From Bombilactobacillus thymidiniphilus (GTDB taxonomy: Bacteria > Bacillota > Bacilli > Lactobacillales > Lactobacillaceae), in assembly GCF_023380245.1 (NCBI RefSeq), contig NZ_CP093365.1, forward strand, positions 1,426,001 to 1,490,000: 64,000 bases of DNA, in the 5' to 3' direction. The notes beneath the pieces were generated by a model. It did no database searches, was not told the origin of the DNA, and worked only from the letters and a program-made list of their open reading frames with translations. The position numbers were made by a program, and so were the translations under genes. Shown here piece after piece: positions 1 to 64,000 of the stretch. How positions within the stretch are numbered: the stretch's first letter is position 1; every line of letters begins with the position of its first letter.

Positions 1-501
1 ATTATTGATAGGAGCGGCATAGGAGGTTTCATCATCATTTCCATGGTACCAACGAACAAACCCTCCAAAAATGGAACGTGCCGCAGATCCTGATCCTAGA
101 CGGGCTAAACGTGATAACTGGGTATTATCTAAATCTAAGTTTAACAATTTGTTTAAAGAACCGGCTAAAGCAGCAAATCCGGAAGCTGAAGATGCCAGTC
201 CGGCTGCCGTGGGCACAAAATTATCAGTTTGCACGATGAAATGTTGCTCAACTTGATATTTTTGCCGAACTAAATCTAGATAATTTTTAGTACGCTGGGC
301 AAATTTTGTTGAAGCAAGTTGTTTGTTTAAATAAATTTGATCGTGCGTGGCATCAGAAAAAGCAGTCGTAGTTGTTGTATAATAGCCATCTAATGTTAAT
401 GAAAGACTATCTGTATAAGGAAGTCGTAATTGTGCATCTTTTTTGCCCCAATATTTTATTAAAGCAATATTGGTGTGGGCAGTTGTGGTTGTATTTGTCA
501 T
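1..501 (-). CDS. mvaD: Diphosphomevalonate decarboxylase, N-terminal part
   Basis: These are the first 167 codons of a gene that runs off the left edge of the window. The segment NIALIKYWGK (residues 11-20) followed by SLSLTLDG (about 32-39) is typical of mevalonate diphosphate decarboxylase. That GHMP-fold enzyme uses ATP to convert mevalonate diphosphate to isopentenyl diphosphate, the precursor of undecaprenyl carriers. The ATG at 499-501 has an AGGAC ribosome site overlapping the TAG stop of mvaK, which ends 9 bases upstream, so the two genes form one operon. The C-terminal catalytic half cannot be judged. Confidence 0.9.
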   Translation of the reverse strand, partial: MTNTTTTAHTNIALIKYWGKKDAQLRLPYTDSLSLTLDGYYTTTTTAFSDATHDQIYLNKQLASTKFAQRTKNYLDLVRQKYQVEQHFIVQTDNFVPTAAGLASSASGFAALAGSLNKLLNLDLDNTQLSRLARLGSGSAARSIFGGFVRWYHGNDDETSYAAPINN

Positions 502-510
502 GATTATGTC

Positions 511-1440
511 CTAATTTTGATGTAAAGTTTGAATCCAAGTACGTACAGCGCCATTTTTCTTTGTTTGTTGCGCAATATTTTGGGCAGTGGCTAGATTATC
601 ACTTAATGAAATTAAACAACCGCCACGCCCGCTGCCGGTAATTTTGGTTCCTAAAGCTCCAGCCTGATTGGCGATTTTAATTAGTTGATCTAGCTGAGGC
701 GTGCTAACTTGTAACATTTTTAAAATGTTTTGTGCACGCGTTAAAATATTTCCTAGAGTGGTTAATTGTTGATTACTGATACTCTTTTGTGCTTGAAAAG
801 TTAGTTGACCTAGTTCTTCAAGCATCGGGTCAATGACTGCTGGCTGACTATTTTTTAAGATACGCAAGTCATGTACAGCTTCACCAGTATTACCGGTTAC
901 ACCAGAATCAATAATTGTTAAATATCCGTGGATATTCATGTTGAAATTTTCCGTCAATTTATCTTTAATATAATAAATGGGCGATTTAGAATTGACAGTC
1001 ACTGCGTCTACGCCACTAGGAGTTCCGTGGGTAATTTGTTCTGCGAAATTGGTGTACTGAATCAATTGTTGCGGAGTTAAAGTACTGTGAGCATAAGCAA
1101 ACATGGCTTTGGTAATGGCAGCTGCAGTGGCAGCTGAAGAGCCCATTCCTCGTTCTAGTGGTAAATCGCTTTGGATATCTAATTGGACCGGCTTGCTGAT
1201 CGGCAGATCTTTGCTTAGCAAAGCAATTAATAAAACAATTCCTTTGAATTTGTTAGGAGCGTTTTCTAAATCTCCTTGATAATAAGTAGAATTGATATAA
1301 GATTTTTGTTGTGAAGTTGCTTTTACTTGCACCTTTGTAGGTATATCCAATAAGGGAATAGTAATAGCTGGTTGACCATAGACTACTGCATGTTCACCAA
1401 TTAAAATTATTTTTCCGTGAGCTTTTCCAGTTGCTATCAT
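511..1440 (-). CDS. mvaK: Mevalonate kinase
   Basis: A 309-residue cytoplasmic GHMP kinase that phosphorylates mevalonate in the lower mevalonate pathway. The N-terminal GEHAVVYG motif, the glycine-rich ATP loop PLERGMGSSAA (about residue 95) and the C-terminal GSGRGGCLISL motif appear in the expected order, and the length is normal for the family. The start has a good AAGGTG ribosome site 7 bases upstream. It is transcribed away from rexB and is followed directly by mvaD. A phosphomevalonate kinase would be expected further along the operon, outside the window. Confidence 0.95.
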   Translation of the reverse strand: MIATGKAHGKIILIGEHAVVYGQPAITIPLLDIPTKVQVKATSQQKSYINSTYYQGDLENAPNKFKGIVLLIALLSKDLPISKPVQLDIQSDLPLERGMGSSAATAAAITKAMFAYAHSTLTPQQLIQYTNFAEQITHGTPSGVDAVTVNSKSPIYYIKDKLTENFNMNIHGYLTIIDSGVTGNTGEAVHDLRILKNSQPAVIDPMLEELGQLTFQAQKSISNQQLTTLGNILTRAQNILKMLQVSTPQLDQLIKIANQAGALGTKITGSGRGGCLISLSDNLATAQNIAQQTKKNGAVRTWIQTLHQN

Positions 1441-1520
1441 ATAAAATCACCTTTCTAACAATGTTCTATTTTACACAAATAATATTTTTTGCGCATCTTT
1501 TGTAGTTAATGAGGTTAACA

Positions 1521-4500
1521 ATGAATCTAAAATTAATTTTGGGTGCTTCTAAAACAGATAAAAAAGCATTATTAATGGATAATTTAAGAGCAAAAATGCA
1601 ACAATATCCGCAAGATCATTTTATTTGGCTGGTACCTAACCATATCAAGTTTGAAAGTGAAGTAGAAATTTTAGCAAACTTAGATGACCAGGAAACTGTT
1701 TTTGCGACTAATCAAGTGCAGGTTTTTTCTTTTTCGCGGTTGGCGTGGTTTTTTTTGCGCAATGATCCGCTATATCAAAAGCCACAATTAACGCCAACTA
1801 CTCAAGTTATGTTATTGTCCCATATCTTACAGCAGCTGGAACCTCAACTGCAGTTATATAAAGGCGAGGTACAGCGCATAGGATTTGTTAAAATGTTACA
1901 AACGCAAATTGATGTTTTGAATAAAAGTCAAATTTTACCAGAACGTTTGCGAGCAATGAATGAAGAATTAAAAGCAGTAAATGGGGATTTGCGCGCCAAG
2001 TTGCATGATCTAACCTTGATTTATGAACAATATGAGAGTTTTGTTAGTGCTAATTATAGTGATGATCTGCAATTATTTGCCTTATTGAATAATTTTTTAC
2101 AGCATGATTCCAGGCAACAACATTTTCATTACTTTATTAGTGATTTTTCGCAATTTAATATGCAAGAAAGACAGTTGCTACAAACTATTTTGACTACTTC
2201 TGCAGATGTGGAGATTAGTGTGACTATTGATCGTGCTTATTCTGCCGGTCAAGAAAATAGTTTTTTTCATCGTTCACAAAGTTTAATAACTGATCTAACG
2301 ACTTTTGCCAAGCAGCATGATATTCCAGTTGTGACGCAATTAGCGCAAAATTTACGTGTTACATCAGATCTAGCGGCCCTAGATGACTTTTGGATTGCTC
2401 AAAATACTCAACTTAAAGATAAAAAAACGCATCATTTAAATGATGCGAGTGCTATTCAAGTTTGGAATGCGCGAACGTCCCAGCAAGAAGTGATAGCTGT
2501 GACTACGTATATTCGACAATTAGTAGCTACGCAAGGATATCGTTATCGTGATTTTTTAGTACTAGTACCTAATTTGGCAGATTATCAGCAATTTTTAGAT
2601 CCTTATTTTCAGATACAAGAAATTAGTTATTTTGTGGATCAACATTATTCTATGAAAGATCATCCTTTTAAAGATTTAGTAGACAATTTGTTTGCGATTG
2701 TACAAAATGACTTGGCTTATAATAATGTATTCCGGTTATTGCGTACAGAATTATTAGTTTTTGCTGATTGGACTGTGGAGCAATATCGCCAAGCTGTGGA
2801 TTTGACCGAAAATTATGTCTTAGCTCATGGTATTTCTGCTAAGCAGTGGTTGCAAACAGCGGATTTTGCCGTAAATGAACAACATACTAAAGATGCAGTT
2901 TATGTACAGCAAATGGCACAAATTAATAGGATTAAAAAATTAGTAATGCAGCTTTATCAAGCTATGCATAAAATCCTGCAAACAGCATCGACTGTTAAGA
3001 TGGCTTGTAGTTTGCTTTATGAATTATTAGATGAATTTTTGGTTTTTAGCAATTTAAAGCAATGGGAGCAACAAGCCATTGCAGCAGGCAATCTTGTATT
3101 AGGACAGCAACCTGAACAAGTGGTCAATATGTTTTCACAAATTTTAGATGAATATGTTGACTTATTTGGTGAACAACAATTTGGGGCAGAGACGTTTTTG
3201 ACCGTATTAGATAGTGGCTTTGAAAATGCTTACTATTTAAATATTCCTTCAGTTTTGGATGCAGTACATGTTTCGCAATTGGATCAAGAGCAGACTAATA
3301 ATCGCTTAGTAACTATTATTATGGGATCTGATGACCAAAATATGCCAAGGTTAAGCGACGTGCAAAATTTATTGTCGGATGATGATGTTAAAGCATTGAA
3401 GCCTTTGTTAAATGCAGATGAATCTTTACCAGAAACGCAACAGCAATTAAATAATAGTGCTCCTTTTTTACATGACTTGGCTTTTTTGTCAGGGACAAAA
3501 AGATTGATTTTTACGTATGCCAAAACGCGCGATTCCAAGGTAATGAATCTTTCACCATATGTGTCACTAATTAAGCAACATTTTGCTTTGCGTGAACAGA
3601 TGTTAGACTTTACTGCTCCTGTTGAATTTGATGAAGTTTTGAAATTAGTAGGTAGCCCGTTATTAACAGCAGATCATTTATTGGCTGTTTATCGTGCATA
3701 TAAAGATCAAAAACAAGCTGTACCTAAGGCATGGCAGGCTTTATCTGATATTTTGTTTGAGAATCAACAAGCAGAAAATATTTATTTATCGCGGATTTGG
3801 CAAGGTTTGTCTTATCAAAATATTGCTAAACCTTTATTGAAAGATATTGCTGCAGAACTTTATGGTTCCAAATTAACAGTTTCCATTTCACAGTTAGAAA
3901 CTTTTTACCGAAATCCTTATGAATATTTTTTGCGATATGGTTTAGGACTACGCCCACGAGCAGAATTTAAAATCACTCCCGCTAGTCAAGGGACTTTATT
4001 TCATGATATTTTCGATCGCACCGTGAAGCAATTACAATTAGAACATTTATCTTGGCAAACGATTAGTGCCCAGCAGTTGGCAACTATTTCTGATAAGCTT
4101 ATGCAACAGTTATTATCAGAGAAAATTTATCGTGTGTTTGCTGAAGGTGATCCTTTCCAGCGTTGGCAAATTCGCCAAATGGCACAACGGTCATTAGAAG
4201 TATTACGCTTGCAGGCTCAAAAAGCAGCTTTTTATCCTTTTCAAACAGAAGTTGTTTTTGGTCAAGTTGGCGCATTACACAATATTGCGCCACTTAATTA
4301 TAAATTAGATGCTAAGCATGAAATTGTAGTACGGGGCCGGATTGATCGGATTGATTTATTGCAAAATGATCCTAATTATTATTTTGTGGTGGACTATAAG
4401 TCTAGCAAGCATGATTTTAAGTTTACTGATTTTTATTACGGTTTAAATATGCAAATGATCACTTATTTAGCTAGTTTGGAGAATGATCCATCATTATTTG

Positions 4501-4997
4501 ATCAGTTGGTTAGTCCGGTAGGAGGATTTTATTTTCAGCTGCAAAATCCAATCATAAATTTGGAAGATTTAAAAGGTCAAACTGATACTGCTTTTGATTT
4601 GTTATTTAAAAAATATCAGTATAAGGGTTTGTTGATTGATGATGGTAACAGTACGCAAGCACTGGAACCAGACATTGACAAGCAAGCGTCTGTTATTTTT
4701 CAAATTAATAAGAATCATAAAATTAATTCGCAAAAACTTGTTACTATGGGGCAATTTGCACAGTTATTACAATTTAATGAGCATCTAATTAAGCAAGCTG
4801 CTAAAGCTATTTTTGCTGGTGAAAATCAGATCAAACCATTACGGCTCAGCAATCAGCAAACTACTTTGCAATATAGTGACTTTTTGCCAATTATGCAATT
4901 TGATGCGATGTTACCCGAAAATAATTATCTTTTACCTGAAAAGTTAAAGAAAAAAGATTTTTTCACTAAAATAACAGGAGATGCTGAAGATGAGTAA
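1521..4997 (+). CDS. rexB: ATP-dependent helicase/nuclease subunit B (RexB)
   Basis: A 1158-residue protein of the AddB/RexB type, which pairs with RexA to process double-strand breaks for recombination. The N-terminus (LILGAS) and the C-terminal nuclease block with GRIDRIDL and VVDYKSS (about residues 940-970) are recognisable. I see no cysteine cluster for the iron-sulphur centre of AddB, which fits the RexB variant of lactic acid bacteria. The open frame begins at 1509, but that ATG has no ribosome site. The ATG at 1521 follows GAGG at good spacing and is preferred. The gene overlaps rexA by 8 bases. Confidence 0.95.
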   Translation: MNLKLILGASKTDKKALLMDNLRAKMQQYPQDHFIWLVPNHIKFESEVEILANLDDQETVFATNQVQVFSFSRLAWFFLRNDPLYQKPQLTPTTQVMLLSHILQQLEPQLQLYKGEVQRIGFVKMLQTQIDVLNKSQILPERLRAMNEELKAVNGDLRAKLHDLTLIYEQYESFVSANYSDDLQLFALLNNFLQHDSRQQHFHYFISDFSQFNMQERQLLQTILTTSADVEISVTIDRAYSAGQENSFFHRSQSLITDLTTFAKQHDIPVVTQLAQNLRVTSDLAALDDFWIAQNTQLKDKKTHHLNDASAIQVWNARTSQQEVIAVTTYIRQLVATQGYRYRDFLVLVPNLADYQQFLDPYFQIQEISYFVDQHYSMKDHPFKDLVDNLFAIVQNDLAYNNVFRLLRTELLVFADWTVEQYRQAVDLTENYVLAHGISAKQWLQTADFAVNEQHTKDAVYVQQMAQINRIKKLVMQLYQAMHKILQTASTVKMACSLLYELLDEFLVFSNLKQWEQQAIAAGNLVLGQQPEQVVNMFSQILDEYVDLFGEQQFGAETFLTVLDSGFENAYYLNIPSVLDAVHVSQLDQEQTNNRLVTIIMGSDDQNMPRLSDVQNLLSDDDVKALKPLLNADESLPETQQQLNNSAPFLHDLAFLSGTKRLIFTYAKTRDSKVMNLSPYVSLIKQHFALREQMLDFTAPVEFDEVLKLVGSPLLTADHLLAVYRAYKDQKQAVPKAWQALSDILFENQQAENIYLSRIWQGLSYQNIAKPLLKDIAAELYGSKLTVSISQLETFYRNPYEYFLRYGLGLRPRAEFKITPASQGTLFHDIFDRTVKQLQLEHLSWQTISAQQLATISDKLMQQLLSEKIYRVFAEGDPFQRWQIRQMAQRSLEVLRLQAQKAAFYPFQTEVVFGQVGALHNIAPLNYKLDAKHEIVVRGRIDRIDLLQNDPNYYFVVDYKSSKHDFKFTDFYYGLNMQMITYLASLENDPSLFDQLVSPVGGFYFQLQNPIINLEDLKGQTDTAFDLLFKKYQYKGLLIDDGNSTQALEPDIDKQASVIFQINKNHKINSQKLVTMGQFAQLLQFNEHLIKQAAKAIFAGENQIKPLRLSNQQTTLQYSDFLPIMQFDAMLPENNYLLPEKLKKKDFFTKITGDAEDE

Positions 4998-7900
4998 ATT
5001 TAAGCCAACGCTGAGTCAACAACAAGCTTTGACAGCTGAGGGTAACGATATTTTGGTGTCGGCTTCTGCTGGTGCAGGTAAAACGACTATTTTAGTAGAT
5101 CGTATTTTGCGCAAATTATTAGCTGGACAAGAAATTGATCAACTGTTAGTAGTGACTTTCACTGAAGCTGCTGCCCGTGAAATGAAACAACGTTTACAAC
5201 AAAGAATTCAAGAGCAGTCTTTAGCTAGTGAAGACAATAATTTAAAGCAACATTTGAATAAGCAATTAGCGAAAATTCCTACAGCTTATATCAGTACACT
5301 GCATGCTTTTTGTTTACGCGTGATTCGTAAATTCTATTATTTAATTGATTTAGATCCGATGTTTCGTTTATTGAGTGATGATAATGAACGTTATTTATTG
5401 CAAGAACGTGCTTGGGATAAAGTTAAACAGCATTATTACAAAGCAAAGGATGAGCAATTTTTAGTTTTAGAGAATAATTTCACTAATAGTAAAGTTACAG
5501 CAGACACTCCTTTAGCTGAGTTAGTCTATCGGTTAGCTGATTTTGCTTTGACTAATCCTCAGCCGGAAGTTTGGTTAAGTCAATTACCTGATATGTATAA
5601 AGTTACTACCGAAGTTAGTCAAGCAAAGTTTTATCAAGATTCATTTTTGCCAATGTTGGAGCAGCAATTGCGTTATGTTAAATTGCAACTGAATGAGATG
5701 CAACAACAAATTGCAACTTTTGAAGAGCTGGTAAATTATCAGACAAGTGTCGATCAATTAGAGCAGCAAATTCAAGATTTATTGGTGCAATACAAGCATT
5801 GTTCCTGGGATGAATTACGTGCATTATTTAAGCAACTAACCAAAATTTCTGGTCGTGTTAAACCTAAAACAGCTGCTGAAATTGTGCAACCTTTAAAAGA
5901 TTGCAAGGAAAATATCAGCAAAGTGATTCAAGATTGGCAATATAAATTTTTTGTGCTGGATAATAAGCAATGGGTGGCAATTTTACAGGATTCTGCGGCT
6001 TTAGTTACTAAATTGGTTGCGGTGGAACAACGTTTTTTGCATGTTTTTCGTCAAGAAAAGCAGCATCAACATTGTCTAGATTTTAATGATTTGGAACAAT
6101 ATACTTTACAAATTTTTCGTACCAAAAAAGATAACCAATTTTTAGCGCGTTCGTATTATCAACAACAATTTACAGAAATTTTAGTAGATGAATATCAAGA
6201 TACTAATCCTCTACAAGAAGCTATTATTCAGCAATTTAAAAGCACACAACCAGGAAATTTATTTATGGTTGGTGATGTTAAGCAATCAATTTATGGGTTT
6301 CGGCAAGCGGCGCCTTTTTTATTTACTAACAAGTATCAAGCAATGCAAAAAGACCCTAATGCTGGACAACTGATTAATTTATCAGACAATTTTCGTTCTA
6401 GTACTAATGTTATCCAGACAGTCAATGAGATTTTTACACGAGTAATGGATCAAAGAATTGGCGATATTGACTACACTGGAGCCACTAAGTTAATAGCTAG
6501 CGTCGCTTTTAGTGAACAACTGGATACGCAAACTGAAATTTTGTTTTATCAAAATGACGACTCTGCTAAATCACAAATCAGTAATGAGCAAGCCCAAATT
6601 AGGCTAATTATTTTGCGTATTCAGCAATTAATAGCTAGTGATTATCAAGTTTACGATGCACATTTTAAGCAAATGCGTACTCTAAAGTATAGTGACATAG
6701 CTATTTTAACGCGTGTTAAAAACCTTAATAATGACTTAGTGGAGCAATTTAATAAAGCGCAAATACCTATTATAGTGCACGATACTGCTAATTATTTTCA
6801 AACAACGGAAATTCAAATTATGTTGTCAATGCTTAAAATCATCGATAATCCGCGTCAAGATATTCCTTTAGTAGCTGTTTTGCGGTCGTCAATGGTTGGA
6901 TTAGATGAGAATGAACTAGCTTATTTACGGATTAATCATCGAACAGGTGATTATTACGATGCTTTAACAAGTTATTTAGCTAATAGTGAATATAACCAAA
7001 AAAATGAATTTGCACAACGCTTGACACACAAGGTAACTGATTTTGTTGCACAATTACAGGAATTTCGAAGTGCTGCTACAAAAATTTCAATTGCTGAGTT
7101 GATTTGGCAGATTTTTTTAAAAACGGGATTTTTATCTTATGTGCAAGGAATGCCTAATGGTAAGCAACGGGTGGCTAATTTGCATGCTTTATATCAGCGT
7201 GCTGAACAATTTGAACAAATGGAGTTTAAGGGTTTATTCCAATTTATTCGTTTTATTGATCATATTCAGGAAAACAATAAAGATCTAGCACAGCCTATTG
7301 TATATAATCCTCAGAGTAATGAAGTTAATGTGATGACGATTCATGGCAGTAAGGGATTGGAATTTCCATTGGTTTTTTTGCTTAATATTGATCATAATTT
7401 TAATAATGAAGATTTAAAAAAACCGTACTTGTTGGATACGCGTTCAGGTATTGGGATTAAATATTTAGATGATTATCGACGTATTTCTTATGAAACCTTG
7501 CCTTTGGCTGCTTTGAAAGCTACTAAAAAAAATCAAGTGTTGTCAGAAGAATTACGTTTATTATATGTAGCATTGACACGTGCCCAGCAAAAATTAATTT
7601 TAGTTGGTTCTTTAAAGCAGCCCTTACCAGAATCTTTTGATCAATGGCAATTAGCAACTGCTCAACAAGAAAAAACGGTTTTAGATATTGGTTTGCGAGC
7701 ACATTTTCGCAGTTTTCAAGACGTTATGCAACCTATCATAAGTTTGAACGGACGATTACAAGAAACTAAAATCATTGCTACAAAGAATAGCCCGTTTGAC
7801 TTTCTCGTACAGTCATTTAAAGGCGAAGAAATTCAATTAACGCCCCCAAATATTGTTGAAAGTTTTGCTAATTCCTCAATTGATTCACCGCTTTTCGTAA

Positions 7901-8655
7901 AGACTGCAAAGCAGATCTTAAATTTAGATTATCCATATCAAGAAGCTACTAAAACAACGGCTTATCAATCAGTTTCGGAAATTAAGCATTTGTTTTCGGA
8001 TCCTGATGATCGTAATTTGCCACAGTTGCACTCTGATAATGAAAAAGGGCAACGTTATATTTTGCCTAATTTTAAACGGCCCAAATTTTTAACACAAGAT
8101 AAAAAACAAGTTAGCGCAACGGATATAGGAAGCGCAACACATTTATTGTTACAAAAAATCACTTTAAAACATTGTCCAACAGTAACTGATTTTCAGCAAT
8201 TGGCACAGGAATTAGTTAAAAGTGATATTTTGAGTCCAGTTGTGGCAGAGCAGATTAATTATGCTGATTTAGCGACTTTTTTCACGACTAATTTAGGACA
8301 AAATATTTTGCAACATCAAGATACTTTGCAACGTGAATGGACTTTTTCAATGCTATTACCAGCACAAAAAATCTTTCAAGCTAGCAATTATCATACTCAG
8401 GATCGAATTTTAGTACATGGTATTATTGATGGTCTGTTTATTGATCAGCAACAGCACATTACAATATTTGATTACAAAACCGATTATATTGACTTAAAAA
8501 AAGAGCAGGGTAAGCATTCCTTAGCGCAAGCTGTGCACAATTATTCTGGTCAATTAAAATTATATCAACAGGCAGCAGAACAAATTTTGCAGCATCCAGT
8601 ACAGCAACAATTTTTGTGCATGCTTTCCGTTAACGAGGTAGTTAAGGTAAACTGA
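4990..8655 (+). CDS. rexA: ATP-dependent helicase/nuclease subunit A (RexA/AddA)
   Basis: A 1221-residue UvrD-like helicase fused to a C-terminal RecB-family nuclease, the motor subunit of the RexAB double-strand-break repair complex. The Walker A motif SASAGAGKT lies near residue 30, VDEYQDT is the Walker B box, VMTIHGSKGLEFP is motif V, LLYVALTRA is motif VI, and the nuclease motif FDYKTD is near the C-terminus. A start at 4981 is possible but sits directly against the AGGAG. The ATG at 4990 has 9-base spacing and is preferred. It overlaps the end of rexB, so the subunits are probably translationally coupled. Confidence 0.96.
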   Translation: MSKFKPTLSQQQALTAEGNDILVSASAGAGKTTILVDRILRKLLAGQEIDQLLVVTFTEAAAREMKQRLQQRIQEQSLASEDNNLKQHLNKQLAKIPTAYISTLHAFCLRVIRKFYYLIDLDPMFRLLSDDNERYLLQERAWDKVKQHYYKAKDEQFLVLENNFTNSKVTADTPLAELVYRLADFALTNPQPEVWLSQLPDMYKVTTEVSQAKFYQDSFLPMLEQQLRYVKLQLNEMQQQIATFEELVNYQTSVDQLEQQIQDLLVQYKHCSWDELRALFKQLTKISGRVKPKTAAEIVQPLKDCKENISKVIQDWQYKFFVLDNKQWVAILQDSAALVTKLVAVEQRFLHVFRQEKQHQHCLDFNDLEQYTLQIFRTKKDNQFLARSYYQQQFTEILVDEYQDTNPLQEAIIQQFKSTQPGNLFMVGDVKQSIYGFRQAAPFLFTNKYQAMQKDPNAGQLINLSDNFRSSTNVIQTVNEIFTRVMDQRIGDIDYTGATKLIASVAFSEQLDTQTEILFYQNDDSAKSQISNEQAQIRLIILRIQQLIASDYQVYDAHFKQMRTLKYSDIAILTRVKNLNNDLVEQFNKAQIPIIVHDTANYFQTTEIQIMLSMLKIIDNPRQDIPLVAVLRSSMVGLDENELAYLRINHRTGDYYDALTSYLANSEYNQKNEFAQRLTHKVTDFVAQLQEFRSAATKISIAELIWQIFLKTGFLSYVQGMPNGKQRVANLHALYQRAEQFEQMEFKGLFQFIRFIDHIQENNKDLAQPIVYNPQSNEVNVMTIHGSKGLEFPLVFLLNIDHNFNNEDLKKPYLLDTRSGIGIKYLDDYRRISYETLPLAALKATKKNQVLSEELRLLYVALTRAQQKLILVGSLKQPLPESFDQWQLATAQQEKTVLDIGLRAHFRSFQDVMQPIISLNGRLQETKIIATKNSPFDFLVQSFKGEEIQLTPPNIVESFANSSIDSPLFVKTAKQILNLDYPYQEATKTTAYQSVSEIKHLFSDPDDRNLPQLHSDNEKGQRYILPNFKRPKFLTQDKKQVSATDIGSATHLLLQKITLKHCPTVTDFQQLAQELVKSDILSPVVAEQINYADLATFFTTNLGQNILQHQDTLQREWTFSMLLPAQKIFQASNYHTQDRILVHGIIDGLFIDQQQHITIFDYKTDYIDLKKEQGKHSLAQAVHNYSGQLKLYQQAAEQILQHPVQQQFLCMLSVNEVVKVN

Positions 8656-8659
8656 TAAC

Positions 8660-11440
8660 ATGATGAAAGATAAAAAATATGTAGTTGTGGATCTAGAAAC
8701 TACGGGTACTCAAAGAAATAAAAATGACCGAATTATACAATTTGCAGCAGTTGTAATAGTAGATCACAAAATCACGGAACAAATTTCTTTTTTGATCAAT
8801 CCACGATGTGAGATTAATAACCATGTGAGCATGCTGACTGGGATTACAAACGATCAGCTGGTTGAACAACCGACCTTTGATTATTTTGCTGATGAAATTT
8901 GGCAACTATTGCAAGACAGTGTTTTTGTGGCACATAACGTTAATTTTGATCTACCATTTTTACAGTCGGAACTGATTGCGGCCGGTTATCCTATGTTAGA
9001 TATTTCAGCTATTGATACTGTCGAATTGGCGCAAATATTATTGCCGTGTGAACCAAGTTTTAAATTAGCTGAACTCAGTTTGTCTCTTGGAATAATTCAT
9101 GAAAAACCACATCAAGCCGACAGTGATGCTCTAGCAACAGCTAAATTATTCTTGTATTTACGCCAATGTATTTTACAATTACCGGCACCGACACTAAAAA
9201 TGTTGCGACGTTTTAGCTCCCATTTATTGCGCCAAACAGGAGATTTTTTTGATTTGATAAGTCAACAAATTGATGAAACTGCATCATTGGCTAATGATTT
9301 GCTAACTTGTCATGGCATAGTTTTACACCAAACTGCACCAATACGAACCACAATTTTAACGACAAATAGTAAGTATCCCGCTACTAAAAAAGCTAAGCAA
9401 CGTTTATTCGCTGACACTTTACAAATTCGGGAAGATCAAAGTCGCTTGATGAATTTTGTGCAACGAAAAATTACTCAAGCAACTTCTTTAGCTATGGTGG
9501 ATGCGCCTACAGGCTCGGGCAAAACACTCGGCTATTTGTTACCATTATCTTATTTGCTGGATAATGGCAAGAAGGCAGTTGTTGCTACCTCTACTAAATT
9601 ATTACAACAGCAAATTATGCAAAAAGAAATCCCACTCATTGAAAAATTACGGCATAAAAAATATAATGTCACGCTTTTATCAAGTCCGCATGACTATATT
9701 GATTTAAATAAATTTTACCAACTACTGTGGGTTCCCGAGCATAATCGACAAAATTATCTATTAAAAATGCGATTATTGGTTTGGTTAACACAGACGAAAA
9801 CTGGTGATTTACGTGAATTGAATTTAACAAAATATGAAAATGATTTGTTTAATTTATTACGCAGTACCCAGTACACGCAAGGAGGATTATTTGCTACAGT
9901 TAATTTTTGGCCACGTCAGCTGAAAGCTGCTCGTAATGCGGATTTAATTATTACGAATCATGCTTTTTTATTGCATAATTTGACTAATGGTTTATGGTCT
10001 AATAACGCCAGTCTGATTTTGGATGAGGCTAGCTCGCTATTACAACAGACTTTAAAGTCACATGTCACTTTTGATGTGAGTCATTTAAAGAATGCTCTGA
10101 AGAAAATTAGTGATTTACTATACCAAAATCGAATTGTTTTACGATCTTTTTTTAAGGGAAATCAAATTGGTTCTTGGACGCATCAAAACTTAGCTGATTT
10201 TCAAGCAAATTTTGAACAATTACAGAGTAATTTAACTTATCTAACAACTGATTTAGTTAGTAATTATATTAAGCAGTTGGCACCTTTGGATCAGCGCAAC
10301 AGTACAATTAATCTGACGTTAATGCCACCACAAATTAAGAAAAAAACTAGATTAACTTTAAAAAAAACGCTACAAGAAATTCGTAATTTATTAGCACAGC
10401 TAGCACCCTTATTCACGTGGTATCAACAAATACAAGATAATTCGTTGCTAGAAATTGATAGCTTATTGCTACAAATAAGAAACGAATATATATTGATCTT
10501 ACGACAAGAGCAAAATTTGATGCAATTACTTTGGGATCTGGATAACGAGCAGCATAATTTGTGCTGGTTATTAACAATGAATAATTATCATAATTGGGAT
10601 AGCTTGCAGTTGAGTAGCCAGTTGTTAGATCAAAAGAATATTTTAGATCTCTTAACAGGACAATTTACTACTTGTATCTTAATTGGTGCTGCGTTGCAGT
10701 ATCAGCATAGTTTGCACAATTTTTGTTTGCAACTAGGAATTACTCAACCTTTGCCACGGACAGATCGTTTGGTTTTGCCGGCACCAGAAAATTTAGAGCA
10801 AAAATTGCAAATATATTTGCCACAAAATGCTTTGGATCCACAAAAAGATTACGACTACAGTCAACATTTAGCACAACAAATATATCAATTGACTAAAGAT
10901 CATGATTATCAGACTTTAGTTTTATTCAATTCTTTGCAAACGCTGCAAGCAGTTTATGAACAGTTACAATTGACCGATTTAGCTGCGCAACGCGAAATTT
11001 TGGCACAAAATATTTCCGGATCTAATGCACGTCTAAAAAAGCGTTTTGCGGTTAATGACCATTCTATGCTATTAGCGGTCAATGGTTTTGGAGAAGGTGT
11101 AAATTTGGCACCTCAAAAATTGAAATTGGTAATCATTACTCGTTTACCATTTGAAGCACCTGAAAATCCCTTTGTTCGTGCTAAAAATCAGTATTGGAAA
11201 CGTTTGGGTAAAGATCCGTTTAAAGTGGAAAGTTTGCCTACTGTAGTTCGACGTCTTAAACAACAAGTTGGTCGTCTAATTCGTGGACCAAAAGATCAGG
11301 GAGCGATTGTTTTTTTAGATCCAAGGATTGTTCATTCTAACTATGGTCCACAAATTTATCAAGAATTGAATTTACCACCGTTGCGCCAGCCAGCTACATT
11401 GTCTGAAATTATCCAAGAATTAAAGGTATTATTGAAATGA
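8660..11440 (+). CDS. dinG: DinG-family exonuclease-helicase
   Basis: A 926-residue fusion typical of firmicute DinG. The N-terminal DnaQ-like 3'-5' exonuclease has DLETTG near residue 11, HNVNFDLPFL near 95 and HQADSDA near 155 (DEDDh residues). It is followed by a superfamily 2 helicase with Walker A DAPTGSGKT near 285, an LDEAS box near 455 and the C-terminal QVGRLIRG motif. In other firmicutes the protein acts as an exonuclease even where helicase activity is weak. It starts 5 bases after the rexA stop, in the same operon. I see no iron-sulphur cysteine cluster. Confidence 0.95.
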   Translation: MMKDKKYVVVDLETTGTQRNKNDRIIQFAAVVIVDHKITEQISFLINPRCEINNHVSMLTGITNDQLVEQPTFDYFADEIWQLLQDSVFVAHNVNFDLPFLQSELIAAGYPMLDISAIDTVELAQILLPCEPSFKLAELSLSLGIIHEKPHQADSDALATAKLFLYLRQCILQLPAPTLKMLRRFSSHLLRQTGDFFDLISQQIDETASLANDLLTCHGIVLHQTAPIRTTILTTNSKYPATKKAKQRLFADTLQIREDQSRLMNFVQRKITQATSLAMVDAPTGSGKTLGYLLPLSYLLDNGKKAVVATSTKLLQQQIMQKEIPLIEKLRHKKYNVTLLSSPHDYIDLNKFYQLLWVPEHNRQNYLLKMRLLVWLTQTKTGDLRELNLTKYENDLFNLLRSTQYTQGGLFATVNFWPRQLKAARNADLIITNHAFLLHNLTNGLWSNNASLILDEASSLLQQTLKSHVTFDVSHLKNALKKISDLLYQNRIVLRSFFKGNQIGSWTHQNLADFQANFEQLQSNLTYLTTDLVSNYIKQLAPLDQRNSTINLTLMPPQIKKKTRLTLKKTLQEIRNLLAQLAPLFTWYQQIQDNSLLEIDSLLLQIRNEYILILRQEQNLMQLLWDLDNEQHNLCWLLTMNNYHNWDSLQLSSQLLDQKNILDLLTGQFTTCILIGAALQYQHSLHNFCLQLGITQPLPRTDRLVLPAPENLEQKLQIYLPQNALDPQKDYDYSQHLAQQIYQLTKDHDYQTLVLFNSLQTLQAVYEQLQLTDLAAQREILAQNISGSNARLKKRFAVNDHSMLLAVNGFGEGVNLAPQKLKLVIITRLPFEAPENPFVRAKNQYWKRLGKDPFKVESLPTVVRRLKQQVGRLIRGPKDQGAIVFLDPRIVHSNYGPQIYQELNLPPLRQPATLSEIIQELKVLLK

Positions 11441-11493
11441 AATTTTTGCTAAAATGTTAACCGGTAACCTTTTAATATAAGCGTGGTGATAAG

Positions 11494-11982
11494 ATGAAAC
11501 GACAGCATCGGTGGCAAAAATCAGTTATTTTGGCAGTGTTTTTGGCAGTTATAGTTGTAATGAGTGGTATTTATTATTTTTCAACTAATGTGCATAGTTC
11601 TGCACGAGCACAAGCTTTGAAAATGGCTCAGACTAAGGGTGGCATTCAAAATGCTGATTTTTACTCGGAATTTGATCGTAGTAAGCGGTACTTTGCTGTT
11701 GGTGGCCAAGATCAAAAGCATCCCAGCGAGTATAAATATGTGATTATTGATGGTCAAAGTGGGCATTTAAAAAAAATCAATGGTCAAAAAAATCAGCCTG
11801 ATAAAGCTGAAAAAATTGTTTTACATCACCAAAAGCCTCAAAAAATAACACGTGTGGCGCTAGGTTATTATCACACTAAACCTGTTTGGGAAGTTACTTA
11901 TAAGAAGCATAATAAGACTTTGGGTTATTGTATGCTCAACTTTAAGAATACTAAAATTATTCAAGTTATTGATAATTTATAA
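11494..11982 (+). CDS. tseB: YpmB/TseB-like membrane-anchored protein
   Basis: A 162-residue protein with one N-terminal membrane segment (about residues 10-29) and an extracellular PepSY/DUF5590-like part ending in VWEVTYKK and a short strand pair. Its place between dinG and asnS is the place of ypmB (tseB) in Bacillus, whose product affects PBP2A and cell elongation. The identification rests on that position, the topology and the VWEVTY motif. The start has a GTGGTGATAAG ribosome region. The aspartate aminotransferase gene that follows ypmB in Bacillus is absent here. Confidence 0.8.
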   Translation: MKRQHRWQKSVILAVFLAVIVVMSGIYYFSTNVHSSARAQALKMAQTKGGIQNADFYSEFDRSKRYFAVGGQDQKHPSEYKYVIIDGQSGHLKKINGQKNQPDKAEKIVLHHQKPQKITRVALGYYHTKPVWEVTYKKHNKTLGYCMLNFKNTKIIQVIDNL

Positions 11983-12013
11983 AATTTAAACAGAATTTAT
12001 AGGAGGAAGATCT

Positions 12014-13309
12014 GTGCAAACAATTACTATTGCAGATGCCAAAAACCATATTGATGAAGAAGTCAAAATAGGTGTTTGGCTTACTGATAAACGTTCATCT
12101 GGTAAAATCGCCTTTTTACAATTACGTGACGGAACGGCTTTTTTTCAAGGAGTGGTTGTAAAAAATGTTGTTAGTCCGGAAACTTTTGAATTAGCTAAGA
12201 AATTACGACAAGAAGCTAGTTTTTATGTGACAGGTACTATCCATCAAGACGATCGTTCTCATTTTGGTTACGAAATTGAGATTTCTGACATTGAGTTAAT
12301 CGGTGATAGTGAAGATTTCCCCATTACACCTAAAGAGCATGGAATTGAATTTTTATTGGATCATCGACATTTATGGCTACGGTCACGGCGTCCATTTGCT
12401 ATTATGAAAATTAGAAATGAAATTATTGATGCCACTTATCGCTTTTTTAGACAAGAAGGTTTCATCAAAATGGATCCGCCTATCTTAACTGGTACAGCAC
12501 CAGAAGGGACTACTGAACTGTTTGAAACAGACTATTTCGATAATCCTGCTTATTTATCGCAAAGTGGTCAGCTGTATATGGAAGCTGGTGCTTTGGCATA
12601 TGGCAAAGTATTTTCTTTTGGTCCAACTTTTCGGGCTGAAAAGTCTAAGACGCGGCGTCATTTAACGGAATTTTGGATGATTGAACCTGAAATGGCTTTT
12701 ATGCATCAAGAAGAAAGTTTGCAAATTCAAGAACGTTATGTAGCTTATTTAGTGCAAGCAGTTTTAGATAATTGTCGTTATGAATTACAATTGTTGGATC
12801 GTGATCCTGCTATTTTAGAGCGCTATACTAAATTGCCATATCCGCGTATTTCTTATGATGAAGCTATTAAAATGTGTCAAGCTGGTGGTTTTGATATTCA
12901 ATGGGGGGATGATTTTGGTTCACCAGAAGAGACTTATATTTCAGATCAATTTGAACAACCAGTTTTTGTCTTAAATTATCCAAAAACTATCAAGCCATTT
13001 TATATGAAAGAAGCGCAAGATCGTGATGATGTCTATATTTGTGCTGATTTATTAGCTCCAGAAGGTTATGGAGAAATTATTGGTGGTTCTGAGCGAGCTA
13101 TTGATTATGAGCAAATGAAAGCCAAGATGCAATCTCAGGGAATGAATTTAGAAGATTATGATTGGTATTTAGATTTGCGTAAATATGGTTCAGTGCCACA
13201 TGCTGGTTTTGGCATGGGCTTAGAGCGTGCTATTACGTGGATTTGTCATTTAGATCATTTGCGAGAAGCTATTCCATTTCCACGGATGATTAATCGTTTG
13301 CGTCCTTAA
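12014..13309 (+). CDS. asnS: Asparaginyl-tRNA synthetase
   Basis: A 431-residue class IIb aminoacyl-tRNA synthetase that charges tRNA-Asn. It has an N-terminal OB-fold anticodon-binding domain (IGVWLTDKR near residue 20), class II motif 2 ([21 protein letters not shown], about residues 207-227) and motif 3 near the C-terminus ([12 protein letters not shown]). GTG is used as start, with a perfect AGGAGG 7 bases upstream. The context tseB-asnS-dnaD-nth matches the Bacillus order. I see no T-box in the 31-base upstream gap, so it is probably expressed from the upstream operon. Confidence 0.97.
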
Positions 13310-13387
13310 AATGTTTTGACTGTTGTTAATGACTGTTAGTCTTAGCGACGGTTTTTTTGTTTTAAAAAAAAAGAAAGAAGAAATAAG

Positions 13388-14011
13388 ATGTCTGCCATAC
13401 AAGAATTAATCAATGCTGGCAATACAACAATCAATAATTTGCTTCTAGTAAATATTGGACGTTTGAAAATGACTGGTGACGAATTTTTATTGTGGACCAA
13501 TATTAGGATGTACCAAGAAAAAGGCATACAATTTCCAGCAACCAAAGATCTTGCTGATAATACTGGTTTAACTGCTGATCAAATTTATCAAGTGTTGCAA
13601 AGCCTTTTAAATAAGCAATTTATAAAAATAAATTCAGCCGCGGATCAAAAGCAAGTTTACCAAGATTGTTATGACTTAACGCCTTTATATCAGCAATTAT
13701 TAGGTCAACCCATAGCTAGTCAGGAAACTTTGGCATCTACAAATTCTACCAACCAATTACAAATATTGTTCCAAAAAATTGAAGTAGAATTTGGTCGACC
13801 ACTTTCGCCAATTGAACGGCAAACTATTCAAGAGTGGCTTACGCAAGATCATTACGATCCAGAATTGATTACTTTGGCTTTGCGGGAAGCAGTTTTGAAC
13901 CAGGTTTATTCTTTGAAATACATGGATCGTATTTTGTTAAACTGGGAAAAGCATAATATTAAAACAGTAGCACAATTGCAGCAGCAAAAAGATCGCTTTG
14001 GTGATTACTAA
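13388..14011 (+). CDS. dnaD: DNA replication initiation protein DnaD
   Basis: A 207-residue primosomal protein that helps load the replicative helicase at origins and stalled forks in low-GC Gram-positives. The N-terminal winged-helix part (LLVNIGRLKMTGDEFLLW near residue 18) is followed after a linker by the C-terminal DnaD domain (LSPIERQTIQEWL near 138, ILLNWEKHNI near 185). It overlaps nth by one base (TAATG). Its own ribosome site is a weak GAAAGAAG. Confidence 0.93.
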   Translation: MSAIQELINAGNTTINNLLLVNIGRLKMTGDEFLLWTNIRMYQEKGIQFPATKDLADNTGLTADQIYQVLQSLLNKQFIKINSAADQKQVYQDCYDLTPLYQQLLGQPIASQETLASTNSTNQLQILFQKIEVEFGRPLSPIERQTIQEWLTQDHYDPELITLALREAVLNQVYSLKYMDRILLNWEKHNIKTVAQLQQQKDRFGDY

Positions 14012-14661
14012 TGTTATTAAATGATGCACAAATTATGCAAGCAATGTTGATGATTATTGATATGTTTCCCGAAGCTCAACCTAGTTTGTTTGCTGATTCT
14101 GATTTTCAATATTTAATCGCTGTGATGTTAAGTGCGCAAACAACTGATCGAGCTGTTAATCAAGTGACACCAAAATTATTTGCAGTCTATCCAACACCAC
14201 AAAAATTAGCACAAGCCACAATAGAACAAGTTGAGCATTTAATTAAATCTTTGGGTCTTTATCATAATAAAGCACGTAATTTAATCAAATGTTCTAATCA
14301 GTTATTGACTAATTTTGCAGGACAAGTGCCAGCTACAAAACAGCAATTAGTTACGTTGGCAGGCGTGGGAACTAAAACTGCCAATGTGGTTTTGGGTGAT
14401 CGCTTTGGTGTGCCATCTTTCGCGGTAGATACACACGTTAGTAAAATTAGTAAACGATTGCATTTTGTGGATGAAAAAGCGACCGTTGAACAAATTGAAA
14501 AAAGTGTGACCAAAGCGTTGGATCCTAAATATTGGGTTATTGGACACCATGCGTTGATTGATTTAGGGCGTAAATATAATTTTAAAAATGCCACACAAAT
14601 TGCGAATTTACCAGTTGTGCGACAATGTGATCAATGGAGTGGTCTAAATGAAAAAAAATGA
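14011..14661 (+). CDS. nth: Endonuclease III (DNA glycosylase/AP lyase), lacking iron-sulphur cysteines
   Basis: A 216-residue helix-hairpin-helix base-excision repair glycosylase. The HhH motif LAGVGTKTANVV (about residues 113-124) keeps the catalytic Lys, and VDTHVSK keeps the catalytic Asp. The usual C-terminal C-x6-C-x2-C-x5-C cluster that binds [4Fe-4S] is missing. The only cysteine in the region after LIDLGRKYNF is Cys206. Loss of the cluster is a real deviation from the E. coli enzyme, and activity may be retained without it. The gene is coupled to dnaD and overlaps the next gene by 14 bases. Confidence 0.93.
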   Translation: MLLNDAQIMQAMLMIIDMFPEAQPSLFADSDFQYLIAVMLSAQTTDRAVNQVTPKLFAVYPTPQKLAQATIEQVEHLIKSLGLYHNKARNLIKCSNQLLTNFAGQVPATKQQLVTLAGVGTKTANVVLGDRFGVPSFAVDTHVSKISKRLHFVDEKATVEQIEKSVTKALDPKYWVIGHHALIDLGRKYNFKNATQIANLPVVRQCDQWSGLNEKK

Positions 14662-15097
14662 TAATTATGAGCTGTTACTACAGCAAGCACAAAGTTTGTT
14701 TTCCGGTGAATATGATTTGATTGCTAATTGTAGCAATTTAGTGGCATTATTATTTTCAGGAATTGAGAAAGTCAGCTATGCTGGCTTTTATCGTTATTCG
14801 CAACAGGAATTAGTGCTAGGACCATTTCAAGGTCCGGTGGCATGTATGCATATTTCCTTAGGGACAGGTGTTTGTGGTGTGGCGGCTCAAACACAACAAA
14901 CGCAAATTGTGCCTAATGTTCATGAATTTGCGGGACATATTGCTTGTGACGCGCAAACTAATTCAGAAATTGTCTTGCCTATTGTGTTTAAAGAAAAATT
15001 ATGGGGAGTTTTAGACTTAGACAGTCCTGAACTAAACAATTTTGACGAAATTGACGCGAGGTATTTAAAGAAATTTTTGGCAATAACTTTTCATTAG
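14648..15097 (+). CDS. msrC: Free methionine-(R)-sulfoxide reductase (GAF domain)
   Basis: A 149-residue single-GAF-domain enzyme that reduces free methionine-R-sulfoxide, an oxidative repair role. The three characteristic cysteines are present as ACMHI (near residue 75), GVCGVAA (near 85) and HIACDA (near 108), and the C-terminal VLDLDSPE is conserved. It overlaps nth and is the last gene of the rex-dnaD strand, followed by a terminator. It occupies the place of ypoC in Bacillus. Confidence 0.9.
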   Translation: MKKNDNYELLLQQAQSLFSGEYDLIANCSNLVALLFSGIEKVSYAGFYRYSQQELVLGPFQGPVACMHISLGTGVCGVAAQTQQTQIVPNVHEFAGHIACDAQTNSEIVLPIVFKEKLWGVLDLDSPELNNFDEIDARYLKKFLAITFH

Positions 15098-15116
15098 TCG
15101 TTAATTTCTATATATC

Positions 15117-15154
15117 AAAAAAACACAGCTTTGATTAAATCTGTGTTTTTTTTT
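15117..15154 (+). terminator. Intrinsic terminator after the rex-nth operon
   Basis: A perfect 9-base stem (AAAACACAG paired with CTGTGTTTT) with a 12-base loop and a run of nine T residues, 20 bases after the fRMsr stop. Confidence 0.9.
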
Positions 15155-15224
15155 GAACAAAATAGTCATTTTTTCGCTAATTACTTGTGTTACGTTTAAG
15201 TATCTACAGGTACTAAAATGATAC

Positions 15225-15294
15225 GTTTTACTACTGCTAAATCCTTAAGGGTACAAAAACCTCAAATCATAAAATAATCGTCATTATTTTTATT
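15225..15294 (-). CRISPR. Solitary CRISPR leader-repeat unit (type II-A-like)
   Basis: Bases 15225-15260, read on the minus strand, form one 36-base repeat starting GTTTTTGTACCC and ending GTAGTAAAAC. It differs from the repeat at 41007-41042 at only two positions. Directly upstream on the same strand (15261-15294) is a 34-base leader nearly identical (3 differences) to 40973-41006, ending in ATTTGAG, the known leader-anchoring sequence of type II-A arrays. No second repeat or spacer is seen on the far side. It is probably an emptied or duplicated array. No cas genes are in the window. Confidence 0.8.
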
Positions 15295-15424
15295 GAAAAG
15301 TGATTTTTGTACGTATAGAATCATAAAATATAATGCATAATTAGCTTTCTATAAGAATTATGAATCCATTATCAAGGTCATGATAGCAAAAATCATGTTA
15401 TAAACCAACTGATTTTGCACAATA

Positions 15425-15461
15425 AAAAGTCCAACAGAGTACAATTCTCTATTGGACTTTT
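15425..15461 (-). terminator. Intrinsic terminator of the recU-pbp1A operon
   Basis: On the minus strand, a 10-base perfect stem (AAAAGTCCAA with TTGGACTTTT) with an inner AGAG/CTCT extension and a T run, 19 bases after the pbp1A stop. The stretch 15155-15424 between the two terminators otherwise holds only the CRISPR unit and AT-rich sequence with no gene that I can see. Confidence 0.9.
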
Positions 15462-15479
15462 AATATAAACAAAACTCAC

Positions 15480-17768
15480 TTAATTGCCATTTGCTTGGTT
15501 AGGATTGCTACTGGAATTATTTCCATTATTGTTAGCGGGTGGGTTAACAGGCTGTTGGTTAATGTTACCACTGTTATTGTTGTCAGCAGGTTGATTAGTG
15601 GCTTGTTGATTATTATTGTTATTTGGTTGTTGACTAGGGGCATTGTTGCCATCCGTAGTTGTAGTATTGTCACTAGTTTCGTTATCACGATCATTAGTAT
15701 TACTGTGATTACGATTAGTGTTAATTTCTGCATTATCTCGATTAGTAGTAGTACCGCGCTGAATGGTATTATTTTTTGGTAAATTGGCTGGTTGAGTTCC
15801 ACGAACATATAAAATATTTGTACCAGGGGCTTGCACGACACTATGCGGTCTTTTCCAGTCTGGATTAGACTTGTTAGTCGCTAGATAGCGCATCATATGC
15901 TGGTATATTTGACCAGCTATTTCTTGTTGCTTAGCGTTAATGCCTGCTTCAGTAGGATTATCATAACCTGTCCAAATGCCAATTGAATAGTGCTTGGTGA
16001 ATCCTGCAAATAAAGCATCCTTGGCAGTGCCAGCTAGTCCAGGATTTTTGGCTAATTCAGCATTGCTATAATTAGTTGTTCCTGTTTTGCCGGCTTGATG
16101 TAAGCCACTGATATAAGCTTGCGAGCCCATACCATTAGGTTTAACAACATCTTTTAAAATATCGGTGATCATATAAGCAGTGGAAGTTTTCATAACACGA
16201 TGCGATTTAGTATCATAATTGTGAACCAGACCATCTGTCGTTTGGATTTTAGAGACATATTGTGGCTTATAATAAGTGCCACCGTTGGCAAAACTACTAT
16301 ATGCAGCCGCCATTTGCAACGAAGACACATCACTACCAATACCAGCAGACAAACCTTGTTTTTGAGGCACGTTAATATCTAACTTTTGTGCAAATTTACG
16401 TGCTCTATTAAAACCAACGGTTTGCAAGGTTTTAACAGCAGGAATATTACGGGATTGGGCAAGCGCTGAACGCATTGAAATAGCACCTTGATACGTATGA
16501 TCCCAATTTTGTAACGTTAAATCAGTCCCTGGGTAGGTATATGGGCTATCTTCTAAAGTATGGTTAGTATTCCATTTTAAATACTCTATTGCTGGCGCAT
16601 AATCTAAAATTGGTTTCATCGTCGATCCGTTACTGCGAGTATTTTGCACGGCGCGATTCAAACCTAGCTGGACATTATCTAACTGACGTCCGCCAATCAT
16701 AGCGACAACGGCACCATTATTTGGATCCACTACTGAAACGCCAGTTTGTAATTTATTATTAGGAAAGACAACGCTGTTATTATTGTTTACTAAGTTATAT
16801 AAATATTTTTGGGCATCTAAATCCATATTAACGGTGATTTTTAAATTATCGCGATATGGATCATAGCCTTTCTTTTTAACATCTTGAATTACTTCTTTGA
16901 TGTAAGGATCAACAATTATTTTGTTTTCACCCACTCCTGAGTTAGGCTTATATGGCTTTAAACCGTCATTAATAGGTGTTGCAATAGCTTGTTGTGCTTG
17001 TATTTGGGAAATTTTATGATTGTTTAGCATTGCCTTGATTACCAAATCTCTTCTTGATTTAGCAGCAGTGGGGTTTGCGTAGGGATTATAAGTGTTTGGT
17101 GCTTGAGGCATACCTGCCAATAGAGCCATTTGCGATAAATCTAGTTGTTTTAAATTTTTGCCAAAATAGTAATGTGCAGCAGTTTGAAAACCGTAAACAC
17201 CATTAGCCATGTAAACTTTGTTCATGTAGAATTCTAGAATTTGATCTTTGGAAAAATCGCGTTCTACTTTGGCAGCAAGCCAGACCTCTTGCATTTTTCG
17301 TTTCATGGTTTGATCCGATTTTTTAGTAGAAAACACTGATAATTTAATTAATTGCTGGGTCAATGTACTGCCACCTTGCAGGTCACCCCCCCGCAAATTG
17401 TTCACAGCCGCCATTAAAATGCGTAATGGATTAACGCCAAAATGTTCTTTATAAAAATGACGATCTTCTGTTGAGACAACCGCGTTGCGCATTTGTTTAG
17501 GTACTTTATCAATCGTTACATAGGTACGATTTTGGTTACCTAAGGTAGTTATTTCGTGTCCTTTTTGATCATAAATACTAGAAGAACCGCCACTTTGTAA
17601 AACTTCCGAGCTGATATGTGGTGCGCTCATACCAAAGTACAAAAAGATACCGGAAAATCCTAAAATGACTAGTAAAAGGATACTTAATAACCATTTCCAA
17701 AAGCGATGTTTAGATTTTTTTTTGCGATTTTTTTCTTGTAGTGCGCGTTGGACACGTGAATCAGACAT
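15480..17768 (-). CDS. pbp1A: Class A penicillin-binding protein 1A (transglycosylase/transpeptidase)
   Basis: A 762-residue bifunctional peptidoglycan synthase. A basic cytoplasmic tail and one membrane segment (about residues 24-47) lead into the GT51 transglycosylase (EDRHFYKEHFG near 101, GGSTLTQQLIK near 133, VYMANGVYGF near 186) and then the transpeptidase with STMK near 380, SRN near 435 and KTGTTN near 560. The tail (about 665-762) is very rich in Asn and Gln and probably disordered. The start overlaps the recU stop by one base, the standard recU-ponA pairing. Confidence 0.96.
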   Translation of the reverse strand: MSDSRVQRALQEKNRKKKSKHRFWKWLLSILLLVILGFSGIFLYFGMSAPHISSEVLQSGGSSSIYDQKGHEITTLGNQNRTYVTIDKVPKQMRNAVVSTEDRHFYKEHFGVNPLRILMAAVNNLRGGDLQGGSTLTQQLIKLSVFSTKKSDQTMKRKMQEVWLAAKVERDFSKDQILEFYMNKVYMANGVYGFQTAAHYYFGKNLKQLDLSQMALLAGMPQAPNTYNPYANPTAAKSRRDLVIKAMLNNHKISQIQAQQAIATPINDGLKPYKPNSGVGENKIIVDPYIKEVIQDVKKKGYDPYRDNLKITVNMDLDAQKYLYNLVNNNNSVVFPNNKLQTGVSVVDPNNGAVVAMIGGRQLDNVQLGLNRAVQNTRSNGSTMKPILDYAPAIEYLKWNTNHTLEDSPYTYPGTDLTLQNWDHTYQGAISMRSALAQSRNIPAVKTLQTVGFNRARKFAQKLDINVPQKQGLSAGIGSDVSSLQMAAAYSSFANGGTYYKPQYVSKIQTTDGLVHNYDTKSHRVMKTSTAYMITDILKDVVKPNGMGSQAYISGLHQAGKTGTTNYSNAELAKNPGLAGTAKDALFAGFTKHYSIGIWTGYDNPTEAGINAKQQEIAGQIYQHMMRYLATNKSNPDWKRPHSVVQAPGTNILYVRGTQPANLPKNNTIQRGTTTNRDNAEINTNRNHSNTNDRDNETSDNTTTTDGNNAPSQQPNNNNNQQATNQPADNNNSGNINQQPVNPPANNNGNNSSSNPNQANGN

Positions 17769-18370
17769 TATTTATCTCCTTGAATGAGTTGCTCACAAGC
17801 TGTTAAATATGGCAAAATAGGGTTGTAACCAGCATGTATTTCGATTGCTTTATTAGTAATAAATTGGAGTGACATAGATTTTTTACCACCTTGTTTAGCA
17901 CGCTGCCAAAAATTAATTAGGTCGCTAGCAGGCAAGACAAAATATCTTTGTAAAGTTACAAATTTAATAATTACAAAGCAGATGCCCTTTTGGTCTAGAC
18001 ATTGTTGTAAATGTGTAATTTGATGCTCATGAAAATTGCTTAAAGGAATAGAAGTTTTATGTCTGGTTTCCTTAGCTTCAAAATCAATATAATAACCGCG
18101 GTAAACGCCGTTATAATCTGTAGTTGAAGCTTGCCTAAAATAAGCTTCTTTGATGACAGCACGACTTCTTTTAGGATAATCTACTTTTACGATTTGAATC
18201 GGCGTAGGCTTTTTATAGATAACGCCTAATTGATGATTACGATAGTAATTATTGCTTTCGTTAATTTCTTGTTCTAAAGTCATTCCGCGATCACCAAAAA
18301 TAATCGGTTCTTTGTTAGTTTTAGCAGTTGTGGAATAACGGGATTGTCCCTTAGGGAAGTTAATGGTCAA
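17768..18370 (-). CDS. recU: Holliday junction resolvase RecU
   Basis: A 200-residue resolvase with the nuclease core DYNGVYRGYYIDFEAKET that carries the acidic and lysine catalytic residues (about residues 85-103). An open frame with an ATG extends to 18397, but an AGGAGG lies inside it 7 bases before a TTG at 18368-18370. Starting there gives MTINFPKG, the normal RecU N-terminus, so TTG is preferred. A TATAAT at about 18389-18394 sits where a promoter for this operon would be. RecU acts in DNA repair and chromosome segregation, and its gene is coupled to pbp1A. Confidence 0.94.
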   Translation of the reverse strand: MTINFPKGQSRYSTTAKTNKEPIIFGDRGMTLEQEINESNNYYRNHQLGVIYKKPTPIQIVKVDYPKRSRAVIKEAYFRQASTTDYNGVYRGYYIDFEAKETRHKTSIPLSNFHEHQITHLQQCLDQKGICFVIIKFVTLQRYFVLPASDLINFWQRAKQGGKKSMSLQFITNKAIEIHAGYNPILPYLTACEQLIQGDK

Positions 18371-18440
18371 AATATGCTCCTCCTGACTTTTAAACATTAT
18401 ATCATGGTAAGCTAAAAAGCGTGGTTTGGAGAAATAGCAA

Positions 18441-18995
18441 ATGGAAACTATTAAGAATCTGTGGGTTACCGGTTATCGTTCCTATGAGTTGAATATTTTT
18501 CAAAAAGATGATCTTAAAGAAAAAGTTATTGCAGATTATTTGGAACAAACTCTGATAGAGTACTGTGAGCGTGGCTTACAGTGGGTTTTGACTGGTGGAC
18601 AACTGGGAATTGATCAATGGGTTGTTCAAGTCGTTAAACGTCCAACTTTACAAGTTTATCAACTGCAGGTAGCCGTAATTTTGCCGTTTTTGAATATGGC
18701 ACAAAAATGGAATGAAAAAAATCAACAAGTTTTTGAAAAAACTTTACAATTGGCGGATTTTACGACTAATTTGAGTACAACTAATTATACTAGTCCACAA
18801 CAATTTAAGCAGTGGCAAATGTTTATGTTGACACATACTGCGGGGAGCTTATTAGTCTATGATCCTGAATTTCCTGGAAAATGTCAGCATGAGTATCAAG
18901 CGATGCTTAATTATCAACAAAATCATGCTTATCACTTGCAACTATTGACTTTTTATGATTTGCAAGATTTTGCTGATAATCAAACTAAATTTTAA
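18441..18995 (+). CDS. ypsA: YpsA-family protein (DUF1273)
   Basis: A 184-residue SLOG-superfamily protein with the motifs WVTGYRSYEL at the start, LTGGQLGIDQW near residue 50 and LVYDPEFPGKCQHE near 137. YpsA in Bacillus is a small cytoplasmic protein linked to cell division through FtsZ, and it is encoded next to gpsB as here. It is transcribed divergently from recU. The length is normal for the family. The biochemical activity of the family is not established. Confidence 0.9.
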   Translation: METIKNLWVTGYRSYELNIFQKDDLKEKVIADYLEQTLIEYCERGLQWVLTGGQLGIDQWVVQVVKRPTLQVYQLQVAVILPFLNMAQKWNEKNQQVFEKTLQLADFTTNLSTTNYTSPQQFKQWQMFMLTHTAGSLLVYDPEFPGKCQHEYQAMLNYQQNHAYHLQLLTFYDLQDFADNQTKF

Positions 18996-19070
18996 TGACT
19001 GGTGTTTTAATCGTTTAAGCTAAGCAATATTTTGCTATAATTATAGTAGTTGAATAGGAGTGCTATTAAA

Positions 19071-19475
19071 ATGAAAGAAATTAATTTGGATCCAAAACAA
19101 ATAGTTGAAAAACAATTTAAGCCTACTATGCGCGGTTATAATGGCAAGGAAGTTGATACTTTCTTAGACCAAATTATTAAGGATTATGAATCATTTGCTG
19201 ATAATATTTCGGAGTTGAAAGCAGAAAATGAACGTTTAACAGCTGAAATTAAATCGCTAAAAAGTGCACCACGGCAAGTTGAACCAACTCCAGTAGAACA
19301 AGTTACGCCTGCACAGTCTGTTAGTACGCCTGATACCAATGAAAGTTCTCTGCCTGGAACCACTAATTATGACATTTTGAAGCGTCTTTCCAATCTAGAA
19401 AGACATGTTTTTGGTCAAAGTGTAGATAATAATTATACAACTACGCAAAAATCGGTTCCTAATTCTAATGATTAA
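19071..19475 (+). CDS. gpsB: Cell division protein GpsB
   Basis: A 134-residue DivIVA-like protein that links cell-wall synthases to the division site. The N-terminal membrane-binding part has GYNGKEVDTFLDQIIKDYE (about residues 22-40), followed by a short coiled coil and a low-complexity linker to a C-terminal helix (NYDILKRLSNLERHVFG). The open frame reaches 19050, but the ATG at 19071 has TAGGAGTG at good spacing and gives the family N-terminus. A TATAAT near 19034 is a probable -10 box. Confidence 0.94.
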   Translation: MKEINLDPKQIVEKQFKPTMRGYNGKEVDTFLDQIIKDYESFADNISELKAENERLTAEIKSLKSAPRQVEPTPVEQVTPAQSVSTPDTNESSLPGTTNYDILKRLSNLERHVFGQSVDNNYTTTQKSVPNSND

Positions 19476-19527
19476 CTTTAAATACTAATAGTGGTGTTTT
19501 GTTATTTAACGGAGTATAATACAAAAG

Positions 19528-19905
19528 GCAGGTTTTGAGTAATCGCGGTTTGCTGTTGCAAATTGAGGAAAGTCCACGCCGGCATAAGCTGCAATGCTTA
19601 TAGTGATCGTGTTCAGCCCAATAAGCTGGAGCATCTTTTCAGATGACGGCGACTAAAGCGCTAAGGTTCTTTATGGGACTAAGTGTGAGTAGTCATAAAG
19701 TGCCACAGAGACGCATACTTTTGGAAACAAAAGTTTGGAACGGGTAAACCCCGCGAGCAGGAAACCCAAACTTTGGTAGGGGAGTTTCGATAACGAGGAA
19801 TTAAACTCAAATCGAAGACACTTTTGTGTAGATAGATGATTACTGAAGGTTGAACATAGGCCATTCAACTGGAACAAAACGTGGCTTATAGAAATCTGTT
19901 GGGCT
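19528..19905 (+). ncRNA. rnpB: RNase P RNA, type B
   Basis: The RNA subunit that cleaves 5' leaders from tRNA precursors. It contains the conserved core GAGGAAAGTCC near 19565, the CCACAGAGACGC block near 19703, GGAACGGGTAAACCCCGCGA near 19737-19756 and GTGGCTTATAGAAATCTG near the 3' end, in the right order. Helix lengths and sequence match the Bacillus (B) type. A TATAAT at 19515-19520 gives a start near 19527. The position between gpsB and the rlmL-like gene is the same as in Bacillus. Short open frames on either strand here are chance. Confidence 0.97.
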
Positions 19906-19908
19906 AAA

Positions 19909-19935
19909 AAGACGGACATTGGTCCGTCTTTTTTT
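19909..19935 (+). terminator. Intrinsic terminator of rnpB
   Basis: An 8-base stem AGACGGAC/GTCCGTCT with a short loop followed by seven T residues, directly after the RNase P RNA. Confidence 0.93.
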
Positions 19936-19953
19936 AAATTAAGGAGAGTTTTA

Positions 19954-21084
19954 ATGAAATTATTAGCAACAATGGCTAGTGGCTTTGAAGCCGTCACTAA
20001 ACAAGAATTGCATGACTTAAATTATCAGTCATTGAATGTGGAAAATGGGAAGGTTTATTTTGAAGGTGACTTTAATGATGTTGTGAAAACTAATTTATGG
20101 TTGCGTAGTGCTGATCGTATTAAGATTGTTTTAGCTGAATTTAGCGCGGTCACATTTGAGGAATTATTTGAACAGGTCAAGGCAATTGCTTGGGATCAAT
20201 GGTTGCCTTTGGATGCTAGTTTTCCAGTAAAAGGTCGTAGTGTACGTTCACAGTTACATTCTGAACCAGATGTTCAAGCAATTACTAAAAAGGCCATTGT
20301 AGATAAAATGGCAAGTATCTATCATCGACGCGGTCGTTTGCCAGAAACTGGGAATTTATTTCAATTAGAAGTGCGAATTGTCAAAGATCAAGTTGAGATT
20401 ACTTTAGATACTACTGGAGATTCATTGTTTAAGCGTGGTTATCGCGTAGAACATGGTGGGGCACCCTTAAAAGAAAATTTTGCAGCGGCTTTAGTTTTAT
20501 TAACCCCTTGGCGCGCTACAGATCCTTTTCATGATCCAACCACCGGATCTGGCACAATTGCGATTGAAGCAGCTTTAATTGGTCGGCATATTGCACCAGG
20601 TTTGCAGCGCCATTTTGCTTTTGAAAATTTTGATTGGTTTGATCCAACAAGTTTATCGATTGCTCAAGAAGAAGCCCGAGCTAAAATTTTACCAGCTGGT
20701 CAAATGAATATTACGGCTTGTGATATTGATGGCACTATGATAGACGTGGCTAAGATAAACGCCAATAATGCTGGTGTTTTGCACGATATAATTTTTAAGC
20801 AATTAGCAGTCAAAGACAATCATCTTAGTGATCAAAATGGTATTTTAGTTGCCAACCCACCGTACGGTAAACGGATGCAGGATGCACAAAAAGTCCATCA
20901 GCTGTATCGCCAAATGGGGCAATCCTTTGGTAAATTAACAACCTGGAGTAAGTACTATCTTTCCAGTGATTTGGATTTTGCAAAATATTACGGTCAAAAG
21001 CCGACAAAGCGCCGCAAATTATATAATGGTGCCTTGCAAACTGATCTTTTTCAATATTGGGGACACCCAACTTACAAGAAATGA
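19954..21084 (+). CDS. rlmL: 23S rRNA (guanine-N2)-methyltransferase, RlmL/YpsC type
   Basis: A 376-residue RNA methyltransferase. The N-terminal THUMP region (about residues 45-155) is followed by a Rossmann methyltransferase with the SAM motif DPTTGSGTIAIEAA near 193 and the catalytic NPPYGKR near 302, the signature of N2-guanine methylation. It corresponds to Bacillus YpsC by sequence type and by its place after rnpB. AAGGAG precedes the ATG. It converges with corA and overlaps its end by 13 bases. Confidence 0.92.
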   Translation: MKLLATMASGFEAVTKQELHDLNYQSLNVENGKVYFEGDFNDVVKTNLWLRSADRIKIVLAEFSAVTFEELFEQVKAIAWDQWLPLDASFPVKGRSVRSQLHSEPDVQAITKKAIVDKMASIYHRRGRLPETGNLFQLEVRIVKDQVEITLDTTGDSLFKRGYRVEHGGAPLKENFAAALVLLTPWRATDPFHDPTTGSGTIAIEAALIGRHIAPGLQRHFAFENFDWFDPTSLSIAQEEARAKILPAGQMNITACDIDGTMIDVAKINANNAGVLHDIIFKQLAVKDNHLSDQNGILVANPPYGKRMQDAQKVHQLYRQMGQSFGKLTTWSKYYLSSDLDFAKYYGQKPTKRRKLYNGALQTDLFQYWGHPTYKK

Positions 21085-21995
21085 CGGCGAATCATGTCTA
21101 AAATCAAGATGATGCACAAAATTGCAGTAATTCCAATTGAAAAAATCCATGACCATCCTGAATTGGCTAGTGGCAATTTCATGTTCATACCATAAAAGCC
21201 GACAACAATAGTCGGGATAGTTAATATTAAGGAATACACTGTTAAATAACGCATTACATCATTAGTTTCGTTATTTAATATGTTGTTATAAGTTACAGAT
21301 AATTGTTGGGCAATGTCATTAATTAATTGAAAATTTTTCAAGGCTTGATTGGATTCAATTCGAGCGTTTTCTAGGTGACGTCGTGTACGGTTATCCAAGT
21401 TTAGATCATTATCATCACTATCAAAAAAATTGTAAATTTCGTCAACTAAATCGTCATTACCAGAAGTAGAGGTAACTCCAAAAGTAATGTTAGTTTGCAA
21501 TTGTGCCAGCCGCCCAATAGTTTGTGTACGGTGGCTGCGATGCTGAAATCTCATTTCAATTTTTTCTTGTTCGTTGTAATGTTTCTTAACTTCGTCCAAA
21601 AAATTATCTGAAATTGTAGCAATTAAGTCAGCGAAAATTCGAAAAATTAAATTAGTTTTATCCTTGTAAAGAGTTAGAAAATGGTCGATATAGGCCATCA
21701 CGTCTTCACTATAGCTATTGGTAAAGCAAATCAAATCCTGTTCATTAGCCAGTAAAGTTACTGATTGAATACTATTGGCTAATCCTTGAGCAGCACTAGG
21801 TAAGGATAAAACCATCAAATAGCTATGTGTCAAACTGTTATAAGTAACGCGTGGACGCTCAAATTTATCTAAAGCATAATTGATGATTTCGCGGGTAACG
21901 CCATATTCGCTCATTAATTGATCTTGTTCGGTAGGAGTAATATTATTCGCATTAATAATCCGCGTATGAAAGCGAGTTTGATAACTTCTAATCAT
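21072..21995 (-). CDS. corA: CorA-family magnesium/divalent cation transporter
   Basis: A 307-residue channel-type transporter. A large soluble N-terminal domain with a long helix (about residues 140-240) is followed by two C-terminal membrane segments, the first ending in the signature YGMNMKLP (Gly-Met-Asn filter) and the last with basic residues. It imports Mg2+ or other divalent ions as a pentamer. The gene stands alone, converging with the methyltransferase and diverging from the EbsA-like gene, with a perfect palindrome in the shared upstream region. Confidence 0.92.
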   Translation of the reverse strand: MIRSYQTRFHTRIINANNITPTEQDQLMSEYGVTREIINYALDKFERPRVTYNSLTHSYLMVLSLPSAAQGLANSIQSVTLLANEQDLICFTNSYSEDVMAYIDHFLTLYKDKTNLIFRIFADLIATISDNFLDEVKKHYNEQEKIEMRFQHRSHRTQTIGRLAQLQTNITFGVTSTSGNDDLVDEIYNFFDSDDNDLNLDNRTRRHLENARIESNQALKNFQLINDIAQQLSVTYNNILNNETNDVMRYLTVYSLILTIPTIVVGFYGMNMKLPLANSGWSWIFSIGITAILCIILILDMIRRHFL

Positions 21996-22050
21996 TATTT
22001 TTCTCCATTATCGTCTAATTATTTAAGTTTTAATAAACATGATAAAGGCT

Positions 22051-22067
22051 GTGACAAAGTTTGTCAC
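22051..22067. promoter_or_regulatory. Perfect 17-base palindrome, possible operator
   Basis: GTGACAAA-G-TTTGTCAC lies between the divergent corA and EbsA-like genes, ending 10 bases before the -35 box of the latter. Two perfect 8-base half-sites fit a dimeric repressor or activator. I cannot name the regulator. Confidence 0.45.
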
Positions 22068-22077
22068 TTATCCTGAA

Positions 22078-22106
22078 TTGGGATTATTTATGTAATATGG
22101 TAAAAT
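22078..22106 (+). promoter_or_regulatory. Promoter of the EbsA-like gene and fhs
   Basis: A -35 TTGGGA at 22078-22083 and a -10 TAAAAT at 22101-22106 with a 17-base spacer. Transcription should begin near 22113, shortly before the GAGG ribosome site. Confidence 0.65.
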
Positions 22107-22139
22107 AACAGCGTCTAATTTTAGCAAAATGAGGTCAGA

Positions 22140-22523
22140 ATTATCAAAAAAATTCATTATCAATTAGCCAATGCCACCGGCGTAATTATTTGGTGTTGGG
22201 TTTTGTTCTGTTTTTTCATTGCCGGTATTATGCAACTAGAAAGTGAAACAATCAATTATTGGGCAATAGCATTATTTGTGATAGCTATTATCCTAGCCAG
22301 TTATATTTTGTTGAAGTCGACTTTGACAATTGATGCTGAACAAAAAGTCATAGTCCTTCAAGGAATCCTTCCTTTTAGTGAGCAAAAGATAGACTTGCAG
22401 CAAGTGCAAACAATTGATGTTAAGCATTTTTGTTGCAGTATTACATTTAAACATGATAATTATTTAGCTTTACATTTGTTAATTAGTTCAAAAGCAGCAC
22501 GTTTTTTAGCTGATTTAAAATAG
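22140..22523 (+). CDS. EbsA-like small membrane protein, apparent non-AUG start
   Basis: The frame encodes about 127 residues with two membrane segments (about residues 19-33 and 44-60) and a small soluble end resembling a PH-like fold. It looks like the lactobacillar EbsA family, though that match is from memory of its pattern. The reading frame is convincing back to about [10 protein letters not shown], but it holds no ATG, GTG or TTG there. GAGG at 22131-22134 points to ATT at 22140 or ATC at 22143. The only ATG (22130) is in another frame and would join the protein only if the A7 run at 22146-22152 gained one base. The next standard start is the TTG at 22203, inside the first membrane segment. 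Confidence 0.6.
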
Positions 22524-22534
22524 GAGCTGAGGAT

Positions 22535-24199
22535 ATGGGAACAGATATTGCTATTGCACAGTCTAATAAAATGTTGCCTATTACACAAATAGGGCAAAAG
22601 CTAGGTTTATCCGCGGATGATTTAGAACTTTATGGTAACTATAAGGCCAAATTAAGTACTAATGCCTTAGCTAAAAATGCTTCTAAGCCATTAGGTAAAT
22701 TAGTTTTAATTACCGCGATGAATCCAACTCCTGCAGGCGAAGGTAAGTCGACAATTATGATTGGATTAGCAGATGCGCTCCAAAAAATTGGTCAAAAATC
22801 TATGGTTGCCATGCGTGAACCATCTTTAGGACCAGTGATGGGAATTAAAGGTGGCGCTGCTGGCGGTGGTTATGCGCAAGTAGTACCAATGGAAGATATT
22901 AATCTACATTTTACAGGTGATATGCATGCCTTGACGGCTGCTATTAACACTTTGGCAGCTTTGATTGATAGTCATTTGCAACATGGAAATCAACTACAAA
23001 TAGATCCACGTACAATAACTTGGCAGAGGGCTTTGGACGTTAATGATCGAGCGTTACGCAATACGGTGATTGGCATGGGCGGAGCTACTTCTGGAGTAGT
23101 GCGGGAAGAACATTTTCAAATTACCGTAGCTTCAGAAATGATGGCAGTTTTATGTTTAGCAAAAGATCGGTCTGATTTAAAACAACGGATTAGTAACGTT
23201 TTGATTGGATATACTTTTAATAAACAGCCTGTTTTTGTGCGTGATTTAAGAGCTCAAGGAGCTTTGACGCTACTATTGAAGGATGCCATTAAACCTAATT
23301 TAGTGCAAACACTAGAACATACCCCGGTCTTAATTCACGGGGGACCGTTTGCCAATATTGCTCACGGTTGTAATAGTATTATTGCGACTGATGCGGCATT
23401 ACATTTGAGCGATTATGTTTTGACTGAAGCCGGTTTTGGGGCTGATTTAGGAGCAGAGAAGTTTTTAGATATTGTGACACCTAAGCTGGCTAAAAAACCA
23501 GATGCTAGCGTTTTAGTGGCTACTATTCGTTCCTTAAAATACAATGGTGGACAAACTTTAGATCATACCCAAGAAGAAGATTTAACAGCGTTACGGGCTG
23601 GTTTTGCTAACTTGCAACGCCATATCTTGAATTTACAAAAATTTGGTTTGCCAGTTTTAGTAGCTATTAACCAATTTGCCGGCGATACACCTGCGGAAAT
23701 TGACTTGCTACAAAAATTATGTAGTCAATTAGATGTTAAAGCCTATCCAGTCACCGTTTATCAAGATGGCAGTTTGGGTGCTACTGAACTAGCACAGGCG
23801 CTAGTTGATTTGCCTGACACTGCTCAATATCACCGTATGTACAGTGATCAAGAAGATATTTCGACTAAGATTAACAAAGTGGCCCGTGAAATTTATGGTG
23901 CAAAAAGTGTAGCTTTCAGCAAAAAAGCTTTGCGACAAATTAAACAAATTGAGCAACAACAGTGGTCTGATTTGCCCATTTGTATTGCTAAGACACAATA
24001 TTCGTTTAGTGATGATCCAAAATTGTTGGGTGCACCAACTGATTTTGTTTTAAATGTACAAGAGGTTAATGCTAATTTGGGAGCTGGATTTTTAGTTATT
24101 TTGACCAATAACGTATTAACTATGCCTGGTTTACCAAGTCAGCCAGCGGCTTTAAAAATGGATATTGCTGCTGATGATACGATCACGGGATTGTTTTAG
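22535..24199 (+). CDS. fhs: Formate-tetrahydrofolate ligase
   Basis: A 554-residue enzyme that uses ATP to form 10-formyltetrahydrofolate from formate, feeding purine and formyl-Met synthesis. The ATP site TPAGEGKST near residue 65 and the [23 protein letters not shown] block (about residues 92-114) are intact, and the length is normal. The ribosome site GGAGCTGAGG is strong. The gene lies 11 bases after the EbsA-like gene, probably on the same transcript, and leads into lspA. Confidence 0.97.
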
Positions 24200-24210
24200 G
24201 TGGTAAATAA

Positions 24211-24672
24211 ATGTCATTATATATAGTTTTATTAGTAGCGGGTATTATTATTGATCAGCTTGTTAAATGGTGGACTGTAGCTCAAGTGATGTTAGGACAA
24301 AATATTAGTATAATTCCTAACGTATTAGCAATTGATCATGTTAATAATTATGGTGCAGCTTATAATATTTTGAATAATAAGCGGTGGTTGTTTTATATTA
24401 TTACGATAATTGCAGTAATTATTTTTAGTTATTTGCTGTTAAAAGGCAAGGAACGACGTCCATTGTTTTTAACTAGTATAACTTTGCTGTTGGCAGGTAC
24501 GATTGGGAATGCAATTGATCGAGTATTTCGTGGGCATGTTGTGGACATGATTGCGATTAATTTGTTTAATTTACCTTTTTTGAATTTTGTCTGTAATATT
24601 GCAGATATTTTAATTACAAGTGGCGTAATTTTATTAATTGTTTATCTACTAAAGGATGAACAAAAAAAGTAG
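24211..24672 (+). CDS. lspA: Lipoprotein signal peptidase (signal peptidase II)
   Basis: A 153-residue membrane aspartyl protease with four membrane segments that cleaves the signal peptides of prolipoproteins. The conserved N-terminal DQLVKW, NNYGAAYNIL near residue 49, GNAIDRVF (first catalytic Asp) near 106 and NIADILITSG (second catalytic Asp) near 130 are all visible. AGGTGG precedes the ATG. lspA-rluD-pyrR is the same order as in Bacillus. Confidence 0.95.
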   Translation: MSLYIVLLVAGIIIDQLVKWWTVAQVMLGQNISIIPNVLAIDHVNNYGAAYNILNNKRWLFYIITIIAVIIFSYLLLKGKERRPLFLTSITLLLAGTIGNAIDRVFRGHVVDMIAINLFNLPFLNFVCNIADILITSGVILLIVYLLKDEQKK

Positions 24673-25578
24673 GTGTTTTTTATCGAGTCTTTTTCCTTTG
24701 TTAATCAACAGCCGGGCTTGCGATTGGATAAAGCAATCGTAAAACATGAATCTAATTATCCGCGGGCCCAAATCCAAAAATGGATTAAGAATGGTCAAGT
24801 AAAAGTGGCAGATGCAATAGTTACTAAAACTGGTTTTAATGTAAAAGTTAATGATCTAGTGATCGTTCAACCAACGGCACCACCTGCTTTAAAGGCTTAT
24901 CCACAGGATATTCCTTTGGATGTCGTATATGAAGATCATGATGTTTTAGTAGTTAATAAACCGCAAGGTATGGTTGTGCATCCGGCTGCTGGACATCCGG
25001 ATCAAACACTAGTTAATGCTATTTTGTATCATACTCAAATCCAAAGTAACAATGAATATCGACCGGGTATTGTACATCGCATTGATCAGGATACTTCGGG
25101 ATTATTAATGATTGCTAAAACTGCTTTAGCACAAGAGTCACTTGGTCGACAATTAAAAGATAAAACGAATTTACGGCGTTATGTGGCTATTGTACATCAG
25201 CCTTTTACGGAAAAATCTGGTACAATTGAGGCGCCTATTGGTCGCAATCCACAAAATCGTAAGCAACAAGCTGTTATTGAAAATGGCAGAGCTGCTGTAA
25301 CTCATTTTAAAGTTTTGCATAATTTTGCCGATTATGCTTTAATTGAGTGCCAATTAGAGACTGGACGGACGCATCAAATTCGCGTCCATCTAAAATATAT
25401 TGGTCATCCAGTGGCCGGCGATCCACTTTATGGACCACGTAAGACTTTAGCTGGTAAAGGACAGTTTTTGCACGCGCAGACCTTAGGATTTTATCATCCA
25501 CGGACTAATAAATGGATGGAATTTAGCATTGATCCACCTGCTATTTTTCAACAAAGATTGCAAGAGTTGCAAAGTTAA
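24673..25578 (+). CDS. rluD: RluD-type ribosomal large-subunit pseudouridine synthase
   Basis: A 301-residue pseudouridine synthase with an N-terminal S4 RNA-binding domain (GLRLDKAIVKHES near residue 15), the catalytic motif HRIDQDTSGLLMIAKT near 135 with its aspartate, and the C-terminal TGRTHQIRVHLKYIGHPVAGDPLYG block (about residues 232-256). The frame opens with GTG immediately after the lspA stop. The AAGGATG inside the lspA end is a distant ribosome site, so translation may be coupled. Confidence 0.93.
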   Translation: MFFIESFSFVNQQPGLRLDKAIVKHESNYPRAQIQKWIKNGQVKVADAIVTKTGFNVKVNDLVIVQPTAPPALKAYPQDIPLDVVYEDHDVLVVNKPQGMVVHPAAGHPDQTLVNAILYHTQIQSNNEYRPGIVHRIDQDTSGLLMIAKTALAQESLGRQLKDKTNLRRYVAIVHQPFTEKSGTIEAPIGRNPQNRKQQAVIENGRAAVTHFKVLHNFADYALIECQLETGRTHQIRVHLKYIGHPVAGDPLYGPRKTLAGKGQFLHAQTLGFYHPRTNKWMEFSIDPPAIFQQRLQELQS

Positions 25579-25583
25579 GTAGA

Positions 25584-25612
25584 TTGACAATTGGGTAATA
25601 AATATCTAATCT
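25584..25612 (+). promoter_or_regulatory. Promoter of the pyrR operon
   Basis: A perfect -35 TTGACA at 25584-25589 and a -10 TAATCT at 25607-25612 with a 17-base spacer, 6 bases after the rluD stop codon. Confidence 0.75.
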
Positions 25613-25619
25613 TAGACTA

Positions 25620-25702
25620 TAAACCTTTAAACTGGTTCTGTGAAACTGACAAGGTCGATTGTCGTACATTGTTGCATTCACTGAAGACTAGTGAATGCTT
25701 TT
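25620..25702 (+). promoter_or_regulatory. PyrR-dependent transcription attenuator
   Basis: The leader contains CCTTTAAACTGGTTCTG then GAAACTGACAAGG, matching the layout of the PyrR-binding anti-antiterminator of firmicute pyr operons, though the core differs from the usual CCAGAGAGGCT. It is followed by a terminator with a perfect 9-base stem (GCATTCACT with AGTGAATGC, 25674-25698) and a T run. High UMP or UTP would let PyrR bind and favour termination before pyrR. The binding-site call is by pattern only. Confidence 0.7.
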
Positions 25703-25725
25703 TTATTTAACTGGAGGAGTACAGG

Positions 25726-26253
25726 ATGTGTAAGGAAATTGTTGACGGTAAAACCATGAAACGAACTCTGACACGGATTACTTATGAAATAATTGAAAAA
25801 AATAAGGGTAAGCAAGATTTGATTTTAGTTGGTATAAGAACGCGTGGCGCTTATTTGGCTCAGAGAATCCAAACTCGCTTGCGTCAATTAGAAGATTACG
25901 AGGTACCAGCTTTTTCACTAGATGTAACTAACTTTCGGGATGATGTGCAAGAAAAAAATGGGCAGCAATTAGAATTTACTGCGGATGATATTAATAATAA
26001 AAACGTTGTCTTAGTGGATGATGTTTTATATACAGGCAGAACTATTCGTGCTGCTTTAGATGCAATTATGAGTATTGGTCGTCCAGAAAAAATTTCGCTG
26101 GCTGTTTTAGTCGATCGTGGACATCGTGAATTGCCAATTCGTGCCGATTATGTGGGAAAAAATATTCCAACATCACATCAAGAGGTCATTAAGGTAGCAG
26201 TAGCAGAAGTAGATGATGGGGATAGCATCAGCATAGTTAATAGTGAGGTCTAA
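25726..26253 (+). CDS. pyrR: PyrR, pyr operon attenuation regulator / uracil phosphoribosyltransferase
   Basis: A 175-residue type I phosphoribosyltransferase with the PRPP-binding motif [18 protein letters not shown] near residue 95 and the hood segment [13 protein letters not shown] near 36. It binds pyr leader RNA in response to uridine nucleotides and can also make UMP from uracil. GGAGG lies at good spacing. Its stop overlaps carA by one base (TAATG). The attenuator just upstream indicates autoregulation. Confidence 0.95.
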
Positions 26254-27332
26254 TGACAAGATATTTAATTTTAGAAGATGGCACAGTCTTTAAGGGCGAT
26301 GCTGTCGGAGCAGCAACTACTTCAACTGGGGAGTTAGTAATTACCAACAATATAGGTGGCTTTGAGCATGTCATTACGGATCAAACCTATAATGATCAAA
26401 TTATTGTGTTTATGAGTCCTATGATCAGTAATCAAAGTTTAAATCGTGACGATTATGAGTCCATCACACCAAGTTGTAAGGGGGCTATTTTTAATAGCGT
26501 ACCTTATCAACAAATAACATCCACTGCTAGTAACTCAATTGACACTTTTTTGAGAAAACGTCGAATACCTGGGATTACTAATGTTAATGTGCAACGTTTA
26601 GCCAGACATATTAAAGAATATGGCGCAATGAAAGCTAGTATTATGGATACGGATGACGAACATGCTATTGATCAAATTCGTGCCTTAGTTATTCCACGTG
26701 ATCGCGTTAAAACTGTATCCACCAAACAACCTTATCCTAATCCAAATGTTGGTTTCAAAATTGTGGTCATTGATTTAGGATTGAAATTTTCGATTTTACG
26801 TCAGTTATCCATTCGTAAATGTGACTCTATCATTTTGCCATATAACACTACAGCTGAAGATATTTTAGAATTAGCTCCTGATGCTGTACTTTATACTAGC
26901 GGTCCGGGAAGTCCTTTGGAAATTAGTGATACCATCGAAACTTGTCGACAGATTGAAGGTAAGGTTCCAATTATGGGGATCGGTTTGGGGCATTTGGTAG
27001 TTTCTTTAGCTAATGGGGCGCAAGTTAGTCAATTAAGCGTGGGACATCATGGTTCTAACATACCAACTTTAGAAATTGCCACTGAAAATATTGAATTTTC
27101 CAATCATAATCATAATTATACGGTAGAACTGACAAAACAAGCGCGGACTAATTTTTTTATTACCTACCGTTGCGTAGTTGATAATTCGATTGAAGGCCTG
27201 CGTCATCGTTTTGATCCAACAATGACTGTACAGTTTCAACCAGAATCAGCACCTGGTACACATGATGCATTGTATATTTTTGATGAATTTATTGAAATGA
27301 TCAATTCATTTTGGCAAGGTAAACAACTATGA
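26253..27332 (+). CDS. carA: Carbamoyl-phosphate synthase small subunit homologue with inactive glutaminase site
   Basis: A 359-residue CarA homologue of normal length. The N-terminal small-subunit domain and the class I amidotransferase domain (SGPGSP near residue 215) are both recognisable. The nucleophile elbow, normally GICLGHQ, reads GIGLGHL, so the catalytic Cys is Gly244. The HPEA motif reads QPES, so the catalytic His is Gln329, while Glu331 remains. It therefore should not hydrolyse glutamine. Many normally invariant residues of the N-domain also differ. The frame is intact, has good translational coupling on both sides, and sits under PyrR control. Confidence 0.88.
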   Translation: MTRYLILEDGTVFKGDAVGAATTSTGELVITNNIGGFEHVITDQTYNDQIIVFMSPMISNQSLNRDDYESITPSCKGAIFNSVPYQQITSTASNSIDTFLRKRRIPGITNVNVQRLARHIKEYGAMKASIMDTDDEHAIDQIRALVIPRDRVKTVSTKQPYPNPNVGFKIVVIDLGLKFSILRQLSIRKCDSIILPYNTTAEDILELAPDAVLYTSGPGSPLEISDTIETCRQIEGKVPIMGIGLGHLVVSLANGAQVSQLSVGHHGSNIPTLEIATENIEFSNHNHNYTVELTKQARTNFFITYRCVVDNSIEGLRHRFDPTMTVQFQPESAPGTHDALYIFDEFIEMINSFWQGKQL

Positions 27333-29698
27333 CAAAAACAATTTTAATAACTGGCACGATTACAGGCTTAATTACTAATGAAAAATTAGAACAAGAGAAA
27401 GCTTTATCAGTAGCAGTAGATTCTTTTATTAATGAGGGCTATGAAGTCTTATTATTAACAGAAAATCGTGAATCGTTATTTGATTTGCATAAAGAACATT
27501 TTCAAGTTATTTTTGCGGAATTTTCAGTATCTACTTTGCTGGCATTGGATAAGACTTATGATATTGATTTGATTTTTCCTGCTTTCAGTAGCCTTAATAC
27601 TTTGAATGTTTTTCGAAACTTGCTGAGAAATGAAGAGTTTTTGGCAAGTAAGACGCATTTATTGAATTTCAATATGCAAAATTTGGATCTAAGCCTAAGC
27701 AAACGTTCCTTAAATCATTATTTGGCAAATTTTGGTTTCCGCTTAATTGAACATCAAAATGTGCATAATTTAGAAGAAGCACAACTTTTTGCAAAAGATC
27801 ACAATTTTCCGATTGTTATTCGTGCTAATGATGTCGAACAAAGGATGTATTGGAATACAATTGATAATTTAGCACAGTTGCAAGACTTTTTTGTTGCGGC
27901 AGTCGAAATGAAAGAAGATAGTTTTGAGGTGGAGCGCGGAATTAAATCTTTTAAAGAAATCACTTTGGCTACTGTGCGCGATAAATTTGATAATAAGGCC
28001 TTAATTTATTCATCAGAAGATATGGATCCAATTGGCATTCACTCCAATGATTCTACTAGTATTTCGCCAATATTTTCGCTAAGTAATCATTTATTGCAGC
28101 GTTTGCGCGATGCTGTTTTGAAGTTAACTTCATTGTTGCAAACCGTTGGTATATGTACTTTTCATTTAGCAGTAGATGAAGTGACTAATGCTTTTTATGT
28201 TTTGGAAATATCGCCAATTTTCCAAAGTAAAATTTTACCGATTATTGAAAATAGTGGTTATCCATTATTAGAAGTAATTTGCCAGGTTAGTATTGGTAAA
28301 CAGTTGCAAAATATTACTACTTTGTCAGGTGATCAAATTAATGCCGCTTTAGAATTGACGCCCAATCATTTAACGGCGCGTGTACCGGTTTGGCAAACAC
28401 ACAATAAAAAAGATTTAAATATTAATTTAGGTCCGCATCAATCTTCAACTGGTGCCATTGTTGTAAATGGCAATAATTTAGAAACTGTTGCAATGAAAGG
28501 ATTTAAAGCGTTAGATTTAGTAAAAGACATCTTTTTGGAACATCCACTACACGCTTTGAGTGATGAACAATTAGAAGCAGAACTTTTTAGTAACAAAATT
28601 TCACGTATTTTGGTGATCTGTGAATCGTTGGATCGCGGTTTTGATTTAAGTGCCATTCGCAGTTTTACGCATTATAATTTGACTTATTTAGAGGCGATAG
28701 CGCATTTGTTAACTTTGGCTCGGGAATTGGCAATAAATAAAGGTGATTTACAGTTATTTACACAAAGTAAAATTTATGGCTTTACCAATTATTTGATTGC
28801 AAAGTTATGGAAGATTACGGTTCCACAAACAGAACAAATTACAGCCCAGTTAGAGAATAATACTGTACAATTAACTACACCAGCTTCTTTTGGTCTTACG
28901 GAGTCTGGACAAGTTAAAAGCTATTATACAGCTTTTTTGAATGATCAATTGACGACAAAAAAATATCAAATATTAGTCGATAATTACCAAAATGCTGATG
29001 TTATTTCGAACTATGAAATGGTGATGTTGGCACATAATTTATTGCATTCTTTTCGCAAATATGGTTATAGTGTGGCTGCTCGTGGTAATTTATTGAGCAA
29101 AATTGATTCGAAAACTACAATTGATTTTTATACTGATTCTCCCGCACTGCACTCTCACTTATATCAAAAGCATAATATAACTAATGTAAGTATTAATACT
29201 GCCGAGAATAATAAGAATTATCCAATCAGTATTTTGAATATTGGCAGTTATTTGCGTGAATTGCCTGCTAACGAAGTGTATGAAATAGTTTTTATTCAAG
29301 ATACTGATCAGAAAATTTGGCTATCAGTGCCTATTCAAACTACTTTTAAAGCTTTAGGTTCTAAAAAGATAGAAATTAATTCGCTTCCTGTTTTGGCGAC
29401 TGCTACTCTTAATAAAGTGGTGAACAATTATTTAAAAGAGCAACTACTTAAACTTCAGTATGGAACCATTGTGACTGATGGAAAAAAAGTTCTACATTTA
29501 TTACCCGGTTTTTCAACTAATGTCGGTTTAGTTAGTCAAATTAATACGGATTTTATTACGACATTATGCCATGTCATGATTGGTGTTGATGCGCAAAATC
29601 CTAGGCAAGAAAGTAATTATTTTGGTCGAAAAGTAACAATTTTGCATCAAAATAATGGTATTTACAATAATCGCGTTAATTATTTTTCGCTAGATTAG
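27329..29698 (+). CDS. carB: Degenerate, shortened carbamoyl-phosphate synthase large subunit homologue
   Basis: A 789-residue protein against about 1060 for CarB. The first half aligns with the carboxyphosphate ATP-grasp (EDMDPIGIHSND near residue 231). Its metal motif, normally EMNPRVSR, reads EISPIFQS (293-300). The central oligomerisation region follows. The second ATP-grasp is compressed, with most of the B domain gone and EVNPR replaced by HLLPG (723-727), and the C-terminal allosteric domain is absent. The glycine loops (GSGPIRIGQG type) are missing. The frame is uninterrupted and overlaps carA by 4 bases. It is probably not a working synthetase. A new, structural or regulatory role is inference. 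Confidence 0.82.
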   Translation: MTKTILITGTITGLITNEKLEQEKALSVAVDSFINEGYEVLLLTENRESLFDLHKEHFQVIFAEFSVSTLLALDKTYDIDLIFPAFSSLNTLNVFRNLLRNEEFLASKTHLLNFNMQNLDLSLSKRSLNHYLANFGFRLIEHQNVHNLEEAQLFAKDHNFPIVIRANDVEQRMYWNTIDNLAQLQDFFVAAVEMKEDSFEVERGIKSFKEITLATVRDKFDNKALIYSSEDMDPIGIHSNDSTSISPIFSLSNHLLQRLRDAVLKLTSLLQTVGICTFHLAVDEVTNAFYVLEISPIFQSKILPIIENSGYPLLEVICQVSIGKQLQNITTLSGDQINAALELTPNHLTARVPVWQTHNKKDLNINLGPHQSSTGAIVVNGNNLETVAMKGFKALDLVKDIFLEHPLHALSDEQLEAELFSNKISRILVICESLDRGFDLSAIRSFTHYNLTYLEAIAHLLTLARELAINKGDLQLFTQSKIYGFTNYLIAKLWKITVPQTEQITAQLENNTVQLTTPASFGLTESGQVKSYYTAFLNDQLTTKKYQILVDNYQNADVISNYEMVMLAHNLLHSFRKYGYSVAARGNLLSKIDSKTTIDFYTDSPALHSHLYQKHNITNVSINTAENNKNYPISILNIGSYLRELPANEVYEIVFIQDTDQKIWLSVPIQTTFKALGSKKIEINSLPVLATATLNKVVNNYLKEQLLKLQYGTIVTDGKKVLHLLPGFSTNVGLVSQINTDFITTLCHVMIGVDAQNPRQESNYFGRKVTILHQNNGIYNNRVNYFSLD

Positions 29699-29708
29699 AT
29701 TTATGATT

Positions 29709-29744
29709 CCAACGATCTTTTTACAAGGTTGTTGGTATTTTTTT
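29709..29744 (+). terminator. Intrinsic terminator of the pyrR-carAB operon
   Basis: An 11-base stem CCAACGATCTT/AAGGTTGTTGG (two G-U pairs) with a 5-base loop and a T run, 10 bases after the carB stop. Confidence 0.85.
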
Positions 29745-29841
29745 GTCTAAAAATTTAAGATAACAGTCTTTTGATGTAGCATACACAATCGACAACTAAT
29801 ATTTTTGTGTGTTTTTATAAGCAAATTATTTTTATTTTTTT

Positions 29842-29855
29842 TGTAAGCGCTATAT
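29842..29855 (+). promoter_or_regulatory. Possible CcpA (cre) site before the surface protein gene
   Basis: TGTAAGCGCTATAT matches the cre consensus TGNAANCGNTNNCA at all fixed positions but the C near the 3' end. It lies 48 bases before the ATG, in the promoter region, and suggests carbon catabolite control of the adhesin. Confidence 0.4.
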
Positions 29856-29903
29856 TATGGCTTTGGATTTGGTAAATGTGTCACTTATAAATGGAGGGAT
29901 AGT

Positions 29904-32900
29904 ATGACAAAGTATCAACAAGAACAAAAAGTTCACTATAAAATGTATAAAGCAAAAAAGCACTGGGTTTTCGCGGCAATTACAACATCAACTATTTTCT
30001 TCTTTGGTGCTAATTTAAATAACATTACGACACGGGCAGCGACCTTAACTGATGGGGCGTCGGAGGATAGCAATCAAGCGACTTTGAATAATGATGATAT
30101 ATCGCCGACTAATACCGTAACTACCAAACAGGCGCCTGTTGCTAATGTTAACAATTCGCAAATGACTACTAGTCAATCAGCAGCAACGGCAGATTTCACA
30201 GCCGCAAATACGCCACAAAATAATGTTGCTGTCGATCCTGCTACATCTAAAACGACTAATTATTCTGCTAGTACTAGTTCTATCAACCAAACTGATACGA
30301 CGTCTACCAATAATCAAACTAATTCGAGCCCAGCCTCGACAAATTTCACAAAGAATAGTTTAGGGCGTGATAACAGATATACTCCGTCAATCAAGCAAGT
30401 TTCATACAAAGATGTATTGCGTGAATCTGGTCTTGATGAAAATGGCATGGCTAATGTAACCAAAGATAATTTTTTAGATTATTTTGATTACAATGGTAGT
30501 GGCACTTACGATCCCAACACTGGCTTATTTACGTTTACACCAGACGATCGTTCACACGTTGGTAGTTTTAGTTTAAAAAATAAAATTGATTTAAGTCATG
30601 ACTTTTCGTTGAATGGTCAAGTTCGTTTAGGTAGTAAACCTAGTTACTATGGTGGCGCTGATGGTGTTAGTTTTGCCTTGCATACAGGCAATACGAATGA
30701 TATCGGAGCTTTTGGTGGTAACTTAGGAATTGGTGGTTTACAAAATGCACAAGGTTTCAAACTTGATACCTTCCCGAATGATGCCCAAAAACCAGATCCC
30801 ACCAATAGTGATAATGAATTTGGTTGGGATGCTGATCCAGTGCCTCAAGGTTATTATGCATATGGTGGTTTTGTGACAACCGATTTTCGACCAGCTGTGG
30901 AAGGAACTGACGGGAATACTTATCCACGTTGGTGGGCTACAGTTGATAAAGATTCAGTGCAAGGCTTAGATTATACGGACATGGATAATCAGTTGCACGA
31001 TTTTACAGTGACTTATACGGCAAGTACGCGCGAATTAAAAGTGACTTTTAAGCAATATAGTGGCCAGACTTTGACTTGGACTAAAACAATTCCAGATACT
31101 GATATGTATAAATCAGTTTCACTGATGATGGCAGCTTCGACTGGTTGGAATACGAATTTACAAGAGTTCAAGATTAATCAATTCCAATTCACGCCAGCAC
31201 CCTTTGTGAATTTACAATATGTGGATTTAAATGGCAATCCGATTGGTGATGGAACTGTAGAACAAAAGGTGACTATCAGTAACGACGGAACAACATATAG
31301 TGCACAAAACCCACCCGAAATTTCTGGTTATGAATTTGTGAAAGTAGATGAGTCACAGGGCATCCCTGCAAGTGGTGACTTGGATGATGATACCAATGGT
31401 AAAACGGTTACCTATGTTTATAAACCAGTAGCTAAAAGTGGGACCCACATTATCACGTATGATGATAATTTAGTAGCGGGAGCCACGATTCCAGATACTG
31501 ATGTCACAGTTCCAGATGAAGCAGCATCAGATCAGTTGCGTGTTACTGTGAAACGGACGATTCACTATGTCGATGGATCAACAGGTAAAAAAATTGCTGA
31601 TGATAAACCGCAAACGGTTGATTATTATTTAGTTGCTGTAGTCAATGATGACGGCACATTTTTAGGTTATGATACCGATGGTGATGGAAAAGTTGATCAA
31701 ACAGATCGTGATGCAGCGTTAACAGACATTGGGGCACAAGGTGATACAACCAATACTAATATTAAGAATTTTGCAGAAGTAACATCACCTAGTATTGATG
31801 GTTACAATGCGCCAGATAAGGCAACAGTTGATGCGGCTCCTGCGCAGATAAAAGATGATGATTCCAGTGATGTGACGGTTTATTATAGCAAAGCTAATCA
31901 AACAGAGTCAGGCTATGGAGTTGTAACAGGCGGTGATAATAATAATGCTTTGCCTGATGGAGTGAACGAAGATGATTTGGTAGATACAGTAACGCGGACC
32001 ATTCATTATCAAGATCAAGCTCAACCAGGGATTGCAATCAGTCCAGATGTTGTTCAAAGGGTTGATTACAATTTGACGGGAATTATCGATAAAACAGATG
32101 GTAATAAATTAATCGGTTATGATACTGACAATGATGGTATCCCAGATGTTTTGATTAGTGATTATTCTAGTGTCCAAGATGCTAAAGATGCTGCGGTGAC
32201 AAAAGTTGCTCAAAATTTCCAACAGCAAGAGTCGCCCAGTGTTTATGGTTATTCGACGCCTGATCATCCGTATGTTAACAGTTCCAGTGCTGTTCCAGGT
32301 GCTAGTGATGTGACAGTTTATTATGCTAAGTTACCAGTTTTGAGCAATGATGTAGTACAAATTGGTGCTGATGCAGGAATTAAAGAAGGTTATACAATTG
32401 ATCCACGGGACCCTGATGGTGTCACTTGGCCAGAAGAGGCTTATGCCACTAATTTAAAGAGTGAAACGACCCGGACTATTAATTATGTGGATGCTGATAA
32501 TACTGATCAAGTAGTTGCCAAACCTATCGTTCAGACCATTGATTATCAAGTGCAAGCGCAATTTACTTTGCAAGAAACTGATGGGAAAGTAACGGGCATT
32601 ACTTTTGACGGTTATGTCAAACCTGATGGTTCCACAACTAAAGACAAAGATGAAGCTATTCAAGCTAATTATCCGCAAGATTTAACAGCTTCTGAAGTTA
32701 TTTCACCTAATTTAAGTGCGCAAGATTATGGTGATCCAGATATTTCGACGGTGGAAGCTACTGATATTCCTTATGGTAGCCAAAATCAAACGGTTACTGT
32801 CAAATATACTAAAAATAAGATGATCTCAGTTACGGATAATCCTGATGCTGATCCAATTACTGGTAAGACACCTGTATCAGAGAACAGTGAAGTAACGATG

Positions 32901-35900
32901 CCTGAAGAGGCTTGGCAGATTAATTCTACAGGTAATGTTCAGCGGACGATTAATTATGTAACATCGGATGGCTCTACTCTCCCTAATGATGAAAATGGTA
33001 ATAAAGTTGAGTCGGTCATTCAAACAGTGCCATATAGTTTGACGGCCATTGTCAATGAAAAGACTGGCGATTTTGTTGGTTACGATACTGATGGTGATGG
33101 TTGGGCTGATACTAAAGATAAAAAAGCGGCAGTGGAAGCTTATTTAAAGGATAATAATAGAACATTTTATGTTCAAGACTCTCCTGTGGTTCCGGGATAT
33201 ACGGCTGATTTGACAACGGTGCCAGTAGTAGATGCTGAACTAAATACTCCGGATGTGAAAGTTAAGTATACACCTAATAAGACCGTAACGGTTTCGGGTG
33301 AGGGTCATCAAACAGGCGATCCGATTGATGGTAGTGAGGCTACTTTACCTGCCGAAGCTGCCAGTGATGCATTGGATGGCTCAGTTGATCGGACCATTAG
33401 TTATCAATTTTCGGATGGTACACAAGCAGTGAATAATGGAGTTGCGGTTTCATCAGTACCGCAAAGTGTTGAGTATCATTTGAAGGGCATTGTTGATCAA
33501 ACGACGGGTGATTTCTTAGGTTATGATACGAACGGTGATGACAAAGTAGATACAACTGATAAAACTACGGCGATTCAGGCGGCTTTGAAAAATACGCAAT
33601 TTCCTAGTCAAGATTCACCGACCATTGCTGGCTATACTGCTAGTCAGGATAAGGTACCGGCTAGTCAAGAAGACAAAGATGTAATCGTTTATTATACGCA
33701 TGATGATGTAGTAGCAGTAGATGGAAACGATTTAAATACTGACCAAACGACTATCGATGATGGGAATGGCGGAACAATTGATTTATCTGCTGATGCTCAA
33801 TTTGATGCATTAAACGGTAAAGTTCAACAAACCATTAGTTATGTAGCTGATGATGGCTCACTGCCTGATGCCAATGCTGCTAAGTCTGATGTTCAAACAC
33901 ATCCGTATCATTTGGTCGCCATTGTTGATGCTAATGGTACTTTCTTGGGCTATGATACCGACGGTGATAAAACCGTGGATACTAAAGACAAGAATGAAGC
34001 CATCGATGCTTATTTCAAGCAAAATTCAGAATCATATTCCTCAATCAAGTCGCCAAAGCAATTAGGTTATACACCAAATCAAAAAGCAGTTGAAGGTAAT
34101 CAAGTCGATCATGAGTCGCCGACAGTGACTGTAACTTATACTAAAGATGGTACGATACCGATTTCTGGTGGGGCTGCTCATACAGCAGATGATCCGATTG
34201 AACCTGGTAGTGACATTAAGACACCTGAAAAAGCAACGAAAGATGCTTTGACGGGTAATGCAACGCGAACCATCACTTATATAATCAGTGATGGTAAGAC
34301 AAGCGCTCCTCAAAAGGTTGTTCAAACGGTGCCATATAGTTTGACCGCAATTGTGGATGAAACCAATGGTGATTTCTTAGGTTATGATACTGATGGCGAT
34401 GGCGCTGTTGATACGCAAGATAAAGACACTGCTATTAACGCAGTGATTAGTAAGAAAAAATTTGTAGCAGTGAAATCACCGACAGTGCCAAATTATAGTC
34501 CAGATCAAGTATCGGTTGCTGAAACAGGAGCAACTTTTAATGCTGATCCTGTAACTGTCACTTATACACCACAGGCCACCAAGCCCTTTACTGCTAGCGA
34601 TGGCAAGCAACAAAATAGTTTGATTGACGATAATAATGATGGTAGTCCTAAAGTGCCAGCACCAGCTTGGTCGACTAATTTAAAGGGTGAAGTGAAAGAA
34701 GTTGTTAATTATGTTACGCCTAATGGTGTGCAAACTCCCGATCCTGCTAACCAAACAATTGAGTATAATTTGACAGCCATTGTGAATACTGAAACAGGTG
34801 AATTCTTAGGTTATGATACAAATAGTGATGGGACAGTTGACACTGATAATCGACAAGAGGCGATTAGAGCATCTTTGGGTAATAATCAATTTTCAAGTGT
34901 TACATCACCGACAATAGATGGTTATGCTCCTGATAAGAATACAGTTGAGGATATGGATCCAACAATTAATGGCAGTGATAATACGTTAACAATTACTGTC
35001 ACTTATACACCAAACAGCACTGACGGAGGGAGCGGTGACACGACGCCACCAACGCCAACACCAAATCCTACTCCTAATCCAACACCAGATTTATCATTAG
35101 TTCCTGTTCACAGTCAAGATGGAAAAACAATCACAGCACCTGATGGAACAACGATTACTTTGCCTGAAGATGCACAACCACAAGCTTTAAAACAAACTTA
35201 TACTAGAACCATCAAATATCAATATGGCGATGGTACTCAAGTTAAACCTGATGAAGTGCAAACTGTGACTTATGATTTGATTGCAATGGTTAATCCAAAT
35301 ACGGGTGAGTTAGTTGGTTATAATACTGATGGTACTGGTCAAAATGTTAATATTCGTATTGGTAATTTCAGTAGTCCGTTTGCTGCTAAAATGGCTGCTA
35401 TTCAAGATTATTTCGCTAAGAATAATTTGCAGTGGGATAAAGCTTCAGCGCCAGTTGTGGCAGGTTTTATACCCGATCAAGAGGTATCTGCCAATACTAA
35501 TCCAACCGGTGATGACGCGGTAACGGTCACCTATACACGTGGTGATAACGGAATTGTAGAAGTTCAACCAAGTGATAACGTGAAGCCCGGCCAATCTATT
35601 GACAGCAGTAACCCAAGTGTTGTTTGGCCAATGGGTGTTTCGCAAGCAGATTTACAAAAAACAGTTATAAGAATTATTAAGTATCAAGATCAAGCTGGTA
35701 ACACCTTGAGTGCGCCAACCGTGCAACAAGTTGTTTATCAAATTCAGGCAATTGTGAATAAAACAACAGGTGCATTGTTGGGTTATGATACAAATGGTGA
35801 TGGTCAAGTTGATGCTACTGATTTGGCAAGTGCATTTGCCAAAATCAATCAAACTCAAAGCTTTGCCGCACAAAGAATACCTGATTTAAGCGCACAAGGT

Positions 35901-36293
35901 TATTATCCGGTCGATACCAAAGAGGTTGCTAGTGCGGTGGCAGATGCCAATGATCCAGATGTGATTACGATTGTTAACTATGCAAGAACGCAATCGAGTG
36001 ATAGTTCTAATGCCGGCTTGATGCCTAGTGCTTCAAATAATAGTGGTGCCAATGGCGATGGTTCCGAAATAACAGGATCTGGTTCGATGGGATCAACGAA
36101 TCAACTAAAATTTGATCCAAATGCTAAAGTTGCTGATCCAGCATTGAATAGTTCGAATCAGAAATTACCGCAAATGTCAGATAATCAACAACAAGATCGT
36201 GCAACTGCTTTGATCGGTGTTGGTTTGTTGAGTAGTTTGCTCGGTATGATCGGTTTGGATCGCAAAAAGAGAAAAGATGAAAGAGGGGAATAA
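29904..36293 (+). CDS. Giant cell-surface adhesin: lectin-like domain, MucBP and ten Mub-like repeats with EF-hand loops
   Basis: A 2129-residue wall protein. The N-terminus carries KMYKAKKHW, a variant of the KxYKxGKxW signal motif, then a hydrophobic segment. A Thr/Asn/Ser-rich stretch leads to an L-type lectin-like domain (about 175-432, with GGADGVSFAL) and a MucBP-like domain (about 433-511). Ten Mub B2-like units of roughly 145-155 residues follow (about 512-2030), each opening with an RTI-Y motif. Eight of the ten carry a GYDTDGDGxVD-type loop. Unit 3 lacks it and unit 9 is reduced. The C-terminus has LPQMS, a hydrophobic segment and DRKKRK, a deviant sortase signal. It probably binds mucin or host glycans. 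Confidence 0.9.
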   Translation: MTKYQQEQKVHYKMYKAKKHWVFAAITTSTIFFFGANLNNITTRAATLTDGASEDSNQATLNNDDISPTNTVTTKQAPVANVNNSQMTTSQSAATADFTAANTPQNNVAVDPATSKTTNYSASTSSINQTDTTSTNNQTNSSPASTNFTKNSLGRDNRYTPSIKQVSYKDVLRESGLDENGMANVTKDNFLDYFDYNGSGTYDPNTGLFTFTPDDRSHVGSFSLKNKIDLSHDFSLNGQVRLGSKPSYYGGADGVSFALHTGNTNDIGAFGGNLGIGGLQNAQGFKLDTFPNDAQKPDPTNSDNEFGWDADPVPQGYYAYGGFVTTDFRPAVEGTDGNTYPRWWATVDKDSVQGLDYTDMDNQLHDFTVTYTASTRELKVTFKQYSGQTLTWTKTIPDTDMYKSVSLMMAASTGWNTNLQEFKINQFQFTPAPFVNLQYVDLNGNPIGDGTVEQKVTISNDGTTYSAQNPPEISGYEFVKVDESQGIPASGDLDDDTNGKTVTYVYKPVAKSGTHIITYDDNLVAGATIPDTDVTVPDEAASDQLRVTVKRTIHYVDGSTGKKIADDKPQTVDYYLVAVVNDDGTFLGYDTDGDGKVDQTDRDAALTDIGAQGDTTNTNIKNFAEVTSPSIDGYNAPDKATVDAAPAQIKDDDSSDVTVYYSKANQTESGYGVVTGGDNNNALPDGVNEDDLVDTVTRTIHYQDQAQPGIAISPDVVQRVDYNLTGIIDKTDGNKLIGYDTDNDGIPDVLISDYSSVQDAKDAAVTKVAQNFQQQESPSVYGYSTPDHPYVNSSSAVPGASDVTVYYAKLPVLSNDVVQIGADAGIKEGYTIDPRDPDGVTWPEEAYATNLKSETTRTINYVDADNTDQVVAKPIVQTIDYQVQAQFTLQETDGKVTGITFDGYVKPDGSTTKDKDEAIQANYPQDLTASEVISPNLSAQDYGDPDISTVEATDIPYGSQNQTVTVKYTKNKMISVTDNPDADPITGKTPVSENSEVTMPEEAWQINSTGNVQRTINYVTSDGSTLPNDENGNKVESVIQTVPYSLTAIVNEKTGDFVGYDTDGDGWADTKDKKAAVEAYLKDNNRTFYVQDSPVVPGYTADLTTVPVVDAELNTPDVKVKYTPNKTVTVSGEGHQTGDPIDGSEATLPAEAASDALDGSVDRTISYQFSDGTQAVNNGVAVSSVPQSVEYHLKGIVDQTTGDFLGYDTNGDDKVDTTDKTTAIQAALKNTQFPSQDSPTIAGYTASQDKVPASQEDKDVIVYYTHDDVVAVDGNDLNTDQTTIDDGNGGTIDLSADAQFDALNGKVQQTISYVADDGSLPDANAAKSDVQTHPYHLVAIVDANGTFLGYDTDGDKTVDTKDKNEAIDAYFKQNSESYSSIKSPKQLGYTPNQKAVEGNQVDHESPTVTVTYTKDGTIPISGGAAHTADDPIEPGSDIKTPEKATKDALTGNATRTITYIISDGKTSAPQKVVQTVPYSLTAIVDETNGDFLGYDTDGDGAVDTQDKDTAINAVISKKKFVAVKSPTVPNYSPDQVSVAETGATFNADPVTVTYTPQATKPFTASDGKQQNSLIDDNNDGSPKVPAPAWSTNLKGEVKEVVNYVTPNGVQTPDPANQTIEYNLTAIVNTETGEFLGYDTNSDGTVDTDNRQEAIRASLGNNQFSSVTSPTIDGYAPDKNTVEDMDPTINGSDNTLTITVTYTPNSTDGGSGDTTPPTPTPNPTPNPTPDLSLVPVHSQDGKTITAPDGTTITLPEDAQPQALKQTYTRTIKYQYGDGTQVKPDEVQTVTYDLIAMVNPNTGELVGYNTDGTGQNVNIRIGNFSSPFAAKMAAIQDYFAKNNLQWDKASAPVVAGFIPDQEVSANTNPTGDDAVTVTYTRGDNGIVEVQPSDNVKPGQSIDSSNPSVVWPMGVSQADLQKTVIRIIKYQDQAGNTLSAPTVQQVVYQIQAIVNKTTGALLGYDTNGDGQVDATDLASAFAKINQTQSFAAQRIPDLSAQGYYPVDTKEVASAVADANDPDVITIVNYARTQSSDSSNAGLMPSASNNSGANGDGSEITGSGSMGSTNQLKFDPNAKVADPALNSSNQKLPQMSDNQQQDRATALIGVGLLSSLLGMIGLDRKKRKDERGE

Positions 36294-36319
36294 TTAAGCA
36301 ATTATCTTGGATTTTAACG

Positions 36320-36358
36320 GCACTCGACCAATATTATTATTGGTTGAGTGCTTTTTTT
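36320..36358 (+). terminator. Intrinsic terminator of the adhesin gene
   Basis: A 13-base stem GCACTCGACCAAT/ATTGGTTGAGTGC with a 6-base loop and seven T residues. The remaining gap to rqcH (36359-36523) is AT-rich with nothing recognisable. Confidence 0.92.
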
Positions 36359-36523
36359 GAGCAGTTTTATAGATTGTCCAAGCAACTAATGTTGAATCAG
36401 CTGGTAAATTAGTTGGTAAGAGAGCATTAACTTTTTTGTATCTATAAGCAATAATTAAAGAATCTATGTTGATATTAAATTAATTTAGAGAAATATTATT
36501 CGAATCAAAAAACACCTGAACAA

Positions 36524-38254
36524 TCAATTTCGAGTATTTTTTGATTTTGTAGGTAATAGTTTAGCATCAACTAGTAATGTTTTTTGATCTGTATAGATGA
36601 CAAATCCTGGTTTAGCACTATTTGGTTTATGAACGTGTTTGACCAAAGTGTAATCAATTGGAACCTTAGTTCCTTGCGCACCGACTTTGGAAAAATAAGC
36701 TGCTAGTTGAGCTGCTTGTAGTAGTGTTTCGTGACTAGGATTTAAACTTTCGATAATAACGTGTGAACCAGGTAAATTTTTGATGTGCAGCCAAGTATAG
36801 CGTTTGTCAGCCAACTTATTAGTGATGTAATCATTTTGTAAATTATTTTTACCTACGCGAATATTAGTACCATCACTCGCTACAAATAACTCGCCGGGGC
36901 GAGTTTTAACTTTTTTCTTTTTAGTATTTTTATTTTTCAAATACCCCTGCTGTTGCAGCTCCAAGATAATCTCTGCTAAATCATCCAGTCGGACATAATC
37001 CAGCTGGGCTAACAAACCTTGAAAATAGTTTAACTCCGTAGTTGCCAATTGTAATTGTTCTTGTAAATGTTTAGTGGAGTTTTTCAATTTTTGATAAGTT
37101 TTAAAATATTTTTGTGCATTTTTACTAGGTGAAAGATCGGGATGTAATTTGATTTCCAATAAATTATTGTTATCATAGTAATTCGGTAATTTAATACTGT
37201 TAAGACCACGATCTACTCTACTTAAATAAGCAGTTAATAATTCGCCCTCAATCCGATATTTTTCAGCATCTTTGGTTTTATCTAAATCTTTATTTAAACG
37301 CTTAATTTTAGTCTGGGAACGCTTAATATAACGTTTAGCAATTTGAATAATTGTACTAGCTTTTTGGCGCAAACGTTCTTGATGTGCACTTTGTTGATAA
37401 AAATTGTCCAACATGGAAGCGAAATTTGAAAAAGATTGCTCTTTATATCCGGCGCTTACTAAAGAATGGTAAGCAATTGCTGTGAAAATTTGCTGGTTTT
37501 GGCGCGTGTAAATCATGGGTTGCGGGGTATTAAAGGCAGTAAAGAAAGTATTCACTATATATAAAATGGCATTATAATCGGTTGCGCCATTTAACCTAAA
37601 GCTAAGTTCTTGGGCACTTTCTTTACTTAAGCCCATAAAATATTGTCTGATGAAAATGGCGCGTTCTGCAGTAGACATGATGTTAATTTGATTAACATGA
37701 AATTTGACGAATCTTTCACGTTCAAAGCTGTCAAAAGGATTTACTTTATCAGGTTGCGGTGGTAAACAATACTTAACTTTCGACAGCAATTCGCGATAAC
37801 GATTTTGGGATTCATCAATGTGTTTAATAGCATCAACAATAATATTCTGATCTTTTTTAACTAAAATTATATTACTGTGCCGACTCATGATTTCCACGTA
37901 AAGCAAAAAAGTTTGTAAATCCCCCAGCTCATTGCGACTAACTAATTCTAATACCAAAATGCGATCGTTTTCAATTTGATAAATTTGCTTAATTACGGCA
38001 CTATCTAAGTTCTTACGTAGCGCAATTAGGAAATTGGCTGGGGTCGGCGGGTTAATTGTTTTAATCTGCGTTATTTGAATGCGTGGATAAGTAGAGTTAG
38101 CAGACAGTAACAAATTATACTTTTCATGATGATTACGAATTGTTAGTAGTACTTCTTGCGCAAAAGGTTGTTGAATTTTACTAATGCGACCACCAACTAG
38201 GGTTTGTTGTAATTCATGTTGTAAAGCATGGATAAAAACACCGTCAAACGACAT
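36524..38254 (-). CDS. rqcH: RqcH, ribosome quality control protein (NFACT/FbpA family)
   Basis: A 576-residue Rqc2/NEMF homologue that binds peptidyl-tRNA-blocked 50S subunits and adds C-terminal alanine tails to stalled peptides. It shows the NFACT-N start MSFDGVFIHAL, EIMSRHSNIILV near residue 128, a helical coiled-coil middle (about 285-430) and the NFACT-R end (YTWLHIKNLPGSHVII near 487). Older annotation as a fibronectin-binding protein comes from surface studies. GGAG precedes the ATG. It stands alone, divergent from degV. Confidence 0.93.
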   Translation of the reverse strand: MSFDGVFIHALQHELQQTLVGGRISKIQQPFAQEVLLTIRNHHEKYNLLLSANSTYPRIQITQIKTINPPTPANFLIALRKNLDSAVIKQIYQIENDRILVLELVSRNELGDLQTFLLYVEIMSRHSNIILVKKDQNIIVDAIKHIDESQNRYRELLSKVKYCLPPQPDKVNPFDSFERERFVKFHVNQINIMSTAERAIFIRQYFMGLSKESAQELSFRLNGATDYNAILYIVNTFFTAFNTPQPMIYTRQNQQIFTAIAYHSLVSAGYKEQSFSNFASMLDNFYQQSAHQERLRQKASTIIQIAKRYIKRSQTKIKRLNKDLDKTKDAEKYRIEGELLTAYLSRVDRGLNSIKLPNYYDNNNLLEIKLHPDLSPSKNAQKYFKTYQKLKNSTKHLQEQLQLATTELNYFQGLLAQLDYVRLDDLAEIILELQQQGYLKNKNTKKKKVKTRPGELFVASDGTNIRVGKNNLQNDYITNKLADKRYTWLHIKNLPGSHVIIESLNPSHETLLQAAQLAAYFSKVGAQGTKVPIDYTLVKHVHKPNSAKPGFVIYTDQKTLLVDAKLLPTKSKNTRN

Positions 38255-38298
38255 AAATGTAGAACTCCAATAACTAGATTTATTTTCTAAGTATCAAT

Positions 38299-38328
38299 TT
38301 TACACTATTAGTAGTAATATGGTACAAT
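38299..38328 (+). promoter_or_regulatory. Promoter of degV
   Basis: A -35 TTTACA at 38299-38304 and a -10 TACAAT at 38323-38328 with an 18-base spacer. Transcription would begin near 38335, which rules out the upstream ATG at 38319 as the degV start. Confidence 0.6.
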
Positions 38329-38366
38329 ATTTTCTATTAAAATTTGAATTATGGTTTGGTAAAAAA

Positions 38367-39251
38367 ATGTTTGATGAAAATAATATGCGAATTGCTGTTG
38401 TTACTGACAGTTCTTCATATCTATCAAAGCAAGAAGCGCAAGAATATGGTGTTCATATTGTTTCATTACCAGTAATAATGGAGGGGCATACTTATCATGA
38501 AGGCGTAGATATTAGCACTGCCGATTTTTATGAAAAGATGCGCAATATGGATGAATTGCCGAAGACCTCACAACCTAGCTTAGGTGAAATGGACAAATTG
38601 TATGACCAGTTGGCTGATGAAGGTTATGATATTGTTATTTCAATTCATCTCGCAGCAACGATTTCTGGCTTTATTAACAGCTTACATACTTTGGCTGCTT
38701 CTAAAACCAATATTAAACTTGTTCCCTATGATTCACAAATAACGATTAGATTAATGGGTTATTTAGCTTTGCAGGCTGGTAAAATGGCACAAGAAGGTCT
38801 TAATTTAGATACGATTTTGTCGCGTTTAGATATGCTACGCGCAACAATTGATGAGAATTTCATTGTTAAGGATTTGACTAACTTGGTGAAGGGAGGACGA
38901 TTATCAAATGCTTCTGCAGTAATCGGTAATATGCTCAATATCAAACCTTTATTAACTTTTGATGATGAAACAGATGAAATTGTTGCTTATGGTAAAGTTC
39001 GTTCAGAGAAGAAAGCTTACTTGAAAAGTGAAGAACGTTTTCGAAGAGCACAAGCTGAAGCTAAGTTTCCTTATCGTTTAGTAGTCTTAGATGCTAATGA
39101 TCCAAAAGAAAATGATCGCTGGACGGCGCATTTACGTGAAGAATTTCCCGACATTACAATTGAGCAGAGCTATTTTGGTCCAGTTATTGGAACTCATTTA
39201 GGTGAAAAAGCAATGGCGATTGCTTGGATGAAAGATTTTGATCGAGTGTAA
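38367..39251 (+). CDS. DegV-family fatty-acid-binding protein
   Basis: About 294 residues. The two-domain DegV fold binds a fatty acid, and FakB-type members hand fatty acids to FakA kinase for phospholipid synthesis. The N-terminal AVVTDSSSYLS, TSQPSLGEM near residue 70, ISGFINSLHTLAA near 95 and GGRLSN near 175 are lipid-site motifs. The open frame extends to 38319, but the promoter there makes 38367 (after TTTGGT) or 38385 (MRIAVVTDSS) the likely start. I chose 38367 with reservation. A strong terminator follows at once. Confidence 0.88.
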   Translation: MFDENNMRIAVVTDSSSYLSKQEAQEYGVHIVSLPVIMEGHTYHEGVDISTADFYEKMRNMDELPKTSQPSLGEMDKLYDQLADEGYDIVISIHLAATISGFINSLHTLAASKTNIKLVPYDSQITIRLMGYLALQAGKMAQEGLNLDTILSRLDMLRATIDENFIVKDLTNLVKGGRLSNASAVIGNMLNIKPLLTFDDETDEIVAYGKVRSEKKAYLKSEERFRRAQAEAKFPYRLVVLDANDPKENDRWTAHLREEFPDITIEQSYFGPVIGTHLGEKAMAIAWMKDFDRV

Positions 39252-39277
39252 GCAACTAGTTAGCTAGTTGCTTTTTT
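39251..39277 (+). terminator. Intrinsic terminator of degV
   Basis: A perfect 9-base stem AGCAACTAG/CTAGTTGCT with a 4-base loop and a T run, directly at the degV stop. Confidence 0.92.
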
Positions 39278-39349
39278 GCTACCCATAGTTATTGACAAAT
39301 TATTTGTACTTGTTAAGATGAGATTATATTAATTTTGGAGGTTTCTGTA

Positions 39350-39835
39350 ATGTATAAGCCCCGTAAATTGGCGGCACTTCAGCTGTCACCTACTGCTTTG
39401 AAAGTGTTGACAGCTTGGTTAATCGAAGCTGCCAACCGTAAACAAATTGTTGAACAGACTGACTTGACTAAGAGTTCATTATTTCGTTATATCAAGCAAA
39501 TTAAATCCGGCGAAAAACAAATTAGCGAATTGTTTACATTTCAGCAAATGCAGCAATTAATTGCTTTGCAAAATTCTGAGTGGAATAATTACAAAAAAGT
39601 TAAAGAAGATCCAGCTAATACTGATTTAAGCAAACAAGAAAAGCAAGTTGCTCATACACTTAAGAAACGAGGATGGTCCCTTTCGCAAAATAATCTTGAT
39701 TTCGCAAAAGTCTTGCGTTTACAGGCTGGTAATCAAACAGAACAAACTAAAGGTAATGAGTTATTAGCAAGTTGGACATCAGCTAAGCGGGCACATTATC
39801 AAGAATATAAAAAGCAGGTTACTGGAAATGAGTGA
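39350..39835 (+). CDS. Small helix-turn-helix-like protein, function unknown
   Basis: A 161-residue, basic, soluble protein. Residues about 20-60 (ALKVLTAWL then TDLTKSSLFRYIKQIKSG) read like a DNA-binding helix-turn-helix, and the rest is helical and charged. I do not recognise the family. The frame extends to a TTG at 39335, but the ATG at 39350 has a GGAGG 8 bases upstream and is preferred. It overlaps the RusA-type gene by 8 bases, so a joint role in DNA processing or its regulation is plausible inference. Confidence 0.75.
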   Translation: MYKPRKLAALQLSPTALKVLTAWLIEAANRKQIVEQTDLTKSSLFRYIKQIKSGEKQISELFTFQQMQQLIALQNSEWNNYKKVKEDPANTDLSKQEKQVAHTLKKRGWSLSQNNLDFAKVLRLQAGNQTEQTKGNELLASWTSAKRAHYQEYKKQVTGNE

Positions 39836-40274
39836 ATGGCAAGCAATTATTCCGCTAGCACCGTTAGCAACGCCACGACCGCAGTTTCGTCATGTTACTA
39901 GTGGTTCAAAGAGCAAGACAATCACATATTATCCTGCAAAATATACAGAATATATGAATGATGTCCAAACTTTTTTGACTGATCATCATTTGTACAATGA
40001 TACTTTTGAGCAAGTTATCCATGCTCCTTTTGGTATTCTAGCGGAGATAGCCTTTTATTTACCTGTACCTAAGAATCAAAAAGACGTGAAGCAACTCATG
40101 CGCAAAACAGCACCAGATATTGACAATTTGCAAAAAGCAATTTTTGATAGTATTTTCAAAGATTTAAAGGTCCGTGATAGTCGTATAGTTGGTGTTAGTG
40201 CTATTAAAATGAATGAAAAGAATTATCCCCGTACCGAAATAAAATTAATAGGGATTGAAGATCATGAACGATAA
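39828..40274 (+). CDS. rusA: RusA-family Holliday junction resolvase
   Basis: A 148-residue protein with the RusA core: LAPLATPRPQ near the N-terminus, APDIDNLQKAIFDSIF near residue 88 and VRDSRIVGVSAIKMNEK near 110, carrying the acidic metal-binding residues. RusA cuts four-way DNA junctions and is usually encoded by prophages. Here it is embedded between a helix-turn-helix-like gene and a gene of unknown function, without other phage genes nearby. It could be a domesticated phage cassette. It overlaps both neighbours. Confidence 0.88.
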   Translation: MSEWQAIIPLAPLATPRPQFRHVTSGSKSKTITYYPAKYTEYMNDVQTFLTDHHLYNDTFEQVIHAPFGILAEIAFYLPVPKNQKDVKQLMRKTAPDIDNLQKAIFDSIFKDLKVRDSRIVGVSAIKMNEKNYPRTEIKLIGIEDHER

Positions 40275-40875
40275 TAATACTAAAATTAAGTATCTTTTAC
40301 AATGCGAGCCTGAATTACAGTTGTTGGTTAATAAGTATTTGCAATCTTTGAAGCAGTATCAAATTTTAGTGAAAATAGATCGTAAACATTATCAGCAGTT
40401 AAAAAATGATTTACAACCATTTATTGAAAAGCCTGTGGTTAAGGAGTTGTTATCGACCAGTTTAGTTGATTATAAGCATTTCCAAAAGACACCCCGTAAA
40501 CCATTGACTACTAAAATTCAACATTTAGCTACGGATGATCTGGATTTTTTGGCGCAGGTTCATGTGGATCAGATTATGCCATTGCCGATTTTTCCAGAAG
40601 GAACTGAGATTATTAATTATTTACATCAAATTCGTAAACGGACCATGTATATTAAGCGCGGTTATACTATTTTGCAGTATGTGCAACCGGTTTACAAAGC
40701 ACTCACTCGTCTACGACGTGGGGTTGTTAAACAGTCTGGTTATAAGGCGATGAGCAATGCTTGGCAAGCTTATCTTAAGGCATTTGATGATTTGCAGACT
40801 TACTATGAACAACATTATTTGCAAGCTGGCGGTACACCACGCAATTATCACGGACATAGCGCACATGAAAAGTAA
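40264..40875 (+). CDS. Hypothetical protein in the rusA operon
   Basis: A 203-residue soluble, basic protein with no motif I recognise. It is mostly helical by composition, with a segment LRRGVVKQSGYKAM near residue 150 and a His-rich end. The frame extends to a TTG at 40255, but the ATG at 40264 follows an AGGGATTG region and is the more likely start. It overlaps the rusA stop by 11 bases. By position it may work with the resolvase. Confidence 0.7.
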   Translation: MNDNNTKIKYLLQCEPELQLLVNKYLQSLKQYQILVKIDRKHYQQLKNDLQPFIEKPVVKELLSTSLVDYKHFQKTPRKPLTTKIQHLATDDLDFLAQVHVDQIMPLPIFPEGTEIINYLHQIRKRTMYIKRGYTILQYVQPVYKALTRLRRGVVKQSGYKAMSNAWQAYLKAFDDLQTYYEQHYLQAGGTPRNYHGHSAHEK

Positions 40876-40972
40876 TGATTTTCTAAGATGATGCTTATCT
40901 GTAATTATAAGTTATGTGAAGTAGGCAATAGTGGATGTGATTATGTTATTTTTTGTATAAAAAGCATGTTTT

Positions 40973-41108
40973 AATAAAAATAATGATGATTACTTTTTGA
41001 TTTGAGGTTTTTGTACCCTTAAAGATTTATCAGTAGTAAAACCGGTAAGCGATCAGATCGCAATATGCCTACGTTTTTGTATCCTTAAGGATTTATCAGT
41101 AGTAAAAC
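40973..41108 (+). CRISPR. Minimal CRISPR array, type II-A-like: leader, two repeats, one spacer
   Basis: Two 36-base repeats at 41007-41042 and 41073-41108 (GTTTTTGTA-CCTTAA start, CAGTAGTAAAAC end, two differences between them) enclose a 30-base spacer (41043-41072). Repeat and spacer lengths and the repeat start match type II-A arrays of streptococci and lactobacilli. Bases 41000-41006 are ATTTGAG, the leader-anchoring sequence where Cas1-Cas2-Csn2 insert spacers. The preceding leader from 40973 is shared with the unit at 15225-15294. No cas gene or clear tracrRNA is in the window. Confidence 0.85.
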
Positions 41109-41120
41109 ATTAGCAATTAT

Positions 41121-41167
41121 AAGACAATGTTTTGGATTATTTAATTATCTGAAATATTGTCTTTTTT
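41121..41167 (+). terminator. Terminator of the CRISPR transcript
   Basis: A 12-base stem AAGACAATGTTT/AAATATTGTCTT (one G-U pair) with a 19-base loop and a T run, 12 bases after the last repeat. The remaining gap up to 41357 is AT-rich without a gene. Confidence 0.8.
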
Positions 41168-41357
41168 ATTTTTAGATTTAGATGCTAATTAATTTACTCA
41201 TTTTGTATTTACAAAATGCACTTATTGGATTAAAATTCATCCTATTGGGTTAAATATAATGAATATATTTTTACTAAATAATACATAATTAACTGATAAA
41301 ACAAATTATAAATCTTAATTATGAGTTGTATTAACAATTTATTGGAGGAGGGCAATA

Positions 41358-42737
41358 TTGAGGGATAAATTGCAGAAATGGACCTGCTTTAAAAAAGCAT
41401 CGTCCATTATTTTAATTTTGGATTTTTTATTATTTGGCTTACTTGGCTATTGGATGCCATTAGTAGGTGACGACCTGAATTGGTGGAGTACATGGGGACA
41501 GAATTATTTTTTTAATGGCACTTTTTTGAACTATGATGGACGCTATTTAGGCGATTTATTAATTATTTTGATGAGTCATTTACCAATTATTAGTTTTTTA
41601 ATTTACGGTTTTTGTGGGAGTTTATTAGCATATCTAATAGCCAGAATTTTACGAATTATTTTCCCGCATAGCAATTATTATTTAAGATTGGTACTCAGTT
41701 CACTTGCTTTGTTGTTACTACCAAGAAGTATTTTTCGACAAATTTGGGGTTGGCATGCTGGTTTTGCTAATTATGGTCCGTCACTAATTTTTCCACTTTT
41801 TTTTATTGCTTTGACTTTAAAATATTGGAATAATAAACAACATCCGCAATTTAATCATTCTTGGCTTTTGTTCATAAGTGCTATTGCCGCACAATTTTTA
41901 GCTGAACATATTACGTTACTTAATTGTTTGAATATTGTATTGGTACTTATTTTAGGCCGGCAGCATTTGACCTCCTCATTTAAAAAGCAATATTTAAAGC
42001 CATTGGCATTGGGAAATTTTCTTGGAGCCATTTTAATGTTTTGCAATGGTGCTTATGTGCGTGTTTTAATGGGAAAAGATACTTATCGCAGTGTTGGTCA
42101 AGTACAACAAGATACACTAATTAATTACCTAAAAAATTTATTTGTGGGACGCCCACACCTTATGTTAGCTATGTTAATTTTTGTATTTGTTTTAGTAGTC
42201 TTGTGCTGGCTGAATTGGCAAAGATTCCACAATAGACTTTTGCTGGTGACAAATTGTTGGTTACTTTTATCAGCGACTGTTTCTCAAGCACCATTTATCG
42301 TAATTTCACCTTATGGACCACGTTGTCAATTTGTCTTTGTAATTTTTTTATGGCTGATAATATTGTTAAATATCTTGCCATGGTTAAATTTGGCACCACG
42401 TATTTTTTCTGTGTTAGTAACATTATTCTTCTTATTTACAGGAATTAAGTTTGATCATATTGCTTATGATTATCATCAAACTTTCGTAGTTGCAACAGCT
42501 TTAAGTATAGAGCAAGGTCGACAACATGTTAAACACACTTATGTACTGAATTATCGTGATGTTAATTTTATTTGGGCAACTAACAGTAGTTGGGATGCTA
42601 ATTTCAAGGCCTATTTTGTCAATCCAGAGAGTAAAGTTGTGCCGGTTGACTATCAGACTTGGCAAGATTTAAGTCAAGGATTGAATTTAAAACAAAAGCA
42701 CGATCGTTCTATATTATTGCAACGATTGAATAAATAA
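41358..42737 (+). CDS. Polytopic membrane protein, DUF6056/GT-C-like
   Basis: A 459-residue protein with about ten membrane segments. After the first segment comes GDDLNWWSTWG (about residues 37-47), an acidic motif at the outer face of the kind seen in GT-C glycosyltransferases and DUF6056 proteins, and the C-terminal 90 residues are soluble. It may transfer sugars to a surface polymer, which I infer from topology and motif. The start is a TTG with a strong GGAGGAGGG 5 bases upstream. It stands alone, flanked by terminators. Confidence 0.7.
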   Translation: MRDKLQKWTCFKKASSIILILDFLLFGLLGYWMPLVGDDLNWWSTWGQNYFFNGTFLNYDGRYLGDLLIILMSHLPIISFLIYGFCGSLLAYLIARILRIIFPHSNYYLRLVLSSLALLLLPRSIFRQIWGWHAGFANYGPSLIFPLFFIALTLKYWNNKQHPQFNHSWLLFISAIAAQFLAEHITLLNCLNIVLVLILGRQHLTSSFKKQYLKPLALGNFLGAILMFCNGAYVRVLMGKDTYRSVGQVQQDTLINYLKNLFVGRPHLMLAMLIFVFVLVVLCWLNWQRFHNRLLLVTNCWLLLSATVSQAPFIVISPYGPRCQFVFVIFLWLIILLNILPWLNLAPRIFSVLVTLFFLFTGIKFDHIAYDYHQTFVVATALSIEQGRQHVKHTYVLNYRDVNFIWATNSSWDANFKAYFVNPESKVVPVDYQTWQDLSQGLNLKQKHDRSILLQRLNK

Positions 42738-42770
42738 AATAGCTAATCCTTTGGATTGGCTATTTTTGTG
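42737..42770 (+). terminator. Intrinsic terminator after the membrane protein
   Basis: A 13-base stem AAATAGCTAATCC/GGATTGGCTATTT with one G-U pair, a 3-base loop and a short T run, overlapping the stop codon. Confidence 0.85.
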
Positions 42771-42777
42771 AAATTAA

Positions 42778-43265
42778 TTATACTTGTTGATTACTTTCCA
42801 GTTTTAACAAGGCTTTTTTACGGGTGAGACCGCCAGCATAGCCAGTTAATGAACCATCTTTGCCTAAAACGCGATGGCCAAGGGATGATTAAACTAATTG
42901 GATTGTGCCCTGTGGCATTGCCAACTGCGCGTGCTTTATTAATTTTAATTGCTAGTTCAGATTGTAAGCAATCAGACAACTGCTAATAAGTTGTTGCTTG
43001 CCCGTAAGGTATTTTGCTGTCTAAAAAATGTTACTTCCGGTTTAATAGGAACTGAATGTATATCAGGTTTTTGTCCTTGAAAATACCTTTATAGCCAGTT
43101 GATAGCTAGCCTAATAGGGCGGCTTTTAGATTTTTTGGCTGCAGCAAGATCATAATGGGCACCATAATTTTTTTGGTTATTAAACCATAAGCCTAACAAA
43201 GCTTTTTCATCACTTAGTAAAACGATTTTACCTAATGGGGATTGATAAATTGCTGAGTACAACAT
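42778..43265 (-). pseudogene. ogt: Broken methylated-DNA-protein cysteine methyltransferase (ogt)
   Basis: The N-terminus MLYSAIYQSPLGKIVLLSD and the C-terminal VLGKDGSLTGYAGGLTRKK are those of O6-methylguanine-DNA methyltransferase, a suicide repair enzyme. Several frameshifts and stops interrupt it (for example at about 43080-43089 and 42960). The active-site PCHR coding stretch near 42890 reads CCTTGGCCATCGC. Removing one G restores Pro-Cys-His-Arg, so an insertion lies in the nucleophile codon. The frame upstream of 43265 is spurious. Confidence 0.88.
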
Positions 43266-43388
43266 ATTAGTTTTTTCCTTTACATTAAATTTGGACAAAA
43301 TTAATTGACCTGAAGTGAACTTTAAGTAATATAATTTAGGCGTTGAAACGTTATGTTTTAAAATTGATCTATGTAAGGAGTGCAAAGT

Positions 43389-44258
43389 ATGACTATTCTT
43401 GATGAAACTTATACGTTAGCTAATGGTGTTAAAATCCCTAAGTTAGGTTTTGGAACTTGGTTAATTGATAATGATAAGGTTCAAGAGCCGGTAAAGCAAG
43501 CTCTAACAGCTGGGTATTGTCATATTGATACTGCGGAGGCCTACGGCAATGAAAAAGGAATTGGTGTGGCTTTACGCGAAAGTGATATCTCTCGCGATAA
43601 GCTCTTTATAACGACTAAATTAGCGGCTGATATTAAATCTTATCCTGAAGCAGTTGAAGCTATTGATCAGTCATTGACCGATTTGGGTTTAGATTATGTT
43701 GATTTGATGATCATTCATTCACCACAACCTTGGGATAAATTTCGCAATGGTGAGCATTACTTTGCGGGAAATTTAGCTGCTTGGCAAGCTTTGGAAGATG
43801 CTTATAAGGTCGGGAAAATTAGAGCGATTGGTGTTTCCAATTTTGAAAAAACTGATTTAGACAATATTTTGACTAATGGAACAGTTAAACCGGTGGTGAA
43901 TCAAGTGTTAGCACATGTTTCCAATACTCCATTTGATTTATTAGATTATTGCCAACAACATGATATATTAGTTGAAGCTTATTCACCAGTTGCACACGGA
44001 GCCATTCTCCAGAATCCAATTTTACAGCAAATGGCAGCTAAGTATGATGTCAGTGTGGCGCAGTTATGTTTGCGCTATTGTCTAGACTTAGGTATGTTGC
44101 CCTTACCTAAGTCAACAACTTCGAGTCATATTATTGCTAACACTCAGTTGAATTTTATGATTAAACAAGAAGGTCTTAAACAACTGAAGCAAATTGATCA
44201 TATTCAAGATTACGGTGAGTTCAATGGCTTTCCCGTATATGAAAAGACTGACAAGTAA
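43389..44258 (+). CDS. Aldo/keto reductase
   Basis: A 289-residue TIM-barrel NADPH-dependent oxidoreductase. GFGTW near the N-terminus, DTAEAYGNEKGIG (catalytic Asp and Tyr, near residue 46), the TTK lysine near 79 and IHSP histidine near 110 make up the tetrad, and the cofactor-binding LPLPKSTTSSH lies near 240. The substrate is not apparent. The frame extends to GTG 43380, but the ATG at 43389 has GGAG at good spacing. It heads a three-gene operon with CMD and cupin proteins. Confidence 0.93.
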   Translation: MTILDETYTLANGVKIPKLGFGTWLIDNDKVQEPVKQALTAGYCHIDTAEAYGNEKGIGVALRESDISRDKLFITTKLAADIKSYPEAVEAIDQSLTDLGLDYVDLMIIHSPQPWDKFRNGEHYFAGNLAAWQALEDAYKVGKIRAIGVSNFEKTDLDNILTNGTVKPVVNQVLAHVSNTPFDLLDYCQQHDILVEAYSPVAHGAILQNPILQQMAAKYDVSVAQLCLRYCLDLGMLPLPKSTTSSHIIANTQLNFMIKQEGLKQLKQIDHIQDYGEFNGFPVYEKTDK

Positions 44259-44272
44259 CTGGGAGGATTATA

Positions 44273-44590
44273 ATGGCTAAAAAACAAACTGCTGGCAGAG
44301 AACAGCTTGGTGATTTTGCACCACAATTTGCGCAACTCAATGATGATGTGTTATTTGGCGAAGTGTGGGATAAAGAAGATGAACTTAGTGCGCATGATCG
44401 TTCTTTAATTACGATTGCGGCACTAATTACGATGGGTAATACTGAGCAAATAGCAACTCATTTACAAATTGGTAAAAATAATGGTATCACTAGGCAAGAA
44501 ATTGTCGCTGAAATTACGCACTTAGCTTTTTATGTTGGTTGGCCTAAAGCTTGGTCGACTTTCAATCGTGCTAAAGAAATCTGGCAATAA
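44273..44590 (+). CDS. Carboxymuconolactone decarboxylase (CMD) family protein
   Basis: A 105-residue all-helical CMD-fold protein: LSAHDRSLITIAALITMGN near residue 42, HLQIGKNNGITRQEI near 64 and GWPKAWSTFN near 88. It has no CxxC, so it is not an AhpD-type peroxidase partner. Its role in lactobacilli is undefined. It lies 14 bases after the aldo/keto reductase with GGGAGG upstream, and this trio is probably a detoxification or carbonyl-metabolism operon, which is inferred. Confidence 0.88.
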   Translation: MAKKQTAGREQLGDFAPQFAQLNDDVLFGEVWDKEDELSAHDRSLITIAALITMGNTEQIATHLQIGKNNGITRQEIVAEITHLAFYVGWPKAWSTFNRAKEIWQ

Positions 44591-44605
44591 TTAGGAGGAT
44601 TCATT

Positions 44606-45037
44606 ATGGCAGAAGATAACATTGAACAACCTGGAGTGTTCGCGACCGGATCAATGAATGATGCTTATGCGCAATATTTTATTGGACAAAGTTATAATAA
44701 TTCTTTGGTGACACCTTCGGATGATGTCAGTGTTCCTGTTGCTAATGTGACTTTTGAACCGGGATGTCGCAATAATTGGCATATTCATCATCATGGCAGT
44801 CAGATTTTATTAGTAACTGGTGGTCAAGGCTGGTATCAAGAAGAAGGTAAGCCTGCTCAGTTATTAAATCCTGGTGATGTAGTGATCGCCCATGATGGTG
44901 TCAAGCATTGGCATGGGGCAACTAAAGATTCTTGGTTTAGCCATCTAGCAATTACGACTGGGGATGCTGAGTGGTTGGAACAAGTGACGGATGAATTTTA
45001 TGACACTTTAGATTCGACTGTTCCAAAGGAAGGTTAA
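44606..45037 (+). CDS. Cupin-domain protein
   Basis: A 143-residue single cupin barrel. The metal-binding motif WHIHHHGSQILLVTGGQGWY near residue 58 holds two or three His, and GDVVIAHDGVKHWHGA near 91 holds the last His. It may be an isomerase, dioxygenase or quercetinase-like enzyme, but the sequence does not say which. It is the third gene of the aldo/keto reductase-CMD operon, with an AGGAGG ribosome site. Confidence 0.9.
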   Translation: MAEDNIEQPGVFATGSMNDAYAQYFIGQSYNNSLVTPSDDVSVPVANVTFEPGCRNNWHIHHHGSQILLVTGGQGWYQEEGKPAQLLNPGDVVIAHDGVKHWHGATKDSWFSHLAITTGDAEWLEQVTDEFYDTLDSTVPKEG

Positions 45038-45088
45038 TTAATTAAATGGACTATTAAGCTTTTCAAAATAGTATTTGTTTAAAGATGA

Positions 45089-45120
45089 TAAGTGAGCTAT
45101 AAATTTAAATAGCTCACTTA
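45089..45120. terminator. Perfect hairpin after the cupin gene
   Basis: A perfect 12-base stem TAAGTGAGCTAT/ATAGCTCACTTA with an 8-base AT loop but no following T run. It is probably a weak or processed 3' end for the operon. The rest of the gap to 45307 is AT-rich and shows no gene. Confidence 0.55.
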
Positions 45121-45307
45121 CTACATATTTATTAAAATGTTTGACGGCAACCGGTTTACTCACAAGAGGCGATAGCGTATAAGAAAATTACGGCTTATTT
45201 TTGATATACTAATGATGGTTCTTTCATGTATGAAATATTACTTACTTAGTGTGTTGGCAGAAATTTAAAATGTATTACTTTTTTACTTACGGATAAATTC
45301 ATCATTT

Positions 45308-45606
45308 TTAGCGGGGTGTATCGTCTTGGTAACGTTCTACATGCATGTGTAAATCATATTTTTCTCGTAATTTAGCTAAGTCTTGCATCATTTGAGAAGC
45401 ATGATGCTTATCCAACGCTGCTTGATTAGACCAACTATCAATTAAGAGAATTGTTTCTGGATCGGTTAACGAGACAAAATAACCGTATTTCATATTACCA
45501 ATTTCTTGTTTAATTCGCGCTACGATGCCGCTAGCAATCATTTCTTGAGCAAATTTTTGCGCTGAACCATTTTCCCAGTGTAGTATAAATTAACTGTTAA
45601 ACTCAT
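45308..45606 (-). pseudogene. Frameshifted antibiotic-biosynthesis-monooxygenase (ABM) domain protein
   Basis: The 77-residue frame from 45541 (LLIDSWSNQAALDKHHAS, KYDLHMHVERY) is the C-terminal part of a small ABM-fold putative quinol monooxygenase. The missing N-terminus is upstream: ATG at 45604-45606 encodes MSLTVNLYYTG, then one base is missing at about 45570 before ENGSAQKFAQEM continues in the other frame. The lower fragment could start again at ATG 45541, but the first beta strand would be lost. Confidence 0.8.
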
Positions 45607-45731
45607 TGTTATTTACTTTACCTCCCTAATTAAATTACACTAATTATACTTTCTTAGAGTTACTTTAAGTCAACAATAATTCACAAAAAAATCAGAGATC
45701 CTAAGATAAGATATTCATAGGGGCACTTTTA

Positions 45732-45935
45732 ATGAATCAACCACAATTTACTACAAAAATGACAGTCAGTACATTTCAAAAATATTGTTGGTATAAAAAT
45801 GAGTTGGTCGCAATTTGTCAAAAATATCATTTGCCAACTTACGGTACTAAGTATGAATTAGTACAATATATAATTAGTTTTCTTGAAGGAAAATCAGCTA
45901 TACAAATTAAACCATTACGTAAAAAACAACTGTGA
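45732..45935 (+). CDS. Short SAP-like domain protein, perhaps truncated
   Basis: A 67-residue protein resembling the N-terminal part of DUF6434/SAP-domain proteins: MTVSTFQKYCWYKNELVAIC then KYHLPTYGTKYELVQYI, a two-helix nucleic-acid-binding pattern. Relatives that I recall are much longer, so this copy may have lost its C-terminal half through the stop at 45933. No recognisable continuation is seen downstream. Confidence 0.5.
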   Translation: MNQPQFTTKMTVSTFQKYCWYKNELVAICQKYHLPTYGTKYELVQYIISFLEGKSAIQIKPLRKKQL

Positions 45936-46129
45936 AGCGTCTCCACTAATGTAATTACGCCTACAACTAAAATATTGGAGTCAGGTTTTAGTTTGAATCA
46001 ATTGGAAAGATCTTGAAGTTTTGCTAGAAAAAAATCAGAAAGACATTATATTTTTACCAGAGTGGATCGACTACTAATGAGCTATGCACCAGGATCAGGA
46101 GTACGTCGTTGTATGAATTGAACAAATTC

Positions 46130-46475
46130 TATTGCATATGATGTTCATGTAAATTGGTAACAGTTTTTCTTTGTGATTATCTTCAATTTTGGCAGAAGTA
46201 TTGCCATAAGGGGTATCAATAAATGGAACTAACGGACTATCAGCACCAATACTTTGCAGTTAGAAGTTACGTTCCATTTTGGAGTCAAAACCTAATAATC
46301 GTAAAGTTAATTTATCTTGAAAGTCTGGATTAACTTGGCGAACTTTTAAAACTTTACTTTCCCATAAAATAAACCCTAGATCTTGACGATCATGATATTT
46401 ACCTTTGCTCATACTAGAATTTTCAATCCAAGTTGGTTCGGATAAGCTAGTGATACTTTGTGTTCACTCCATTTT
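46130..46475 (-). pseudogene. Coding remnant of unknown family
   Basis: On the minus strand, a readable stretch runs from about 46455 (SEPTWIENSSMSKG, then DLGFILWESKVLKVRQVNP) to a TAA near 46265, and resumes after it (IGADSPLVPFIDTPYGN). Codon use and composition look like a former protein gene, but there is no start and I cannot name the family. Confidence 0.4.
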
Positions 46476-47058
46476 TAAAGAATAGAATGACCATTATATT
46501 TGCAAAAATCAAAATGTTAAAATATTTATTTTGATAATGATGAAAAATTTTGAGCTTATAAAAATAAAAATACAGAGCTAAGTAATAAAAAAAGAGTGCA
46601 GCAGGGTATGATTCAGCAAAATTGAATTTTGTGATTTTTTAAAAATTATGCTAAAAAGTAATCTTATTTTTAATTGTTCTTCTCATTAATAAAGCTTAAA
46701 TCTAAAATATTTTATTATTTTTGGTAAATATTGATAGTTTATTTATAATAATTTGATTATTTTATGCTTTAATTATTGCTAAAATTCTTCTTGATGATAA
46801 ATTTTGCGTTTTATTAAAGTACAATTATTTAAAAAAAATAATTGCTGTAAAAAGAGTTTATGCAGTAACTAATCTTCAAATAATAGTGATAGTTTCAAAA
46901 AGAAATAAACGATAGTCTAACTTAAGTTCACATTTCCCCCGATGAGTCAGCTTCCTGCAGAAATTATTTCTTAATTGTGATACGTATATATTAAATTCAG
47001 TGTCACTCTTAAATTTTGCTATTCATGGCAATTAATAGTGGTAGTTAACTTTTTTATT
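46476..47058. other. AT-rich gene-free stretch
   Basis: About 580 bases of very AT-rich sequence on both strands with many stops. I see no open frame, RNA motif, repeat or clear hairpin in it. Confidence 0.6.
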
Positions 47059-47790
47059 TCAACAAGTTTTACCGAGTTTAGCCAGTATTATTATTGATGG
47101 AATAAATAATAATCCACTGAAAATTAGCACAACTAACCAGCTGCCACCGCTACTGTTGCCCGTAATATTAGGGGTGAAGTCGATCAGAGCGTGAATAATA
47201 ATGGGGAGCGTTAGTCCGTTGGCGAGCACTCTAATCAAAGAAAAAAGAGTTCCAATAGCAGTAGCATAAACAATTTGTTGTAAAGTTACTTGCAAGTTTT
47301 GGTGATGAAAGAAATAATTGCTGAAGTGCAAGAGAGCAAAGATACCACTATTGTAAATTGCTGCTAATACTAGATTATTTTGCCGTTTGCTGATTAATTG
47401 AAGAAAAATATTGAATAACAATCCACGACAATAAACTTCTTCAAAAATTCCCGCAGCTAGCGCGATCAATAAAAAGTTGATTTGTTGTGGTAGCGAATAC
47501 TGAAAAGTGAGCACAATATCTTCCGGAATATTTTGTACGAAAGAAATTAATACAATGAGAATTAAGACGACTAAATAACTACCCCAATGTCTGTGTTGGG
47601 GCGATGTAAGTACTAATTTAGTTGTTTTAATAATGTATAAAGCAATTAAAGCCAAAAAAACTTCAAATAAAAATCTGCTGATCCCGTAGCGTAGTGAATT
47701 TTCGGCAACGTGATGAATCAAAACATGTCCAACCATAAAATAAACCAGAATCAAGATAATTGCAGCAGTAATTTTCTTTTTTAAACTCAT
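47059..47790 (-). CDS. CPBP-family intramembrane metalloprotease (Abi/CAAX-like)
   Basis: A 243-residue protein with about seven membrane segments. The glutamate motif FEEVYCRG (EExxxR) near residue 116, FALLHFSN (FxxxH) near 150 and HALIDFTPN near 205 are the CPBP active-site motifs. In lactobacilli such proteins often provide self-immunity to bacteriocins (PlnI/SkkI type). It faces the double-glycine peptide gene at 48061 across a 270-base AT-rich gap, which supports but does not prove that role. Confidence 0.88.
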   Translation of the reverse strand: MSLKKKITAAIILILVYFMVGHVLIHHVAENSLRYGISRFLFEVFLALIALYIIKTTKLVLTSPQHRHWGSYLVVLILIVLISFVQNIPEDIVLTFQYSLPQQINFLLIALAAGIFEEVYCRGLLFNIFLQLISKRQNNLVLAAIYNSGIFALLHFSNYFFHHQNLQVTLQQIVYATAIGTLFSLIRVLANGLTLPIIIHALIDFTPNITGNSSGGSWLVVLIFSGLLFIPSIIILAKLGKTC

Positions 47791-48060
47791 TATGTTTTCG
47801 CTCCAGTGTAATATTTATTACTAATTTAAAAAAATCAGCCTGCAAAATATTGCGAGCTAATTTCGCATTATTTTACTTCCGTTCAGTTATTAATATTGAG
47901 TATTCTAATAAATATAAAAAAAGAAGTGCAAGCTGATTATTTAAGACTTGTATAAAATCTAGCAATATTCATTATTTATCGTGTCTTAAAAACACAGCTT
48001 GACCTTGTTACGTAAATTGAACTACCATTCAAAGTGGAGAAAAGGAGGATTTACATCATA

Positions 48061-48180
48061 ATGAAAAAAAGTGATCAATTTAAAATTTTGAGTGATAAAG
48101 AAAAAGAATTAATTAATGTTGAAGGAGGACATCAGTCTTATTTCCATAGATTTCTAAACGGTTTTAGTCGTTACCACTAA
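48061..48180 (+). CDS. Double-glycine-leader peptide, probable pheromone or bacteriocin
   Basis: A 39-residue peptide that is easily missed. The leader (residues 1-23) has the C39-peptidase pattern ELINVEGG, and the predicted mature product is the 16-residue HQSYFHRFLNGFSRYH, rich in aromatics and His/Arg. The size fits an inducing peptide as much as a bacteriocin. AAAGGAGGA precedes the ATG by 12 bases. Its end overlaps the convergent XRE regulator by 17 bases. Confidence 0.75.
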   Translation: MKKSDQFKILSDKEKELINVEGGHQSYFHRFLNGFSRYH

Positions 48181-48802
48181 GTTTTCGATTGATTGTAGGA
48201 TGTAACATCAGTACTGCAATTAAAGACAGTGTATTCATGATGATTGTCAGTAAGAGACTTATAGTTTCCCCTAGATTGACAACGGGATCATTAGAAAATG
48301 ATTGTAGGACATATGGATCCGGTAAAACTATTACAATATTAAATATTAGAGACCCTGCAAGGAAAATTAGTAGCCAAACTAATTTCTTTTTTGTTTTAAA
48401 TCTTTGCCATTCAGTAAAAAATAGTAAGTATACTATTAGTACGATTAACATTGTTGAGGAAACAAACTTAATTTGTTGAATAAGACCAAATAATTTTAAG
48501 TAGCTAAAAATTAGTAAAAAAATAAGTAAAAAATATAAAATATATTCTATATAAGTATTACGATGAGTTGCTTTCTCTTGCTTTTCATAATGTTCCGTAA
48601 TAGCTGTGTCATCTTCAGTTAACTTATCTAAAGATATATTGAAAATTTTGCTTAATTCGAGCAAGGTTTTAATATCAGGTAGGCTACGATTATTTTCCCA
48701 ACCGGAAATAGTTTTACGTGAAACCATCATTTTTTGTCCCAATTGTTCTTGAGTTAAATGCTTTTTTTGGCGATTATTTTTTATTTTTTCTCCAAGATCC
48801 AT
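48164..48802 (-). CDS. XRE-family transcriptional regulator with membrane segments
   Basis: A 212-residue protein. Residues 1-65 are a Cro/C1-type helix-turn-helix (LTQEQLGQKMMVSRKTISGWE), and residues about 85-205 contain four membrane segments. This architecture suggests a membrane-tethered regulator responding to envelope or peptide signals. It converges on the double-glycine peptide gene and lies next to the bacteriocin-like operon, so it may control them, which is inferred. The start has TTGGAGAAAAA-like spacing that is not strong. Confidence 0.85.
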   Translation of the reverse strand: MDLGEKIKNNRQKKHLTQEQLGQKMMVSRKTISGWENNRSLPDIKTLLELSKIFNISLDKLTEDDTAITEHYEKQEKATHRNTYIEYILYFLLIFLLIFSYLKLFGLIQQIKFVSSTMLIVLIVYLLFFTEWQRFKTKKKLVWLLIFLAGSLIFNIVIVLPDPYVLQSFSNDPVVNLGETISLLLTIIMNTLSLIAVLMLHPTINRKLSGND

Positions 48803-49040
48803 ATTATTTTTCCATTACTATTATTTTTTTGTAAAAATTTTTAACATATCAACATATTTTTATAATATATTTTGATGATACATATATCAATAGCAATGAA
48901 TAATTTTCTAATTTTCCATAATAATAATATTACACAAATAATAAAACCCAAGAGGCAGATTTTTTGAATTAGCTTCCCAGGTTTTATTATTTGTTTAATG
49001 CTGTTATTAGTAAAGATATAGATTTAATTAATTACTTTAA

Positions 49041-49169
49041 TTACCAAAATTTGTGCCCCTTACTATTAAAGCCGTGTACAAAATCTATAGCGAATTGATA
49101 CCACTTTTCACCTGCAATGTTTAAAAGATCTTTATCATCTATGGTGTTAAATTTTATGAGTTGATTCAT
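49041..49169 (-). CDS. Bacteriocin-like peptide with degenerate double-glycine leader
   Basis: A 42-residue peptide, the last gene of a four-gene minus-strand operon. Leader residues at the expected -12, -7 and -4 positions (Ile, Leu, Ile) fit a double-glycine leader, but the cleavage pair reads Gly-Glu (NIAGE) in place of Gly-Gly. The rest, KWYQFAIDFVHGFNSKGHKF, is aromatic and amphipathic. GGAG lies 11 bases upstream. It may be poorly processed or cut after Ala-Gly. Confidence 0.6.
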   Translation of the reverse strand: MNQLIKFNTIDDKDLLNIAGEKWYQFAIDFVHGFNSKGHKFW

Positions 49170-49209
49170 CACTTAATTATCTCCTAACTAATTTAGTTAA
49201 CCGTCATCC

Positions 49210-49350
49210 TCAAAATAGGAGGGGAAGAAATGCAATGCCCACTTTTGCTATATGTCCGATAGTATGTGCGGCTCTATTATAGCCTCCATTTACAGATTGT
49301 AGATTTGTATCATCAATTGCTTTGAAATTGTTTAATTGATTGGTTTTCAT
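49210..49350 (-). CDS. Class II bacteriocin-like precursor with canonical double-glycine leader
   Basis: A 46-residue precursor. The 23-residue leader (MKTNQL...NLQSVNGG) has Ile -12, Leu -7, Val -4 and Gly-Gly. The mature part is 23 residues, starts YNRAAHTIGHIAKVG and ends in a hydrophobic FLPLLF. A cationic start and hydrophobic end suit a membrane-active peptide. The longer frame to 49431 is spurious. The ATG at 49348-49350 has GAGAGG at good spacing. Confidence 0.75.
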   Translation of the reverse strand: MKTNQLNNFKAIDDTNLQSVNGGYNRAAHTIGHIAKVGIAFLPLLF

Positions 49351-49376
49351 TTTTAACCTCTCCATGACTTTATTTG

Positions 49377-49493
49377 TCATAAAATACCAGAAACAAAAAA
49401 ATAGATCAAAATAATCATTACTTGCTGCCATTTGGGGCGTGCTCTGAAATTTTTAAATAATTTATGAAATTTTTCTTTCATATAATATGACAT
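49377..49493 (-). CDS. Small membrane peptide between bacteriocin-like genes
   Basis: A 38-residue open frame with a basic N-terminus (MSYYMKEKFHKLFKNFRARP) and one C-terminal membrane segment (VMIILIYFFVSGIL). GGAAAAG precedes the ATG. Its place inside the peptide operon and its topology would fit a small immunity protein. I do not recognise a family, and the size makes the call uncertain. Confidence 0.45.
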   Translation of the reverse strand: MSYYMKEKFHKLFKNFRARPKWQQVMIILIYFFVSGIL

Positions 49494-49521
49494 GCTCTTT
49501 TCCAAGTTTGGTTCAAAATAT

Positions 49522-49665
49522 TTAATTAATTAATCCAGATAAAAAACTACCTACAGCATCACCACATGTCCACCAAAAGCCATGTTTTTTTCCATCAATG
49601 ACTAGAGATAAACTTTGAGAATTAATACTTTGAAACTTTTGTAAACTAGAATTACTTTTAAGCAT
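49522..49665 (-). CDS. Bacteriocin-like precursor with Asp-Gly leader end
   Basis: A 47-residue precursor and first gene of the peptide operon. The leader has Ile -12, Leu -7 and Val -4, but ends Asp-Gly (LVIDG) in place of Gly-Gly. The predicted 22-residue product starts KKHGFWWTCGDAVGS and ends SGLIN, with one Cys. GGGGGT lies 7 bases before the ATG at 49665. The upstream extension of the frame to 49773 has no ribosome site. Confidence 0.65.
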   Translation of the reverse strand: MLKSNSSLQKFQSINSQSLSLVIDGKKHGFWWTCGDAVGSFLSGLIN

Positions 49666-49953
49666 ATCATTACCCCCTTTCTTTTTATTTATTTCAAACT
49701 TAGTTAATATAAATATAAATTTCAAGCTGGTAATTTTAGACAATACTAGTTCATAATATAAGACTAAGACCAATGATGTTTTTTTTTATAACAGTTTTTT
49801 TGTTTATATTTTTTGTAAATATTACTTGTAAAAATTGATTAGATATATGTTTTTATAATAGCTTGATTTGTATTTCATAAGACAATTTATTTCCTGGGAA
49901 ATGTGTCTTTGATAAATAGCTTGTGATTATTAAGATATCAACTACTATATTTT

Positions 49954-50483
49954 ATGAATATTATTATGTATGAAGTAGGATTATCGTTAGTTTTGTTATT
50001 AGTGCAGTTTGTAGTCTATTTATTGGTTCTGTGTTTAGATACGATTTGTGATTCTTAACTTTTGTCATTTACTTTATTTTGGCTATTTTAAGTTATGCCA
50101 GCAAGATGGATGTTTTAGATGTTTTTTTTAAAAATTAAGCACCAAAAAATTTATTATTATGATATGAGTACTTTGACGAAACGTATTTTATTGATGGTAT
50201 TTCCGTTTAGGCGACCACAAAATATTGATCTAAGTTCTATTGCATCTTATCAATTACAAGGTGACTATAATAAGTTTGAGGACATCAAATTACCTCTGCC
50301 TATGACGACCGCTTATGGTATTTTTTTCCAGCCATGTTATCAAGTAAAAATCCGATAGTTTTAAATTTGTATCTTAATGATTCAAAAGTTATCGTTATCA
50401 ATTTATCGATGAACTATGTTTACCATCCTTATGAATTTAGACAGAAGATAGATTCATTAAAATCTTATTTGTCAAGCAGATAG
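49954..50483 (+). pseudogene. Frameshifted small membrane protein with PH-like domain
   Basis: Pieces in three frames join into one protein of about 175 residues: a membrane segment from the ATG at 49954 (GLSLVLLLVQFVVYLLVLCL), a second one at about 50060-50100 (FVIYFILAILSYASKMDVLDV), then a soluble part from 50119 (YYYDMSTLTKRILLMVFPFRRP) that shifts frame in the T7 run near 50322-50328 to end at 50483 (NPIVLNLYL, YEFRQKIDSLKSYLSS). It could be a bacteriocin-associated membrane protein. I do not recognise the family firmly. Confidence 0.55.
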
Positions 50484-50569
50484 AACAGTATAGATTAAAG
50501 AGTAAGTGTTAATGAAAATAGTGATGATTGATAGTATTTTCATTTTATAATTAAGGAGAATGTGTAATA

Positions 50570-51286
50570 GTGAATGAAAAAATTATTTTGATATTTAAAG
50601 GTATAATAGTTTTGTTATTGGGATATATTTTAGGTTTTATGCTCGGAGGACTATTAGGTGATCTTTTTAACTTTTCTTTGAATGACAGAATGACGATGCA
50701 AAGAGTTACTATTTCTACAATTAGAATTATTTTGGCTATTGGTATATTAAAAATAGATCTGTTTCAAAAGACTAATTTTTTAAAGTGTAGTTTGAAGATA
50801 ATGGCAATAACTATTTTTATTTCTTTTATTATTAATAATAATTTCTCTTTTCATTTATTTAAGTATAATATGATTTTTGGTAATTTTTCTTATGCATTAT
50901 CTGAAGAAATATTTTATCGCGCTATATTGTTTACTATTCTTTATAAAATTTTTGTAAAAAGTAAAAAATCTTTTTTGATAGCTTCTATTATTGGATCATT
51001 ATTTTTTGCATTTGCACATTTTTTTAATATCATTAATAACTCTCAAAGCTTTAAATATACAATCGTACAAGTTTTTTTTGCCTTTGTTATAGGAATGTTT
51101 TTGTGTCTGTTATATAAAGTGTCTAATAATATTATTTTTCCGATACTAACTCATTTTGTTATTGACTTGGTTGCATCGTGTAGCCCCTCTGTAAATATTG
51201 ACTTAAATATAATTATATCTGTCATTGTATTTTTATTAGTATCATATTTAATATATTCATTAATTTATAAAAAACTTGAAATTTAA
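50570..51286 (+). CDS. CPBP-family intramembrane metalloprotease, second copy
   Basis: A 238-residue protein with seven or so membrane segments and all CPBP motifs: SEEIFYRAILF (EExxxR) near residue 120, FFAFAHFFN near 148 and THFVIDLV near 197. The start is GTG with AAGGAG upstream. It is encoded beside, and in the opposite direction to, the bacteriocin-like operon and is probably an immunity-type Abi protein. The gene is more AT-rich than the core genes. A terminator lies 69 bases downstream. Confidence 0.88.
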   Translation: MNEKIILIFKGIIVLLLGYILGFMLGGLLGDLFNFSLNDRMTMQRVTISTIRIILAIGILKIDLFQKTNFLKCSLKIMAITIFISFIINNNFSFHLFKYNMIFGNFSYALSEEIFYRAILFTILYKIFVKSKKSFLIASIIGSLFFAFAHFFNIINNSQSFKYTIVQVFFAFVIGMFLCLLYKVSNNIIFPILTHFVIDLVASCSPSVNIDLNIIISVIVFLLVSYLIYSLIYKKLEI

Positions 51287-51354
51287 TCAATAAAAGCATA
51301 TATTTTGTTGGTATTCATTTAAATAATAATCATTTATGTATTGCGCTATGACGG

Positions 51355-51377
51355 TGCTATCCGAATAGCATTTTTTA
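51355..51377 (+). terminator. Intrinsic terminator of the second CPBP gene
   Basis: A perfect 6-base stem TGCTAT/ATAGCA with CCGA loop and six T residues. It abuts the end of the convergent NUDIX gene and may serve both. Confidence 0.75.
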
Positions 51378-51379
51378 TT

Positions 51380-51820
51380 TTAAAACAATACATCACGTTG
51401 CCCATCTAATAGGTGTTCATTAAATTGTTCATCAAAAAATAGTGGCAGGTCATGATCAAAGTTAGGTGCCAAAGGAGATTGTAGTAATTCTTCTTTCGTC
51501 AGCCATTTCAGATTGCCTTCACGTGATGATTTTAGCTCACCACTAAATTGGTTGGCACGATAAAAAAAGACTAGGTAGCGATGATGTTCAGCATCGTAAA
51601 ATTGCTTGACACCCACTAATTTTGGCTGGGTAATCGTCAGATTAGTTTCTTCTTGCACTTCGCGGATAACGGACTCCGTAATAGATTCATGTGCTTCAAT
51701 ATGGCCGCCGGGGAAAGTTAAGCCTGGCCAATTAGGATCAACACGATTTAAGACTAGAATTTTGTCAGCATTGGTAATCATGCACATGTTGGTAAGGGTA
51801 ACTGATTCAGTTCGATCCAT
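51380..51820 (-). CDS. NUDIX hydrolase (MutT/8-oxo-dGTP diphosphatase-like)
   Basis: A 146-residue NUDIX protein. The box GGHIEAHESITESVIREVQEETNL (about residues 37-60) keeps the catalytic REVQEE, with Asn in place of the last Gly. Family members of this form act on oxidised nucleotides or other nucleoside diphosphates. The substrate cannot be read from the sequence. GGAGGTAGTT precedes the ATG. It stands alone and intact amid decayed genes. Confidence 0.9.
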   Translation of the reverse strand: MDRTESVTLTNMCMITNADKILVLNRVDPNWPGLTFPGGHIEAHESITESVIREVQEETNLTITQPKLVGVKQFYDAEHHRYLVFFYRANQFSGELKSSREGNLKWLTKEELLQSPLAPNFDHDLPLFFDEQFNEHLLDGQRDVLF

Positions 51821-51932
51821 TTAACTACCTCCTTTTTTATTTTTATTATAACAAAGTACAAATTTTAATTGAATTGCACAACAAAAAGGATTTGTTTTTC
51901 TCACGAAACGACAAATATTTAATGGTTAATTC

Positions 51933-52121
51933 TTGTTTTTTAATTTTTATTTGATACAATGAATTTGTGGCTGAGACCCCCCTCAGCCACAGCCAAACTT
52001 ATTTTGCATATTTAAGTTTCCCATATTAATATTTTCCTTTTTTTGTTTCCTGTTTTTTTGTCCTTCCAATTTTGACTATATCAGTCAAATAATAACATAG
52101 GCCGTCATTAGACGGCTTTTT
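51933..52121 (+). ncRNA. Candidate small RNA transcript with its promoter
   Basis: A promoter (TTGTTT at 51933-51938, 16 bases, extended -10 TGATACAAT ending at 51960) predicts a start near 51967, exactly at a perfect 10-base hairpin (TGTGGCTGAG/CTCAGCCACA, 51966-51991, C-rich loop). The transcript would end at an intrinsic terminator, GCCGTC-ATTA-GACGGC plus T run (52101-52121), giving about 150 bases with no open frame. It may instead be the untranslated leader of a deleted gene. Confidence 0.45.
52071..52089. promoter_or_regulatory. Palindrome resembling a TetR-family operator
   Basis: TTTGACT-ATATC-AGTCAAA, perfect 7-base arms, with TTGACT possibly a -35 box. Such sites commonly control efflux genes. 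The MFS fragment at about 52465-52666 could be what is left of its target. Confidence 0.4.
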
Positions 52122-52243
52122 TATTTTCTGAAATTAAATAGTGGAGGACACAATGTTGGATCATTTCTAGTTTGTTTAGATAATGGCTTAATAGTTCCAG
52201 TTAACTCGGGGAGCTGTCTTTTTATTTTTAATTAAAAATATAC

Positions 52244-52274
52244 TTGCTCTGGTGTCAACTCCAGAGTTTAAGAT
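52244..52274 (+). promoter_or_regulatory. MerR-type promoter with operator
   Basis: A -35 TTGCTC (52244-52249) and a -10 TAAGAT (52269-52274) are separated by 19 bases, the long spacer that MerR-family activators correct. The spacer region carries the near-palindrome CTCTGGTGTCAACTCCAGAG (52247-52266). It precedes the broken aldo/keto reductase gene, and a MerR gene follows at 52670. Confidence 0.75.
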
Positions 52275-52307
52275 ACCCTTTTATGCATGAATTGTGGAGG
52301 TAAGTTT

Positions 52308-52666
52308 ATGGAATATAAAACATTAAATAATGGTGTTCAAATACCATCACTCGGTTTTGGTGTTTATCAGATTCCAGCAGAGCAGACTAAAACAGCCGTA
52401 CTCCAGCTATTAGGACTGGTTATCGATTAGTCGATACGGCAGGAGCTTATCAAAATGAAGCTGGTGCTGCCATCAGTGTAACTAACACTGCCCATCAGAT
52501 TGGTTCATCAGTAGGATTAGCTTTAATTACCTTGTTGATAGAGCCATTTCAATCTACGGCAGTAATGTATCAACATGCGATGCAAATTTCTTTAATTTTA
52601 GTTGTTTTAACTTTTATTGTTGTGTGTTTTACAATTCATTCTAAAAATAAAAAGAAGCCTAATTAA
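52308..52666 (+). pseudogene. Deletion fusion of an aldo/keto reductase start to an MFS transporter end
   Basis: GGAGG and ATG at 52308 begin an aldo/keto reductase (NNGVQIPSLGFGVYQIP), which frameshifts near 52405 and continues GYRLVDTAGAYQNE in another frame. At about 52465 the sequence passes directly into the last part of a DHA2-type drug transporter (GAAISVTNTAHQIGSSVGLALI, then a final membrane segment and KKKPN stop). Over 1 kb between the two parent genes must have been deleted. It is not functional. Confidence 0.8.
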
Positions 52667-52669
52667 TTT

Positions 52670-53059
52670 ACGAAAATAAAAGAAGCCATTGTGCAAACTG
52701 GTTTGCCACTGGATACTACTCGTTATTATGAAAAGAGCGGTTTAATTATTCCGGTAGACCGTTATCAAGATGGGTCACACAATTTTACTGGTAAGAATAT
52801 TCGCCAGTTGCTATTTGCCAAAAAGATGCGTCGCGCTGGAGTATCTGTCGTTGCTTTAAAACAATATGTTAGCTTAGTTATTGCGGGTAATGATGCCACA
52901 ATTGCTTTACTTAAAGAGGTATTAAGTACACAAGCGCAGCGCATTGAACAAGAAATTAATGAATTGTCAGCTACTTTGATTTTATTGCAACATAAACTGG
53001 CTGTTTATGATACAAAAGCGCGCCAAAGTGAACAACAGTTTATTTTAGATGATGATTAA
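52670..53059 (+). CDS. MerR-family regulator, start codon apparently lost
   Basis: About 129 residues: a MerR winged helix (VQTGLPLDTTRYYEKSGLI) and a C-terminal dimerisation coil. The family N-terminus MKIKEAI is present, but its first codon is ACG at 52670 where ATG is expected. The first usable start is GTG at 52691, seven codons in, which would cut the first helix and has no good ribosome site. It probably once activated the 52244 promoter. The gene is probably silent or poorly expressed. Confidence 0.7.
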   Translation, partial: TKIKEAIVQTGLPLDTTRYYEKSGLIIPVDRYQDGSHNFTGKNIRQLLFAKKMRRAGVSVVALKQYVSLVIAGNDATIALLKEVLSTQAQRIEQEINELSATLILLQHKLAVYDTKARQSEQQFILDDD

Positions 53060-53086
53060 AGCTTTTGCGAGCAAAGTGTCATTTAA

Positions 53087-53133
53087 AAAGCCACCTAGTT
53101 AAGCTTTAAAGCTAATTAAGTGGCTCTTTATTT
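53087..53133 (+). terminator. Terminator of the MerR gene
   Basis: A long imperfect stem, AGCCAC with GTGGCT outside and GCTTTAAAGC inside (53089-53125), followed by a T-rich run. Confidence 0.65.
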
Positions 53134-53891
53134 TTGTTTAAAAGTGAAAACTGTTGTCAATTGAGTGACTTTAAGTCAAGGACAAGTGTCGAAAAATGAA
53201 GAGATGATGATGTCATATATTCAGATAAATAAAGTTGCGCACTTTTTGACGATTTCTGCAATAGATGAAAAATGGATATTAAATTGAAACTAATTGTCCA
53301 ATAACATACTGATATTTTTCAATGCAAGCATTCCTATGGAAGTGTGATATTATTGGCTTTTTTAAAGTAAATGCTCACACGCAAAGCATGAAATATGTAC
53401 GCTGTTGAGCATTGGAATTAAACGGGAAGTTATTATGAAAACTAAAAAATTATTTTTAGTGGTGGACCAGTATTAGCACAGTTTTTAGGTATTTTAAAAA
53501 TAAGCAACGGGTCTTAGATCAATTAGTTACCAATTATTTGTATTTGCATGATGTGAAACAGGTGATCAGTAAATTTCGACCCCAATGCCAGGTTAGTATT
53601 TTTTTAGTAAATTTGGAATGATTTTTACTTGAACAATAAATTGGAGTAAAGTTGCCTTTTGGGTGCTGTCTTTGCTGCCCAGACAGCTTAATCCTATTAA
53701 TTTTTGAAGGTCCAAAGTAGTTGCTAATATGATAAACTGATTAACATAAGGAATTTATATTAAAAATAAATTGTAAAATAGATTGTTTTTTTAATTTTAA
53801 TGATGTATGCTAAATTGCAGAAAGTTTCTGCTTATGCTCCTAATATAAAATTCCTGGTAGCTGGTAAATTAGATGAAAAGACAATTAAACT
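53134..53891. other. Gene-free region with decayed coding traces
   Basis: I see no intact gene. From the ATG at about 53435 a broken frame (MKTKKLFL, then in another frame YFKNKQRVLDQLVTNYLYLHDVKQVISKF to about 53615) looks like a former small protein of unknown family. An inverted repeat AATGCTCA/TGAGCATT spans about 53369-53416. The rest is AT-rich. Confidence 0.45.
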
Positions 53892-55125
53892 ATGGCATCA
53901 ATTTATAAATGGTTAAACAATAAAAAAAGATTATCTATTTATTTAACAACATTTTCCAATTTTAGTAAGGCAGTAGTGCTTTATTTCGCAACTATCTTCT
54001 TATATAAAATAGATAATTCTGGTGCTTCTTCAGGCTTTTTAGTACTGTTAGGTCTGCTGGCTGTTTCACTTAGCGGGATGATTGCACCTTTTTTAATTAT
54101 CCATTTTAAGGGATTTAAGTTAGGTATATTACTATCGATGGTTAGTTTAGTTGCGGAGTTTTTGTTTTTTATATTTTATCAACAAAAGATTCCCCTATAT
54201 TGCTGTATTGTTGTGATCAATCTGATTCAAGGAATTGAATCTGCTAATTATAATTATGAGTTGGTAGATATTTTTGAGAATGATGTTGAAGATCAGATCC
54301 AATCTAACAATGGTTATCATATTTTATTACAAACATTCACGTTGATTGCACCTATACTAGGCTATTTGCTAGTTAATTACTGCATTGTTTTAGCTAGTTG
54401 TGTAGTAGTGTTGTTTCTTCAATTGGTAGCTTTAATTGCATGGTTCATTCTTAAGAAATATGAACCACTAAATAAGAGTAATGTAGATATTCCAAAATAT
54501 CCTTTCAAAAATTATCTTTTAGCCATAAAAAATAAAAATGTTGTTTTTTTAAATTTAGTTCGTAGCGCGAATGGTTTTGTTTTTAACACCTGGGAGATTG
54601 CTGCCCCCATGGTGATTATGGCAATTGCAGAAAATCAAGCGCAATTGTCATCTAAAATTCAAACTACGTATGAAACAACATTAAGTATTGCTTTCATCTT
54701 GTCAGGAGCTTTTTTGGGGTAAGATTATGACTAATGTAAAATTGTTACCTCGTTTTTACAAGTTAGTTCCTTTTGGTGGACTGTTAGCTACTATTATTGC
54801 ATTAAGTTTACAAACAATGTCCTCTCTACTATTAGCTACTCTTATATTTGGTGTCAGTATTTATTTTTTTCGCGTAGGAACTGCAACGATTGGTCAAATT
54901 ATTACGGACAAAGATTTAATTGCTGAATCAATTATTTTGGGAGACGTTTTTACGCGGTTTGTTAACTTTGTGGTTGGAATTGGTTTCTTTTTCATAATTA
55001 AATTTCTTGATTACAAGATTGTTGTTATATTGATATCAATTTTGGGAACAATTGGTAATGTGTTGTTTGTAGATCAGCCTATCAAAGCTTATTCAGATCT
55101 TATAAAAAGTAGAGGATCACTGTGA
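53892..55125 (+). pseudogene. MFS transporter split by a single-base insertion
   Basis: Two frames (53892-54722 and 54688-55125) together encode a major facilitator of about 410 residues with about 12 membrane segments. The break is in the GGGG run at 54716-54719: removing one G joins GAFLG to KIMTNVKLL. No family signature identifies its substrate. An export role near peptide genes is possible. Either a recent mutation or a homopolymer sequencing error explains it, and the neighbouring broken genes favour mutation. Confidence 0.75.
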
Positions 55126-55394
55126 ATGGTTTTTAAAATACTTAAGTAGTGGCAAAACAGGCTACTTGGTTGATAATTATTTGCCTGATGTGGGATAAAT
55201 TATTGGTAGTGATGTTATTAACTTTATTTATTTGTTTGTCCCTATTCAGGACTGTATTTTATCGTACTGATTTTTGGAATCAGAAGTAAACCTAAAATAA
55301 AAATAGATCATAATTAATTTATAAAAATCTTGATATTAACTATAGCTTGAATTTTACAGTGTCCGGTATAATAAATTAAACAGGAGGAATATTA

Positions 55395-55649
55395 ATGATT
55401 GGATTACACATTTTTTTCGGAGTGATGATCGTTGTGGGTGCGATTGCCACGGCAATTTCTTTCCAAGGGGACACCGCTAAACTGACTAAAGCGCAAAAGT
55501 TTTCTTTGATTCTGACAACATCTGCGATTGGGCTAACTATCGTTACGGTTATTTCAGTGTATGCATCGATTTACATTGGTTTATTACTATTATTGGCGCT
55601 AGTGGCTTCTGAGTATTTTGCCTTTGTACGGGTAGTTCATAACAAGTAG
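55395..55649 (+). CDS. Small membrane protein, unknown function
   Basis: An 84-residue protein with three membrane segments (about 3-22, 38-58 and 60-80) and a charged loop (QGDTAKLTKAQKF). AGGAGG is at perfect spacing, a TATAAT lies at 55367-55372, and a strong terminator follows, so it is probably expressed. The preceding 270 bases (55126-55394) contain no other gene. I do not recognise the family. Confidence 0.75.
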   Translation: MIGLHIFFGVMIVVGAIATAISFQGDTAKLTKAQKFSLILTTSAIGLTIVTVISVYASIYIGLLLLLALVASEYFAFVRVVHNK

Positions 55650-55660
55650 TATTGATGAAG

Positions 55661-55691
55661 AGCGTGCTTTTATAAAAGCGCGCTTTTTTTT
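55661..55691 (+). terminator. Intrinsic terminator of the small membrane protein gene
   Basis: An 11-base stem AGCGTGCTTTT/AAAAGCGCGCT with one G-U pair and eight or more T residues. Confidence 0.9.
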
Positions 55692-55818
55692 ACTGCTCTC
55701 AATTATGTTTTAATTTGCTATATATTACAAAATTGGAATTGACAGTAAAAATAAAGATTCTCAAGTTTAAGCTAATTTCTAAAATATAGTTAATTATTAA
55801 TTAATGGGAAAATTGGGT

Positions 55819-56303
55819 ATGGACAATGTAACCCTATTAGTAATTGATGTCCAAAAAACTTTTCGCGACGGCATTGGGGAGTGAGTAATAAAGAATTTGC
55901 TTGAAATAACGTGCATTAACTGTTACAGGCTTTTCGCCAGCGCAACGGGTTAGTTATTAATGTACATCATATTAGTGATGATCCTAAATCACGATTTTAT
56001 TTTCAGAATACTGGTTTTTAGTTTTAAAAGCAGTCTGAACCTTTACCTTCAGAAATTGTTTTGGATAAAACTGTAAACAGTGCCTTTATTGGAACTAAAC
56101 TAAAAAGTATTTTACTAGAATGTCAGATTGAAAAAGTATTTATCTGTGGTTTGACAACGCCACATTGTGTTTCCACTACTACGCGAATGTCTGGTAATTT
56201 GGGATTTGATACTTACTTAGTTGAAGATGCAACAGTCTCTTTTGCAATTATGGATTACCAGGGATTTCATTTGTTCGCTAAATGGCCATATCTTAAACGA
56301 TAA
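55819..56303 (+). pseudogene. Broken isochorismatase-family cysteine hydrolase
   Basis: The start MDNVTLLVIDVQKTFRDGIG has the catalytic Asp of the family and is cut by a TGA near 55882. Later pieces in other frames (NGLVINVHHISDDPKSRF) lead into the intact C-terminal part from 56061, with GLTTPHCVSTTTRM carrying the nucleophile Cys and GFDTYLVEDATVSF. Several stops and frameshifts separate them. Confidence 0.85.
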
Positions 56304-56421
56304 GACATACAGTGATGCTTTGATTGTAAGCTTGATTTTAAATCAACAATGAATATATTCTTAGATATACCTAATTCATATATACGCGTTGGGTAAATAT
56401 AAAAGTGTGGGAGGAATAGTA

Positions 56422-56583
56422 ATGAATACTTCTTTTGAAACAAATTGGATCAAAGAAAATATCGAAGCTTTAGATTGTGAAAGCTTACAGTTAATTCAAG
56501 GAGCTCTAGAAAAGATTATAAGGCTGGTTATGCATGGGGGCAAGGCTGTAAGGCATCGCTGTAGATATATGGACAATTTTTAA
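56422..56583 (+). CDS. Double-glycine-type peptide precursor, probably frameshifted at the cleavage site
   Basis: GGGAGGAATA precedes the ATG. The leader (LDCESLQLIQGA) has Leu -12, Leu -7, Ile -4 and ends Gly-Ala, an accepted variant. In frame, the product is a basic LEKIIRLVMHGGKAVRHRCRY-type tail, 53 codons in all. If one base were restored after CAAGG, the other frame reads SSRKDYKAGYAWGQGCKASL and stops, which looks far more like a bacteriocin. A single-base deletion at the cleavage codon is therefore likely. Confidence 0.55.
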   Translation: MNTSFETNWIKENIEALDCESLQLIQGALEKIIRLVMHGGKAVRHRCRYMDNF

Positions 56584-56609
56584 ATAATTTTGGAGGAGAA
56601 GGTTTTGTT

Positions 56610-56765
56610 ATGGAAAATAATTATTTAGAATTATCAGATAACTCTTTGGGCGAAATTTTGGGAGTCGGACATGCTTATACCGCAGCCGCAATCCGTAGAA
56701 ATAATAGGTCCATGCAATCGGCTGCAGACTTTGCTTGTGGATTTTATCATGGCTTTTTTGGCTAA
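56610..56765 (+). CDS. Bacteriocin-like peptide precursor
   Basis: A 51-residue precursor with a strong GGAGGAGAAGG upstream. Leader spacing (Leu -12, Leu -7, Ile -4, Gly -2) holds, but position -1 is Val (EILGVG). The product is about 32 residues, GHAYTAAAIRRNNRSMQSAA then DFACGFYHGFFG, rich in Ala and Gly with one Cys. It follows the preceding peptide gene by 26 bases and might be the second peptide of a two-peptide bacteriocin. Confidence 0.65.
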   Translation: MENNYLELSDNSLGEILGVGHAYTAAAIRRNNRSMQSAADFACGFYHGFFG

Positions 56766-56851
56766 ATAGTTTGAATGAATTTTTATTATTGGATACTAAT
56801 CTTTTTATATATATTATTATGGGATTTTATCATATTTAGGAGAATAGCTAT

Positions 56852-57548
56852 ATGAGTCATAAAAGATTAACAAACAGACTTATAGTATTACTGGTTTTAG
56901 AAGTTTTATTTGAATTTGGTATGGTGAATTTTTCGAGATATCTTCATGAAAACAGCAGTGTGCTTTTTTTATGTTTAGATAAGTTTTTATTCTTGGGTTT
57001 ACTGATTCTGTTGAATAACTGGCTAACACAACGAAAAATCCCTTTTTCTTTGAAACTCAATAAAGATCAACAAAAAGGCATTTTGGTTGTTGCTGGAATT
57101 TTAATTATTATGGGTTTGATGAATGTAAAGAATTTTTTGAATGCCATCGCTGTGGGCTTTATAGCTGGTACGACTGAAGAGTATCTTTTTCGAGGAGTCG
57201 TATTGCTAACACTATTGGAATTATTTGATCATTTCCAGTATCTTGTTTGGTTCGGAGCATTTTCTGAATCTATACTCGCAAAGTTTTTCGGCAACAATAA
57301 TCCAAGTTTTGCAGACGACGGCTATGGGATTTGTGTTTGCTAGTATTTTTGTTAGAACCAATAATTTACTATTTCCTATGTTATGTCATTTTAGCTTAGA
57401 CTATGTGGTCACTATTCTTTGGGGAATGCAGAATAGTAGCAATATTTCGTTTGGTAGTGCTATTGGTGTGTCAGTATTTTATTTAATAGTTGGTTTGTTT
57501 ATTTTGATGCCAATATTGACCGATAATAAGTTAAAAGTTGAAAAATAA
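56852..57548 (+). pseudogene. Frameshifted CPBP-family protease, third copy
   Basis: Frame one (from 56852) carries GTTEEYLFRGVVLL, the EExxxR motif. It leaves frame near 57225, and the other frame carries SSILFGSEHFLN (FxxxH equivalent) and CHFSLDYVV up to 57548. Joined, this is a CPBP membrane protease of about 230 residues, lesioned between motif 1 and motif 2. It directly follows two bacteriocin-like peptide genes, in the position of an immunity gene. Confidence 0.8.
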
Positions 57549-57682
57549 TGTTTTTGGGAGTGCCTGAAGGAAAAGAATGGATTGAACAACGCTTTGAAAC
57601 AGCTATTTTGGTGAATCAGTGGCCGGTAAAGACTCATAGTTATTACACTACTATTGTGATTTTTAGAAAGTGGTTGAATTAA
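57548..57682 (+). CDS. Short open frame, unknown
   Basis: A 44-codon frame (MFLGVPEGKEWIEQRFE, then NQWPVKTHSYYTT) whose ATG overlaps the CPBP stop. It lacks a ribosome site and reads like the C-terminal scrap of a larger enzyme. I do not recognise it. Confidence 0.3.
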   Translation: MFLGVPEGKEWIEQRFETAILVNQWPVKTHSYYTTIVIFRKWLN

Positions 57683-57982
57683 ACCTGCAATTTCCTTCCT
57701 AAAATTAAAATTGTAACTTCGAAAATTGTTGACTTTTAATTTTTGGGGTCTTAATCTTAAGTTAGATATGAGTGTAATAGATAGTTATTTTTCTTAAATA
57801 ATTTAAAAAATAATCCTACTCCAAAAATTTCATCAACATCTTCTGTAATTACATATTCATCTGGATCATTATCTGCTTTTAAATTACCTAATGTAAAAAT
57901 AGCAGGGCTAGGTCCAGTGATTTATCTAAATTGATTACTGTAATTATTGATTTCTTTTCCTCAGATGGATAGAGGTGGACAA
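57683..57982. other. Gene-free stretch with a minus-strand coding trace
   Basis: No intact gene. On the minus strand, about 57925-57785 reads TGPSPAIFTLGNLKADNDP then EYVITEDVDEIFGVGLFFKL without a start codon, possibly a protein remnant. Confidence 0.35.
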
Positions 57983-58713
57983 ATGAAATTCACTGTAAAT
58001 GGATTATCAAAGCGCTATAAAACATCACATATATTGACTAACGTTAATTTTGATTTTGATATGAGTGTGTGCAACATAATTGCACTAATTGGACCGAATG
58101 GCATTGGTAAAACTACACTTATGAGATTAATGGCAGGTATTACTATTCCCAATGCTGGTGATATCTCCATAGATAATTCCACTAACTTAACGTACGAAGC
58201 TTGGGCGCGAGTAAATACCATCTTTGTTCCGGCTGGTGAAAGAGGATTAAGAAACAAACTGACTATTTACCAAAATTTAGAATATTTTTCGGCTCTAAGT
58301 AATCAAAATTATCAAGAAAATGCTGATCATCTAACAAGTTTAGCCAAATTATTTAACATTACTAACTTTGTAAAAAATGATTTTGAAAAACCTCAACTGG
58401 TCAAAAGAAAAAGGCATCTTTACTAGTTGCTGCTGCCATGAATTCCAAAATGTTGTTATTAGATGAGCCCTCTAATGGCCTTGATATTGATGCTCAAAAA
58501 GAATTAATGACATTGATGTCTAAACTATCGGAACTAGAGAAAATAATTATAGTTTCGTCTCATGATCCGGAATTAATTAGTACAGTGGCGCAAAGCTATG
58601 TTTTCTTAGGAAACGGGCGCGTGCTCAAACAGACATTTGGTCAGGTTTCAAAAGAAAAATTAGTTAATAGATATCACCAATTATACGGATTGGGGGTGAT
58701 AAACGATGATTAG
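57983..58713 (+). pseudogene. ABC transporter ATP-binding protein, frameshifted at the signature motif
   Basis: From ATG 57983 (after AGAGGTGGACAA) the ATPase has Walker A GPNGIGKTT near residue 43. At about 58392-58400 the frame breaks just before the signature. The other frame gives STGQKKKASLLVAAAM then LLLDEPSNGLD (Walker B) and VSSHDPEL (H-loop) to 58713. The two halves are otherwise complete, about 240 residues. It may have served peptide export or immunity and is coupled to the permease gene by an 8-base overlap. Confidence 0.85.
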
Positions 58714-59494
58714 GCAAGGCATTATAAGATTATTCCTGGTTGAATTAAAAATGGAATGGATCACCAGAATGAAATATATTATGGCGTCTATTGGTGATTT
58801 TGTGGTCTTTACAGTTACATTTCTAGCAGTGACATTTGTGGCGCCAGTTTCTGCGGTAAACAGCACCTATCATACTAATCAAGGCCTGTTACTTATTATG
58901 ATTGGTTATATGTTTTGGAATTTAGGTGTTGTAGCGATGGATATTGGCACACAAGTGATTGAAAGTGCTGCCAAGAGTGGGATATTAGAAATAGAGATGT
59001 AATCTAAGTATCCACTTTGGCTACTAATATTTATCAGAAACATTGTCACAAATGCCTTTGTGGTTATGTATCTAATATTTCTTGGTGTTGCAACGTCGCT
59101 ATTTACTAATTTGAAGTTTTCGACAATCTTACTTGCTATTATTTATGTCACAATATTGTCTATGCTTACCAATTTAGGTATGTTAGGTATTGGATTTATA
59201 TTTGCTTCAGGATCATTGTCGTTTAAAAGAATAGGACAATGGTCTACACTACTCCAAGCAGCGATTATATTATTTTCCAATGTTGGAATACCGTTAACAA
59301 CTCCACTACAATTAATTGTTCCTTTTTCAGGCGGAATAGAAATTGTGCGAAGCTTAATACTTAATAAGCCTATATCAGTTAACGAATTAATCATCACGTT
59401 AATAGTAAACATCTTATGGTTTATTGCTGGGATTGTTGTTTTGAACGTTAGTGTAAAGAATGAACGAAAAAATGGCTCATTTACGGCCTTTTGA
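58706..59494 (+). pseudogene. ABC-2 type permease with an in-frame stop
   Basis: About 262 codons in one frame, interrupted only by TAA at 59000-59002 between GILEIEM and SKYPLWLLIF. About six membrane segments and the order after the ATPase identify an ABC-2 permease. A single base substitution explains the stop. A second start near 59060 would give only the C-terminal half. Confidence 0.8.
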
Positions 59495-59543
59495 TTGTAG
59501 TAAAAACATATTGTCTAGTACAAGGAAGCAGGTAAATATTTAC

Positions 59544-60089
59544 ATGAAAAAAATTCTTTTATTTAATTCGTCAACGCATGATCCTTCTAATTCGGCCATT
59601 TTAGCCAAATTAGTCTTAAAGGGATTGGATTATCAGGATATAAATCTAAATAATGTCCAAATAGGTGATGTGCAAGATTTTCGGTTTGCGTCTAGTTGGC
59701 CTCGCCAAGATGATGATTATTATCGTATCAGTGAACAGCTCCAAGCAGCTGATGTAATTGTTTTGGCAACACCGGTCTATTGGTATGGTGTCGCTGCCAC
59801 ACTGAAAAGGTTCATCGATCGATGGTCCGAAAGTCTCAAAGTGGATGATAATTTTCGAGCAGCAATGCAAGGCAAACAAATTGTCTTGGTTATTGTTGGT
59901 GGCGATAATCCTATAGTTAAAGGTCAACCGATTGTTGAGCAGTTTAATTATATTTGCGAGTTTTTGGGTATGGAATTGTTGACTAGTGTAATTGGAGAAG
60001 CTAATCGACCGAATACAATTCAAAATGATTCACACGCGCTGTCTCAAGCTGAGGCGGCTAACACAATGCTTAAAAAATTGTGTCAGTAG
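59544..60089 (+). CDS. NADPH-dependent FMN reductase / flavodoxin-like oxidoreductase
   Basis: A 181-residue flavodoxin-fold enzyme: LLFNSSTHDPSNS (phosphate-binding start), ATPVYWYGVAATLKRFIDRW near residue 72 and VIVGGDNP near 118. It probably reduces FMN, quinones or nitro-compounds. The open frame reaches back to 59460, but the ATG at 59544 gives the family start. It appears intact, a contrast to its neighbours, and is followed by a perfect terminator. Confidence 0.88.
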   Translation: MKKILLFNSSTHDPSNSAILAKLVLKGLDYQDINLNNVQIGDVQDFRFASSWPRQDDDYYRISEQLQAADVIVLATPVYWYGVAATLKRFIDRWSESLKVDDNFRAAMQGKQIVLVIVGGDNPIVKGQPIVEQFNYICEFLGMELLTSVIGEANRPNTIQNDSHALSQAEAANTMLKKLCQ

Positions 60090-60110
60090 GAAATGGAATA
60101 CAATTGATTC

Positions 60111-60142
60111 AAAAAGCTTGTTGCTAGCAACAAGCTTTTTTA
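60111..60142 (+). terminator. Perfect palindromic terminator
   Basis: A perfect 15-base-arm palindrome (AAAAAGCTTGTTGCT with its complement, centre between 60125 and 60126) whose right arm ends in T residues, 22 bases after the reductase stop. Confidence 0.9.
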
Positions 60143-60301
60143 TGTTCAATAATCTTTTCTTTGTGAGGGCACACCTTTTTTGTCAGTAACAATTCAGCAA
60201 AAGTCTGATATACCAACGCTGCACCTCTTAGTTGCGTTAAAGCTCGTAAGATGTTCGTGCTTTTTTTAAGTGGCAATTTCATAATCACCTTGTATTGAGA
60301 G

Positions 60302-60535
60302 GTGTGGTCTTTGGGAAAGGATGGAAATGATGTCCATGTTAATATGATTATTTTTTTGATTATTATGCCAGCTTTGTTAAACTTGCCGTTGTTTTTTAAA
60401 AGTCGTAATCAAATGACGACAACAGTCCAATTATTGATGATGTGCATTTATTTAATAATATTTTTATTAGCTACTACCACAATGCTTATGAATAATAATT
60501 ATGATAATGACATTTGTTGTTGGCATGGTTTCTAA
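60302..60535 (+). pseudogene. Remnant of a small membrane protein
   Basis: The frame encodes two membrane segments (MIIFLIIMPALLNLPLFF and LLMMCIYLIIFLLATTTML) and then leaves a better continuation in the next frame (TFVVGMVSNIGDLMM stop at about 60557). It lacks a good start. The region 60143-60301 shows no gene. The mirror of its end begins at 63944. Confidence 0.4.
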
Positions 60536-60585
60536 TATTGGTGATTTGATGATGTAAAGTTATAACAAAAAGTGATTCTAGGGCA

Positions 60586-60883
60586 ATGAATTAGAGAAGA
60601 ACGAGAAAAAAGAAATTGGACACAAACTCAATGTTAGCCGCCAGTCTGTGTCTAAATAACTTATCCAGATATTGAGCGTCCAATTCAAATTAGTGATCTA
60701 TTTGCGGTTAGTTTAAACAGTCTGATACGTGATGATGAAAAATTTCAGCAACAGATTAAATTTCAAAAACTACGAAATGGCATGACCTTTTGGGATTTCT
60801 TGAGTTATCGTTGGTGGATTATTTTTGTCATTGCTTGGTGTTTAGCGTGGTTACTGCCAATAGTTATTCATGCTCTGAAGTAG
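60586..60883 (+). pseudogene. Broken XRE regulator with membrane anchor (left arm)
   Basis: Reading across frames gives an XRE helix-turn-helix remnant (RREREKRNWTQ, then NVSRQSVSK followed by a stop, then YPDIERPIQISDLFAVSLNSL) and a C-terminal membrane segment (WWIIFVIAWCLAWLLPIVIHALK). Bases are missing inside the helix-turn-helix and a stop replaces the usual Trp after VSRQSVSK. It is a relative of the regulator at 48164-48802. Confidence 0.75.
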
Positions 60884-60932
60884 TAATCAATAAAAATGAT
60901 TGAAAATGTATCTTAAAGCATAAAGGATATTC

Positions 60933-61289
60933 ATGACAAAATTAATGAATTATCCTAACCAATATCAATTTACTCTCGCAGAAAATTGCCGTTTTGCACG
61001 TGCTAATTGTACATGTAAAATGCGGCTGTTTTTGACAGTACCTAAAGAATATCAGCCTAAGAATGTTACTAAAGACTAAATTTTAAAAGTGACGATTAAT
61101 TTGTTAAAGGGATATGAAACGCAATTTAGATCAGGATATGTTCAAAATCGTGGAACCAACAAATTTATTGGCTACCCTATTAGAGAGTGCTTGATTAATT
61201 ACAATAAGCGGGTTCCATATTATGGCACGTATCCAGAAATTAAAAGAAAAATATCAGCAGGTCGTTTATTTGTTTCGCATGGATGAAAT
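60933..61289 (+). pseudogene. Interrupted gene of unknown family (left arm)
   Basis: AAAGGATA precedes the ATG at 60933. The frame (MTKLMNYPNQYQFTLAENCR, then LFLTVPKEYQPKNVTKD) meets TAA near 61078 and continues in frame (ILKVTINLLKGYETQF, then RGTNKFIGYPIRECL) to a stop at about 61286. Two or three Cys in the first part (RFARANCTCKM). I do not recognise the family. Confidence 0.5.
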
Positions 61290-61429
61290 TATGCATCGTG
61301 AATCGAAAAATTAAAACTTCATCAATATGGATCGCTAATTAACCGATCTGGTGAGCAAGTTGATGTGCATTTATAGAGATTTTAACCAGACTTCATTCTG
61401 TTTCTGGAAAATAATGAAGTCTATAGGGT

Positions 61430-61624
61430 ATGAGTAGTGATAAGTTTGTTAGTGAATTATGGAAACAAGATTTGTTACTTTACATGTTCGATCACCAAGC
61501 TGAGATGGAATTTGAATAGGAATATGATGATGATGTGTACGTTAACGGTGCGAAATTCCACATTAAAGGTGATAGACAAAATACTATGAACAAGCTTGAT
61601 CGATTAACTAGTGCTGATGATTAG
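61430..61624 (+). pseudogene. Short interrupted frame of unknown family (left arm)
   Basis: ATG at 61430 after TATAGGG. It encodes MSSDKFVSELWKQDLLLYMF, meets TAG near 61518, and continues EYDDDVYVNGAKFHIKGD then NKLDRLTSADD to 61624. A hairpin AGACTTCATT/AATGAAGTCT (about 61388-61422) lies just upstream and may be an older terminator. Confidence 0.4.
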
Positions 61625-62854
61625 TTCTAATTCTAGGATTTACATTTTTATTTTTTAATATACCATCTATCCCTTAAAGTTGAGACCGATGAGCAATTAA
61701 AAGATTCTTTTGAGTACTACGGCGGATATTAATAAATTATTTTAAAAATATTTATCTCATGTAACTATATTTATGAGCCTGATAAATAATAGTAAATTTG
61801 GATCTATTCTATTTATTTATGATTTGTTTATGGATATAACAAATGAATATAGTAAATTTAACAATTAATCAAAATATATTGAATTTGTTGATTGAAAATT
61901 GACTGGATCAAATAAATAATCATAAGTTGATATTTTTTAAATGTGTAAATTAATTAAAAATAAAGTATCTATTAAATATATATGATCTTTTGAACGATTA
62001 AGATATTTAAAAAATATTAAATGTGTTGAGTTAAATTATATCCTTCGTTTATAGTTTAACTTTTTTGTCTAAAATTTCGTTGTGTACGAAATTGCAAAAT
62101 GATGTGCTGATGAAATTTAAAAATATTAGTATTAGTAGTAAAATGGTACATCTTTTTATTGAGAATCAATATGAAAACTATATATAAATATTTATAAAAA
62201 GTTCCAAAATGATACGGTATATATATATCCTATGAGCTATAGCTCATAGGATATATATATACCGTATCATTTTGGAACTTTTTATAAATATTTATATATA
62301 GTTTTCATATTGATTCTCAATAAAAAGATGTACCATTTTACTACTAATACTAATATTTTTAAATTTCATCAGCACATCATTTTGCAATTTCGTACACAAC
62401 GAAATTTTAGACAAAAAAGTTAAACTATAAACGAAGGATATAATTTAACTCAACACATTTAATATTTTTTAAATATCTTAATCGTTCAAAAGATCATATA
62501 TATTTAATAGATACTTTATTTTTAATTAATTTACACATTTAAAAAATATCAACTTATGATTATTTATTTGATCCAGTCAATTTTCAATCAACAAATTCAA
62601 TATATTTTGATTAATTGTTAAATTTACTATATTCATTTGTTATATCCATAAACAAATCATAAATAAATAGAATAGATCCAAATTTACTATTATTTATCAG
62701 GCTCATAAATATAGTTACATGAGATAAATATTTTTAAAATAATTTATTAATATCCGCCGTAGTACTCAAAAGAATCTTTTAATTGCTCATCGGTCTCAAC
62801 TTTAAGGGATAGATGGTATATTAAAAAATAAAAATGTAAATCCTAGAATTAGAA
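61625..62854. other. AT-rich core around the palindrome centre
   Basis: About 1.2 kb of extremely AT-rich DNA (both arms) with no open frame, tRNA or recognisable origin boxes. The centre is an alternating AT tract flanking CCTATGAGCTATAGCTCATAGG. I see no integrase or telomere-resolvase gene nearby. Confidence 0.6.
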
Positions 62855-63049
62855 CTAATCATCAGCACTAGTTAATCGATCAAGCTTGTTCATAGTATTT
62901 TGTCTATCACCTTTAATGTGGAATTTCGCACCGTTAACGTACACATCATCATCATATTCCTATTCAAATTCCATCTCAGCTTGGTGATCGAACATGTAAA
63001 GTAACAAATCTTGTTTCCATAATTCACTAACAAACTTATCACTACTCAT
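62855..63049 (-). pseudogene. Mirror copy of the 61430-61624 remnant
   Basis: Exact reverse complement of the left-arm frame, same internal stop. It exists only because of the inverted repeat. Confidence 0.4.
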
Positions 63050-63189
63050 ACCCTATAGACTTCATTATTTTCCAGAAACAGAATGAAGTCTGGTTAAAAT
63101 CTCTATAAATGCACATCAACTTGCTCACCAGATCGGTTAATTAGCGATCCATATTGATGAAGTTTTAATTTTTCGATTCACGATGCATA

Positions 63190-63546
63190 ATTTCATCCAT
63201 GCGAAACAAATAAACGACCTGCTGATATTTTTCTTTTAATTTCTGGATACGTGCCATAATATGGAACCCGCTTATTGTAATTAATCAAGCACTCTCTAAT
63301 AGGGTAGCCAATAAATTTGTTGGTTCCACGATTTTGAACATATCCTGATCTAAATTGCGTTTCATATCCCTTTAACAAATTAATCGTCACTTTTAAAATT
63401 TAGTCTTTAGTAACATTCTTAGGCTGATATTCTTTAGGTACTGTCAAAAACAGCCGCATTTTACATGTACAATTAGCACGTGCAAAACGGCAATTTTCTG
63501 CGAGAGTAAATTGATATTGGTTAGGATAATTCATTAATTTTGTCAT
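63190..63546 (-). pseudogene. Mirror copy of the 60933-61289 remnant
   Basis: Exact reverse complement of the left-arm gene, with the same TAA interruption. Confidence 0.5.
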
Positions 63547-63595
63547 GAATATCCTTTATGCTTTAAGATACATTTTCAATCATTTTTATTGATTA

Positions 63596-63893
63596 CTACT
63601 TCAGAGCATGAATAACTATTGGCAGTAACCACGCTAAACACCAAGCAATGACAAAAATAATCCACCAACGATAACTCAAGAAATCCCAAAAGGTCATGCC
63701 ATTTCGTAGTTTTTGAAATTTAATCTGTTGCTGAAATTTTTCATCATCACGTATCAGACTGTTTAAACTAACCGCAAATAGATCACTAATTTGAATTGGA
63801 CGCTCAATATCTGGATAAGTTATTTAGACACAGACTGGCGGCTAACATTGAGTTTGTGTCCAATTTCTTTTTTCTCGTTCTTCTCTAATTCAT
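63596..63893 (-). pseudogene. Mirror copy of the broken XRE regulator
   Basis: Exact reverse complement of 60586-60883, carrying the same deletions and stop, which shows that the duplication is younger than the decay or is an artefact. Confidence 0.7.
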
Positions 63894-64000
63894 TGCCCTA
63901 GAATCACTTTTTGTTATAACTTTACATCATCAAATCACCAATATTAGAAACCATGCCAACAACAAATGTCATTATCATAATTATTATTCATAAGCATTGT

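Follow-up and report, generated by a model that had tools for sequence, protein, structure and literature searches.

INTRODUCTION

Hairpin-ended linear chromosomes are, to our knowledge, known from only a few bacterial lineages, and we know of no bacterial hairpin-making enzymes other than protelomerases of the ResT/TelN/TelA type. The hairpin chromosomes of Borrelia and Agrobacterium use the ResT/TelA protelomerases. Chromosomes in the group to which Bombilactobacillus thymidiniphilus belongs are expected to be circular. Circular chromosomes are served by dif, xerC, and xerD; on a linear chromosome, dimer resolution by dif/XerC/XerD is not needed and may be absent. Two articles also give ResT/TelN/TelA-type enzymes as the bacterial hairpin makers (PMC12624138, PMC13293297).

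The closest described systems include linear plasmids. Hairpin ends are reported for pELF1, pELF2, and a Macrococcus plasmid (PMC6863802, PMC7142295, PMC12016501). The left end of pELF is presumed from reads and folding to be a hairpin with TATA at the turn, the raw assembly of pELF1 contained perfect inverted repeats of about 5 kb, and the other (right) end is protein-bound (PMC6863802). The Macrococcus plasmid p19Msa1099_9 has 14.1-kb terminal repeats with RusA within them, and its covalently closed ends were seen in long reads (PMC12016501). The chromosome of "Candidatus Phytoplasma mali" carries terminal inverted repeats of 42.9 kb with experimentally shown hairpins and candidate resolvases of weak similarity (PMC2459194); the circular chromosome of Lactobacillus delbrueckii subsp. 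bulgaricus has a large inverted repeat at the terminus (PMC5345009); and poxvirus telomeres are resolved when their inverted-repeat junctions extrude into cruciforms, which a Holliday-junction resolvase then cuts (PMC6962361).

RESULTS

The terminal palindrome

The window, that is, the whole stretch of 64,000 nucleotides that was analyzed, ends in a perfect palindrome without spacer (Table 1). Up to the window edge, 1761 of 1761 pairs are complementary; the runner-up center in the scan reached 34% pairing. The arms of at least 1761 bases recognized in the preliminary description are thus confirmed, but the structure is larger, and they cover only its initial 1.8 kb. At the contig level, the perfect run comprises 1889 pairs and passes beyond the window edge, after which the palindrome continues with a few small indels and reaches the contig end at approximately 6.16 kb per side; the question raised beforehand, whether the contig continues as its own reverse complement, is answered in the affirmative. 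Since one arm is simply the complement of the other, the pseudogene "lesions" necessarily appear mirrored in both.

The same palindrome is present at the contig start. Positions 1–22296 of the contig are the reverse complement of positions 1472141–1494436 at 99.97% (1 mismatch, 6 gaps). Each contig end consists of a 16,099-base arm and a 6,197-base fold-back tail, whose terminus is made up of approximately 35 homopolymer-like bases outside the palindrome. With an identical palindromic tip and terminal inverted repeats, both ends have what a hairpin-ended chromosome should have. We infer that the tail is no separate stretch of chromosomal DNA and instead gives the arm's complementary strand, reached by reading round the tip. 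The sampled GC skew was below zero as far as 770 kb and above zero from 850 kb onward, which places both contig ends on the terminus side; DnaA boxes failed to locate the replication origin.

Table 1. Coordinates (window positions) of the features of the terminal region of B. thymidiniphilus. G000, source genome; G002, G004, and G006, congeners.
Feature	Position	Strand	Remarks
Block colinear with left of dif in G002 (604–625 kb)	12014..39248	+	Other contig end matches right of dif
Trio gene 1, 166 aa	39335..39835	+	Weak helix-turn-helix similarity, below cut-off
Trio gene 2, RusA-family Holliday-junction resolvase, 148 aa	39828..40274	+	PF05866, E = 9.3e-21
Trio gene 3, 206 aa, no known family	40255..40875	+	Shorter than the plasmid homologues of ~300 aa
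Right-hand terminal arm, 16,099 bases	46141..62239	+	Near-identical inverted copy at contig 6198–22296
39-base motif TAGCYCATAGGANNNNTATNNNNCRTATYATTNTGRNAC, left arm, reading inward from tip	62201..62239	-	0 mismatches at G000, G004, and G006 tips
Tip core, TCCTATGAGCTA followed by TAGCTCATAGGA, palindrome center	62228..62251	.	Inferred hairpin turn between 62239 and 62240, central TATA; identical in G004
39-base motif TAGCYCATAGGANNNNTATNNNNCRTATYATTNTGRNAC, folded-back strand	62240..62278	+	Same motif search
Start of 6,197-base fold-back tail	62240..64000	+	Same pattern at the pELF hairpin in NZ_CP025427.1

Conservation of the tip and its likeness to plasmid tips

The genus set comprised seven genomes (G000–G006), including the source genome G000. 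The source was classed as Lactobacillaceae-type from a reading of its genes, its class B RNase P, and the composition of the family group; a genome_contigs scan with a protein of the arm matched only a distant Anaerolineales locus. The tip core occurs in three of 397 genomes of the family at ≤3 mismatches, and the reversed control pattern in none. Away from the tips, the 39-base motif has no match at ≤3 mismatches in the seven genomes of the genus. The terminus of G004 is a perfect palindrome of 2 × 15,318 bases centered on the identical tip core; it shares this center with the palindrome of G000, and the arms are mostly unrelated. G006 carries a tip variant with mirrored changes at two contig ends, C6 and C7. 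For 63 bases beyond its tip, the C7 sequence is exactly complementary to its own flank (0 differences), and six of 63 bases distinguish it from C6; therefore, the C7 end folds on itself. A reading of C6 and C7 as chromosome ends was given up for C6 on account of its linear-plasmid-like gene content, with RepA_N, ParA-type, actin-like, AAA, and FtsK-like proteins encoded; the backbone that defines pELF-type linear plasmids consists of plasmid rep, ftsK, and clpX. C7 may be either the other end of C6 or a chromosome end. Hence, G006 alone is no proof of a linear chromosome.

Compared in register from the hairpin axis, the C7 tip matches the pELF tip at 18 of 22 positions, a score reached by only two of 712,988 windows, which are the two arms of the C7 tip. 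The tips of G004 and of G006 C6 match at 16 of 22 positions, equalling the best match found elsewhere, and that of G000 at 13, a lower score than the highest (15) that chance gives within the G000 arm. Records of Staphylococcus caprae, S. warneri, and M. sciuri have the tip core AGCCCATAG; the tips of S. caprae, S. warneri 16A, and M. sciuri contain a single unpaired center base. At 13 of 15 positions, the Staphylococcaceae core was found only at the three tip positions of G006 (409,852 windows), and the G000 tip reaches 10 of 15, a level attained by 495 of 847,430 windows. Because of these weak matches, the plasmid link of G000 runs via G006. A blastn search of the G000 tip against plasmids and a megablast search with 6.2 kb of the arm returned nothing, and neither the tip 24-mer nor the 39-base motif had an exact match in viral_contigs. 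The pELF-type record NZ_CP025427.1 displays the same fold-back (perfect arm, 8,435). Judged by sequence, several public plasmid records appear to contain this fold-back or to carry a doubtful topology label.

dif, xerC, xerD, and synteny at the terminus

The congener G002 unites around its dif the regions found at the two contig ends of G000 (Table 1). Within the genus set, dif was detected at 1 mismatch in G002, G003, and G005 only and was not found in G000 and G004. In 108 kb from the G000 ends, no site resembled any of three dif patterns at ≤7 mismatches, and the 21-base dif core had no match at ≤3 mismatches anywhere in this genome. Matches with three mismatches in G001 and G006 were not counted, being at the same level as the reversed control. 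Between conserved neighbors, xerC and xerD are absent in G000 and G004. The absence of dif, XerC, and XerD from these two genomes supports linearity only. G001 is likewise without an XerC/XerD-like gene, yet no tip was found in it; in G003 (160 contigs), xerC and dif were found and xerD was not.

The RusA gene trio

A trio of genes (Table 1) is common to all three tip-bearing genomes (G000, G004, and G006) and to pELF-type and staphylococcal plasmids. The RusA proteins share 70% (G004), 65% (G006), 55% (S. caprae), and 38% (pELF) identity with that of G000. Homologues of gene 1 are encoded in G004, G006, and the plasmids, and gene 3 has partial matches in 114 plasmid records. In several plasmids, the trio adjoins the tip or sits just within the record end; in G000, it is located 21–23 kb from the tip, beyond the 16.1-kb arm. 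On C6, the shared set consists of the trio, besides surface-type proteins, common transporters, and regulators (sampled regions only). For the absence of the trio in dif-bearing species, the check was confined to 92 kb of G002. Trio-bearing "linear" records of S. chromogenes, Macrococcus (older version), and L. johnsonii had no tip core at the ends examined; some Staphylococcaceae trio records are labeled circular.

No match to gene 3 was found among 50,697 phage records. As a check for viral origin, its profile was also searched as a single degenerate peptide pattern, yielding seven stretches and no relative. It has no Pfam family above cut-off and no PDB relative, and its single-sequence structure model was dropped (mean pLDDT 36). 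The RusA profile had no PDB relative at E ≤ 0.01, and G000 RusA had no NCBIfam match at E ≤ 1e-3. A viral origin was rejected, with no exact viral_contigs match for the tip or the 39-base motif and no phage-record match for gene 3. RusA proteins are commonly phage-borne (phrog_140).

Searches for known telomere resolvases and SbcCD

The search for a protelomerase gene, suggested in the preliminary description, detected none: PF16684 had no match at E ≤ 1e-3 in any of the seven genus genomes, G000 included. At E ≤ 10, only noise-level matches appeared: the one in G000 is stop-ridden, that in G005 is partial, and G004 and G006 have none. A divergent tyrosine recombinase (PF00589, E ≤ 10) was also considered and not retained; G006 gave only weak fragmentary matches, and a weak match on contig C12 of G001 lay within an open reading frame read as a DEAD-box helicase.

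SbcD scored over the cut-off in G000 to G004 and not in G005 and G006. This distribution does not track the tip, and SbcCD loss was rejected as its correlate. The earlier argument that SbcCD makes long perfect palindromes unstable leaves the readings undecided: SbcD, the nuclease subunit, is encoded in G000, and therefore hairpins would need protection as well.

DISCUSSION

The window end is very probably the telomere of a linear, hairpin-ended chromosome, with covalent closure inferred in the absence of read data. The symmetric ends, the shared and conserved tip, the absence of dif and the xer genes, the synteny break at dif, and the conservation of the trio are observed. A hairpin telomere was among the options named at the outset; the tip core in three species, the matching contig ends, and the missing dif, xerC, and xerD support it, as does the resemblance, by way of congeners, to hairpin linear plasmid tips, while covalent closure is unproven.

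Under this interpretation, the chromosome end would be a covalently closed hairpin turning between 62239 and 62240, and both ends would share the 16.1-kb arm and the tip. Reads passing round the turn would enter the complementary strand, whereupon the assembly folds back. The tip is of the type seen on hairpin-ended linear plasmids of Bacilli (pELF of Enterococcus, plasmids of Staphylococcaceae) and was probably, by inference, acquired from such a plasmid by recombination at the replication terminus; the loss of dif, xerC, and xerD would have followed. Replication from an internal origin would copy round each hairpin and generate a perfect palindromic junction joining the sister chromosomes, where the tip palindrome could extrude as a cruciform. 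In the proposed scheme, gene 1 would be a tip-binding protein, RusA the Holliday-junction nuclease, and gene 3 a partner; the trio would cut the four-way junction, and ligation would then produce two new hairpins; poxviruses proceed in this manner with a resolvase of their own. Provided that the chromosome is linear, the chance that the RusA trio resolves the replicated ends is, in our estimation, about even, and this role is inferred.

Taken alone, G000 and G004 leave room for a circle, since a circular chromosome with one giant palindrome would produce the same assembly graph as a linear molecule with identical ends. The palindrome (2 × 16.1 kb) would have arisen at the terminus via fold-back repair and the contig would have been cut inside it, in keeping with the terminus-side position of the contig ends. 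Circles with large terminus inverted repeats do exist in L. bulgaricus, where fold-back repair has been proposed; however, those repeats have spacers of 1–8.8 kb and contain dif, and in G000 there is no spacer and no dif was found. One center in two species with mostly unrelated arms is unexpected from fold-back at random breaks, dif and both xer genes are gone, G006 has two diverged tip-bearing ends of which one folds on itself, and tip and trio resemble hairpin plasmids. Such a circle is therefore considered improbable. Even less plausible is the fusion of a chromosome with the dimer junction of a linear plasmid, persisting as an unresolved palindrome in a circle. It would explain the plasmid-like tip and trio, but an intact trio and perfect symmetry should lead to resolution, perfect 16-kb palindromes should decay in an SbcCD-encoding cell (SbcD was found), and the loss of dif and xerCD suits linearity better. 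As to the fold-back artefact of the preliminary description, the fold-back itself is indeed an assembly by-product, although of the kind that hairpin ends produce. It is hardly credible that the chromosome is an ordinary circle and that assembly or library folded back where a local palindrome happened to lie: assemblers and libraries can cause fold-backs, and the tail ends in approximately 35 homopolymer-like bases foreign to the palindrome, but a tip shared by both contig ends and by three species, the conserved 39-base motif, the missing xer genes and dif, and the likeness to hairpin plasmid tips would be left unexplained.

A different objection concerns the enzyme only. The linear hairpin chromosome might be resolved by an undetected, highly divergent tyrosine-type telomere resolvase, with the trio serving repair, recombination, or plasmid maintenance; the structure is the same, so this possibility overlaps with the preferred explanation. 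It is a genuine one, though we lean against it. The bacterial hairpin-making enzymes known to us are all of the ResT/TelN/TelA type, RusA is common on phages, and the hairpins of P. mali are accompanied by only weakly similar candidate resolvases. On the other hand, even the permissive PF16684 search found nothing in G004 and G006, the PF00589 matches of G006 are weak fragments, what the sampled regions of C6 share is the trio, once surface-type proteins and common transporters and regulators are set aside, gene 3 is unmatched in phage records, and the trio lies at or near linear plasmid ends.

Returning to a hairpin chromosome resolved by the trio, a broader reading can be put forward tentatively, at slightly below an even chance: Bacilli may possess a protelomerase-free hairpin system in which a RusA-type resolvase and two partners act on a conserved palindromic tip, carried by linear plasmids of Enterococcus, Staphylococcaceae, and Lactobacillaceae-type hosts. 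It would have captured a chromosome at least once and turned a circle into a linear molecule at the terminus, making dif and XerCD dispensable. The trio is a candidate end-resolution machinery for pELF-type and staphylococcal linear plasmids. No proposal of RusA as a telomere resolvase was found among the open-access literature matches listed; the word RusA is absent from the main text of the pELF papers examined for such a role, as far as these were available, and the accessible part of the Macrococcus article notes RusA in the repeats without giving a telomere role (PMC12016501). One genus holds likely linear and dif-bearing, presumably circular relatives with a break at dif; this mixture, together with the xer gaps between conserved neighbors, makes chromosome linearization and the later losses directly testable.

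Among known systems, the hairpin chromosomes of Borrelia and Agrobacterium resemble G000 in their ends and palindromic replicated junctions, but they depend on a protelomerase, and none was detected in G000. The linear chromosome of P. mali is likewise small and AT-rich, ends in hairpins, and has long terminal inverted repeats that are identical; it differs in its lineage, in the experimental proof of the hairpins, and in a tip that was compared with Borrelia, and the trio is unmentioned in the available part of the article (PMC2459194). L. bulgaricus shares the large inverted repeat at the terminus, but its chromosome is a circle with spacer and dif, whereas G000 has no spacer and its dif was not found. 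Poxvirus resolution offers a model of how the proposed RusA reaction could work, with no homology implied, since the system is viral and the enzyme RuvC-like, not RusA. The pELF plasmids of Enterococcus faecium (pELF1, pELF2, and pELF_AA818) have a presumed TATA-turn hairpin with a tip alignable with that of G006 C7, and pELF_AA818 carries the trio; in contrast to G000, where both ends bear the same palindromic tip, they are plasmids with one protein-bound end and, in some cases, drug-resistance cargo. The linear plasmids of Staphylococcaceae (Macrococcus, S. warneri, S. caprae, M. sciuri, and S. chromogenes) also have the trio near the end or tip, but there it adjoins the tip, whereas on the G000 chromosome it lies well inward of it.

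Palindromes and contig ends

The perfect, spacerless palindrome that the preliminary description had placed at the window end was recovered: all 1761 of 1761 pairs match as far as the window edge, and the next-best centre among those scanned reached 34%. The window represents bases 1426001 to 1490000 of a single contig of 1,494,436 bases, in which the perfect run amounts to 1889 pairs per side. Beyond this run, the palindrome extends to approximately 6.16 kb per side with a few small indels. The contig start holds the same palindrome, and bases 1–22296 are the reverse complement of 1472141–1494436 (99.97% identity, one mismatch, six gaps), the first 10,802 bases of this match being exactly identical. 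From the two-end match and the palindromes, the same anatomy was inferred for both ends: a 16,099-base arm (terminal inverted copy), a tip (palindrome centre, the inferred hairpin turn), and a 6,197-base fold-back tail past the tip. The GC skew in sampled 20-kb stretches was negative up to 770 kb, mixed but mostly positive from there to 850 kb, and positive further on, which places both contig ends on the terminus side. In several arm genes (window 53892–59494; MFS-like, CPBP-like, ABC ATPase and permease), the coding sequence is broken into overlapping frames. This could be true decay or the result of unpolished indels in a repeat skipped by read polishers.

We interpret the B. thymidiniphilus chromosome as a hairpin-ended linear chromosome of a new variety, outside the protelomerase systems; reads were not available, and covalent closure is inferred. 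No linear Lactobacillaceae chromosome appeared among the open-access papers listed in the literature searches.

Tips, dimer resolution genes and trio in the seven Bombilactobacillus genomes (G000, B. thymidiniphilus; G001–G006, congeners; C, contig)
Genome	Tip (centre)	xerC, xerD, dif	Trio
G000	window 62239/62240; contig 6197/6198	not found	window 39335–40875
G004	C1:811342/811343	not found	C1:760450–762083
G006	14 bases from C6 start; 63 bases from C7 end	not found	C6:57144–59056
G002		xerC, xerD, dif	
G005		xerC, xerD, dif	
G003 (160 contigs)		xerC, dif	
G001	none	no XerC/XerD-like score	

Tips in the congeners

Among the seven genomes of the genus group, G004 carries a perfect palindrome with 15,318 bases per arm (C1:796025–826660), at which its skew changes sign; contig C2 (15 kb) redundantly duplicates the arm and extends 1012 bases beyond the centre. 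The centre lies only 50 bases off the exact contig midpoint, and genes near the contig start are presumably ssb and gyrA. The position would fit, though only suggestively, a pipeline that joined two linear ends and then rotated the contig by half.

Between G000 and G004, the arms share little beyond a match of approximately 500 bases (88%), their tip, and their outer boundary. The 500-base match (window 49983–50484) lies near a small ORF read as bacteriocin-like (49522–49773) and CPBP-type membrane protease genes. The final 12 bases of the tip, TCCTATGAGCTA and TAGCTCATAGGA on either side of the centre, are common to both genomes; the G006 tip reads TCCTATGGGCTATAGCCCATAGGA, the change being mirrored on both sides. 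With up to 3 mismatches, three of the 397 family genomes, all members of this genus, carried the tip core, and none carried its reversed control. Reading from the tip inward gives a 39-base motif, itself drawn from the tips of G000, G004, and G006, that is identical in all three species and was not found elsewhere in the seven genomes at up to 3 mismatches. Related repetitive surface-type proteins are encoded in or near the ends of the three tip-bearing genomes (G000:C1:50891–52966, G004:C1:819838–822855, G006:C6:1248–3632), which hints that plasmid and chromosome ends have exchanged sequence.

Hairpin ends or a palindrome in a circle

A circular chromosome carrying one giant palindrome would give the same assembly graph as a linear one with identical hairpin ends, and G000 and G004 are compatible with both. 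G006 discriminates better between them. Its contigs C6 (68 kb, tip at the start) and C7 are only 92% alike over 1.1 kb and therefore represent two separate ends. A junction of these ends would have read from C7 into C6; instead, the 63 bases past the C7 tip are the exact complement of C7 itself and differ from C6 at 6 of 63 positions. C6 encodes RepA_N, two ParA-type ATPases, and an actin-like, an AAA, and an FtsK-like protein. This contig of a Lactobacillaceae-type genome resembles a pELF-like linear plasmid, so that G006 supports the tip as a hairpin and not a linear G006 chromosome. For G000, we regard the circular alternative as very improbable.

G002 has dif at 629,724 (one mismatch). Genes to the left of it (604–625 kb) are colinear with the right end of G000 (contig 1438014–1465248, some insertions), and those to its right (635–660 kb) with the left end (56771–79998); the order is the one expected for a G000 chromosome opened at dif. 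Two G002 proteins are assigned as XerC and XerD by NCBIfam. The xerC gene sits between genes we take to be hslV and topA, and xerD one gene away from a presumed scpA. With these neighbours aligned, the gaps left between their ends at the xerC and xerD places are 24 and 26 bases in G000 and 103 and 24 bases in G004; G006 gave only weak fragments with PF00589. Missing dimer resolution together with a tip is in keeping with linearity.

Similarity to plasmid hairpins

The left end of the Enterococcus faecium linear plasmid pELF1 is a presumed hairpin, and its raw assembly contained perfect inverted repeats of approximately 5 kb around TATA, according to the accessible part of the report (PMC6863802); pELF2 is described as sharing the TATA loop (PMC7142295, likewise in part). 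Starting at the axis, the sequence of pELF_AA818 and pELF2 is TAGGGAATAGGACTTTTGTTTC and that of G006 C7 is TAGCCCATAGGACTTTTATTTC, matching in register at 18 of 22 positions (C6 and G004, 16/22 each; G000, 13/22). Nine of 712,988 windows of these genomes score at least 16: two, both with 18, correspond to the two arms of the C7 tip, three to the C6 and G004 tips, and four to other positions. As a sequence likeness, the match is compelling for G006 and moderate for G004, but for G000 by itself it is not significant. A perfect fold-back arm of 8,435 bases is found at the pELF hairpin in the pELF-type record NZ_CP025427.1, which serves as a positive control for the assembly artefact. Fold-back copies appear to occur in public pELF plasmid records: among the 40 E. 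faecium pELF-end matches listed from PLSDB (of 92 matching), 20 contain the telomere at least twice, with examples such as NZ_CP025427.1, in which genes are annotated twice, and NZ_LR135332.1. In the two records checked, the telomere is the centre of a palindrome.

The tips of the Staphylococcus caprae, S. warneri 16A, and M. sciuri plasmids are CAGCCCATAGCACTT with one unpaired centre base, and the S. warneri 2023.05 record begins TAGCCCATAGCACTTG. Of 409,852 G006 windows, only three match this core at 13/15 or better, all of them G006 tips (G004, 11/15; G000, 10/15). The core was not found at the record ends seen of the S. chromogenes, Macrococcus (older version), and L. johnsonii plasmids. 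Three staphylococcal records labelled circular (NZ_CP051644.1, CP031270.1, NZ_CP048735.1) contain or start with the tip palindrome, adjoined by the trio described below, and are probably hairpin-ended linear plasmids.

Candidate genes for end resolution

The protelomerase (PF16684) search proposed in the preliminary description detected none in the genus genomes. The best candidate for resolving the ends is therefore a trio of adjacent genes, identified by comparing regions around the tips. Only these regions were sampled, without a genome-wide search of the genus, and other shared genes are possible. The trio differs in location between G000 and G004 and was not found in the 92-kb dif region of G002. 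Gene 2 encodes a RusA Holliday-junction resolvase (PF05866, 9.3e-21) with invariant D97, D99, K103, and D117, which agree with the catalytic residues of RusA; genes 1 (weakly HTH-like) and 3 gave no family above the cut-off. In PLSDB, RusA matched 127 records (126 with at least 80% query coverage), gene 1 matched 12 (5 at this coverage), and gene 3 matched 114 (101 Enterococcus), none covering 80% of the query. Gene order is kept in plasmids of E. faecium, L. johnsonii, M. plutonius, and S. caprae, across which all three proteins align, gene 1 weakly. The S. caprae and S. warneri 16A records have the trio next to their tips, and those of S. chromogenes, M. sciuri, and Macrococcus have it at most 2.3 kb from the end of the record; in that of S. 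warneri 2023.05, gene 3 falls into two ORFs, and gene 1 had no match in the homology check. Long reads showed the Macrococcus plasmid to be a hairpin plasmid, and its terminal repeats contain RusA; the part of that report available to us ascribes no telomere role to RusA (PMC12016501).

In poxviruses, inverted-repeat junctions are believed to form cruciforms that a Holliday-junction resolvase then resolves (PMC6962361, accessible part). By analogy, the trio might resolve an extruded inverted-repeat junction. Given linearity, we infer such a role with roughly even confidence; the main rival is that an undetected tyrosine-type resolvase makes the ends. No RusA–telomere link in bacteria appeared among the open-access papers listed in the literature searches. 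Since G000 encodes SbcD, its ends also need protection. In N15, this is provided by TelN, as far as the consulted part of the source states (PMC12624138), and gene 1 or gene 3 might act similarly in G000.

Comparison with known systems

The terminus repeats of L. bulgaricus have a spacer and dif, as far as the available part of the description goes (PMC5345009), features not met by G000. Borrelia and Agrobacterium possess protelomerases, whereas G000 fails this test. 'Ca. P. mali' combines long terminal repeats and hairpins with only weak resolvase candidates in what could be consulted of its report (PMC2459194). The closest known systems also include pELF and the staphylococcal linear plasmids, by tip and trio. 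Unlike pELF, with its one protein-bound end, the G000 chromosome carries the same palindromic tip at both ends; it shares the trio directly, and the likeness of its tip runs only through its congeners.
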